From Gemmatimonadota bacterium (GTDB lineage: Bacteria; Gemmatimonadota; Gemmatimonadetes; Gemmatimonadales; Gemmatimonadaceae), in NCBI GenBank assembly GCA_003223455.1, contig QHVE01000031.1:6281-41647 (forward strand): 35,367 nucleotides of DNA. Direction: 5' to 3'. The translations under genes were made by a program, and so were the position numbers. How positions within the stretch are numbered: position 1 is the stretch's first letter; each line of letters begins with the position of its first letter. Of this stretch, positions 1 to 35,367 are shown in pieces. Under the pieces are notes generated by a model, which searched no databases, was not told where the DNA came from, and worked only from the letters and a program-made list of their open reading frames with translations.

Positions 1-361
1 GCGCGAGGAAGACGACGCCGGCCGACTCCGCCCCCCAGCCGAACAGCGGCAGCTTTCGCAACTCCGACTTGGCGATGAAGGTGTAGCGCGGCAGCACCGA
101 CGCGATGGCGAACACGTCGAACCAGCTCACGTGATTGCAGGCGTACACCGCACCGCGTCCGGGCACTATCCCCTCCGGATGGTGCACTTCGATCTTCGAC
201 CCCGCCGCGGCGATCATGCTGCGCGCCCAGGTGCGCATGCACCACTGCGCCACACCATGCTCCCCTTCGTGCACACCGAGCAGGCGAGCGACGATGACGA
301 CGGGTGCGAGGAGGATGGTCACCACCGCCACCGCGAGGACCGTGAGGACGGTGCGCATCAT
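1..361 (-). CDS. plsC: 1-acyl-sn-glycerol-3-phosphate acyltransferase, C-terminus cut by window edge
   Basis: Acylates lysophosphatidic acid to phosphatidic acid in membrane phospholipid synthesis. About 120 N-terminal residues are visible. A hydrophobic segment (residues 4-28) precedes the acyltransferase motif I, CNHVSWFD, with the catalytic pair H77 and D82. This is followed by a typical FIAKSELRKLPLFGW stretch. The start at 361 is chosen because its ATG overlaps the thiL stop codon (ATGA arrangement), so translation is probably coupled. The acyl-acceptor motifs further downstream lie outside the window. The family call is firm from the NHxxxxD block. PlsC itself, rather than a related lyso-lipid acyltransferase, is inferred. 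Confidence 0.85.
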   Translation of the reverse strand, partial: MMRTVLTVLAVAVVTILLAPVVIVARLLGVHEGEHGVAQWCMRTWARSMIAAAGSKIEVHHPEGIVPGRGAVYACNHVSWFDVFAIASVLPRYTFIAKSELRKLPLFGWGAESAGVVFLA

Positions 362-1311
362 GAAAGGTGGTCGTAGCCTCGGAGGAGGTCAACGCGACCG
401 CCGCGTCCGTCGAGGCCCACGCCGTGCCCCTCGGCGACAAATCCCACTTCCGTCAGCGGAAGGTCGAACTGCGCACGGAACTCGTCCGCGCTCGGACGCG
501 CGTCCGCCGGAAATGCGACGAGCAGCTCGTACTCCTCGCCGCTGGAGGCGGCGCCCTCCGGCGTGATCCCGTCGAGGCACGGAAGCGACGCGAGTTCGAT
601 CACGACGCGCACGTCGCTCGCTGCGGCGAGATGTCCTGCATCGGCGATGAGACCATCGGACACGTCGATCGCCGCGCGCGCGCCGTGTTCGGCCAGCCAG
701 CGCCCTTCGGCAATGCGCGCCCGCGGCGCGGCGAAGCGTGCCCGGTCGACGTCGCGCGGCGTCGCGCCACGAAGCAGCGCGTCGAGCGCGGCGCCAGGGC
801 CGCCGAGCATGCCCGTGACGTACAGCGCGTCACCCGTCCGTGCACCGGCCCTCTGGAGCGGCCGCGGGCTGGTGCCGAGCACGGTGATCGTGAGCGAGAG
901 CTCGCCCGCGCGCGTGACGTTCCCGCCGACGATGGGGCAGAGCGCTGCGGCCGCGACCTCGCCGACGCCGTGCGCGAGCGCTTCCATCTCGCCGCGCCAC
1001 GCCGGCGGGACGCCGAGCGCGAGCAGCAGCCCCGCGGGGGTCGCGCCCATCGCCGCGAGATCGCTCAGTGCGGCGGCGGCCGCTCGCGCGCCGATCTCGT
1101 GCGGTGTGAGCCACTCGCGTCTGAAGTGCACGTGCTCGAACGTCGCGTCGGTGCTCACGACGAGCGACTCCCCCGCGGGCACTTGCAGCATCGCCGCGTC
1201 GTCGCCGATCCCGCTCGCCTGTGAGCCCCACACCTGAAGCATCGCGCGGATGGCGTCGAACTCGACACCGGTGCCGAGCGGCAGATGCGACTGCGGAGGG
1301 GTGGGCATCAT
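358..1311 (-). CDS. thiL: Thiamine-monophosphate kinase
   Basis: Phosphorylates thiamine monophosphate to thiamine diphosphate with ATP, the last step of cofactor synthesis, in the cytoplasm. The 317-residue protein has the usual family length. Visible ThiL/PurM-type motifs are GIGDDAA (34-40), STD (53-55), ALSDLAAMGA (81-90), IDVSDG (215-220) and SGEEYELL (257-264); the aspartates bind Mg-ATP. The usual GGDT block reads GGNVT (129-133), a small deviation. The start overlaps the stop of the upstream nnr gene by four bases, and its own stop overlaps the plsC start, so the three genes look co-transcribed. No thiamine (TPP) riboswitch is visible upstream, as expected for an internal operon gene. 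Confidence 0.95.
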   Translation of the reverse strand: MMPTPPQSHLPLGTGVEFDAIRAMLQVWGSQASGIGDDAAMLQVPAGESLVVSTDATFEHVHFRREWLTPHEIGARAAAAALSDLAAMGATPAGLLLALGVPPAWRGEMEALAHGVGEVAAAALCPIVGGNVTRAGELSLTITVLGTSPRPLQRAGARTGDALYVTGMLGGPGAALDALLRGATPRDVDRARFAAPRARIAEGRWLAEHGARAAIDVSDGLIADAGHLAAASDVRVVIELASLPCLDGITPEGAASSGEEYELLVAFPADARPSADEFRAQFDLPLTEVGFVAEGHGVGLDGRGGRVDLLRGYDHLS

Positions 1312-2876
1312 GGCGCTGGCTCACCCACTGCCGGCAGTTCGGCGAGTACCGGAGGACATGGCGTATCGGCGGCGATCGACCACACCGAGGTCAGCGCGTG
1401 CACGACGTCCTCGAGCGTGTATCCCCGGACCTGATTCGCGCTCACGGCTGCGGCGGCACGACCGTGGGCGAAGGCGGCCAGTGCGCCGGCGAGTGGCGCG
1501 TCCCCCGTCTGCGCGAGCAGCGTTGCGGCGATACCGCCGAGGAGGTCACCCGCGCCGCCCGTGGCGAGCACGGGCGTTCCTTCCGCGACGACGCAGGTGG
1601 GGGCGCCGTGCGACGCGATCACGGTCGGCACGCCCTTGAGAAGTACCGCCGCACCAGTGTCCTCGGCGAGCCTCGCGGGAAGATCGAACCGTCCGTCGAG
1701 CACCGCATCCACGTCCAGTCCCGCCAGCCGGCCGAACTCCGCGGGATGCGGAGTGAGGAGCGCCTGGCGACGGTCGAGGAGTACGCCGAGCGCGGCCGTG
1801 TCGCCGGCGAAGGCGTTGAGCGCGTCGGCGTCGAGCACCACTGGTCCCTTCCACGCGCCAAGCAGCCGCTCCACCAGCTCGCGCGCTCCTCCTCCCAGGC
1901 CGGGGCCGACGAGCAGCGCGTCGGCCCAACCGGCGAGCGCGTCGAGCGCCGTGTCGTCCGTTGGCCACGTTGCCGCGAGGGCCGCCGGTTCGGCCTCCTG
2001 GATGGCCGGAAGCGATTCGGGCGCGACGACGCAGCGCACGAGCCCCGCACCGCTGCGCAGCGCCGCGCGCGCCGCGAGCACGACGGCACCCGCCATTCCC
2101 CTGGCGCCGCCGACGATGGCGATCTTCTTCCGCGTCCCCTTGTGCGCGTCGGCGGAGATCCGCGGCAGCGCGGCGGCGAACCATCCCGGGGTCGCGAGCC
2201 GCATGCGCTCGCCGGCATCGCGCGCGTGCGCGCCGAGTCCGATGTCGACGACGACGATCGTGCCGCACGCCTCGCGCGCCACGAGATGACCGCGCTTGAT
2301 CGTGCCGAAGGTGATCGTCAGCGCACAGCGCAGGCCCCCCGTGCTCCTGCCATTGCTCGCGACGAGACCGGTCGGCACGTCGAGCGCGACGAGCATCGCG
2401 CCACGCTCGGCCAGCCGACGCAGCGACTCGACGGCGACGGCGATGTCGCCGCGCAGGGCGCCGTCCGCCGAGAGGCCAGTGCCGAGCACGGCATCGACGA
2501 CGAGCGACTCGCCGCCGGAGTGCAGATCGTCGATCCGCCCGCTCGTCTCGACCCCCGCGGCGCGTGCCTGCTCGCGCTCGGCCCGCGAATCGGCGGTGAG
2601 GGCGGGCACGCACTCGACGACGCGCACGCGCACCCCCGCCGCGTGCAGGGCGTGCCCGACGACCCAGCCGTCGCCGCCGTTGTTCCCCGGCCCCGTGGCG
2701 ACGACGACACCCGTGGCGAGTCGGTCGTGATAACGACGCACGATCTCGGCGGCCGCCGCGGCGCCGGCGCGCTGCATCAGCGCGCGCGACGGGATGCCGG
2801 CCGCGATGGCAGCCGCATCGCAGGCCGATGCGCCGGCCGCGTCGACCACGGCCACGGGAAGGAAGCGCGGGATCAT
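1308..2876 (-). CDS. nnr: Bifunctional NAD(P)H-hydrate epimerase / ADP-dependent NAD(P)H-hydrate dehydratase
   Basis: Repairs damaged nicotinamide cofactors. The N-terminal YjeF_N domain (about 1-220) interconverts the R and S epimers of NAD(P)H hydrate and shows GPGNNGGDG at 62-70. The C-terminal ribokinase-like domain (about 248-515) dehydrates the S form with ADP. It shows the GPGLG loop (324-328), LDADALNAF (348-356), LLTPHPAEF (373-381) and the TGGAGD block (439-444) with the catalytic aspartate. At 522 residues it is a full-length two-domain fusion. Its last four bases overlap thiL. A 31-base gap separates it from the zinc-ribbon gene upstream. The assignment is secure. Confidence 0.95.
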   Translation of the reverse strand: MIPRFLPVAVVDAAGASACDAAAIAAGIPSRALMQRAGAAAAAEIVRRYHDRLATGVVVATGPGNNGGDGWVVGHALHAAGVRVRVVECVPALTADSRAEREQARAAGVETSGRIDDLHSGGESLVVDAVLGTGLSADGALRGDIAVAVESLRRLAERGAMLVALDVPTGLVASNGRSTGGLRCALTITFGTIKRGHLVAREACGTIVVVDIGLGAHARDAGERMRLATPGWFAAALPRISADAHKGTRKKIAIVGGARGMAGAVVLAARAALRSGAGLVRCVVAPESLPAIQEAEPAALAATWPTDDTALDALAGWADALLVGPGLGGGARELVERLLGAWKGPVVLDADALNAFAGDTAALGVLLDRRQALLTPHPAEFGRLAGLDVDAVLDGRFDLPARLAEDTGAAVLLKGVPTVIASHGAPTCVVAEGTPVLATGGAGDLLGGIAATLLAQTGDAPLAGALAAFAHGRAAAAVSANQVRGYTLEDVVHALTSVWSIAADTPCPPVLAELPAVGEPAP

Positions 2877-2907
2877 CTCGACGTGCGGTCCGCGCGGCGC
2901 GCGGCGG

Positions 2908-3105
2908 CTACTTCTGGGAGGCGCCGACGGAGCGCCCGTACCCGAGCTCGCCGTTGTCGATCCTCACGTTGAACCCGCATTCGGGGTTGCTGCACACCCA
3001 TGCCTTGTAGGTGATGGGGGCCCCGTCGCGACCATAATCGCTGAGCGGCAGGAGCGTGCCCACTCCGCACTTGCGGCAGGTCGGCAGCTCGGCGGGGAGA
3101 GTCAT
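2908..3105 (-). CDS. Small zinc-ribbon protein
   Basis: A 65-residue protein with two cysteine pairs, CRKC (C10, C13) and CSNPEC (C38, C43), spaced as a rubredoxin/zinc-ribbon knuckle. No other domain is present. Its function is unknown. Comparable small ribbons often bind nucleic acid or act as accessory subunits, but nothing here decides between these. It lies between the Minf_1886 gene and nnr on the same strand with gaps of about 25-31 bases, so it is probably in the same transcript. Coding status rests on the intact cysteine pattern and the tight packing between neighbours. Confidence 0.75.
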   Translation of the reverse strand: MTLPAELPTCRKCGVGTLLPLSDYGRDGAPITYKAWVCSNPECGFNVRIDNGELGYGRSVGASQK

Positions 3106-3129
3106 CGCGAGGCGATGGTCACGCGTGGC

Positions 3130-3513
3130 TCAGACGAGCTGCGCGCACCACGGATAGTCACGCTCGAACGCCTGGTCGAAGTCGAACACGCCGATGAACT
3201 CGTCGCGCGAATCCGTCGGCTGGCTCATGAGCAGCTCGAGATCCACCAGGGTGAACACGACGTCGCCGATGTCGGACGAGCTGCGGATTCCCCAGCTGTC
3301 GAGCACGAGTCGCGCGAGCACTCCGAACCGATCGAGCGCCAGGTCGCGGCACGACAGCGCGAGCTCGCGGCCGGAGATGTGCCGGCGCTCGGGCAGGCGC
3401 TGCTGGCAATACTCCAGCGCGCCGAGCACGAAGAGATAGGCGCGCTCGTCGAACCGCTGCTCGCGCATGCGGATCCGATCCATGATGCCGTCGCGGAAGG
3501 CGAGCTCGGGCAC
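3130..3513 (-). CDS. Minf_1886 family protein (function unknown)
   Basis: I recognise the Minf_1886 family from the pattern RFDERAYLFVLGALEY, RHISGREL, ALDRFGVLARLVLDSWGI and the DIGDVVFTLV segment, ending with FDFDQAFERDYPW. The family is conserved in Planctomycetes, Verrucomicrobia and relatives, is about 130-140 residues long and has no known activity. The open frame extends upstream to an ATG at 3651. I prefer the GTG at 3513 (127 residues) for three reasons: family similarity begins there, the extra N-terminus is low-complexity, and the upstream ATG falls inside the glyA-distal hairpin at 3634-3664. An AGGAG lies about 12 bases before the GTG, somewhat far. The 3651 start remains possible. 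Confidence 0.75.
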   Translation of the reverse strand: MPELAFRDGIMDRIRMREQRFDERAYLFVLGALEYCQQRLPERRHISGRELALSCRDLALDRFGVLARLVLDSWGIRSSSDIGDVVFTLVDLELLMSQPTDSRDEFIGVFDFDQAFERDYPWCAQLV

Positions 3514-3633
3514 GGGTGCTGACGACTCCTGGTGAAACGGTGCTTCGGACGCGTCCGGGCGAGCGACGCACGAGTGGCGTGCGCGGGTGTAACGGTGGTG
3601 GCCGCCACTGGGGGCGGCTGGTGCAGTATGGTG

Positions 3634-3664
3634 CCCGGGGCCGTTGGACACAACCGGCCCCGGG
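3634..3664 (-). terminator. Strong GC hairpin downstream of glyA
   Basis: CCCGGGGCCG (3634-3643) pairs with CGGCCCCGGG (3655-3664). The stem continues as TTG/CAA past a one-base bulge, closing a GACA loop. It begins nine bases after the glyA stop in the direction of transcription. There is no T-tract, so this is a hairpin-type terminator candidate or a 3'-end stabiliser. A second weaker GCCGCC/GGCGGC pair lies just beyond it. It marks a likely boundary between the rpiB-glyA unit and the Minf_1886 unit. Confidence 0.6.
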
Positions 3665-3672
3665 GCGCCCCG

Positions 3673-4962
3673 CTACCGGTGGGCGGGCTGAGGCGCGGGG
3701 TAGAGCGGGAACGCCGACGACAGCGCGCGGACCTCGTCCTTCACTCGCTCGGCCACGCTCGCATCCTCGGCCGACATCAGGACCTGATCGATCAGCTCCG
3801 CGATGCGCGTCATCTCGGGCTCGCGCATGCCACGCGTCGTCACCGCCGGCGTGCCGATGCGAATGCCGCTCGTCACGAACGGCGACTGCGTCTCCTTCGG
3901 CACCGTGTTCTTGTTCACCGTGATCGCCGCGAGGTCGAGCGCCTTCTCCGCGACTTTGCCGGTGAGTCCCTTGTTGCGGAGGTCGACGAGCATGAGGTGG
4001 TTGTCCGTGCCGCCCGAGACGAGCTGATAGCCGCGGGAGACGAGCGCCTGCGCCAGCGCCTGGGCGTTCGCGACGATCTGCTTCGCGTAGACCTTGAACG
4101 AGGGCTCGAGGGCTTCCTTGAGCGCGACCGCCTTGGCGGCGATCACGTGCTCCAGCGGCCCCCCCTGAGTGCCGGGGAACATCGCCTTGTTCACCACCGC
4201 GGCGTGCTCGGCCTTGCAGAGGATCATCCCGCCCCGTGGACCACGCAGCGTCTTGTGCGTCGTCGTCGTGACGACGTCGGCATGCGGGATGGGCGACGGA
4301 TACACGCCGGTCGCGGAAAGTCCGGCGAAGTGCGCCATGTCCACCATGAACACCGCGCCGACCTCCTTCGCGATCTCGGCGAAGGCCGCGAAGTCGATCA
4401 CGCGCGGGTAGGCGCTGTAGCCGGCGATGATCATCTTCGGCTTGTGCGTCCGCGCCTGGCTTCGCACCGCGTCCATGTCGATGTAGCCGTCGTCGTCGAG
4501 ACCGTACGAGACCGCCTTGTACAGCAGCCCCGAAAAGTTGACCGGCGAGCCGTGAGTGAGGTGGCCCCCCTGCGAGAGGTCCATTCCGAGGAAGGTGTCG
4601 CCCGGCTTCATGAAGGCGAGAAAGACCGCGGCGTTGGCCTGGGCGCCGGAGTGCGCTTGCACGTTGACGTGATCGGCGCCAAACAGCTGCTTGGCGCGGT
4701 CGATCGCGAGCTGCTCGATCTTGTCCACCACCTCGCAGCCGCCGTAGTAGCGCTTCCCCGGCAGCCCTTCGGCGTACTTGTTCGTGAGGGGAGAGCCCAT
4801 CGCCTCGAGCACGGCGGGCGAGACGAAGTTCTCGCTGGCGATGAGCTCGATCCCGTCGTTCTGTCGGGCGATCTCGTCCTCGATGAGGCCGGCGACCTCG
4901 GGGTCGGTCTCACGCAGCGCGTCCCCGGGGGGACAGCGTTCCCAAGCGGACCACGATGACAT
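3673..4962 (-). CDS. glyA: Serine hydroxymethyltransferase
   Basis: PLP enzyme interconverting serine plus tetrahydrofolate with glycine plus methylene-tetrahydrofolate, the main source of one-carbon units. The 429 residues include a roughly 15-residue N-terminal extension compared with typical GlyA. Visible landmarks are [10 protein letters not shown] (39-48), [15 protein letters not shown] (61-75), the SGAQAN phosphate-binding segment (105-110), VDMAHFAGL with D208, and the PLP lysine K237 in [14 protein letters not shown]. Its ATG shares one base with the rpiB stop (TGATG), so translation is coupled; an rpiB-glyA pair is a familiar bacterial arrangement. The assignment is secure. Confidence 0.97.
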
Positions 4963-5441
4963 CAGCGACTCTCCTCGGTTGAAGAATTCGACTCGGCGTC
5001 ACGCTCGATCTTCGCGATGCGGCGCGCATGCCGGCCGCCGGCGAACGGAGTGTCGAGCCACGCTTTCAGTATTGCCTTCCCCTCTTCGGTGCCGACGAAG
5101 CGCGCCGGCAGCACGAGCACGTTGGCGTCGTTGTGCTCGCGGGCCAGCGCCGCGACCTCGGGAGTCCACGCGACGGCCGCCCGCACGTGCGGGTACCGGT
5201 TCGCGGTGTACGACATGCCGAGGCCGGTCCCGCACAATAATACGCCCCGCTCCACCTCGCCGCGCGAGACGCGCTCGGCCAGCGGATGCGCGTAGTCGGC
5301 GTAGTCGGTGGACGCGTCCGTCGCCGGCCCGAGGTCTTCGACGGCATAGCCGAGCGACTTCAATTCGGCCTCCAGCGCTTCCTTGAGCGCGAAGCCGGCG
5401 TGGTCGGAGGCCAGGAGAATCTTGCCGGTCGGGTCAGGCAT
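4962..5441 (-). CDS. rpiB: Ribose-5-phosphate isomerase B
   Basis: Interconverts ribose 5-phosphate and ribulose 5-phosphate in the pentose phosphate pathway. The 159-residue protein has the RpiB/LacA fold signatures SDHAGF (12-17), [12 protein letters not shown] with the catalytic base C70, and HNDANVL (103-109). The start at 5441 is preceded by a purine-rich GGTTAAGAA. The period-8 array described at 5451-5628 lies immediately upstream, so that element becomes the 5' leader if transcription reads in from the acyl-CoA operon. The C-terminal tail after the HARRI motif is short and polar. Confidence 0.93.
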
Positions 5442-5450
5442 TTCTTAACC

Positions 5451-5628
5451 AGTGAGTTGGTGAGTTGGATAGTTAGTGAGTTGGTCGGTGAACTGGTGAA
5501 TGGAACGGCCCTGGCTCAACCAGCCTGGAGACCACGTGTGGGGGTCGCACGCTGGTCGAGTGGCCGGTGGAGTCGACTCGCCAATCAACCGACCAACCAA
5601 CCAGCGATCCGACTCACGAACTCACCCA
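5451..5628. repeat. Period-8 inverted array with central hairpin (intergenic element 1)
   Basis: From 5451 the plus strand reads as consecutive 8-base units: AGTGAGTT, GGTGAGTT, GGATAGTT, AGTGAGTT, GGTCGGTG, AACTGGTG. The right side (5581-5628), read on the minus strand, gives GGTGAGTT, CGTGAGTC, GGATCGCT, GGTTGGTT, GGTCGGTT, GATTGGCG. This is the same order with about 36 of 48 matches by hand count. The middle holds a smaller hairpin, CTCAACCAGC (5515-5524) against GCTGGTCGAG (5551-5560). The element fills the whole spacer between the acyl-CoA dehydrogenase stop (which it overlaps) and the rpiB leader. Function is unknown. Confidence 0.7.
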
Positions 5629-6734
5629 TCTCCTGCTCGTTCAGCAAACAACTCCCTCGCGATGACGATCCTCTGCACCTCCGACGTCCCCTCATAGATC
5701 TCCGTGATCTTCGCGTCGCGGAAGAAGCGCTCGACGGGGTAGTCCTTCACGTAGCCGTAGCCGCCGAAGATCTGCACCGCCTGCTGCGTGGCCCACATCG
5801 CCGTCTCGCTCGCGAGGAGCTTGCTCATCGAGCCGTACAGCGTCGTGGTCTCTCCGCGGTCCTTGTTCGCCGCGGTCGCGTGCAGGAGCGCGCGCGTCGA
5901 GGCGATGCGTGCGCCCATGTCGGCGAGCTTGAACTGGATCGCCTGGAAATCGCGGATCGGTCGCCCGAATTGCGTCCGCTGCGCGGCGTAGTCGAGCGAG
6001 TGCTCGAGCGCCGCGCGCCCGATGCCGAGCGCCTGCGCGGCGATCCCCAGCCGGCCGTGGTCGAGCGAGCGCATCGCGTACACGAACCCTTGCCCCTCCT
6101 GGCCGGACGCGCGGAGGCCCATCTTGTCTTCCTTCTTCCCGACGTGGAACCCGGGCAGGTCCGGTGTGACGATGAACGCCGAGATGCCGCGCGACTTGTG
6201 GGCGTCGGCCATCGGCGTCGAGCGCGCGATGACGATGATCACGTCCGCGTGGCTCCCCGTCGTCACCCAGCTCTTCGTGCCGGTGAGCACCCAGTCGTCG
6301 CCGTCGCGCTCGGCGCGACAGGTCAGCGACGACGCGTCCGATCCGGCCTCCGGCTCGCTCAGCGCGAACGCGCCGATCTTCTCGCCGCGCGCCATCGGTC
6401 GCAGGAAGCGCTCCTTCTGCTCCGTCGTGCCGAAGTTGAGCAGCATCTGCGTCGGCAGCGAGTTGTGCACGCTCATCAACACCGCCGTCGACGCGTCCGC
6501 GACGGCGATCTCCTCGAGCGCCATCAGATACGTCACCGTATCGAGGCCAAGGCCATCCCACTCCTCCGGGATCATCATCCCGAGGAAGCCGAGCGCGCCG
6601 AGGCTGTCGGCGACGCCGCGGTCGAACAGCGCTTCGCGATCCCACCGTGCGGCATGCGGCGCGATCTCTTCCTCGGCGAACTGCCGGGCGAGCTCGACGA
6701 CGGCGCGTTGCTGTTCGGTGAGTGGGACTAGCAT
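5622..6734 (-). CDS. Acyl-CoA dehydrogenase with an apparent 18-20 residue internal gap
   Basis: FAD enzyme that introduces the alpha-beta double bond into acyl-CoA (short-chain/butyryl-CoA type by similarity and context). Signature 1 is ALSEPEAGSD (124-133), signature 2 is QRTQFGRPIRDFQ (252-264), and the catalytic glutamate is E348 in IYEGTSE. The start at 6734 is preferred to 6758 because of the GGTGGGG ribosome-binding-like run and the family N-terminus. Family members normally read DKMG-RAS, then about 18-20 residues of the form DTxxLxFxDVRVPxxxLLG, then EGQGF. Here RAS (208-210) runs directly into GQEGQGF. The frame is intact, but part of the beta domain near flavin and substrate is missing, so activity is uncertain. 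It is the last gene of the thiolase operon. Confidence 0.88.
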   Translation of the reverse strand: MLVPLTEQQRAVVELARQFAEEEIAPHAARWDREALFDRGVADSLGALGFLGMMIPEEWDGLGLDTVTYLMALEEIAVADASTAVLMSVHNSLPTQMLLNFGTTEQKERFLRPMARGEKIGAFALSEPEAGSDASSLTCRAERDGDDWVLTGTKSWVTTGSHADVIIVIARSTPMADAHKSRGISAFIVTPDLPGFHVGKKEDKMGLRASGQEGQGFVYAMRSLDHGRLGIAAQALGIGRAALEHSLDYAAQRTQFGRPIRDFQAIQFKLADMGARIASTRALLHATAANKDRGETTTLYGSMSKLLASETAMWATQQAVQIFGGYGYVKDYPVERFFRDAKITEIYEGTSEVQRIVIARELFAERAGDG

Positions 6735-6791
6735 GAACACCCCACCGGACGGACGCATGTCCGCTCCGAGAGTTCGAGAATGCTGCCCTTC

Positions 6792-7637
6792 TCAGTACTC
6801 ATAAAACCCCCTTCCCGACTTCTTCCCCAGCCACCCCGCCGCCACGTACTTCCGCAACAGCGGCGCGGGCCGGTACTTCGAATCGCCGAGGCCGTGGTGC
6901 AGCACCTCGAGGATCGCGAGGCAGGTGTCGAGCCCGATGAAGTCGGCGAGCGCGAGGGGGCCCATCGGGTGGTTCATGCCAAGCTTCATCACGGTGTCCA
7001 CCGCCTCGGGGGTGCCGACACCCTCCATCACGCAGTAGACGGCCTCGTTGATCATCGGCATGAGGATCCGGTTGGCGACGAAGCCGGGGTAGTCGTTCAC
7101 CTCCACCGGCGTCTTCCCCACGGCGCGGCACCACTCGAGGACGCGCCGCATCGTCGCATCCGACGTCGCCAGGCCGCGGATGACCTCCACGAGCTGCATC
7201 AGCGGCACGGGATTCATGAAGTGCATCCCGATCACGTGATCGGCGCGCGACGTCCGGCTGGCGATCTCCGTGATCGAGATCGAGCTCGTGTTCGTCGCCA
7301 CCACCGCGCCCGCATCGGTATGCCGATCGAGGTCGGCGAAGATCTGGAACTTGAGCTCGCGGTTCTCCGTCGCGGCCTCGATGACGAGCGCGGCGCCGCG
7401 CACCGCGTGCAGCGAGGTGCTCGTCGTCACGCGTCCGAGGATCGCGTCACGCTCCTCCGCGGGTACGGTGCCCTTCGCGATCTGGCGGTCGAGGTTCTTC
7501 TCGATCGTCACGCGGCCGCGGCCGAGCGCTCCTTCGGCGACGTCGATCATCGTCACGGCGAATCCGTGCTGCGCGAACACGTGCGCGATCCCGTTCCCCA
7601 TCTGCCCTGCGCCGACCACCGCGATGCGATCGCTCAC
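6792..7637 (-). CDS. 3-hydroxybutyryl-CoA (3-hydroxyacyl-CoA) dehydrogenase
   Basis: NAD-dependent oxidation of 3-hydroxyacyl-CoA, or the reverse reduction of acetoacetyl-CoA, in beta-oxidation or butyryl-CoA metabolism. The 281 residues match the single-function Hbd/PaaH type. Visible motifs are the Rossmann GAGQMG (9-14), ATNTSSISI (114-122), the catalytic histidine H139 in [20 protein letters not shown], and [16 protein letters not shown] in the C-terminal helical domain. The GTG start at 7637 overlaps the CPBP gene stop in a GTGA arrangement. The open frame extends much further upstream, but that part is a shadow of the CPBP gene. Thiolase and acyl-CoA dehydrogenase in the same operon support the role. 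Confidence 0.93.
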
Positions 7638-8443
7638 GACGACTCCTTGCGGCGCTGGAGCCGCGTACGATAGAGATAGGCGAGGGCCGCGATCATGCCG
7701 AGTGCCGCGGCGAGTCCACCCTCCGGCCCCCATTGGCCGCCGGTGAGCCAGTCGGGCCCTTGCTCGACCATGCGATAGTCGGGCGCTTCGAAGCGCATGC
7801 CGCTCACCGACGCGTGAAACGCGACGGCGAGCACCCAGTTCCAGGCGACGTGCGCGGCCGACGACGCATACACACTGCGGAACGTGACGCGGATCGCCCC
7901 GAGAAATACACCGGCGAGCGTGACGATGCAGAACGACTGCACCGTCACGCCGGCGTTGCGCAGATGTGCGGCGCCGAACAGCAGACTCGTGACGCCGACG
8001 GCGGTGGGGCCGCCGAGTCCGTCGCGCAGCGTCGTGAGGAGATACCCTCGGCTGACGAGCTCCTCGCCGAGCGCCGCGACGATGAGAAACACCGTGAGCG
8101 AGAGTGCGGCCGAGAGCGACGAGCCTTCCGGCCCGGGGACGATGCGCAGCCATCCCGTGAGCAGCAGCACGCCGCATGCGAGTCCGATCGCCGCGCCTCC
8201 GAGCAGCCAACCCTCGGCGAGCGCGCGGGGAGCCGCCGCGCGGCGATCCATGCCGACGTCGCTCCACGGCCGCACGTCGACCGAGCGGAGCATGATCGCC
8301 GTGGCGACGACGACGGCCACGAGCTGGAGGGAGACCGACAACAGCATCGACGACTCGGTGCCGAGTCGCTGGAGGCCGACGATGGTGCCGACGACGTAGG
8401 CGATCGTCACCTCCGCCACGATGAGCAGGAGGAGGAACGCCAC
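7634..8443 (-). CDS. CPBP-family (CAAX/Abi-type) intramembrane metalloprotease
   Basis: A multi-spanning membrane protein of about 269 residues with all three motifs of the CPBP family. These are EELVSR (E127, E128, R132), the F156-H160 pair in FGAAH, and HVAWN (H198, N202). The family includes prenyl-protein endopeptidases and bacteriocin-processing or self-immunity proteins; the substrate here is unknown. It sits inside an acyl-CoA/biotin operon between bioY and the 3-hydroxyacyl-CoA dehydrogenase, overlapping the latter by four bases. The start is uncertain. No good ribosome-binding site precedes the GTG at 8443, and the frame stays open upstream to the bioY stop, so the first membrane helix may begin earlier. 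Confidence 0.82.
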
Positions 8444-8499
8444 CGCGAGCGCGATCGTGCGGCCGAGCGTCCTGCGTGCGTCGGCCGCCGGCTCGGTGG

Positions 8500-9045
8500 T
8501 CAGAGAGTCGTTCCGCTCCGGCGTCCGGACAGTGCCGCCGCCACGATGGCCTTGAGAAGATCGGCCGCGACGAACGGGAGGACGCCCAGCACCGCCGCGG
8601 TGGTCACGCTGCCCGTGATGATCGCGAGCTGCGACAATCCACCGGCGTAGAGGACGAGGATTCCGGCGATCGCCGCGACGAGCCGCGCCGCGAACCGCTC
8701 ACGTCCCGCGCCGAGCCAGCCGGCGACGGCGGCCGCGACCGGGTATGCCAGCAGATAGCCGCCGGTCGGTCCGAGCAACCGCGCCAGTCCCGGCGCCCCG
8801 ATCGGCGCGAACACCGGGAGTCCGGCGACGCCGGCGACGAGATACAGCACCATCGCCGCCGCTCCGTCGATGGGCCCGATGAGCAGGCCGGCCAGCACGA
8901 CGACGAGCGGCTGGAGCGTGAGCGGCACCGGAGTCTTCGGCAGTGGCAGCGCGATCTGCGACGCGAGCGCGAGCGCCACTGCCACGATCACGATGCCGAT
9001 CGCGCGGCTGCGCGGGGTGCGGACGGCGAGAGCGAGCGTGGTCAT
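8500..9045 (-). CDS. bioY: Biotin transporter BioY (ECF S component)
   Basis: Substrate-binding membrane subunit for biotin uptake. The 181-residue, six-helix protein shows [21 protein letters not shown] (a typical BioY N-half), [13 protein letters not shown] and the conserved [14 protein letters not shown] loop. The start at 9045 is chosen because a GAGGGAAG ribosome-binding site lies within the end of the thiolase gene, whose stop is one base away; the longer frame to 9252 is a shadow of the thiolase gene. No ECF ATPase (BioM) or BioN is in view, so it either works alone or uses a shared energising module elsewhere. Biotin serves acyl-CoA carboxylases, which fits the acyl-CoA operon. Confidence 0.92.
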
Positions 9046-9046
9046 G

Positions 9047-10246
9047 TCACTTCCCTCGGGTGACGGAGAGCGCCACCGCGTCGCCGCCGCCGAGGCAGAG
9101 CGTCGCGAGGCCGGTGGTGAGATTCCGATCCTGCAGAGCGTACAGCAGCGTCGTGAGCACGCGCGCACCGCTCGCGCCGATCGGGTGCCCGAGCGCGATG
9201 GCGCCACCGTTGACGTTGACGCGGTCCCAATCCCACTCGAGCCCCGCGCCATCGGCGAGCGCCTGCGACGCGAACGCCTCGTTCGCCTCGATCAGATCGT
9301 AGTCGCCGATGCTCGAGCTCTCCTTCCTCATGAGGTTGCGCACGGCGGTGATCGGCGCGAAGAAAAGCTCCTGCGGGTTGACGGCGCCAGTCGCGTACGC
9401 GCGCACGCGTCCGAGCACGGGCAGACCGTTCGCTTCGGCGTACGCCTGCGACGTCACGACGAGCGCCGCGGCGCCGTCGTTGAGCGAGCTCGCGTTGCCC
9501 GCGGTCACCGACGCGTCGCTGCCCTTGCCGAACGCCGGCTTGAGCTTCGCGAGCACGTCGGCCGTCGTGTCCACACGAGGACCCTCGTCCGCGTCGACGA
9601 TCGTATCGCCCTTGCGGCCGCTCACGGTCACGGGCGCGATCTCGGCGGCGAACTTTCCGGCGCGCTGCGCGTCGACCGCCTTGCGGTGCGAAGAGGCGGC
9701 AAACTCATCCTGCTCGCGTCTGGATATGTCTGCCTTCTTCGCCGTGTACTCGGCGTGCCCGCCCATGTGCACGTCGCACGACGCGCACCACAGCCCGTCC
9801 TTGATCATGCCGTCGACCATCGTCTGGTCGCCCAGCTTCACCCCGTTGCGCATGCCGTACACGTAGTACGGCGCGTTCGACATCGACTCCATCCCTCCGG
9901 CGACGATGACTTCGGCGTCGCCTGCCTTGATCGCCTGCGCGGCGAGCATCACGGCCTTGAGCCCCGAGCCGCACACCTTGTTGACCGTCACGGCGCTGAC
10001 GGTGGCGGGGATCCCGGACTTGAGCAGCGCCTGCCGCGCGGGAGCCTGGCCCACCCCGCCCTGGATGACGTTGCCCATGATGACTTCCTGCACCTCACCG
10101 CCGTCGATGCCGGCGCGCTCCAGCGCGGCACGGATGGCGACTGCGCCGAGCTCGGGCGCCGTGACGGACGACAGCACGCCGAGGAACTTGCCGATCGGCG
10201 TGCGTGCTGCGGCAACGATGACCGGAATGCGAGTCGCGTCTGGCAT
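9047..10246 (-). CDS. Acetyl-CoA C-acetyltransferase (thiolase)
   Basis: Condenses two acetyl-CoA to acetoacetyl-CoA, or cleaves beta-ketoacyl-CoA. The 399 residues are typical. The nucleophilic C92 lies in VNKVCGSGLKAVM, H354 in GGAIALGHPIGASG, and the second catalytic C384 in CLGGGDAVAL; the last block is usually CxGGGxG, so GGGDA is slightly unusual. NEAFA is present near 317-321. The ATG at 10246 is chosen over the longer open frame because the family N-terminus (RIPVIVAAARTPIGKF) starts there. No clear ribosome-binding site precedes it. It is first in the operon with bioY, the CPBP protease, the 3-hydroxyacyl-CoA dehydrogenase and the acyl-CoA dehydrogenase. Confidence 0.95.
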   Translation of the reverse strand: MPDATRIPVIVAAARTPIGKFLGVLSSVTAPELGAVAIRAALERAGIDGGEVQEVIMGNVIQGGVGQAPARQALLKSGIPATVSAVTVNKVCGSGLKAVMLAAQAIKAGDAEVIVAGGMESMSNAPYYVYGMRNGVKLGDQTMVDGMIKDGLWCASCDVHMGGHAEYTAKKADISRREQDEFAASSHRKAVDAQRAGKFAAEIAPVTVSGRKGDTIVDADEGPRVDTTADVLAKLKPAFGKGSDASVTAGNASSLNDGAAALVVTSQAYAEANGLPVLGRVRAYATGAVNPQELFFAPITAVRNLMRKESSSIGDYDLIEANEAFASQALADGAGLEWDWDRVNVNGGAIALGHPIGASGARVLTTLLYALQDRNLTTGLATLCLGGGDAVALSVTRGK

Positions 10247-10262
10247 GGGAGAAATGTAATGG

Positions 10263-10504
10263 GCGGGATGCGAGATACGCATCGGCGAACGCATGCAGCG
10301 CAGTACTGCGGGAACAGCAACCAGATCGACGCGGAGCTCGCGGAGCGACGGCGGGAGGACCGAGCAAGGCCCTCGCGCGAGGCAGGCGCAATGCCGACTC
10401 CAAAGTCCGTTCCCTTCGGGCTCGAGGGGCTCGGACCTGACGACAGACGAACGGCCTCGGGACAGCGAAGCATCCCGAGGCCGTTCGCGCATCCCGCATC
10501 CCGC
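10263..10504. repeat. Spacer bounded by an 18-bp imperfect inverted repeat (intergenic element 2)
   Basis: The thrS-thiolase spacer is enclosed by 10263-10280 (GCGGGATGCGAGATACGC) and 10487-10504 (GCGCATCCCGCATCCCGC). The reverse complement of the second matches the first at 15 of 18 positions. Each arm is built of 7-base units (GCGGGAT, GCGAGAT; GCATCCC twice). The arms end three bases from the thrS stop and 16 bases from the thiolase start. Inside are the 15-bp hairpin at 10448-10487 and two 12-base palindromes (10299-10310, 10371-10382). The thiolase operon promoter should also lie here, but I cannot place it. Confidence 0.6.
10448..10487 (-). terminator. Perfect 15-bp hairpin after thrS
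   Basis: CGAACGGCCTCGGGA (10448-10462) is perfectly complementary to TCCCGAGGCCGTTCG (10473-10487), with a 10-base loop. It lies 20 bases beyond the thrS stop in the direction of transcription. There is no T-run on either side, so it resembles the hairpin-only terminators of GC-rich bacteria. The stem core CGGCCTCGGG recurs in the hairpin at 33811-33843. Confidence 0.65.
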
Positions 10505-10506
10505 AA

Positions 10507-12486
10507 CTACACCTTCCCCGCCTCCAGCGTCAGCGCCCGGCTCGCGATCTCCGCCGTGATGCGTCGGATGAACTCGTCCACCGCCACCGGCGCCGGTTTC
10601 TGCCCTTCGCCCGCCCCACGCGTGTTCACGGCCACCTGATCCGCCTCCGCCTCACGGCGGCCAATGACGCACATGTACGGCGTCTTCATGCGCGCGCCCT
10701 CGGCGATGCGGTACTTGAGCGTCTCGCTCCGGTCGTCGAGCGACGCGCGGATCCCGGCCTGCACCATCCGCTCGACGATCGCCGCCGCGACGGGCGCCTG
10801 CTCCTGCGAGATCGGGAGCACGCGTACCTGCTCCGGCGCGAGCCATGTCGGGAATGCGCCGGCGAAGTGCTCGATGAGGATCGCGATGAATCGCTCGAGC
10901 GAGCCGCTCACCGCACGATGGATCACCACCGGCCGGTGCTCGGCGTTGTCCTCGCCGACATATGTGAGATCGAACCGCTCGGGCGCGGCGTAGTCGAGCT
11001 GGATCGTGCCGAGCTGCCACGCGCGTCCCAGCGAGTCCGTGACGTCGAAGTCGATCTTGGGGCCGTAGAATGCGCCGTCGCCCTCCTTGAGCGCGTACGG
11101 CTTCCCGGTCGCCTCGAGCGCGGCGCGCAGCGAACCCTCGGCGCGGTCCCACATCGCGTCGTCGCCGATCCGCGTCTCCGGTCGCGTCGCGAACTTGAGC
11201 GTCGCCGTGAGCCCGAACGACTCGTAGTAACCGAGGATGAACTTCATGAGGAAGCCCACCTCGCTCGCGATCTGATCCTCGCGGAGAAAGACGTGACAGT
11301 CGTCCTGCGAGAACTGCCGCACGCGCGTCAACCCACTGAGCGCGCCCGTCACCTCGTTCCGATGCAGCACGTCGAACGTGACGTAGCGCAGCGGCAGCTC
11401 GCGATAGGAGTGCCGCTTGGCGAGATACAACAGATAGTGCGACGGGCAGTTCATCGGCTTGAGCGAGATGTCGTGCTCCCCGCTCTCGCTGTCGAGCACG
11501 AGGAACATGTTCTCGCGATACTTCCCCCAGTGCCCCGACGTCTCCCACAGTCCCTTGTTGTACAGGAGCGGCGTGCGGATCTCGGCGAAGTCGCGCTGCT
11601 GCCGCTCGCGGCAGTAGTCGACGAGCAGGTTGTAGAGCGTCGTCCCCCGCTCGGTCCAGAACGGCGAGCCCGGCGAGTACTGGTGGAACATGATTAGATC
11701 GAGCTCGCGCCCGAGCCGCCGGTGATCGCGCTTCTTCGCCTCTTCCAGACGATAGAGGTACTGGTCGAGATCCTCCTTCTTGAACCACGCCGTGCCGTAG
11801 ATGCGCTGCAGCATCTGCCGTCTCTCATCGCCACGCCAATAGGCGCCCGCGGTGTTGAGCAGCTTGAAGTGCTTCAGGCGGCCCGTATCGGGGACGTGGG
11901 GTCCCTTGCACAGGTCGATGAACGGACCGTCGGTGTAGGTGGAGATGATCTCGTTCGGATCGGTGAAGTCGTCGAGCCGCTCGAGCTTGAGCGGATCGTC
12001 GACGAACCGCTTCCGCGCTTCCGACGGACTCACCTCCTCGCGCACGAACGGGTACTTCTCCGTCACGACCTTGCGCATCTCCTTCTCGAACGCCTCGAGA
12101 TCCTCCGGCGTGAACGGCGACGCGACCTCGAAGTCGTAATAGAAGCCGTCCTCGATGGCCGGCCCGAAGCCGATCTTCGCATCGGGGCGGAGGCGCCGCA
12201 CGGCCGTCGCGAGCACGTGCGCGGCGGAGTGGCGCAGCACGCCGAGCGCCTCGGGATCGCGCTCCGTGAGAACGCGGAACGCGCCCCCCTTCCGGAGCGG
12301 TGTCATCACGTCCTGGATCTCGCCGTCGACCGACACCGCGACGGCCGCGGAGAGGAGTCGCTCGCCGATCGAGCGGATGACGTCGGCGGGGAGCGTGCCG
12401 GCGGGAACGCTGCGCGTCGCACCGTCGGGCAGGACCAGTGTCAGCTCGGCGTCCTCGACGACGGGGGCGGCGGGACTGTCGATCAT
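10507..12486 (-). CDS. thrS: Threonine--tRNA ligase
   Basis: Charges tRNA-Thr in the cytoplasm. The 659 residues give the full bacterial layout. An N-terminal TGS domain (about 15-75) comes first, then the editing domain beginning LRHSAAHVLATAVRRL with its HxxxH metal motif and IGFGPAIEDGFYYDF. The class II core carries KPMNCPSHYLLY (zinc-ligand cysteine), RVRQFSQDDCHVF (motif 2 area) and a motif 3 region GSLERFIAILIEH. The anticodon-binding domain begins near WLAPEQVRVLPIS. The ATG at 12486 has no obvious ribosome-binding site, and a 31-base gap separates it from the small membrane protein upstream. No T-box leader is seen. The assignment is secure. Confidence 0.97.
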   Translation of the reverse strand: MIDSPAAPVVEDAELTLVLPDGATRSVPAGTLPADVIRSIGERLLSAAVAVSVDGEIQDVMTPLRKGGAFRVLTERDPEALGVLRHSAAHVLATAVRRLRPDAKIGFGPAIEDGFYYDFEVASPFTPEDLEAFEKEMRKVVTEKYPFVREEVSPSEARKRFVDDPLKLERLDDFTDPNEIISTYTDGPFIDLCKGPHVPDTGRLKHFKLLNTAGAYWRGDERRQMLQRIYGTAWFKKEDLDQYLYRLEEAKKRDHRRLGRELDLIMFHQYSPGSPFWTERGTTLYNLLVDYCRERQQRDFAEIRTPLLYNKGLWETSGHWGKYRENMFLVLDSESGEHDISLKPMNCPSHYLLYLAKRHSYRELPLRYVTFDVLHRNEVTGALSGLTRVRQFSQDDCHVFLREDQIASEVGFLMKFILGYYESFGLTATLKFATRPETRIGDDAMWDRAEGSLRAALEATGKPYALKEGDGAFYGPKIDFDVTDSLGRAWQLGTIQLDYAAPERFDLTYVGEDNAEHRPVVIHRAVSGSLERFIAILIEHFAGAFPTWLAPEQVRVLPISQEQAPVAAAIVERMVQAGIRASLDDRSETLKYRIAEGARMKTPYMCVIGRREAEADQVAVNTRGAGEGQKPAPVAVDEFIRRITAEIASRALTLEAGKV

Positions 12487-12517
12487 GTGGTGAGTCGGTG
12501 GAACGGGTCCGGTCGCG

Positions 12518-12682
12518 TCAGCCGAGCAGTGGTGCGAGCAGCTTCGCGTACTTGAAGTACGACACGACGCCGGCGACGATCGCGAGGCCGACGACCGCCC
12601 AGAGCACCACCCTGCGGTAGGAGACGTCGCTCTCCGTTTCCGTCACCTCGGGCTCGGCCCGGGACTCGCGCGTCGGACGCAT
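12518..12682 (-). CDS. Small single-pass membrane protein, 54 residues
   Basis: An open frame of 54 codons with an acidic N-terminus (residues 8-20, rich in E and D), one hydrophobic helix (about 25-41) and a short C-terminal YFKYAKLLAPLLG segment. The single helix after a charged N-terminus and the position near housekeeping genes recall SecE, but I do not see the SecE signature and do not assign it. It lies 31 bases upstream of thrS on the same strand, so co-transcription is plausible. No strong ribosome-binding site precedes the ATG. Coding status is inferred from the helix and the well-behaved length. Confidence 0.5.
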   Translation of the reverse strand: MRPTRESRAEPEVTETESDVSYRRVVLWAVVGLAIVAGVVSYFKYAKLLAPLLG

Positions 12683-12794
12683 CTGCAGGCCGGTTTCAGG
12701 GGGACCGTGGGCGGCCTTCTTCTTGCACCGCTTCGCGAAACTTTCCCTCGTAAGCTATCCTTGCGGCTGACCCTACGCCACAGGTTTTCCCGCT

Positions 12795-13601
12795 ATGCCA
12801 TATCTGCGTTTTCAGGATGACGACGAGTCGTCCCTCGGGGGCACGATCACGAGTGCCGTGCTCGGAGCCGTCGCCGGTTTCGCCGTTGGCATGTTGGTCG
12901 CGCAGCGAGTCGGAGGGTTCCGTGGACTCGTGGATTCGGTGCGGCGCCGCCGCGCCGACGGCGATGAAGACGTCGAGGCGGGCGCGCCCGCAGTGGCCGA
13001 CGATTTCAGCGAGTTCGACGACGAATACGACGAGCTGGAGGATGAAGGGGTGCCGAACGAGGGACTTGAGGAGCGTGTGCTCGAGGCGTTTCGAAACGAT
13101 CCGATTCTCTCCGAGCGAGCGATCGACATCGGCGGGATCGGTGAGGACACGATCGAGCTCGCGGGGTGGGTGAACAACGAGGAGGAAGCGGACCACGCCG
13201 TCGTGCTCGCGCGCGGCGTTCCCGGCGTGGAGACCGTCGTGAATCGCATCGCCGTCGGCGAAGTCGAGGAGCGGATCCGCGATCACTCGCGCCGGTTCGA
13301 GGAAGGCGACGACGCGCTCACGGAGGCGCGCTGGGAGGGCCGCACGATCGGCACCGGGCGCCGCCGTCAGGGCACGTCGGACGAGCCCGACCGCCACGCC
13401 ACGCCGCGGGTCGAGCTCGAGGAGCGCTGGTCCAAGGCCGAGCATGAGATGGCGCAGGCGGCCGACGAGACGACGGGCATCGCCGAGCGCCGAGCGTCCA
13501 CCAAGAAGACGCCCAAAGGCGACCGCACCGGAGGTGCTCCGGTCGCGCCGACCGGCGTGCCGAAAGGCGATCACGTCGCCGATCCGACCGCCGAGGCCTG
13601 A
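12795..13601 (+). CDS. BON-domain protein with N-terminal glycine-rich membrane segment
   Basis: A 268-residue protein. Residues 15-43 form a small-residue-rich helix (GGTITSAVLGAVAGFAVGMLV), suggesting membrane insertion. An acidic linker (about 55-86) follows. The BON domain (about 90-155) begins LEERVLEAFRNDPIL and contains DTIELAGWVNNEEEADHAVVLARGV and VVNRIAV, the usual phospholipid-binding fold of OsmY-like proteins. The C-terminal third is charged and low-complexity. BON proteins act in envelope stability or osmotic stress; the exact role here is unknown. It is transcribed divergently from the 54-residue gene and thrS, with a 112-base shared upstream region, and precedes valS by 75 bases. 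Confidence 0.8.
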   Translation: MPYLRFQDDDESSLGGTITSAVLGAVAGFAVGMLVAQRVGGFRGLVDSVRRRRADGDEDVEAGAPAVADDFSEFDDEYDELEDEGVPNEGLEERVLEAFRNDPILSERAIDIGGIGEDTIELAGWVNNEEEADHAVVLARGVPGVETVVNRIAVGEVEERIRDHSRRFEEGDDALTEARWEGRTIGTGRRRQGTSDEPDRHATPRVELEERWSKAEHEMAQAADETTGIAERRASTKKTPKGDRTGGAPVAPTGVPKGDHVADPTAEA

Positions 13602-13647
13602 GCCCGTTCGGGGCGTCGCGACGCCCTGGTGAGCGACCTTCAACCGA

Positions 13648-13679
13648 CATGACCCGCGGGTTAACTTCCGCGGGTCATG
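13648..13679 (+). promoter_or_regulatory. 12-bp inverted repeat burying the valS start codon
   Basis: CATGACCCGCGG (13648-13659) and CCGCGGGTCATG (13668-13679) are perfect reverse complements around the 8-base loop GTTAACTT. The last three bases of the right arm are the valS ATG itself. In RNA this would place the start codon at the base of a very stable hairpin; in DNA it is a 32-base dyad suitable for a dimeric regulator. No alternative in-frame start lies upstream because TAA occurs at 13662-13664. The position is seen in the sequence; the regulatory role is inferred. Confidence 0.6.
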
Positions 13680-16517
13680 TCCATTTCCGAGCCGCTCGAG
13701 CCCGCCTCTTCGTCGGGGACGCTGTCCGCGCAGTACGATCCGGCGTCGACCGAGCCGGCCATCTATGCGCGCTGGCTCCAGGCCGGATGCTTCACCGCCG
13801 ACGCGTCGCGCGTCCGGCGGACCCGTGCGGGCGAGGCTCCCGCCGCGGGTCGCGACGAGCGTGATCCCTACACGCTCGTCATGCCCCCGCCGAACGTCAC
13901 GGCGATCCTCCACGTCGGCCATGGACTGAACAACACCGTCCAGGACGTGCTCGTGCGCTGGGCACGCATGAAGGGGCGCGAGGCACTCTGGGTCCCCGGC
14001 ACCGACCACGCCGGCATCGCGACGCAGAACATCGTCGAGCGGAAGATCAGGGAGGAAGAGGGACTCACTCGGCAGGACGTCGGGCGCGAGCAGTTCGTCG
14101 AGCGCACGGCGGCCTTCGTCGCTCAGACCGGTGGCGTCATCCTCGAGCAGCTCCGCGCCATCGGCTGCTCGGCCGACTGGTCGCGCACGGCGTACACGTT
14201 CAGTCCGGAGTTGAGCACCGCGGTGCGCGAGGCGTTCGTGCGCCTCTACGAGCGCGGACTGATCTATCGCGGCCATCGCGTGATCCACTGGTGCCCGCGC
14301 TGCCTCACCTCGCTCTCCGATGAAGAAGCGGAGCCGACGGAGACGACGGGGGCGCTCTACCACCTGTCGTACCCGCTCGTCGAATCCGAGCTGCCGGCCG
14401 GCGAGTCGCGGCGCGCGCTCTCGGTCGCCACGACGCGCCCGGAGACGATGCTCGGCGACGTCGCCGTCGCGGTGAATCCGAACGACGAGCGCTATCAGGG
14501 GCTCATCGGCAAGCATGTCCTGCTGCCGATCCTCGACATCCCGATCCCGATCGTCGCCGACGACTACGCCGATCCGGAGTTCGGCACGGGCGTCGTGAAG
14601 ATCACTCCCGCGCACGACGCGAACGATTTCGAGGTCGGCCGCCGGCACGGCCTCGCCATGCCCGTCGTGATCGACGAGTTCGGAGCGATGCGCGAGGTGA
14701 CCGACGCTGGTGGCCGAGTGCCGCGCGAGCTCGAAGGGCTCGACCGGTTCGACGCGCGCGATCGCATCGTCGAGATGCTGCAGGCGCGCGGCCGGCTCGA
14801 GCGGAAGGAAGTGCACCAGCACAACGTGCGGCACTGCTATCGGTGCGACACGGTCGTCGAGCCGCGCCTGTCGGATCAGTGGTTCGTCCGCATGGCGCCG
14901 CTCGCCGCGCCGGCGCTCGAGGGCGTGCGGTCGGGCCGCATCCGGCTGCTCCCCGAGAAGTGGGTCGGGGTGTACGAGCACTGGATGTCGAACATCCGCG
15001 ACTGGAACATCTCGCGACAGCTCTGGTGGGGACACCGCGTGCCGGTCTGGTACTGCCGCGACTGCGACCCGCCCAACAACGTCATCGTCGCGCGCGAGGA
15101 TCCGACGAGCTGTCCGCACTGCGGCAGCCCCGTCACCCAGGACGAGGACGTGCTCGACACCTGGTTCTCGAGCTGGCTCTGGCCGATCTCGACTCTGGGC
15201 TGGCCGAACGAGCAGTCGATCGACCTGCGGACGTTCTACCCGACCGACGTGCTGGTCACGGCTCCGGAGATCCTGTTCTTCTGGGTCGCGCGGATGATCA
15301 TGTCCGGGTACGCGTTCATGGGCGACGCGCCCTTCCACAGCGTGTACCTCCACGGCACGGCGCGCGACACGCAGGGACGCAAGATGTCGAAGTCGCTCGG
15401 CAACGGCATCGACCCGCTCGACGTCGTGCAGCTCTACGGCGCCGACGCGCTGCGCTGGACGCTCGTCTCGGGAATGGGACTCGGCGCGGACGTCGTGCTC
15501 GATCCCGCCGACCTCGAGAAGTCGTTCGCCACTGGGCGCAACTTCGCGACCAAGCTCTGGAACATCGGACGCTTCCTCCTGAACAACGTCGGGAGCGATC
15601 CGGTGCGGCCGATCGGCGACGTCGACCCAACGTCGCTCGGCCGCGCCGACGCCTGGATTCTCGATCGCCTCGACGTGGCGATTCGCGAGTGCGATCGCGC
15701 CATCGGTCCGCTCGCGCCCGTGGACAACGCGTGGCGCGAGGACGAGCTGACCTCGGGGCTGCGACTCAACGAGTACGCCGAGACGGCGCGCCGCTTCGTC
15801 TGGAACGAGCTCGCCGACTGGTACCTCGAGGCGATCAAGACGCGGTTGCTCACGCCGGGCGACGACCAGGAGCTCGCGCGATCGGTGCTCGTGCACGTGT
15901 TCGATCAGGCGCTCCGGCTCCTGCATCCGATCGTGCCCTTCGTCACCGAGGCGCTCTGGCAGCGGCTGCCCGGCCACGTCGACGGGATGTTCCTGGCAAC
16001 GGCGGCGTGGCCCGTCGCGCGCGCGGAGTCGGCGTCCGCACTCGTCGGACAGTTCGAGCTCCTGCGCGAGATCATCGAGGCGATGCGGCGCACGCGCTCC
16101 GAGTACGGCGTCGCGCCCACCAGGATGGTCGAGGCGTTCGTCGTCTCCTCGCCCGTCAACCGGCAGGTGCTGGACGACGAGTCCGCGCTCGTCGGCCGAC
16201 TGGCGAAGACCACGCTCGCGTTCGTCGAGCGCGCGCCGGAGGGAGCGGCGGCGAGCGTGATCATCCCCGGCGGCACGGAGCTGATCGTGCCCCTCGAGGG
16301 GCTGGTCGACGTCGCGAAGGAGTGCGCGCGGCTCCGCACCGAGCTCGCCGGACTCGAGAAGCAGCTCACGGCGCTCGAGGCGCGCCTCGGAAATCCGGGC
16401 TTCCTCGAGCGCGCTCCGTCGAACGTCGTCGAATCCGAGCGCGTGAAGGCGCAGGAATGGCGTTCGCGGCGCGACCTGCTGCGCGCGCGGATCGAGGGGC
16501 TGTGCGGCGCGGTCTGA
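13677..16517 (+). CDS. valS: Valine--tRNA ligase
   Basis: Class I synthetase charging tRNA-Val. The 946 residues are full length. The HIGH-type motif is HVGH (79-82) in PPPNVTAILHVGHGLN, followed by VPGTDHAGIATQ. The editing (CP1) domain shows TTRPETMLGDVAVAVNP and the TPAHDANDFEVG block. KMSKS is at 569-573. Cysteine pairs HWCPRC and SCPHCGS are present. The C-terminal coiled coil (last about 70 residues, LRTELAGLEKQLTALEARLG) is intact. A perfect inverted repeat covers the start codon. The downstream lipoprotein gene starts within the last 16 bases of valS, so this is the head of a long plus-strand operon. A large opposite-strand open frame here is a codon-bias shadow. Confidence 0.97.
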   Translation: MSISEPLEPASSSGTLSAQYDPASTEPAIYARWLQAGCFTADASRVRRTRAGEAPAAGRDERDPYTLVMPPPNVTAILHVGHGLNNTVQDVLVRWARMKGREALWVPGTDHAGIATQNIVERKIREEEGLTRQDVGREQFVERTAAFVAQTGGVILEQLRAIGCSADWSRTAYTFSPELSTAVREAFVRLYERGLIYRGHRVIHWCPRCLTSLSDEEAEPTETTGALYHLSYPLVESELPAGESRRALSVATTRPETMLGDVAVAVNPNDERYQGLIGKHVLLPILDIPIPIVADDYADPEFGTGVVKITPAHDANDFEVGRRHGLAMPVVIDEFGAMREVTDAGGRVPRELEGLDRFDARDRIVEMLQARGRLERKEVHQHNVRHCYRCDTVVEPRLSDQWFVRMAPLAAPALEGVRSGRIRLLPEKWVGVYEHWMSNIRDWNISRQLWWGHRVPVWYCRDCDPPNNVIVAREDPTSCPHCGSPVTQDEDVLDTWFSSWLWPISTLGWPNEQSIDLRTFYPTDVLVTAPEILFFWVARMIMSGYAFMGDAPFHSVYLHGTARDTQGRKMSKSLGNGIDPLDVVQLYGADALRWTLVSGMGLGADVVLDPADLEKSFATGRNFATKLWNIGRFLLNNVGSDPVRPIGDVDPTSLGRADAWILDRLDVAIRECDRAIGPLAPVDNAWREDELTSGLRLNEYAETARRFVWNELADWYLEAIKTRLLTPGDDQELARSVLVHVFDQALRLLHPIVPFVTEALWQRLPGHVDGMFLATAAWPVARAESASALVGQFELLREIIEAMRRTRSEYGVAPTRMVEAFVVSSPVNRQVLDDESALVGRLAKTTLAFVERAPEGAAASVIIPGGTELIVPLEGLVDVAKECARLRTELAGLEKQLTALEARLGNPGFLERAPSNVVESERVKAQEWRSRRDLLRARIEGLCGAV

Positions 16518-17689
16518 TCGCCGCGCTCGCTCTCGCCGCCTGCGCTTCGGCCGGCCCTCCCCCCGGAGGGGCCGAGGACCACGCGCCACCGAAACTGCTG
16601 CGCATCTCCCCCGACACCAATGCCGTGAACGTCGACTCGAAGGCGGCGACGTTCTACTTCGACGAGACGATCAACGATCGTGGCACCGACGCGCAGGACG
16701 TCACGAACATGTTCCTCGTGTCTCCCTCGGACGGCACGCCGCGCGTCGGCTATCATCGGTCGCGCATCGACGTGCGACCGCGGCACGGGTTCCGGCCGAA
16801 CACGGCGTACACGATCACGCTGCTCCCCGGGCTGTCCGACCTGCGAAACAACCCGATGAAATCGGGGACCACAATTGTGTTCTCGACGGGGCCGACGATT
16901 CCCACACTGCGCATCACGGGGATCGCGTTCGACTGGACGGCCGAGCAGCCGCTCCCGATGGCGCTCATCGAAGCCGTCTCGCCGGACAGCGTGGTGTATC
17001 TCGCGCAGTCCGACTCGCTCGGCCACTTCGCCGTCGGCCCGCTGAATCCGGGGTCGTATCTCGTGCGCGCGACGGTCGACCAGAATCACAACCACAAGCC
17101 CGACCGCGGCGAGTCCTTCGACACGCTCCGCGTCAATGCGCCGCAGGCCAAGCCCGTCGAGCTGCTCACCGCGTCGCGCGATACCCTGCCCGCCCGCCTC
17201 ACCACCGCGGCGGTCGCCGATTCGATGACGCTGCGTCTCACATTCGATCGGCTGCTCGATCCCGCGCAGCAGTTCCCGCCGGCCAACTTCCATCTCGCCG
17301 GTGCCGACAGCGTAGCGATCCCGATCACCGCCGTGCGCACACCGCGGGATGACGCGGCACTGGCCCGGGCGCGGCAGCAGCAGGCCGCCGACTCCGCGCG
17401 TCGAGCCGATTCCGTCGCGGGGCGCCCACATCCGAGACCCGAGACTCCCCCCGCCGACTCGACGCCCAAGCCGACCCGCCCTCCACCGTTCAACACAATC
17501 AGCCTGGCGCTCGGACGACCGCTCACGCCCAATGCGTCGTACCGCGTGCGAGTGACGACGATCCGCGCGCTGAGCGGTCGCGAAACGAGCAGCGAACGCT
17601 CGTTCAGTGCGCCGAGAGCGGGGGCAGCGCCGCCGACCGCCGACTCCACCGCGGCGCCACGCCGCACGCCACGACCGTCGCGCCCGTGA
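16502..17689 (+). CDS. Lipoprotein with N-terminal SbsA-type Ig-like (Big_5) domain
   Basis: A 395-residue predicted lipoprotein. The GTG start gives a short signal ending LALAAC with the lipidated C14. Residues about 30-145 form an Ig-like Big_5 domain (PPKLLRISPDTNAVNV, FRPNTAYTITLLPGLSDLRNN, IVFSTGPTIP). A carboxypeptidase-regulatory-like repeat follows (SDSLGHFAVGPLNPGSYLVRATVDQNHNHKPDRGE). The C-terminal region holds a proline-rich linker and a further beta-rich part. Such proteins sit on the envelope of Bacteroidota and Gemmatimonadota; the specific role is unknown. The start overlaps the valS end by 16 bases, and the stop overlaps the selA GTG, so it is translated within the operon. 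Confidence 0.85.
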   Translation: MRRGLIAALALAACASAGPPPGGAEDHAPPKLLRISPDTNAVNVDSKAATFYFDETINDRGTDAQDVTNMFLVSPSDGTPRVGYHRSRIDVRPRHGFRPNTAYTITLLPGLSDLRNNPMKSGTTIVFSTGPTIPTLRITGIAFDWTAEQPLPMALIEAVSPDSVVYLAQSDSLGHFAVGPLNPGSYLVRATVDQNHNHKPDRGESFDTLRVNAPQAKPVELLTASRDTLPARLTTAAVADSMTLRLTFDRLLDPAQQFPPANFHLAGADSVAIPITAVRTPRDDAALARARQQQAADSARRADSVAGRPHPRPETPPADSTPKPTRPPPFNTISLALGRPLTPNASYRVRVTTIRALSGRETSSERSFSAPRAGAAPPTADSTAAPRRTPRPSRP

Positions 17690-19041
17690 CGGACACGCGC
17701 CGCGCGCTGCCGAGCATCGGCGCGCTGCTCGAGCGTGCACCCGTGCGCGCACTTCTCGATACCGCTCCGCGTGCGCTCGTCGTGGACGCCGTTCGCGCGA
17801 CCGTCGCGCAGGCGCGCGAGAGCGCGACCGCCCCGGCCGACGACGAGGCATGGGCCGCGGCGATCGTGCAGCGACTGGCCGAGCTCTCGCGACCTTCGCT
17901 GCGCCGCGTGATCAACGCGACGGGGATCGTGCTCCACACGAACCTCGGCCGCGCTCCTCTCGCCGACGCGGCGATCGATGCGATCGCCGCCATCGCCGCC
18001 GGCTACTCCAACCTCGAGCTCGACCTGGCGCAGGGTGCGCGCGGCTCTCGCTACGTGCACTGTGCCTCGCTGCTGCGCGAGCTCACCGGCGCCGAGGACG
18101 CGCTCGTCGTCAACAACTGCGCTGCCGCGCTGGTGCTCGCACTGAATACCGTCGCCGACGGACGCGACGCGCTCCTCTCGCGCGGCGAGCTCGTCGAGAT
18201 CGGCGGCAGCTTCCGCGTGCACGAGATCATGGCGAAGAGCGGCGCGCGCTTGCGCGAGGTCGGCGCGACGAATCGCACGCATCTCGCCGACTACGAGCGC
18301 GCGATCGGTCCCGACACCGGCGTGCTGCTCAAGGTGCACCGCAGCAACTTCGCGGTGCACGGATTCACCGCCGAGGCGACGGTGCGCGACCTCGCGCCAC
18401 TGGCGTCGGCGCACGGGCTGCCGATCCTCCACGACCTCGGGAGCGGGCTGCTCGTGTCGCTCGAAGCGATCGGGCTGCGTGGCGAGCCGACGGCACGCGA
18501 GGCGCTCGACGCCGGCGCGACGATCGTGGTGATGAGCGGCGACAAGCTGCTCGGCGGACCGCAGGCGGGGCTGATGGCCGGGCGGCGCGAGGCGGTCGAG
18601 GCGGCCCGCCGCCATCCGCTCGCGCGAGCGCTGCGCATGGACAAGCTCTCGCTCGCCGCGCTCGAGGCCACGCTGGCGCTCTACCGCGATCCACCGCGCG
18701 CGCTGCGCGAGATCCCCACGCTCGCCCTGCTCGCCGCGACTCCGGAGTCGCTCCGGCGGCGCGCCGGCGAGCTCACGGTCACGCTGCGGCGCGCCGGTAT
18801 CGCCTGCGACACCGTGGACTCCACGGGGAGCGTCGGCGCGGGAGCGTTCCCCGACGCCGAGCTTCCCGGTGCGGCGGTGGCGTTGCACGGTGACGCCGAA
18901 GGATGGTCCGCACGCCTCCGCGCCGGGTCGCCGGCGGTCGTCGGCCGGGTACACGACGGACGGATGCATCTCGACCTCCGGGCGGTGCTCGACAGCGAGC
19001 TGACCGACCTCGCACAAACCGTGGTGGCCGCGCGTGGCTGA
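17686..19041 (+). CDS. selA: L-seryl-tRNA(Sec) selenium transferase (selenocysteine synthase)
   Basis: Converts seryl-tRNA(Sec) to selenocysteinyl-tRNA(Sec) using selenophosphate. The 451 residues are full length. The N-terminal domain leads to RRVINATGIVLHTNLGRAPL (73-92). ALVVNNCAAALVLAL follows. The PLP lysine is K287 in SGDKLLGGPQAG, and the C-terminal domain is complete through GRVHDGRMHLDLR. The GTG start overlaps the preceding stop (GTGA). Bases 17738-18362 (residues about 19-225) recur exactly in the next gene. No selB, selD or tRNA-Sec is in the window, so a working selenocysteine pathway would depend on genes elsewhere. Confidence 0.95.
   Translation: MTDTRRALPSIGALLERAPVRALLDTAPRALVVDAVRATVAQARESATAPADDEAWAAAIVQRLAELSRPSLRRVINATGIVLHTNLGRAPLADAAIDAIAAIAAGYSNLELDLAQGARGSRYVHCASLLRELTGAEDALVVNNCAAALVLALNTVADGRDALLSRGELVEIGGSFRVHEIMAKSGARLREVGATNRTHLADYERAIGPDTGVLLKVHRSNFAVHGFTAEATVRDLAPLASAHGLPILHDLGSGLLVSLEAIGLRGEPTAREALDAGATIVVMSGDKLLGGPQAGLMAGRREAVEAARRHPLARALRMDKLSLAALEATLALYRDPPRALREIPTLALLAATPESLRRRAGELTVTLRRAGIACDTVDSTGSVGAGAFPDAELPGAAVALHGDAEGWSARLRAGSPAVVGRVHDGRMHLDLRAVLDSELTDLAQTVVAARG
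17738..18362 (+). repeat. 625-bp direct repeat, copy 1 (native, within selA)
   Basis: By line-by-line comparison this stretch is identical to 19308-19932 (constant offset 1570). It is flanked by non-matching sequence on both sides: GAGCGTG versus GACTCGT on the left, and ATTCACC versus CCTCGAT on the right. Here it is a normal internal part of selA, so this copy is taken as the source. Confidence 0.95.
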
Positions 19042-20131
19042 CGGGCGACGCCGACGCGCCGCCCTGCTCGACCGCGACGGCACGATCGTCGTGGACGAGC
19101 ATTACCTTGCCGACCCGGATCGCGTCGCGCTGCTGCCCGGCGCCGCCGACGCCATTCGCCTGCTCGCGAGAGCGGGGGTGCCGTCGGTCGTCTGCAGCAA
19201 CCAGTCGGGCATCGCACGCGGCCTCGTCACGCTCGAGCAGTACCGCGCCGTGCGCCTCCGCGTGCTCGCGCTGCTCGAGGCTGCCGGTGCGACGCTGCTC
19301 GACTCGTCACCCGTGCGCGCACTTCTCGATACCGCTCCGCGTGCGCTCGTCGTGGACGCCGTTCGCGCGACCGTCGCGCAGGCGCGCGAGAGCGCGACCG
19401 CCCCGGCCGACGACGAGGCATGGGCCGCGGCGATCGTGCAGCGACTGGCCGAGCTCTCGCGACCTTCGCTGCGCCGCGTGATCAACGCGACGGGGATCGT
19501 GCTCCACACGAACCTCGGCCGCGCTCCTCTCGCCGACGCGGCGATCGATGCGATCGCCGCCATCGCCGCCGGCTACTCCAACCTCGAGCTCGACCTGGCG
19601 CAGGGTGCGCGCGGCTCTCGCTACGTGCACTGTGCCTCGCTGCTGCGCGAGCTCACCGGCGCCGAGGACGCGCTCGTCGTCAACAACTGCGCTGCCGCGC
19701 TGGTGCTCGCACTGAATACCGTCGCCGACGGACGCGACGCGCTCCTCTCGCGCGGCGAGCTCGTCGAGATCGGCGGCAGCTTCCGCGTGCACGAGATCAT
19801 GGCGAAGAGCGGCGCGCGCTTGCGCGAGGTCGGCGCGACGAATCGCACGCATCTCGCCGACTACGAGCGCGCGATCGGTCCCGACACCGGCGTGCTGCTC
19901 AAGGTGCACCGCAGCAACTTCGCGGTGCACGGCCTCGATCTCTCGGAGTCGATGTTCGCCGGCGACAAGCACCGGGACGTCGCGCCGGCCGTGCGATACG
20001 GCGCACCGGCATATCTGGTCCGCTCACCCGACACACCCGAGGAGCACGTCGCCCGTGCGCGCGCCCAGAGCGCCGAGGTCGTGGATTCGCTGCTCGACGC
20101 GGCGCGACATTTCCTGGCGCGCCCCCGGTGA
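19034..20131 (+). CDS. GmhB-type HAD phosphatase whose centre is replaced by a selA fragment (chimeric gene)
   Basis: The outer parts belong to the D-glycero-D-manno-heptose-1,7-bisphosphate 7-phosphatase (GmhB)/histidinol-phosphatase HAD family. Motif I is DRDGT (D13, D15), the motif II region is VVCSNQSGIARG (S55), and motif IV is FAGDKHRD (D311, D315) followed by YGAPAYLV. Residues 93-299 are an exact copy of SelA residues 19-225, in frame at both joins. GmhB proteins normally have about 30-35 residues here carrying the CxHxP/CxCRKP zinc ligands and the motif III lysine, and these are absent. The 365-residue product is therefore probably inactive as a phosphatase unless the join is an assembly error. 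The GTG start overlaps the selA end by 8 bases; the stop overlaps purN (GTGA). The intact gene would be about 190 codons. Confidence 0.85.
   Translation: MADGRRRRAALLDRDGTIVVDEHYLADPDRVALLPGAADAIRLLARAGVPSVVCSNQSGIARGLVTLEQYRAVRLRVLALLEAAGATLLDSSPVRALLDTAPRALVVDAVRATVAQARESATAPADDEAWAAAIVQRLAELSRPSLRRVINATGIVLHTNLGRAPLADAAIDAIAAIAAGYSNLELDLAQGARGSRYVHCASLLRELTGAEDALVVNNCAAALVLALNTVADGRDALLSRGELVEIGGSFRVHEIMAKSGARLREVGATNRTHLADYERAIGPDTGVLLKVHRSNFAVHGLDLSESMFAGDKHRDVAPAVRYGAPAYLVRSPDTPEEHVARARAQSAEVVDSLLDAARHFLARPR
19308..19932 (+). pseudogene. 625-bp direct repeat, copy 2: selA fragment inside the HAD gene
   Basis: Identical copy of 17738-18362. It encodes SelA residues about 19-225 in the reading frame of the host gene. 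It contains the NATG segment but not the PLP lysine (K287) or the C-terminal domain, so it cannot be a working SelA. No terminal inverted repeats, transposase, att-like sequence or target-site duplication flank it, so it does not look like a mobile element. The joins show short shared bases (CAC on the left, CACGG on the right), but the ancestral host sequence is not visible. Confidence 0.9.
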
Positions 20132-20841
20132 CGCGGACGCGCATCGCCGTGCTCGCGAGCGGCAGCGGCTCCAACCTCCAGGCGATCCTCGATCATCTTG
20201 CCGCGCGCAGCCAGGCACGCCATGGCGACGTCGTGCTCGTGGCGTCGAATCGTCCCGACGCGGGCGCACTCACTCGCGCCGATCGGGCCGGCATCACGCG
20301 CGTCGTGCTGCAGTCGCCGCACGCACCGAACGGCGTCGACCTCGCGGCCGCGCTCGCCGAGCACCGCGCCGAGCTCGTCGCGTTGGCGGGCTACATGCGC
20401 CTCGTTCCGCCAGACGTCACTGCGGCGTACCGTGGCCGCATGCTCAACGTGCATCCCGCGCTGCTCCCCGACTTCGGCGGCCCCGGCATGTACGGACCGC
20501 GCGTGCACCGTGCCGTGCTGGAGGCGGGCGCGGCGCTGTCGGGACCGAGCGTGCACTTCGTCGACGAGGTCTACGATCACGGCGCCCTGATCGCCCAATG
20601 GCCCGTTCCGGTGCTTCCGCTCGACGACGAGCATGCGCTCGCGGCGCGCGTGCTGCGTGCCGAGCACCTGCTCTACCCGCGCGTCGTGGACGCCGTCGCC
20701 AGCGGTGAGATTCGTCTCGGCGACGACGGTCGCGTCGTGCGCGCGCGCTTCCCGCACGCGCGCCTGTCGGTGATGGACCCCTCACTGAGCGACGCATCGC
20801 TCGCGGCCGAACTGGACCTGCAACTGAATCGCCCGAGCTAG
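20128..20841 (+). CDS. purN: Phosphoribosylglycinamide formyltransferase
   Basis: Transfers a formyl group from 10-formyl-tetrahydrofolate to GAR in purine synthesis. The 237 residues include GSGSNLQA (12-19, phosphate loop), the catalytic N107 and H109 in LNVHPALLPDFGG, and D150 in VHFVDEVYDHG. The protein is about 25 residues longer at the C-terminus than E. coli PurN. The GTG at 20128 overlaps the stop of the chimeric HAD gene; the longer open frame upstream is a shadow. It pairs functionally with purH downstream, and both use formyl-folate ultimately supplied by GlyA. Confidence 0.94.
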   Translation: MTRTRIAVLASGSGSNLQAILDHLAARSQARHGDVVLVASNRPDAGALTRADRAGITRVVLQSPHAPNGVDLAAALAEHRAELVALAGYMRLVPPDVTAAYRGRMLNVHPALLPDFGGPGMYGPRVHRAVLEAGAALSGPSVHFVDEVYDHGALIAQWPVPVLPLDDEHALAARVLRAEHLLYPRVVDAVASGEIRLGDDGRVVRARFPHARLSVMDPSLSDASLAAELDLQLNRPS

Positions 20842-20848
20842 TTTTCCT

Positions 20849-20887
20849 GCGCACCCGCGCACTCCCGCACCCGCGCACTCCGCACCC
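20849..20887 (+). repeat. Period-8 array directly before purH (intergenic element 3)
   Basis: Five consecutive units occupy the whole purN-purH spacer except for seven bases: GCGCACCC, GCGCACTC, CCGCACCC, GCGCACTC, CGCACCC. The last unit abuts the purH ATG. There is no purine-rich ribosome-binding site in this spacer. Unlike the other arrays, it has no inverted partner. Confidence 0.6.
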
Positions 20888-22420
20888 ATGCCTCGCGCCC
20901 TTCTCTCCGTCTCCGACAAGACCGGACTGCTCGATCTCGCTCGCGGCCTGCACGCGCTCGGCTGGGAGCTCATCTCCACCGGCGGCACCGCGCGCGCGTT
21001 GCGCGAGGCCGGCGTTCCGGTACGCGACGTCGCCGACGTGACGCAATTCCCCGAGATGCTCGACGGCCGCGTGAAGACCCTGCACCCCGCCGTGCACGGT
21101 GGACTCCTCGCGCGACGCGATCTGCCGGAGCACATGACCGCGATCGCCGAGCATGGCATCGCGCCGATCGACCTCGTCGTCGTCAACCTCTACCCATTCC
21201 GACAGACGGCGTCGCGCGCCGACGTCACCCCCGAGCAGGTCATCGAGCAGATCGACATCGGTGGGCCGAGCATGCTGCGCTCCGCGGCGAAGAACTTCGC
21301 GTCTGTGACGACGGTCGTCGATCCGGCGGACTATCCGAGCGTGCTCGCGGCGTTCACCGCGAACGACGACGACCTCGACTTCCGCCGCCATCTCGCGGCG
21401 AAGGTGTTCGAGCACACCGCGGCATACGACGCGGCGATCGCGTCCTGGTTCGCCGGTCAGCGCGCCGAGCGCTTTCCCGAGCGTCTGTGCCTCCCGCTCG
21501 AGCGCGCGCAGGCATTGCGCTACGGGGAGAATCCCGGGCAGGCCGCGGCGTTCTACGTCGAGCGCACTGGAGCCGGGCTGGCGGGACTCGCGCAGAAGGG
21601 CGGCAAGGAGCTGTCGTTCAACAACCTGCTCGACCTCGAGGGCGCACTGCTGGCGACCGAGCCGTTCGGCGACCAGCCCTGCTGCGCGATCATCAAGCAC
21701 ACGACACCCTGCGGGCTCGCCACCGGGGCGGACGCGCTCGAGGCGTATCGCAAGGCACTCGCGTGTGATCCCGTCTCGGCGTTCGGCTCGGTGATCTCCT
21801 TCACCGTGCCTGTCGACGATGCGGCGGCCGAAGCGGTGTCCGGGCTGTTCGTCGAGTGCGTCGTCGCGCCGTCGTTCAGTGCGGGCGCGTTGGACATCCT
21901 CGGCCGCAAGAAGAATCTGCGCGTGCTCGAGGGCGTGGCGCGCTGGTCGCGCGGAGCGCTCGACTACAAGCGCGTGCGCGGCGGCCTGCTCGTGCAGGAG
22001 CGTCCCCCCGCGTCGATCGACGACAGCGCGTGGCGCGTCGTGACGAAGCGCGCGCCGACCGACGACGAGCGTCATGATCTGCTCTTCGCCTGGCGCGCCG
22101 TCGCGAGCGTGAAGTCGAACGCCATCGTCCTGGCGCGCGACGGCGCGACGATCGGCATCGGTGCCGGACAGATGTCACGCGTCGATGCGGCGTTTCTCGC
22201 CGTGCACAAGGCGACGCTCGCCGGCCACGCCACGGGCGGCTCGTCACTCGGCTCAGACGCCTTCTTCCCCTTCCGCGACGGCGTGGATCAGGCGGTCGAG
22301 GCCGGCGTACGGGCGATCGTGCAACCCGGCGGTTCGGTGCGCGACGCGGAGGTCATCGCCGCCGCCGACGAGTATGGCATCGCGATGGTGTTCACGGGGG
22401 TGAGGATGTTTCGGCATTGA
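20888..22420 (+). CDS. purH: Bifunctional AICAR formyltransferase / IMP cyclohydrolase
   Basis: Carries out the last two steps to IMP. The 510-residue protein has both domains. The N-terminal cyclohydrolase/MGS-like domain (about 1-195) has [21 protein letters not shown] and [17 protein letters not shown]. The C-terminal transformylase has [13 protein letters not shown], the catalytic [11 protein letters not shown] block, SFNNLLDLE and the C-terminal [18 protein letters not shown], with GGSVRD near the end. It starts 46 bases after purN, with only a repeat array and no ribosome-binding site between them, so initiation is probably coupled or weak. It is the last gene of the valS-to-purH run. 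Confidence 0.97.
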
Positions 22421-22590
22421 CTGCCTCTGCGAGTCCGTCGTACCGGGTACGGCAGTGCGCGCCTCGGTAACCCCTCGGTGGCGCCCTCTTTGCGCCCCTG
22501 CTCCCCCCCGTGTCGCGTCGTCAGGTTTGGGTGGCCTCCCACCGGCATCGCGGCATCGTTCCACCATGAAGCAACAGGGAGACAGGAGTC
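22421..22590 (+). other. Intergenic region between purH and the lipoprotein gene
   Basis: No gene is seen. A short hairpin, GTCGTA/TACGGC around CCGGG (22437-22453), lies 17 bases after the purH stop and may help termination; it is weak and lacks a T-run. A good ribosome-binding site, GACAGGAGTC, directly precedes the lipoprotein ATG. A promoter for the lipoprotein gene should lie here, but no convincing -35/-10 pair was found. Confidence 0.4.
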
Positions 22591-23079
22591 ATGCGCAAAA
22601 TGACGATCGGAAGCAGTGCGCTTGCGCTCGCCGCGGTTCTCGCGGTCGGCGCCTGCAGTAGCGGCAGCAACCGCGACAGTACTGCTGGCACGAGCGGTGG
22701 TGAAGTCGGCGCCTCGGGAGCGGGTGCCGCAGGGACGAGTGGCGCTGGCGGAGCGATGGGTACGAGCGGCAGCGCCGGTACGTCGACGGATGCGTCCGGC
22801 TCGATGTCGGGCACCGGCGCAGCGGGTTCGACGGGCACGGGCGCAGCCGGAACCAGCGCATCAGGCACGAGCGCGACGGGCACCGGCGCGACGGGCACCG
22901 GGGCGATGACCGACAGCGCGTCACGCGGCCGCTCCAGCATGGGGACCGGCACGTTGAACGACAGTACCACGCGCAACCGTCGGGGCTCGAACACGAACAC
23001 GGGCACCGGAACGAGCGGCACGACGGGCACCGGCAGCACGGGCACGAGCGGCACCGGCGGCACGGGCTCTCGCCCGTAA
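22591..23079 (+). CDS. Low-complexity Gly/Thr/Ser/Ala-rich lipoprotein
   Basis: A 162-residue predicted lipoprotein. The signal peptide is residues 1-21 with lipobox AVGAC and the lipidated C22. The mature part is almost wholly Gly, Thr, Ser and Ala in short GTSG/GTGA-like repeats, with a short polar break (about 108-135, several Arg and Asn). It has no hydrophobic core, so it is likely disordered or an extended surface stalk. No domain is recognised. Translation signals are convincing (AGGAG four bases before the ATG). It has its own spacer on both sides and looks monocistronic. Confidence 0.75.
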
Positions 23080-23159
23080 CTTCGACAGGCAGGCGAGGCG
23101 GAAGAAGGGCGGCACTGTCATCCCCTAGGCCCTCGGGCCATCTTAGTATGCTCTGCTTC

Positions 23160-23181
23160 CGCCCCGCCCACCTGCGGGGCG
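23160..23181 (+). promoter_or_regulatory. Hairpin upstream of the DUF2723 gene
   Basis: CGCCCCGC (23160-23167) and GCGGGGCG (23174-23181) pair perfectly around CCACCT, 19 bases before the DUF2723 start. It may be a leader hairpin or the terminator of the lipoprotein gene 80 bases upstream. A TATGCT at about 23147-23152 could be a -10 element, in which case the hairpin lies in the 5' leader; no matching -35 was found. Confidence 0.4.
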
Positions 23182-23200
23182 TCTGCTATCCGACAGCCCC

Positions 23201-25516
23201 GTGATCTCAATGGCGACGACGTCTCCGCCGTCCGACCTCGACTATCGCCCGTCCTACCTCGCTGCGGCGGTCGTCACGCTCGCGGTGTTCGTGCTCTACG
23301 TGCTCACCCTGGCGCCGACCACCGCCATGTGGGACACGAGCGAGTACATCACGGCCGCTTATACCCTCGGGCTCCCCCATCCGCCGGGGAATCCACTGTT
23401 CGTGCTCATCGGCCGCGTCTTCGCCATCCTGCCGATCGCGCCCACCGTGGCGCTGCGCATCAACCTGCTCGCCGCGATCTGCAGCGCCGTCTCGGCCGGC
23501 ATGTGGTTCCTCATCACCGAGCGGGTGCTGGTCAGCTGGTTCGCCGAGCGCTGGCAGCGCATCGCCGGTGGCAGCCTCGCCGCGCTCATCGGCGCGACGG
23601 CGTTCACCGTCTGGAACCAGAGCGTCGTCAACGAGAAGGTCTACACCGTCTCGCTGCTCGGCATCGCGATCATCTCCTGGTTGATGGTGCGGTGGTGCGA
23701 CGCACCCGATGGCCGGAAGGCCGATCGCATCCTCGTCCTCGTCGCGTACCTGCTCGGGCTCGGCTATGCGAACCACATGGCCGGGATGCTCGCCGCGCCG
23801 GCCGTCGGACTCGCCGTCCTGCTCGTGCGCTGGCAGACGATTCTGCGCTGGAAGTTGCTCGTGGCCTGCGTCGCGGCGCTCGTCTTCGGCATCACGCCGT
23901 TCGCCATCCAGCCGATCCGCGCCGCACACTTTCCGGCGTTGAACGAGGGGGAGCCCACCGCCTGCCGGCAGGGCCTCAAGGCGAGCTGTACGTTCAGCAA
24001 GGGGACGTACGATGCGTTCATGTACAACTTCAACCGCGGACAGTACGGCAAGCCCGAGCTGAGCGAGCGACAGGCGCCCCTCTCGGCGCAGATCGGCATG
24101 TGGTGGATGTACTTCAAGTGGCAGTGGCTGCGTGACGCGCACTACGAGAATGCGGGCTGGCAGAGTCTTCTCGCCGCGCTCTTCCTCGTGCTTGGGCTGC
24201 TCGGTGGCTACGTCCACTGGCAGCGGGATCGACGAAGTTTCGCGTACTTCGGGTCGCTGATGTTCACGATGACGCTCGTGCTCATCTACTACCTGAACTT
24301 CAAGTACGGTGCGTCGCAGGATCCCGATCTCGCCGGAGTCGCGCGCGAGGTGCGCGACCGCGACTACTTCTATTTGTGGAGCTTCTCGGCGTGGGGGGTG
24401 TGGGCCAGCCTCGGACTCGTCGCGGTGTGGGAGTCGATCGCGGCGCTCATCGGGCGCGAAAGCGTCACGATCGCCCGAGAGGCGGTGGAGCGTCCCACGC
24501 GGCGAGCGCTCGCCATCGCGTCGCCCGTGCTCGCGCTGGCGGTGATCCCCCTGTTCACCAACTGGTCGACTGCGTCGCGCGCGGGCCAGACCGACACGGC
24601 GGACTTCGCGCGTGACCTGCTCAATTCCGTGGAGCCGTACGGGGTCCTCGTCACGGTCGGCGACAACGACACCTTTCCGCTCTGGTACGCGCAGGAGGTC
24701 GAGGGCGTGCGGCGCGACGTCGTCGTGGCGAACACGTCGCTGCTCAACACGGACTGGTACACGCGCCAGCTCATCCGCCGGCCGGTCTTCGACTACGACG
24801 CGGCGCACGGTCCCGTCGCCTACCGCGGTCGCACCTGGCCGAAGCCGAAGGGCGGGCTGATTCACATGACGCCCGAGCAGGCGGACTCGGTGCCGCCCTA
24901 CGTCGAGATCCGTCAGCCGATGAACTTCGAGGGCGGACCGATCCGCGCCACGATCGACCCTCAGAAGCTGTCGATCCCGAATCTCCTCCAGCGCGCCGAC
25001 ATCTTCGTGCTGAAGATCATCGCCGAGTCGTACGCCGAGCGTCCGATCTACTTCAGTCGCACGTCGGCCGGCTATGGCAACGAGCTCGGTCTCGGGAACA
25101 ATCTGCTGACGCAGGGACTCGCGTCGAAGGTGTTCGTTCCGCCGGCGGCGTCGTCGAAGGATACGCTGATGCTCCCCGGCCCGGGATGGGTGGACGTGAA
25201 GCGCACGAAGACGCTGTGGGACAGCGTGTTCACGGGCTACCGCGCCATCTCGTCGCGCAGCGACTGGATCGACCGCCCATCGGTCGGCATCCCGTATCTC
25301 TACGTCGCGACGGGGCTGATGCTCTCCGAAGCGCTCCAGACCACGGGCGACGCGGCCGCCGCCTCACGGGTGCTCGGCGAGTCGCGCAGGGTCGCGCAGG
25401 CCGTGCGCCTCGACGACCTGCTCGCCCAGATGTCGGAACAGCGCCAGCCGGCACCGGAACAGAATCCATTGCTCACCCCCACGGACTCGACCAAGGGCAC
25501 GCAGTTGAGGCAGTAG
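23201..25516 (+). CDS. DUF2723 family multi-spanning membrane protein (GT-C glycosyltransferase-like)
   Basis: A 771-residue membrane protein. The first helix (about 20-38) is followed by the conserved loop MWDTSEYITAAYTLGLPHPPGNP (acidic D45 and E48, HPPGNP 60-65) typical of DUF2723/TMEM260-like proteins. These are distantly related to GT-C protein O-mannosyltransferases. About ten further helices occupy the first 460 residues. The soluble C-terminal part begins with GVLVTVGDNDTFPLWYAQEVEGVRRDV, also a family hallmark. Lipid-linked sugar transfer to envelope proteins is the inferred role; the substrate is unknown. The GTG at 23201 or the ATG at 23210 could be the start. It ends 62 bases from the convergent lyase gene. 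Confidence 0.9.
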   Translation: MISMATTSPPSDLDYRPSYLAAAVVTLAVFVLYVLTLAPTTAMWDTSEYITAAYTLGLPHPPGNPLFVLIGRVFAILPIAPTVALRINLLAAICSAVSAGMWFLITERVLVSWFAERWQRIAGGSLAALIGATAFTVWNQSVVNEKVYTVSLLGIAIISWLMVRWCDAPDGRKADRILVLVAYLLGLGYANHMAGMLAAPAVGLAVLLVRWQTILRWKLLVACVAALVFGITPFAIQPIRAAHFPALNEGEPTACRQGLKASCTFSKGTYDAFMYNFNRGQYGKPELSERQAPLSAQIGMWWMYFKWQWLRDAHYENAGWQSLLAALFLVLGLLGGYVHWQRDRRSFAYFGSLMFTMTLVLIYYLNFKYGASQDPDLAGVAREVRDRDYFYLWSFSAWGVWASLGLVAVWESIAALIGRESVTIAREAVERPTRRALAIASPVLALAVIPLFTNWSTASRAGQTDTADFARDLLNSVEPYGVLVTVGDNDTFPLWYAQEVEGVRRDVVVANTSLLNTDWYTRQLIRRPVFDYDAAHGPVAYRGRTWPKPKGGLIHMTPEQADSVPPYVEIRQPMNFEGGPIRATIDPQKLSIPNLLQRADIFVLKIIAESYAERPIYFSRTSAGYGNELGLGNNLLTQGLASKVFVPPAASSKDTLMLPGPGWVDVKRTKTLWDSVFTGYRAISSRSDWIDRPSVGIPYLYVATGLMLSEALQTTGDAAAASRVLGESRRVAQAVRLDDLLAQMSEQRQPAPEQNPLLTPTDSTKGTQLRQ

Positions 25517-25519
25517 GGC

Positions 25520-25583
25520 GCGGCATCGCTGGTGTGCTGGGGCGCGGGTGCGCCAGACCGCCCACCCGCGCCCGCGCATTACG
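25520..25583. terminator. Convergent-gene spacer: 11-bp hairpin built of 8-base units (intergenic element 4)
   Basis: Between two convergent genes, GGGCGCGGGTG (25540-25550) is the perfect complement of CACCCGCGCCC (25563-25573), with a 12-base loop. This suits a bidirectional terminator, though there is no T-run. The same stretch also reads as eight consecutive 8-base units each beginning with GC: GCGGCATC, GCTGGTGT, GCTGGGGC, GCGGGTGC, GCCAGACC, GCCCACCC, GCGCCCGC, GCATTACG. G/T-rich units come first and C/A-rich units after. The last unit runs over the lyase stop codon. Confidence 0.6.
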
Positions 25584-26826
25584 GTGCGTTCGGATACAGC
25601 AGCCGGGATCGATGCGACGTGCGAGCGGCGGCTGGCATTCGCTGGAGCGCCGCGTGCAACGTGGCGTCGCGCAGGCCCCGCTCGGCGCGACGAAGGGGGG
25701 CGAGCAGCTCGAGCGGATCGGGGGGCGTGATCTGCTCCGCGGTCCACGTACGAGACGTATCGGCATACGGCGCGAGGTAGCGGAGCGCCGCGGCGATGCC
25801 GCCCCCGGCGGCCGGGGCGTGATGCCAAAGATCGATTCTCGAGAAGCGCGCGAGTTCGGCGAGGCGCGTGAGCGCCTCGATGTTGAATTCGCTGTAGCTC
25901 AACGAGCGCGTGCGCTCCAGCTCCCTGGGCTGTCGTCCGTCGGGAAGGATCTGCTGCTCGATGCGCCGCGTCGCGCTGGTGCGGAGTGTCTCCTCAGCGA
26001 GCACGCTGTCGCCGACGAAGTATGCGAGCGCGACGACCTGGACGTCGTACCAGCTCCCGTGGTTGTTCGTCGCGTTCGCCTCCTCCTGTCCCTGCGGGCT
26101 GGTTCGCATCCACCGAAGGAACTCGCGCGCCCAGTCGTGCATCGCGCGGTCGTCGGCCGCCGTCCACGAGCTCGACGCACGCAGGAGTCCTACGTCATCC
26201 GCGATCGATGAGAGCTCCCTGGTGTCGATCAAGCCGATGCCACGCCCATCGGTCACGCCGGGGATCGCCTGCCCGTAGCGCAGGTTTGGATTCATCCGCG
26301 TGTCCGGCGCGATGAACCACGTGCGGAGTAGCATGCTGGCGCGGCTCGCGAACGCGTCATCGCCGCTGAAGTAATACGCCAGTGCGAGCGTCGTGACCGT
26401 GGCGGCCATGGTCTGGAAGCTCGGGCTGTTCGACTCGGCGCCGCGGCTTCCGGGATTCACCTGACCGTCACGCCGGATGTACGGAAGCCCGTTCGGCTTC
26501 GTCGTGTCGGGCCACCAGTATGGACCGAAGCTCATGTAGTCGTGTTTGTCACCGCTTGGCGCGATCGCCTTCTTGTCCGTTACCGCCCACGGGCCGAGCG
26601 TGAGCGCGGTGTTCGCGTTGTCGACCAGTCGCGCGTATGCGGGCGCGAGGAGCGTGTCGCCCGCCCGCAGACGCGAGCGGGCCAGCGTGAGATCCTCCGC
26701 CCGCAGCATGCGAACCGTCAGCGATGGCTGCGCGCTCCCACGAGCGAGCGGAGCGAGCAGAATCGAGAGCAGCGCCGCGGCGATGCGCCTCTGGCGTGCC
26801 GTGAATGGATGTGTCATGCCAGCCAT
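25579..26826 (-). CDS. Alginate-lyase-family polysaccharide lyase, secreted
   Basis: A 415-residue protein with a signal peptide (about 4-33, cleavage near RGSAQ). The alginate_lyase fold (PF05426, PL5/PL38-like) is recognised from HDYMSFGPYWWPDT (95-108), PYIRRDGQVNP, and the active-site-like NNHGSWYD (N255, H256, Y260). It is predicted to cleave a uronic-acid or related polysaccharide by beta-elimination in the periplasm or outside the cell. The substrate cannot be read from the sequence. The ATG at 26817 would give a more typical signal peptide than 26826. It is the last gene of the SusC-SusD operon, separated from susD by 48 bases containing a GGGGACCG/CGGTCCCC hairpin. Confidence 0.85.
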   Translation of the reverse strand: MAGMTHPFTARQRRIAAALLSILLAPLARGSAQPSLTVRMLRAEDLTLARSRLRAGDTLLAPAYARLVDNANTALTLGPWAVTDKKAIAPSGDKHDYMSFGPYWWPDTTKPNGLPYIRRDGQVNPGSRGAESNSPSFQTMAATVTTLALAYYFSGDDAFASRASMLLRTWFIAPDTRMNPNLRYGQAIPGVTDGRGIGLIDTRELSSIADDVGLLRASSSWTAADDRAMHDWAREFLRWMRTSPQGQEEANATNNHGSWYDVQVVALAYFVGDSVLAEETLRTSATRRIEQQILPDGRQPRELERTRSLSYSEFNIEALTRLAELARFSRIDLWHHAPAAGGGIAAALRYLAPYADTSRTWTAEQITPPDPLELLAPLRRAERGLRDATLHAALQRMPAAARTSHRSRLLYPNAP

Positions 26827-26840
26827 CGAGAAGTGATGGC

Positions 26841-26866
26841 GGGGACCGCCGTCGGCGACGGTCCCC
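26841..26866 (-). promoter_or_regulatory. Hairpin between susD and the lyase gene
   Basis: GGGGACCG (26841-26848) pairs with CGGTCCCC (26859-26866) around a 10-base loop, starting nine bases after the susD stop on the minus strand. It may be a partial terminator or 3' stabiliser that lowers lyase expression relative to the transporter. The structure is seen; the role is inferred. Confidence 0.45.
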
Positions 26867-26874
26867 TGCCACGA

Positions 26875-28395
26875 TCAGTATCCCGGGTTCTGGGTCAGTC
26901 CGGGGTTGAGGTCGAGCTCACGTTGCGGGATCGCCAGCCAGATCTTGTTCGGCTTCCAGCCCACCTTGGACACCGGATCGTTTCCCACGACGGTCTCGTA
27001 CAGGCCCCAGCGCTTGAGATCGAACAGCCGCTTCGACTCGAACGCCAGCTCCCAGCTCCGCTCCTGGCGCACAGCGTCGCGGAACTGTGCCTGTGTGAGG
27101 CCGGCCAACGCCGGCATGCCGGCGCGCGCGCGCACGAGGTTGATCGCCGCGTACGCGTTCGCGGGCCCGGCAGTCTCGTTCTCCGCCTCGGCGTAGAGCA
27201 GCAGCGTCTCGGCATAGCGGTAGACCGGCCAGTTGAGGTCCGACCGGCCGCTGTTGAGCGCGATCGACTGGCCGCCGTTGTCGTAGAACTTTCCGTAGTA
27301 CGGCAGTGGCTTCGGGAAAAGAGGCGTCTTGTCGCCGAATCCTTTCACGGAGCCGCGCGTGTCGTAGAAGAACGTCGTCGTCCCCACCGTCACCTGCGTC
27401 AGGAACGTCGGGGCTTTCCGTTTGTCCGTGTCCAGGAAAGTGTCCATGAACTCCGGTGTCGTGCACCAGTAGTTGATTCCACTTTCAGCGCCGATGCCGG
27501 ATGGGCGGGACTGGCTCGTGAACAGGTTGCGGATCAACCCCTGGAACTGGATCGAGTAGATGTGCTCCGGTCCGTTCTTGTTGTTCACCAGCCAGAGGTC
27601 GGCGAAGTTCGGCACGAGCGTGTACGCCTTGCTGTCGATCACCGCCTTGGCTGCGGCCGCGGCCTGCGCCCACTTGTTCTGCTTGATGATCGAGCCAGAC
27701 ATGTTGGCATAGACGTCGGCGAGCATCGTCAGCGCCGCACCCCGCGTCGGCCGACCGTCGTCCGGAGTGGCGGAATCTGGCCACTTCACGGGCAGGAGCT
27801 TCGCCGCATCCTCGAGGTCCGCTGCGATCGCCGCGTACACTTCCGCCTGCGGCGAACGCTTCACGTCGCCGGCGGTGCCGAAGTCGGTGATCGGCTCCGT
27901 GATCAACGGCACGTCGCCCCACACGCGTACCGCGTTGAAGTGGTTGAGGGCGCGATGAAACTTGGCTGCGCCGAGGTACCGGTCCTTGACCGCCTGCGGC
28001 ACTCCCTGCATGTCGGGGATGCGCTTGATCAGCAGGTTCGCCTGTCCGATCGCGCCGTACATCTGGGCCCAGGTGCGCCACAGCCATTCGTTGTCGGGCA
28101 GGTTGACGTAACGATCCACTTCGTACTTCGAGCCGGTGGTGGCGTTGATCAGGATGGTCTGCTCGTTCGGAACCTCCGAGATCATCGGCCAGCCGCGGAT
28201 GTAATACGCCTGGTTCGAACCGCCCGTGTACCAGTTGTCTATCCCGCCGAGCGCGATCTTGAGATCGTTCTCCGTCGTCGGAAAGCTCGTCGGCGTCAGG
28301 AAGTCTTCCGGGGTCTCGGCCAGATACGAGCTGCACCCGCCCAGGGCGAGCGCGATGGCGGCACCGGCCGCGAATCGTCTGAGAGTCATCGTCAT
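26875..28395 (-). CDS. RagB/SusD family nutrient-uptake outer-membrane lipoprotein
   Basis: The surface-exposed glycan-binding lid of a SusCD transporter, 506 residues. The signal peptide ends ALALGGC, giving a lipidated cysteine near residue 20. The SusD N-terminal motif YLAETPEDFLTPTSFPTTENDLKIAL and the C-terminal block WELAFESKRLFDLKRWGLYE are typical. RYAETLLLYAEAENE lies in the helical TPR-like region. The ATG at 28395 is chosen because TAGGAGC, overlapping the susC stop, sits just before it; the longer frame upstream is a shadow of susC. Close coupling to susC (five bases) supports a paired complex. Confidence 0.94.
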   Translation of the reverse strand: MTMTLRRFAAGAAIALALGGCSSYLAETPEDFLTPTSFPTTENDLKIALGGIDNWYTGGSNQAYYIRGWPMISEVPNEQTILINATTGSKYEVDRYVNLPDNEWLWRTWAQMYGAIGQANLLIKRIPDMQGVPQAVKDRYLGAAKFHRALNHFNAVRVWGDVPLITEPITDFGTAGDVKRSPQAEVYAAIAADLEDAAKLLPVKWPDSATPDDGRPTRGAALTMLADVYANMSGSIIKQNKWAQAAAAAKAVIDSKAYTLVPNFADLWLVNNKNGPEHIYSIQFQGLIRNLFTSQSRPSGIGAESGINYWCTTPEFMDTFLDTDKRKAPTFLTQVTVGTTTFFYDTRGSVKGFGDKTPLFPKPLPYYGKFYDNGGQSIALNSGRSDLNWPVYRYAETLLLYAEAENETAGPANAYAAINLVRARAGMPALAGLTQAQFRDAVRQERSWELAFESKRLFDLKRWGLYETVVGNDPVSKVGWKPNKIWLAIPQRELDLNPGLTQNPGY

Positions 28396-28399
28396 GCTC

Positions 28400-31300
28400 C
28401 TAGAAGCCCAGGTTGAGGCCGAGGGTGAACGTCCGCACCCCCGGATAGCTCGAATCATCCCAGCCCAGATCGAGATCGCTCACGCCGCGCGAGCTCGCCT
28501 CGGGATCGTACCAGGAATACTTCGTCCATGTGGCGAGATTCTGTCCGCTTGCGTACAGCCGTACGCCGGAGAGGTTGGCGCGTGACGTCAGCCGCGGCGG
28601 CACTTCCCACCCGAGCGTCACGTTCTGCAGCCGGACGAACGACCCATCCTCGACCCAGCGCGACGACATGGCCCCGAACGGCCCGATGCCCATCCCCGTC
28701 ATCGAGTTGGTGGGATTGGTCGGCGACCAGTAGTCGAGCGTGTTGCGCAGCGCGTTCACGTCGGAGCCGGGTGTCTCCATTCCCTGGCGATTCAGGTTCA
28801 CGACCTTGTTGCCCTGCACGCCGCGCAGCAGATAGCTGAGTGAGACCGCGCGATAGGCGAACGTTCCGGTCTGACCGAATGTGTACTTGGGCTGTGCGTT
28901 GCCGAGGATGGTGCGATCGCTCGCGTCGATCTTCCCGTCGCCGTTGAGGTCCTTGAGCTTCATCGCGCCGGGCTTCGCGTCGGACTGGCCGCTGGCTGCC
29001 GCCTCGGCCGCGTTCTGGAAGATCCCGTCCCACACGTAGCCGAAGAAGTTGCCGAGCGGCTCGCCCACGCGGACGATGGCCGCCGGCCGGAAGTTCGGCA
29101 GCGATCCGTTCACGCCGTCGAGGAAGAACTCCTTGTCCCCGCCGAGATCGAGCACCTTGCTCCGATTGAACGACAGGTTGCCACCGAGTCGAACGTCGAT
29201 GCGGCCGAGCGTCTGCCGCGTGTCGAGCCCGAACTCCATCCCGTGGTTCTCGACGGAGCCGATGTTGGTCACGTACTGATCGTAGCCCGTGTAGTAGGGG
29301 ACCTGCTTGTTGTACAGCAGATCCGTCGTGGTCTTCTTGTACGCGTCGAACGTGAGGCTGATGCGGTTGTCGACCAGCCCCATGTCGAAGCCGACATCGC
29401 GCTGCGCGGTGGTCTCCCAGCGCAGGTTCGGGTTCGAGTTGCGACTCGGATTTGCGCCATTGTTGAATCGCGACTTCCCGATGACGTACGGCGAGCCGAT
29501 GGCCCACGAGGCGAGCGACTGATAGGCGCTGATCGCTTCGCTTCCCGTCCGGCCCCACCCGCCGCGCAGCTTGAGCTCCGACACGACGGGGAGCAGCCGC
29601 TTGAATGCCTCCTCGTCGCTCACGCGCCAGGCCGCGGCGAACGAGGGGAAATACGCCCACTTGTTGTTCTCGGCGAACTTCGACGCGCCGTCGCCGCGGA
29701 AGCTCGCGGTGAGCAGGTACTTGCCCGCGTATCCGTAGTTGACCCGGCCGAGGAACGACAGCAGTCGATCGCGCGACGAGCTCGAGCCGCCGGTAACCAA
29801 TTCCGCGAGATTGAGACGCCGATAGCCGAGCGCGTCGGTCGCGAAGCCGGTGCCGGTCTCGTTGCTGCCCGAGCGCTTCGTCTCCTGCGCCGTCACGCCA
29901 CCGAGGGCCGTGAACTCACTCCTCCCCAGAGCATGGCGACCCGTGATCGTATTCTCGAACAACGCCGTCTGGTTGTCGGCATTGTTGATCGTCGCCTGGC
30001 CCTGCCCCAGGAATTGGCGAAGCAGTCGCGAGTTGTAGCCCTGCCCGAGAGTCCCACGCGACGTGTACGACACGCTCGACCGGAAGTCGACGTCCTTCAT
30101 CAGCTCGACCGTGGCGAACAGGTTGCCGAGGAGATAGTTCGTCGTGTTGCGGTCCTCGCGGAGGTTGGCGATCGCCAGCGGGTTGTCCATCGTCTGCGAA
30201 GCCAGGAGCGGCCCGCTGAAGCTGCCGTCGGTGGCGTACACGGGGATCGTCGGCGCGAAGCGGAGCGCCATCATCGTGATCGGACCGCCGGCCGACCCAT
30301 AGCCGTCGTTGACGCGCACGTCCTTCTCGACCGAACGGCTGTACGTCAGCCGGGTGCCCGCCTTCACGCGCCGCCCGAGCGTCTGGTCGAGGTTGAACCG
30401 CGCCGAGCCCCGGTTGAACTGTGAATTCGTGACGATGCCTTGCTGCTGGAAGAGCGACGCGCCGGCCATGAGCGCCGTCCCGCCCGTGGTGCCGCTGATG
30501 CGGATCTCGTGATCCTGCATCGGCGCAGAGCGGTACGTCTGGTTCTGCCAATCCGTCGTCGGCAGTGTGGCCGTGGTGTCGAAGCTCACGCTCTTGTCGC
30601 GGTTCGGGTTGCGCATGTACATGCGCGCGAACTCGTCGGCCGAGAGCAGGTCGATGTGCTTGGAGGGATCCTGAACGCCGGTGTAGCCCGAGTACTCGAA
30701 GCGCATCTCGCCGGGCCTGCCGCGCTGCGTGGTCACCAGAATGACCCCGTTCGCTCCGCGTGCGCCGTAGATCGCCGTCGCCGACGCATCCTTGAGAACG
30801 TCCACGGACTCGATGTCGTTCGGGTTGATCTGATTCAGGTCGGCGCCGATCACGCCGTCCACGACGACGAGTGGCTCGTTGCTCCCCTGCAGCGAGTTGC
30901 CACCGCGCACGCGGATGCGCAGCTGGGCGCCCGGTTGTGCGTTGACCGTCTGCACCTGGACGCCAGACACGAGCCCGGCGATCGCCTGATCGACGCGCGG
31001 TACCGGCATCGTCGCGATGTCGGTATTGGACACGGAGGCCACCGAGCCGGTGACGTCGCGCCGACTCTGCGTGCCGTAACCGACGACGACCACCTGCTCG
31101 AGCGCGACGGCGGCACTCTTCAGCTCGAAGTCGGCCTGCGCCACCGCACCCGCACCGACGACGACCTGCTGCTCGCGAGCCGCGAAGCCCAGCCGGGTCG
31201 CGCGCACGGTGTACGTGCCCGGCGCCACGCCCGCGATGGAATAGCGTCCGTCGGCGCGAGAGGCCGTGCCATATCGCGTGCCGACGATCGCGATAGTCGC

Positions 31301-31432
31301 CGCTTCCACCGGCGCGCCCGTTTGCGAGCGCACGGCGCCCTGGATGCTACCACCGGGCGACTGGCCCATCGCAGTCGTCGCGAGGCCGGCTGCGAGGATG
31401 ACGCCAACAAGACTTCCTGCCGGAAACCGCAT
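28400..31432 (-). CDS. SusC/RagA family TonB-linked outer-membrane transporter
   Basis: A 1010-residue beta-barrel that imports glycan fragments with SusD. The signal peptide ends near TAMGQ. The carboxypeptidase-like regulatory domain follows (GSIQGAVRSQTGAPVEAATI, SIAGVAPGTYTVRATRLGF). The TonB-box-like LEQVVVVGYGTQSRRDVTGSVA and the SusC plug (VRIRVRGGNSL-type, DIESVDVLKDASATAIYGARGANGVILV) are clear. The barrel ends with the aromatic FTLGLNLGF. The ATG at 31432 has CTCAGGAG eight bases upstream, so I reject the longer frame to 31555. Expression is probably controlled by the LacI protein encoded just upstream. Confidence 0.95.
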   Translation of the reverse strand: MRFPAGSLVGVILAAGLATTAMGQSPGGSIQGAVRSQTGAPVEAATIAIVGTRYGTASRADGRYSIAGVAPGTYTVRATRLGFAAREQQVVVGAGAVAQADFELKSAAVALEQVVVVGYGTQSRRDVTGSVASVSNTDIATMPVPRVDQAIAGLVSGVQVQTVNAQPGAQLRIRVRGGNSLQGSNEPLVVVDGVIGADLNQINPNDIESVDVLKDASATAIYGARGANGVILVTTQRGRPGEMRFEYSGYTGVQDPSKHIDLLSADEFARMYMRNPNRDKSVSFDTTATLPTTDWQNQTYRSAPMQDHEIRISGTTGGTALMAGASLFQQQGIVTNSQFNRGSARFNLDQTLGRRVKAGTRLTYSRSVEKDVRVNDGYGSAGGPITMMALRFAPTIPVYATDGSFSGPLLASQTMDNPLAIANLREDRNTTNYLLGNLFATVELMKDVDFRSSVSYTSRGTLGQGYNSRLLRQFLGQGQATINNADNQTALFENTITGRHALGRSEFTALGGVTAQETKRSGSNETGTGFATDALGYRRLNLAELVTGGSSSSRDRLLSFLGRVNYGYAGKYLLTASFRGDGASKFAENNKWAYFPSFAAAWRVSDEEAFKRLLPVVSELKLRGGWGRTGSEAISAYQSLASWAIGSPYVIGKSRFNNGANPSRNSNPNLRWETTAQRDVGFDMGLVDNRISLTFDAYKKTTTDLLYNKQVPYYTGYDQYVTNIGSVENHGMEFGLDTRQTLGRIDVRLGGNLSFNRSKVLDLGGDKEFFLDGVNGSLPNFRPAAIVRVGEPLGNFFGYVWDGIFQNAAEAAASGQSDAKPGAMKLKDLNGDGKIDASDRTILGNAQPKYTFGQTGTFAYRAVSLSYLLRGVQGNKVVNLNRQGMETPGSDVNALRNTLDYWSPTNPTNSMTGMGIGPFGAMSSRWVEDGSFVRLQNVTLGWEVPPRLTSRANLSGVRLYASGQNLATWTKYSWYDPEASSRGVSDLDLGWDDSSYPGVRTFTLGLNLGF

Positions 31433-31504
31433 AGCGCACGCTCCTGAGAGATGACATCGCGCGCGCACCGCGCGCATGGAGACCTCGGAACTCTGCTGCA
31501 TCGG

Positions 31505-31539
31505 ACACCGGTCAGCGTCGTCGCACGACCGGCAGGTGT
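31505..31539 (-). promoter_or_regulatory. Hairpin between lacI and susC
   Basis: CCGGTC (31508-31513) pairs with GACCGG (31527-31532), and ACACC/GGTGT (31505-31509, 31535-31539) can extend or compete with it. It starts 13 bases after the lacI stop on the minus strand and about 75 bases before the susC start. It could terminate lacI transcription or be part of the susC leader. No copy of the AACGTTTAAG site seen before lacI occurs in this 119-base spacer. Confidence 0.35.
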
Positions 31540-31551
31540 AACGGCTCGGCG

Positions 31552-32631
31552 TCAATTCTTCGTCGCTGCGATGGGACGCAGCGACGATTCCCGAATCACC
31601 AGCTCGGCGGAGAATGCCATGCGGACCGGCGAATGCTCGGCGCCCAGCGCGAGCTGTTGCTTCAACAGCCGGGCAGCGGATTCACCGAACTCGCGCAGTG
31701 GCATGGCCATCGTGGTCAGCGCAGGCTGCATCAGCGCGGTGATCGGCACGTTGTCGAAGCCGACGAGCGCGATGTCGTCGGGCACCCGCGCGCCGGCATC
31801 GCGGATGGCGCTCATTGCACCAACCGCCATCATGTCGTTCGCCGAGAACACTGCATCGGGTGGGCGGCGGAGGCTGAGAAGCCGCCGCATCGCGTCGCGT
31901 CCGCTCTCGTAGCGGAAGTTCCCTTCGACGACGAGTCCCGGGTCGAGCCGCTGGCCGCAGGCCCGGAGCGCGCGCTTGTAGCCCTCGTACCGCTGCGCGC
32001 GGCCGTACGTCGCGCTGCCGGCGCCAGAGGACGGACCGGTGATCATCGCGATACGGCTGCATCCGCGCTCGGCGAGGTGCATGGTCGCGGTGTACGCCCC
32101 GAGCTCCGAGTCCACGAGCAGCGTGCTCACCTGCGGGACGGCGTACTCGCGTTCGATGACGATGACCGGCACGCGGGGGCGCTGATTCACGAACGCACGC
32201 AACGCGGACTCTGGGACGCTGTCGCCGACGACGATGAGGCCAAGCACCTGGCCCTCGACGAGCATGCGCAGGTTGGCCTCGCCGAGGTCGTGCCGATGAT
32301 CGGAGTCGCAGAGGGAGAGCGCGTGGCCGTCATCGTGGAGCGCGTGCGTCAGGCTGCGGACGATCTGAGTGAAGAAGGGGTTGGTGAGGTCCGAGACGAT
32401 GACGCCGACGGCGTGGCCTTCCTGCTTTTTGAGGCCGCGTGCGAACCGGTTGGGGTGGTAGCCCATGTCGTCGACGGCGCGCTGGACGCGGGCGCGCGTG
32501 GCCTCAGTGAGCCAGTCGGCGCCGTTGACGACGGCGGAGACGGTGGCGATGGAGACCCCGCACCGCTTGGCGATGTCGTGTAGCGTGATCGATCGAGCGG
32601 CAGACGCTGGGGGACGCGCGGGCCTGGTCAC
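31552..32631 (-). CDS. LacI-family transcriptional regulator
   Basis: A 359-residue repressor-type regulator. The N-terminal helix-turn-helix is ITLHDIAKRCGVSIATVSAVVNG (15-37), with the hinge helix LKKQEGHAVGVIV region following. The periplasmic-binding-protein-like sensor domain contains VIVSDLTNPFFTQIVRSL, IAMITGPSSGAG, PDAVFSANDMMAVGAM and ALVGFDNVPITALMQPALTT. The effector is unknown, presumably a sugar from the locus substrate. The GTG start lies just downstream of two AACGTTTAAG sites, so it probably represses itself. It sits between the sugar-processing genes and the SusC-SusD-lyase genes, all on the same strand, and is the likely regulator of both. Confidence 0.93.
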   Translation of the reverse strand: MTRPARPPASAARSITLHDIAKRCGVSIATVSAVVNGADWLTEATRARVQRAVDDMGYHPNRFARGLKKQEGHAVGVIVSDLTNPFFTQIVRSLTHALHDDGHALSLCDSDHRHDLGEANLRMLVEGQVLGLIVVGDSVPESALRAFVNQRPRVPVIVIEREYAVPQVSTLLVDSELGAYTATMHLAERGCSRIAMITGPSSGAGSATYGRAQRYEGYKRALRACGQRLDPGLVVEGNFRYESGRDAMRRLLSLRRPPDAVFSANDMMAVGAMSAIRDAGARVPDDIALVGFDNVPITALMQPALTTMAMPLREFGESAARLLKQQLALGAEHSPVRMAFSAELVIRESSLRPIAATKN

Positions 32632-32639
32632 GTGGCCTG

Positions 32640-32669
32640 AAACGTTTAAGTGCGTGTGGAACGTTTAAG
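32640..32669 (-). promoter_or_regulatory. Two LacI-type operator candidates upstream of lacI
   Basis: The 10-mer AACGTTTAAG occurs at 32641-32650 and 32660-32669, 19 bases apart, each containing an AACGTT palindrome (the first is AAACGTTT). A central CG dyad with flanking A/T is the classic core of LacI-family operators. The sites end only about nine bases upstream of the lacI GTG, fitting autorepression. A third, looser site AAAGCGTTT is at 32764-32772. The sequences are seen; binding is inferred. Confidence 0.55.
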
Positions 32670-32713
32670 ACGCTGCGAAGCAAGACGGGCCGAAAATGAT
32701 CTGCCGCCCGGTG

Positions 32714-32738
32714 CTTTTGTTCTTTGCAAGAACGAAAG
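32714..32738. promoter_or_regulatory. 25-base near-perfect dyad in the lacI/DUF1080 spacer
   Basis: CTTTTGTTCTT (32714-32724) and AAGAACGAAAG (32728-32738) are complementary at all but one G-T position around TGC. The 202-base spacer 32632-32833 is unusually A/T-rich for this genome. It also carries TGTGAGC/GCTCACA (32794-32800, 32813-32819), a hairpin close after the DUF1080 stop that may end that transcript. The lacI promoter is expected here. Confidence 0.4.
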
Positions 32739-32833
32739 CGAGCCGGACGGCACGAGACTAGGTAAAGCGTTTCACCCTGTCAATGACGACGATTGTGAGC
32801 TTTCGCACGAATGCTCACATCGCCACACCACGA

Positions 32834-33691
32834 TCAGCGCCCTTTCACCTCGCGGATCTTCACGTTCCGAAACCACGCATCATCGCCGTGGTCCTGCAGC
32901 ACGATGTGCCCCGTTCGGCGCTGCGCATACCAGGGCATCGAGCGGAACTTGCTCGCCGCCAGCGCCGAGTCGAGCCTGGGCGAGCCGAGCTCGTAATCCA
33001 CGACCTTCACGCCGTTCAACCAGTGCTCGCCGTGCGTGCCGACGAACACCACGCGCGAGTGGTTCCACTCGCCGATCGGCTTGAGCTGCTTCTGCTCGTT
33101 CGGTGTGATCAGGTCGTAGAGTGCCCCCGACCGATGCGTGGGCAGCTTGCCATCGGAGTGCCGGTCGTCGTCGATCATCTGATACTCGAAGCCGATTGCC
33201 GAGTGCGACACGCCCGGCGTTCCCGTGGCGGGGCGCAGCACGGTCGACGGCTGGCCGCCGGAGAGCTCCTCAGACACGTTGTACTTCAACCCGCTGTTCC
33301 CCGCCGGCGACATCTTCCAGTCCCACTCGAGCTCGAAGTCGCGGAACGTCGCGACGGTCATGAGATCACCGCCAGGAGGACGATGGCCGTCGGGACCGGC
33401 CGCGACCTGTTTCGTCGCCACTTTTCTGATCGCGCCGTCCTCCACCCGCCAGTGTCCCGCCGGGACGCCGGGATAGCCAAGGCCACGCCATCCGTCGAGC
33501 GTCTTCCCGTCGAACAGGAGCCGCCAGCCGGCCTTGCGCTCCGCCGCGGTGAGCTGGTTCGGAGCAGCCGCTGCATCGACGGCTTGCGCCGACACCGGAG
33601 CGGCTCGGCCAGCCGCGGCGAGCTGCATGAGCGCGATCATCGCGAGGGACGACACGCCGACGCGCCCCCCCGTGCGATTCGTGTTCGTCAT
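32834..33691 (-). CDS. DUF1080 (3-keto-disaccharide hydrolase/lyase family) protein, secreted
   Basis: A 285-residue protein with a signal peptide (1 to about 35) followed by one DUF1080 (PF06439) beta-sandwich. Landmarks are GWRLLFDGKTLDGWRG, FRDFELEWDWKMSPAGNSGLKYNV, SHSAIGFEYQMIDD, GALYDLI and HWLNGVKVVDYE, and the domain ends VKIREV. Characterised relatives cleave 3-keto-glycosides made by glycoside 3-dehydrogenases. The ATG at 33691 is preceded by CTCTCAGGAG at the same kind of spacing as in susC; the much longer open frame upstream is a shadow of the DUF6807 gene. It lies downstream of DUF6807 and a TIM-barrel isomerase/epimerase, and upstream of lacI. The substrate is not known. Confidence 0.9.
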   Translation of the reverse strand: MTNTNRTGGRVGVSSLAMIALMQLAAAGRAAPVSAQAVDAAAAPNQLTAAERKAGWRLLFDGKTLDGWRGLGYPGVPAGHWRVEDGAIRKVATKQVAAGPDGHRPPGGDLMTVATFRDFELEWDWKMSPAGNSGLKYNVSEELSGGQPSTVLRPATGTPGVSHSAIGFEYQMIDDDRHSDGKLPTHRSGALYDLITPNEQKQLKPIGEWNHSRVVFVGTHGEHWLNGVKVVDYELGSPRLDSALAASKFRSMPWYAQRRTGHIVLQDHGDDAWFRNVKIREVKGR

Positions 33692-33744
33692 ACGTGTACT
33701 CCTGAGAGCGTGAGCGGCATGTGAAGCTTGTCTCGACGGGGAAC

Positions 33745-33908
33745 GGTTCATCGGTGACACGGTTAAACGGTGAGATGGTTGGATGGTTAGACGGTTGGAC
33801 GGTTCACGGGCGGCCTCGGGAAGCTCCTGCGTCCCCGAGGCCGGCCGTCTAGCCGTACAACTGTGAAATCGTTCAACCGCCCGCCCGCCTACCCGACGGT
33901 TCACCGCG
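33745..33908. repeat. Period-8 inverted array with central hairpin (intergenic element 5)
   Basis: Eight consecutive 8-base units fill 33745-33808: GGTTCATC, GGTGACAC, GGTTAAAC, GGTGAGAT, GGTTGGAT, GGTTAGAC, GGTTGGAC, GGTTCACG. The right side (about 33844-33908), read on the minus strand, contains GGTTGAAC, GATTTCAC, AGTTGTAC and GGCTAGAC in the same 8-base register. Between the arms lies the hairpin at 33811-33843. The element runs from the DUF6807 stop codon (33901-33903 is inside the last unit) to 54 bases before the DUF1080 start. The architecture matches 5451-5628. Confidence 0.7.
33811..33843 (-). terminator. 10-bp hairpin at the centre of intergenic element 5
   Basis: CGGCCTCGGG (33811-33820) pairs perfectly with CCCGAGGCCG (33834-33843) around a 13-base loop. 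It lies about 58 bases after the DUF6807 stop on the minus strand. The stem sequence is the same as the core of the thrS hairpin at 10448-10487. It has no T-run, so termination is only a candidate function. Confidence 0.5.
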
Positions 33909-34992
33909 TGAATGCCGTGTAGTACTTCGTGATGTCCGCCGGCGTTGCGGTGCCATCGAGGATCAGGATCTCGTGGCGGAACGTCACCGACGTGTTCGGC
34001 GCGAGCTTGTAGTTCGTCGCCTCCGCCTTCCCGTTCGTGAGCGACTTCTGCCCAAGCGGATTGGCGGCGAACAGGCCGTAGCCGCGGGCATGCCAGTACG
34101 TCGGGTAGCCCCAGTTCTTGGGGTGATCGAGGATGGCGAGCGTCACCGGCGTCCCACTCAGATCGCCGTGCAGCATCGTCCACTTGCCGCGCGTCCCCCA
34201 CACGTCGTCGCCCTGCTTGCCCTCGGACGACACGTAGTGCCCATGCACGCCGGCGGTGTCGAGCTTGGCGACCGCCGTCACGTTGCCCTGAGCGTCCATG
34301 AACTTCTCCGGCTGCAGCGACGGGTGCTCGAGCCACCGCGCCACGCGGATGCCGATCACTCCTTCCTTGTTGTCGTTGAACGAGACTTCCTTGTCGAGCG
34401 CGGTGAGCGTCGTGATGCGGTCGATCGTGCGCGCACCGGGCGAGGCGCGAAACACGTAGCGCGTTTCCTCGCGCAGGATCGGCGAGTTCTCGGGGGTCAC
34501 CCACTCCTCGGTCGTCTCGAGCACGCCCTCGCCCGAGCCACTCTTCACCGAACGCACCGATCGGTGCACGATCGTCCCGTACTTCGACGCCTGCGCGGCG
34601 GGGATGGCGTCCGAGTTGTTCCAGAAATCGAGCCCGTTCACGTCGCCGTAGTTGAACCACATGCCGGCGTGATGGGGATGATCGACGCGCTCGCCGGTGC
34701 GCGGCTCGAGCGGATACCCGCGCGTCACGACGAGACCGTTCGCCGAGCGCAGGGGATACAGCACCGGCTTCTTCAGCGTCGTCGGCCAGATGTACGACGT
34801 GAACGGCTTGCCGCCGACGAGGATGTCGACGCGACGATCGGTCTCGCGCGGGATGACCTCGACGAAGTTCGGATCGGACGAGCTCTGCATGGCGGTGGTG
34901 CCGGAGGCGGCGCCCGCGCACGCGCCCGCGCCCAGCAGCGACGCCATCACGAGCGGGAGCGCGGCGGACAGAGTGGAACGACGGTGGATCAT
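33901..34992 (-). CDS. DUF6807 (PmoA-like) family lipoprotein
   Basis: A 363-residue predicted lipoprotein: the signal peptide ends LLGAGAC with C25. The rest is a single DUF6807 domain, often labelled PmoA family although unrelated in function to methane monooxygenase. It is recognised by YLxxLRSANGLVVTRGYPLEP, DHPHHAGMWFNYGDVNGLDFW (104-124) and WLEHPSLQPEKFMDAQGN. The clustered histidines suggest a metal or substrate site. The family typically sits beside DUF1080 and sugar isomerase/epimerase genes, as here, and its activity is unknown to me. No ribosome-binding site is evident before the ATG. An 82-base gap precedes it. Confidence 0.85.
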   Translation of the reverse strand: MIHRRSTLSAALPLVMASLLGAGACAGAASGTTAMQSSSDPNFVEVIPRETDRRVDILVGGKPFTSYIWPTTLKKPVLYPLRSANGLVVTRGYPLEPRTGERVDHPHHAGMWFNYGDVNGLDFWNNSDAIPAAQASKYGTIVHRSVRSVKSGSGEGVLETTEEWVTPENSPILREETRYVFRASPGARTIDRITTLTALDKEVSFNDNKEGVIGIRVARWLEHPSLQPEKFMDAQGNVTAVAKLDTAGVHGHYVSSEGKQGDDVWGTRGKWTMLHGDLSGTPVTLAILDHPKNWGYPTYWHARGYGLFAANPLGQKSLTNGKAEATNYKLAPNTSVTFRHEILILDGTATPADITKYYTAFTR

Positions 34993-35074
34993 CGGTCGTG
35001 TCTGTGTGGGGAGAGTGATGTCCGAGTGGCGTCGAGCGATCTCGCCGCGATCGGGATTCCAGTCGAGTGCACGA

Positions 35075-35367
35075 TCAGCCGCGTGCCTTGGTGCTGCTCT
35101 TCGAGGGCGTCATCGCGACACTGCTCTCGGCGAGACCGGCCAGCACGCCGCGCATGTGCGCGAACGAGATCTGCATTCCCGGCAACGGGTCCTTGGCGTT
35201 GATCTCGTACTCGAGATTCACGTACCCGGGGAACTTGATCGTCTGGAGCGCGCGGAAGATGCTGGCGATCGGGATCTTCCCTTCGCCCACCGCCACCTGG
35301 CTGTCGCGCTTCGACAGGTCGGCGAGATCCTTCGCGTGCATGTCGTGCAGGCGAGGACCCGCGTCCA
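35075..35367 (-). CDS. Sugar phosphate isomerase/epimerase family TIM-barrel protein, N-terminus cut by window edge
   Basis: The last about 97 codons of a xylose-isomerase-like TIM barrel (AP_endonuc_2 family, PF01261). Visible are LHDMHAKDLADL (the metal-site HxKD strand), VAVGEGKIPIASIFRALQ and FPGYVNLEYEINAKDPLPGM with the strand-end glutamate, then a C-terminal helix and a Ser/Lys/Thr-rich tail. The frame runs past the apparent ATG at 35341 to the window edge, so that ATG is internal. Relatives act as sugar isomerases, epimerases or hydratases in 3-keto-sugar metabolism, which fits the adjacent DUF6807 and DUF1080 genes. It is probably the upstream gene of that operon. Confidence 0.85.
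   Translation of the reverse strand, partial: DAGPRLHDMHAKDLADLSKRDSQVAVGEGKIPIASIFRALQTIKFPGYVNLEYEINAKDPLPGMQISFAHMRGVLAGLAESSVAMTPSKSSTKARG

Follow-up and report, generated by a model that had tools for sequence, protein, structure and literature searches.

Dispersed arrays of G-rich 7-base units have been described in Xanthomonas (GGGAATC) and Nostoc (GGGGAYT), where they are mostly intergenic (Rehm et al. 2015, PMC4692102). They lie at most 50 bp from stop codons when read on the coding strand, or from start codons when read on the non-coding strand, and they are rare between divergent genes. In two Xanthomonas genomes, 70 and 75 pairs are in convergent orientation, i.e. mirrored. That study assigned no role to the gene-end heptamer arrays. 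The TAACTGA sequences of Beggiatoaceae are dispersed intergenic heptamer direct repeats that recur in distant phyla (MacGregor 2015, PMC4679880), and the BrickBuilt MITE of Porphyromonas gingivalis is a tandem array carried in a dispersed inverted-repeat element that is always intergenic (Klein et al. 2015, PMC4596501).

Here we describe an element of a Gemmatimonadota bacterium (assembly GCA_003223455.1) located in a 35,367-nucleotide stretch of contig QHVE01000031.1, hereafter named the window. Its closest known kind is the gene-end heptamer arrays of Xanthomonas and Nostoc. As in those arrays, the units are short, in tandem, dispersed and intergenic (40 + 33 sites here), close to stop codons (53/56) and rare between divergent genes (2/39 and 2/33). 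Unlike them, the units described here are octamers, with GG rather than GGG in the main unit, and belong to several families in one genome; a constant hairpin stands between the arms, and one family is scattered as an entire element of 175 bp. The two other systems are less close. Most TAACTGA repeats stand immediately before start codons, and nearly all are direct, with one indirect case reported (PMC4679880). BrickBuilt has a 23-bp unit and a single array between a leader and a tail, and it lies 49-591 nt from genes instead of at the stop codon (PMC4596501). A literature search confined largely to open-access journal papers listed no account of these elements in Gemmatimonadota.

Enterobacterial REP/BIME sequences are also palindromes scattered over the 3′ ends of genes. 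A REP unit is a short hairpin with a link to RAYT genes, whereas the window family consists of octamer arrays and has no RAYT link. Neisserial DNA uptake sequence pairs are repeated inverted pairs at gene ends that form a hairpin and act as a terminator. There, the uptake sequence is one fixed short word, while the unit described here is arrayed and varies by locus. From ERIC and CRISPR sequences, the element appears distinct by its anatomy.

Anatomy of the element between rpiB and an acyl-CoA dehydrogenase gene

The element and its two neighbouring genes are organized as follows:

5452-5626, no strand: one copy of a dispersed palindromic repeat family, about 175 bp (BLAST in its own genome, query 5-179 of the stretch 5448-5630, and alignment of 38 copies)
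5452-5504, plus strand: left arm, a degenerate octamer array of the 'beta' type, adjoining rpiB (inverted repeat and copy alignment)
5503-5572, no strand: long palindromic core, beginning with GAACGGCC (inverted repeat and copy alignment)
5515-5560, no strand: inner hairpin, 5515-5527 / 5548-5560 (inverted-repeat pair)
5573-5625, read on the minus strand: right arm, an octamer array of the 'alpha' type (GGTGAGTT..GGTCGGTTGATTGG), adjoining the acyl-CoA dehydrogenase stop (inverted repeat and copy alignment)
5622-5624, minus strand: TGA stop codon of the acyl-CoA dehydrogenase gene, provided by the first GGTGAGTT unit
5622-6758, minus strand: acyl-CoA dehydrogenase gene, upstream neighbour (Pfam PF00441, PF02771, PF02770)
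4962-5441, minus strand: rpiB, downstream neighbour (Pfam PF02502)

The two arms, 53 nt each, are 75% complementary and spaced by 68 nt. At the settings used, they form the longest of the 21 inverted repeats in the window. The original prediction, made from the letters of the window, had proposed two mirrored arrays at 5451-5628 with about 36/48 matches. The inverted repeat is real and its ends are roughly as given, but the figure becomes 75% over 53 nt and the ends move to about 5452 and 5626. The inner hairpin proposed between the arms is indeed present, with 85% complementarity. The prediction had also described non-random units of exactly 8 bases. The left arm has a clear period of 8 (GTGAGTTG GTGAGTTG GATAGTTA GTGAGTTG GTCGGTGA ACTGGTGA), and 22 of 32 positions match at lag 8 across the gap 5442-5621, a level reached by 0 of 100 dinucleotide shuffles. 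In the right arm, on the other hand, lags 4 and 12 are stronger than lag 8; hence 'exactly 8' is true of one arm only.

The minus-strand RNA of the element folds at -98 kcal/mol, compared to -62.6 kcal/mol for shuffled sequences (z -7.7, 200 shuffles), and the plus-strand DNA fold has a z of -5.4. The consensus unit GGTGAGTT contains GG only and is devoid of the GGG tracts able to form G-quadruplexes; GGG or GGGG is present in some other units of the wider array-hairpin class. The core starts with GAACGGCC, which is common to this core and to the short terminator-like hairpin of the genus. As anticipated by the original prediction, the element overlaps a stop codon, the acyl-CoA dehydrogenase TGA lying within the first unit, and its other end is only 9-10 bases from the rpiB start. 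No Rfam family matched anywhere in the window at gathering score. A scan of window positions 1-20000 for U-tract terminators and sigma-70 promoters gave 3 terminator-like sites, all outside 5452-5626, and nothing resembling a promoter. Of the two features of an intrinsic terminator, a GC-rich hairpin followed by a T tract, the element has the hairpin and lacks the T tract.

A dispersed family at gene ends

BLAST of the stretch 5448-5630 against its own genome (4.96 Mb in 127 contigs) yielded 77 matches; many places were hit on both strands, as a palindrome would be. At least 40 distinct places of the assembly carry the family, 38 of them near full length; since scoring covered 40 of the 71 first-look candidates, the real family size may exceed 40. 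The original prediction had named the lack of similar elements elsewhere in the genome, together with a lag-8 signal no higher than in shuffles, as the outcome that would speak against it, and dozens of similar elements were found. A near-invariant 16-mer of the alpha arm occurs at 51 places of the genome with at most 2 mismatches, versus 6 for the reversed pattern. The aligned copies (n=38) have a mean column identity of 80% and a near-constant length, mostly 172-181 bp. They are free of genes, have inverted-repeat ends and share the same anatomy: octamer arrays, palindromic core, octamer arrays. Since the two arms are of different types (GGTCGGTTGATTGG type and GGTCGGTGAACTAGTGAAC type), each copy has an orientation, and the GGTCGGTTGATTGG-type arm is turned toward the upstream stop codon in 13 of the 18 codirectional full-length cases. 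In the alignment, near-invariant columns also recur with a spacing of about 4 bases, occupied by G in the left arm and by C in the right arm.

The position of the copies was analyzed with a gene caller trained on Pfam-supported genes of the genome, with which its calls agree. Of 39 classified copies, 18 are flanked by convergent genes, 19 by codirectional genes and 2 by divergent genes; one more copy is at a contig edge. The background, gaps of at least 60 nt in 400 kb (n=159), consists of 17 convergent, 96 codirectional and 46 divergent gaps. The copies are therefore in excess between convergent genes (18/39 versus 17/159, p=2e-6) and depleted between divergent ones (2/39 versus 46/159, p=0.001). 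Stop-facing edges are found at -6 to +25 nt in 53 of 56 cases, with a median of 3 nt that excludes one edge at -53, where the gene call is weak. At 16 of these edges (-4 or -5), the first unit contains the stop codon, and the unit's own TGA often serves as the stop of the gene. Start-facing edges (n=23) have a median of 38 nt, and some copies end only 3-17 nt ahead of the next start codon. Such placement at gene ends could partly reflect selective removal of insertions elsewhere.

Among 28 predicted pairs, a double change is present in one only, and arm complementarity within one copy is not above that between different copies (p=0.59; p=0.83 for the core). There is thus no sign of selection on the fold of individual copies: the copies spread whole, with no visible copy-by-copy repair. 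In addition, no target-site duplication was detected in the 38 copies for k=2-9 at several offsets, with no excess over permuted flanks, which disfavours the transposon families that make such duplications.

Comparison with Gemmatimonadetes bacterium SH_69_11 (G007), the nearest relative compared and of the same genus, covered 789 kb and gave both flanks for 6 of the 40 copies. The site orthologous to the window copy is empty, so that insertion is the simplest reading of this copy. The site orthologous to copy L028 is empty as well. A lone GGTGAGTT unit stands at the site of L010. At those of L021 and L033, a short hairpin is flanked on one side by GGTGAGTT-type arrays, and at that of L019 there is an array-hairpin element with another unit. 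Taken together, these six sites (empty, single unit, other arrays) indicate that sites are reused while arms and cores change. In two other genomes of the genus, G002 (L113) and G001 (L111), mirrored arrays of their own units (CGGTTTGT and GATGACGG, respectively) are found before rpiB, with a different upstream gene.

Short hairpins nested between mirrored arrays

The lag-8 check proposed by the original prediction was carried out on intergenic regions, and the prediction withstood it. Lag 8 is the commonest both in the source genome (12/158 gaps; other lags 0-6) and in G007 (14/234 gaps; other lags 0-5). Lag 7 ranks next in both genomes. The unit is mostly 8, not 7. With a cut at 0 of 100 shuffles, about 1-2 of 158 gaps are expected by chance per lag, and several lag-8 gaps (e.g. 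L075, L077, L081, L086), not array-like by eye, may be of this kind.

Many lag-8 gaps hold a hairpin of the form GGCCTCGGGA..CCCGAGGCC. The exact pattern is present at 33 forward places in the source genome, 57 in G007 and 4 in G060, and at none in the other 145 of 148 genomes of the family; a reversed-pattern control gave 0. The 33 forward-strand sites of the source genome, a set that excludes site L310 (reverse-strand match only), comprise 19 convergent, 12 codirectional and 2 divergent cases (p=2e-8 for convergent). Most of the short hairpins are nested between mirrored 7-8-base arrays. At 27 of the 33 sites, at least one flank has 16/24 matches at its best lag, versus 3% of shuffled flanks, and this lag is 8 or 7 in most cases. 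By a separate regular-expression count over 1.03 Mb of the two genomes, all 11 intergenic hairpins have an array flank. The closest approach to a T tract behind the short hairpins is GTTC or GTTT. The unit varies by locus (AGTGACTC, ACGGTTTA, GTGGTTNG, GGGGAGT, GCGGATGC, GGTGAGTT). Arms of the same locus match with a score of 14.8, versus 9.8 across loci (sd 0.93; maximum of 10000 permutations 13.6), a difference that is partly family membership since the units fall into few families.

Two sites of this kind are found in the window:

33737-33905, no strand: second element, a short hairpin (33812-33842) between mirrored octamer arrays with a ACGGTTGG-like unit, at the 3′ end of a DUF6807 gene
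10449-10505, no strand: third site, a short hairpin GAACGGCCTCGGGACAGCGAAGCATCCCGAGGCCGTTC (10453-10482), one flank of which carries a weak CATCCCGC array

The third site lies just past the stop codon of the minus-strand gene at 10507-12486, which encodes a class II tRNA synthetase. The best explanation is that the wider class consists of hairpins enclosed by two mirrored arrays of 7-8-base units, from which the long-core family of the window branched off and multiplied in this single lineage. The original prediction had overlooked this general form, as well as the membership of the element in a dispersed family and its absence at the orthologous site of the relative.

Other repeats were observed in these genomes. 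C-rich 8-base repeats (GCACCCGC, GCACTCCC) stand at 20846-20884 of the window, directly ahead of an AICARFT/IMPCHase (purH-like) gene. A small ORF at 22591-23079 has a signal-like start and long low-complexity Gly/Ser/Thr-rich repeats with a strong lag 15. In G007, another dispersed palindromic repeat, TCATCCCGAGCGAAG..GAGGGATCTGCA, occurs in gaps near array-hairpin elements (e.g. L250 17156-17378, L263 5477-5710, L294 3468-3623).

Within Gemmatimonadota, exact (GGTGAGTT)3 is confined to 2 of 395 genomes, the source genome and G007; the unit is therefore not a general feature of the phylum. In GTDB contigs, (GGTGAGTT)3 is found in at least 112 stretches, and the matches listed include Acidobacteria, Bacteroidetes, Chloroflexi, Planctomycetota, Armatimonadetes and Desulfobacterales. 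Array polarity was studied after leaving out 10 SH_69_11 stretches, on the 79 others that have 220 nt on both sides. An inverse array (score of at least 13) is present within 200 nt downstream, with the G-rich strands inward, in 19/79 cases, compared to 0/79 upstream and 0/79 in shuffled sequences. This suggests repeated independent origin of arrays under one polarity rule; arrays of different phyla may also be related by common ancestry or transfer.

Origin and candidate role of the element

We propose, with moderate confidence, that this dispersed quasi-palindromic repeat of about 175 bp at gene 3′ ends is a candidate two-way transcript-end element that spreads as a unit. Placement, convergent excess and fold together argue for a two-way transcript-end element, and the position at stop codons fits the transcript-end structure suggested by the original prediction. 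In RNA form, the element would be one long hairpin directly behind the stop codon. It could act both ways at transcript ends, by halting RNA polymerase and/or by protecting the mRNA 3′ end, so that a single copy would serve two converging genes. Whole units would spread by a process that creates no target duplication, and would often land in, or overwrite, sites where an older array-hairpin element was already present. Against this role count the lack of a U-tract at the window copy, the lack of covariation, and the copies located 3-17 nt before a start codon, where a full terminator would need an internal promoter; none appeared in the sigma-70 scan.

The elements could instead be neutral replication products. 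Arrays of 7-8-base units would grow by slippage next to terminator hairpins, one arm would be copied into the other by a template switch over the hairpin, gene ends would merely be tolerant, and there would be no function beyond that of the hairpin. Such an origin would account for the better match of own-locus arms at the 33 short-hairpin sites (14.8 versus 9.8, 0/10000 permutations), for a hairpin that stays constant while the unit sequence varies by locus, and for the single unit at the G007 site orthologous to L010, which looks as a seed would. However, the own-arm match is inflated by shared unit families and is absent from the long-core family of the window, clearly copied whole to about 40 places. 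Dispersal is also required by a constant hairpin combined with few unit families per genome, and the one-way polarity in other phyla is not predicted. We therefore regard this origin as conceivable but rather improbable. A MITE, i.e. a non-autonomous element mobilized in trans by a DDE transposase that recognises GGTGAGTT ends, seems still harder to sustain and is unlikely. The element does have terminal inverted repeats and dispersed, gene-free copies of near-constant length (mostly 172-181 bp), present or absent between relatives. Yet its ends are variable arrays and not fixed termini, the 38 copies are without target-site duplication (k=2-9, several offsets), and none of the 77 own-genome matches corresponds to the same ends around a gene (127 contigs, about 96% complete; 40 of 71 candidates scored).

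By their position, dispersed palindromes at gene ends also resemble REP elements spread by a RAYT (Y1 transposase). The genome has a single RAYT-like Y1_Tnp gene (L041); the repeat at its flanks is a different one, GGGGTCAGACTCCTTGAAAA, and no copy of the window family adjoins it. We rejected RAYT as the driver and attach hardly any likelihood to such spread. The GGGGTCAGACTCCTTGAAAA repeat of the L041 locus recurs in a G007 gap (L253 2400-2643). Finally, the arrays might act as an all-frame translational backstop, a 7- or 8-base unit with TGA, TAG or TAA giving stops in three frames on the gene-continuing strand. The polarity of the arrays is as required. All three frames are stopped on the inward strand in 82% of alpha arms, compared to 17% for dinucleotide shuffles and 0% for the opposite strand, and in 74% of beta arms, compared to 36% and 3%, respectively. 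This shuffle test overstates the signal because repeats of one unit are not independent. In short-hairpin arms, the values are 33-42%, versus 9-10% for shuffled sequences and 21-24% for the opposite strand. The stop-codon content of the inward strand is thus suggestive but not independent evidence. Moreover, units GGGGATGC and GTGGTTCG are without a stop, as is the Xanthomonas unit GGGAATC (PMC4692102). We consider a backstop function very unlikely.

Beyond the candidate transcript-end element of this lineage, a broader class can be put forward only tentatively and is possible rather than probable: a cross-phylum gene-end class of mirrored 7-8-base arrays around a hairpin, with G-rich strands inward and a unit free to change, which in some lineages would act as mobile terminators replacing each other at the same gene ends without a recognisable transposase. 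In this lineage, the gene-end placement rule recurs with octamers, many units in a single genome and an unchanging hairpin that joins the arms. Position, polarity, a 7- or 8-base period and the central hairpin are conserved and can be told apart from the unit sequence, which is not conserved; this makes function testable. A terminator, 3′-end protection, a translational backstop and a replication by-product each predict different transcript ends. If whole elements truly move without target duplication, their route of movement would be worth finding.

Follow-up and report, generated by a model that had tools for sequence, protein, structure and literature searches.

Dispersed interrupted palindromes with mirrored short-repeat arms behind stop codons in Gemmatimonadaceae genomes

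Introduction

The 35,367 nt stretch analysed here (the window; contig QHVE01000031.1, positions 6,281 to 41,647, assembly GCA_003223455.1 of a Gemmatimonadota bacterium) carries, between two co-oriented genes, a G-rich array of 8-base units, a hairpin and a mirrored array. What is such an element, and what keeps its form? A first-pass annotation had found the same plan with a different repeat unit near position 5451 and proposed that the period and the dyad are what is maintained. The element proved to be one of many copies, which have a conserved core, mirrored arms of about 8-base units with G/C skew, a preference for gene 3′ ends, and turnover between sister species.

Anatomy of the element at 33745

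The features of the locus are listed in Table 1. GGT[T/G] occurs eight times at exact 8-nt spacing from 33745 to 33804, bearing out the eight units first described; in order, on the plus strand from 33745, these are GGTTCATC GGTGACAC GGTTAAAC GGTGAGAT GGTTGGAT GGTTAGAC GGTTGGAC GGTTCACG. A four-unit GGTK pattern gave 5 overlapping matches in the left arm and 0 in 100 dinucleotide shuffles of the window. Shuffles served as the control because reversing the GGTK pattern is of little use here, TTGG/GTGG recurring in the same arrays. Left-arm identity is 0.69 at lag 8, against 0.10–0.36 at lags 3–7 and 9–15, and 0.72 at lag 16 (the double period).

The perfect 10-bp hairpin was also correctly described, with 33811–33820 pairing with 33834–33843. 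The right arm was said to be a mirrored array in the same register. It is indeed mirrored, in degenerate form (lag-8 identity 0.56, with AACG or GACG mostly closing each 8 nt), but the common register is weak: among elements of this class (class B, below) in-register pairing was 0.29, compared to 0.27–0.28 one unit off, the 8 nt beside the core being excluded.

Left arm, hairpin and right arm fill the 209 bp spacer between the DUF6807 and 3-keto-disaccharide hydrolase genes, and the DUF6807 stop codon (33901–33903, minus strand) sits within a GGTGAACC unit at the right-arm edge. Both window elements are placed against a stop codon as reported, the stop of the gene entering the element lying within an edge unit. 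Folding of the whole element is stronger than that of dinucleotide shuffles (z −3.0), and than that of versions in which the arms alone were shuffled (z −4.0). Rfam covariance models gave no gathering-level match in the window, and a terminator scan called nothing at 33811–33843, where the core is without a long U-tract.

The window holds other short-period arrays: a period-8/16 array (GCGCACCC / CGCACCCGCGCACTCC) at 20849–20887, just before a gene starting at 20888, and period-15 and period-24 arrays of CGACGGGCACCGGC type at 22829–23067, amid several overlapping open frames.

Table 1. Features of the two elements and of the genes flanking the 33745 element (window coordinates)
Feature	Position	Strand	Description
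Class A element	5442..5621	none	GGTGAGTT-type arms; core ..GGCCCTGG..CCAGGGCC..; between rpiB and acyl-CoA dehydrogenase gene
3-keto-disaccharide hydrolase (PF06439) gene	32834..33691	-	Downstream of DUF6807 gene
Left arm	33745..33808	+	Array of eight GGTK(N)4 units of 8 bases; approximate consensus GGTTNNAC; G-rich strand oriented toward core
Central hairpin core	33811..33843	none	Perfect 10-bp stem CGGCCTCGGG/CCCGAGGCCG, loop AAGCTCCTGCGTC; in GGCCTCGGGAAGC..GC..CCCGAGGCC core family
Right arm	33844..33900	-	Degenerate mirrored array; reverse complement GTTGAACG ATTTCACA GTTGTACG GCTAGACG GCC
DUF6807 (PF14100) gene	33901..34992	-	TGA stop inside outermost right-arm unit

Core families and copy number

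About 45 copies of the GGCCTCGGGAAGC..GC..CCCGAGGCC core family were recovered from the host genome (G000; 4.96 Mb, 127 contigs). At up to 3 mismatches the core matched 34 times on the plus and 32 times on the minus strand, and 54 and 53 times in the sister genome (G007), near-symmetrical sites being scored on both strands. At the same threshold the other 8 genus members gave 0 matches, and a reversed-pattern control gave 0 matches. Of 395 sampled genomes from across the phylum, 2 had the core with up to 2 mismatches and 393 did not. Among 58 distinct cores, 12 of the 13 stem pairs are kept in 93–100%, a figure that the pattern search itself favours by selecting intact stems; the exception is one internal mismatch, and double changes are few.

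In class B, which includes the 33745 element, the core is flanked by GGCC and the arms resemble ACGGTTNN; in class C the core is flanked by AAC..GTT, and examples of the arms are GTGACTCA, GGTGAGTG and GGGGATGC; and in class A, which includes the 5451 element, the core is longer (GAACGGCCCTGG..CCAGGGCCGTTC) and the arms are of GGTGAGTT type. The two window elements, noted for their different consensus sequences, belong to separate families. Class A is confined to the host genome, with elements of about 180–190 bp. The copy at 5442–5621 is identical to that at locus L089 at 153 of 175 positions, and two copies at unrelated loci share 99% identity over 150 columns. Being private to one genome and near-identical at unrelated loci, class A has therefore spread recently.

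The statistics given here come from sampled 20-kb stretches, not whole genomes, with one genome per species. The genomes are mostly draft metagenome assemblies, and genes were called with a simple home-made caller. One set of G007 stretches consists mostly of contigs picked for carrying the core, and counts from it are not rates. Random stretches of the host genome hold few array-bearing spacers, so that most gene ends do without an element.

Another dispersed palindrome-like sequence, GTCATCCCGAGCGAGCGCAGCGAGTCGAGGGATCT, adjoins a class C core at about 3400–3450 of G007 stretch L057, and a close variant of it occurs in L268.

Position relative to genes

Of 85 elements, 81 are in spacers, 2 fall within a called gene and 2 are at contig edges. 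Their gene context is convergent in 47 cases, tandem in 31 and divergent in 3, compared to 37, 146 and 59, respectively, in the sampled background. At convergent sites the median distance from core to stop codon is 39–58 nt. Left arms are G-rich in 84/85 elements and right arms C-rich in 81/85; the best lag is 8 in 78 of 98 arms and 7 in 13. The stop codon is repeated at +8 at 17 of 122 element-facing gene ends, and at 1 of 320 control gene ends. Folding is stronger than when the arms are shuffled, with z values of −7.9 (class A), −2.5 (class B), −3.1 (class C) and −2.8 (G007).

Orthologous junctions in the sister genome

The 209 bp spacer is absent from G007, whose DUF6807 and 3-keto-disaccharide hydrolase genes overlap (ATGA), while the 180 bp spacer of the 5451 element corresponds to one of about 15 bp. 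With both spacers missing or tiny in G007, the window elements look like lineage insertions or later growth. The 33745 element is apparently recent, and keeps apart two genes whose G007 counterparts overlap. In the other relatives that were examined, the neighbours at this locus are different.

Comparable junctions on long G007 stretches carry an element in both species in 8 cases, in the host only in 6, in G007 only in 3, and in neither in 21. The co-occurrence (Fisher P 0.008) is modest and partly ascertained, some G007 stretches having been chosen for carrying elements. Shared junctions often hold unlike classes, class A or A-like in the host against class C or B in G007 (L087|L288, L089|L143, L104|L268 and L013|L201, host locus first). 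At L042|L279 the class C core and the layout are kept, and both arms have gone from GTGAGTG/AGTGACTC to GGGGATGC. At L031|L145 both species have the class B core.

The same layout with other repeat units

Elsewhere in the genus the layout is found with other units: GGTGAGAC in G003, GGTGGGTA in G008, GGTTGGAC in G002 and GGGGATGC in G007. The arrays of G003, G008, G002 and G004 (GGTGAGAC, GGTGGGTA, GGTTGGAC, TAGGTCGG, ACACAGAG) are mirrored or one-sided, and at G003 locus L228 a hairpin with A- and T-tracts, resembling a terminator, lies between the arms. The units of G024, a member of a different genus in the family, tend to be specific to the locus and are mirrored there (GGGCAGGA, GGACAGGAT, GACTGAAGAAG, GCGTGGCT; periods 7–11). 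Across 16 array-bearing spacers of this genome the self-inverted score was 42.1, compared to 9.1 to other loci, and 0 of 3000 permutations were as good.

The trait that the family shares is the layout, not any single unit. The earlier proposal that period and dyad are maintained thus fits the recurrence of the layout with other units and cores. A strictly fixed period of 8 is ruled out, since period 7 occurs in the host genome and periods 7–11 in G024, and compensatory pairing of class B arms is not supported (see below). Core sequence is conserved within a class, so more than period and dyad persists.

Several of the G024 arrays (L310–L319, contig C4) are near-perfect mirrored arrays of period 11 (GACTGAAGAAG) and 9 (GGACAGGAT), several of them within 1 Mb. 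Mirrored arrays of CACAGAG-type 8/9-mers occur at L180:14329, L185:5902, L190:5076 and L319:6330, in two genera of the family; this unit presumably resembles one from other phyla.

Pairing between arms

If full-length pairing were maintained, the two arms of a locus should match each other better than they match arms from elsewhere. In class B they do not (11.5 for the same locus, 12.3 for different loci; permutation P 0.78), and class A arms of one locus are likewise no better matched than arms from other loci. Class C of the host genome does show a locus-specific match (16.1 vs 11.0; 0 of 5000 permutations as good), and in G007 this is weak (P 0.09). Swapping right arms between loci did not weaken the folding of class B (own minus swapped +0.8 kcal), whereas it did so in class C of the host genome (−11.1 kcal). 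Once the 8 nt adjoining the core are set aside, neither class B nor class C shows a preference for in-register pairing. At the class B locus L031 the left arm has expanded ACGGTTTA and the right arm, independently, a different unit, TTTTAGCG.

Permutation, arm swapping and the in-register comparison all count against locus-level compensatory pairing of class B arms. As these arms match their own partner no better than those of other loci, compensatory pairing is not supported, which speaks against strong selection on full-length pairing. The first-pass expectation for orthologous spacers, that units change while pairing is kept, is thus seen in part: units were swapped and the layout kept at L042|L279, and the class B arms are not matched by locus.

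Origin and possible function

The reading we prefer, and on which we are evenly divided, is that these are dispersed, lineage-specific interrupted palindromes behind stop codons, mainly of convergent genes, which would act as hairpins in transcripts and whose arms would arise by slippage and template switching. Transcribed from either side, an element would fold into a GC-rich hairpin, longer where the arms pair. Such a hairpin could end transcripts, shield their 3′ ends, or both, keeping converging genes from mutual read-through. The arms may grow by replication slippage of 7–9-mers, as was proposed earlier for the 7-mers of Xanthomonas (PMC4692102). Template switching across the hairpin, a process that can create and repair hairpin arms (PMC8794818), together with recombination between arrays, could copy units from arm to arm and from locus to locus. 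Slippage, switching and recombination would in combination produce one layout with unlike repeat words in each species. Counting against a terminator is the 33745 copy itself, which sits between co-oriented genes that overlap in G007; a terminator there would cut off the second gene unless it had its own promoter. A search for an enzyme mobilising these elements found none.

The strongest rival, plausible at somewhat less than an even chance, is that the elements have no function: they would be slippage-prone, selfish or neutral arrays, mirrored by template switching, copied by recombination, and merely tolerated behind stop codons away from promoters. Several observations fit it, namely the independent expansion of unlike units in the arms of L031, mixed arms such as GGGGATGC with AACTCACC (L067–L069 and L076), the arm match of class B, which is not locus-specific, the restriction of class A to one genome, and the absence of arrays from most random spacers. 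Template switching can make and mend hairpin arms, and the scarcity of divergent sites could reflect purging at promoters. However, the convergent enrichment is well above what avoidance of divergent sites would give, one core hairpin is retained at many loci, and an element in one species predicts one at the orthologous junction even when the class differs, modest and partly ascertained as that association is.

A wider form of the functional reading can be put forward tentatively. The elements may form a class at gene 3′ ends that is defined by its layout, mirrored 7–11-mer arrays around a hairpin; site, polarity and mirror order would persist while one repeat word gives way entirely to another from species to species and from locus to locus. 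This would be a bacterial counterpart of the concerted evolution of satellites, with slippage and template switching as its drivers, and the arrays would be retained because any hairpin of this kind, read from either side, ends transcripts or shields them. If the layout does persist while the sequence turns over, Rfam, BLAST and repeat-family searches would overlook these elements in every further genome, and counts of gene-end hairpins in high-GC environmental phyla would be too low. A natural test between selection on hairpin shape and replication errors that build and mend long palindromes by themselves is offered by the orthologous junctions at which units were swapped.

Mobilisation as a REP/REPIN-type element by a RAYT (Y1) transposase is unlikely. 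The phyletic pattern fits, since Y1_Tnp genes occur in exactly the two core-bearing genomes of the genus (1 in the host, 2 in G007, none in the other 8), and the copies are many, dispersed, and present or absent between sisters. The flanking repeats are the wrong ones, which weakens this reading: those around the Y1_Tnp genes are GGGGTCAGACTCC or GGGGTCAGAGTA, and the loci of these genes (L225–L227) carry GGGGTCAGA-type repeats and no class cores, so that cognate flanks are lacking. In addition, the same layout occurs in G003, G004 and G008, where a Y1_Tnp search gave no match, and no GTAG-type tag was seen by eye beside the core.

The three Y1/RAYT-type genes (L225, L226 and L227; contig C32 of the host genome, and contigs C29 and C229 of G007) have GGGGTCAGACTCCTTG or GGGGTCAGAGTA repeats in both direct and inverted orientation. 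Repeats similar to these flanks recur elsewhere as period-13 to period-19 arrays (L168, L207).

Less probable still is a stop-codon buffer, in which a stop in each unit, with a period not divisible by three, would catch translational read-through in every frame. In every class, stops read toward the core are 1.5–1.8 times as frequent as in shuffled arms; all three frames hold a stop in 72 of 169 arms, and best lags are 8 and 7 and hardly 6 or 9. The shuffle test overstates the significance because a repeated unit multiplies any motif within it, leaving the case weak; stops read outward are raised too, GGGGATGC, GGTTGGAC and GGGCAGGA have no inward stop, and periods of 9 and 11 are found elsewhere. 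An origin of the arms from a telomerase-like or defence reverse transcriptase, adding G-rich 7–8-mers from a species-specific RNA template, would suit the G-rich units, their fixed strand polarity and their species-specific sequence, and can be dismissed: no RVT_1 was found in the six genomes searched (G000, G007, G003, G008, G004 and G024), which rules out an enzyme of that type, and units differ within one array, as a single template would not yield.

Comparison with known repeat systems

A literature search for intergenic palindromes of Gemmatimonadetes found nothing. Among published repeats, the GGGAATC heptamer of Xanthomonas comes closest and is less elaborate (Rehm et al. 2015, PMC4692102, who describe GGGAATC / GGGGA(C/T)T arrays in Xanthomonas and Nostoc). 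On the coding strand, the Xanthomonas heptamers overlap stop codons or lie close to them, and they are rare between divergent genes; 70–75 pairs are in converging (mirrored) orientation, giving potential stem-loops; and copy number differs among relatives, 83% of sites being common to two relatives (PMC4692102). The elements described here are likewise short G-rich tandem units on the sense strand, close behind stops and in mirrored pairs. They differ in that the units are degenerate and mostly 8 bases long, that one genome holds several types of unit, that the central hairpin is conserved, and that elements at orthologous junctions have often been replaced. The Xanthomonas repeats consist of one 7-base unit with intact GGG tracts that forms G-quadruplexes (PMC4692102). 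Units here, such as GGTTNNAC, GGTGAGTT and GTGACTCA, do not follow GGGNATC with an intact GGG, and only GGGGATGC of G007 comes near.

REP, BIME and REPIN sequences (REP elements as defined in PMC12306157) share with the present elements a dispersed, extragenic, palindromic nature, a position by gene 3′ ends, a stem-loop, a common core and many copies. REPs are about 14–40 nt long; the core here is about 30 nt and, with its arms, about 130–190 nt. The tandem-repeat arms, and RAYT genes flanked by unrelated repeats, set the elements apart. Class A is likened to MITEs on the basis of its length of about 180–190 bp, its palindromic form, its amplification in one genome and its near-identical copies, and differs from them in having arms of variable unit and length. 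For both window elements G007 has an empty site, with flanks too diverged for a target duplication to be read by eye.

With bidirectional intrinsic terminators the elements have in common a GC-rich hairpin tens of bases from stop codons, mostly of convergent genes. Octamer arms are not known to form part of terminators. The core at 33811–33843 differs from a classic intrinsic terminator in its missing U-tract, and its function is predicted; terminators can lack U-tracts, which are dispensable for termination in many bacteria (PMC8355165).

The TAACTGA heptamers of Beggiatoaceae are, like the present arrays, dispersed intergenic short tandem repeats of fixed unit length. They are direct repeats, found mostly just upstream of start codons and almost never inverted (PMC4679880), whereas the elements here are mirrored and lie behind stop codons.
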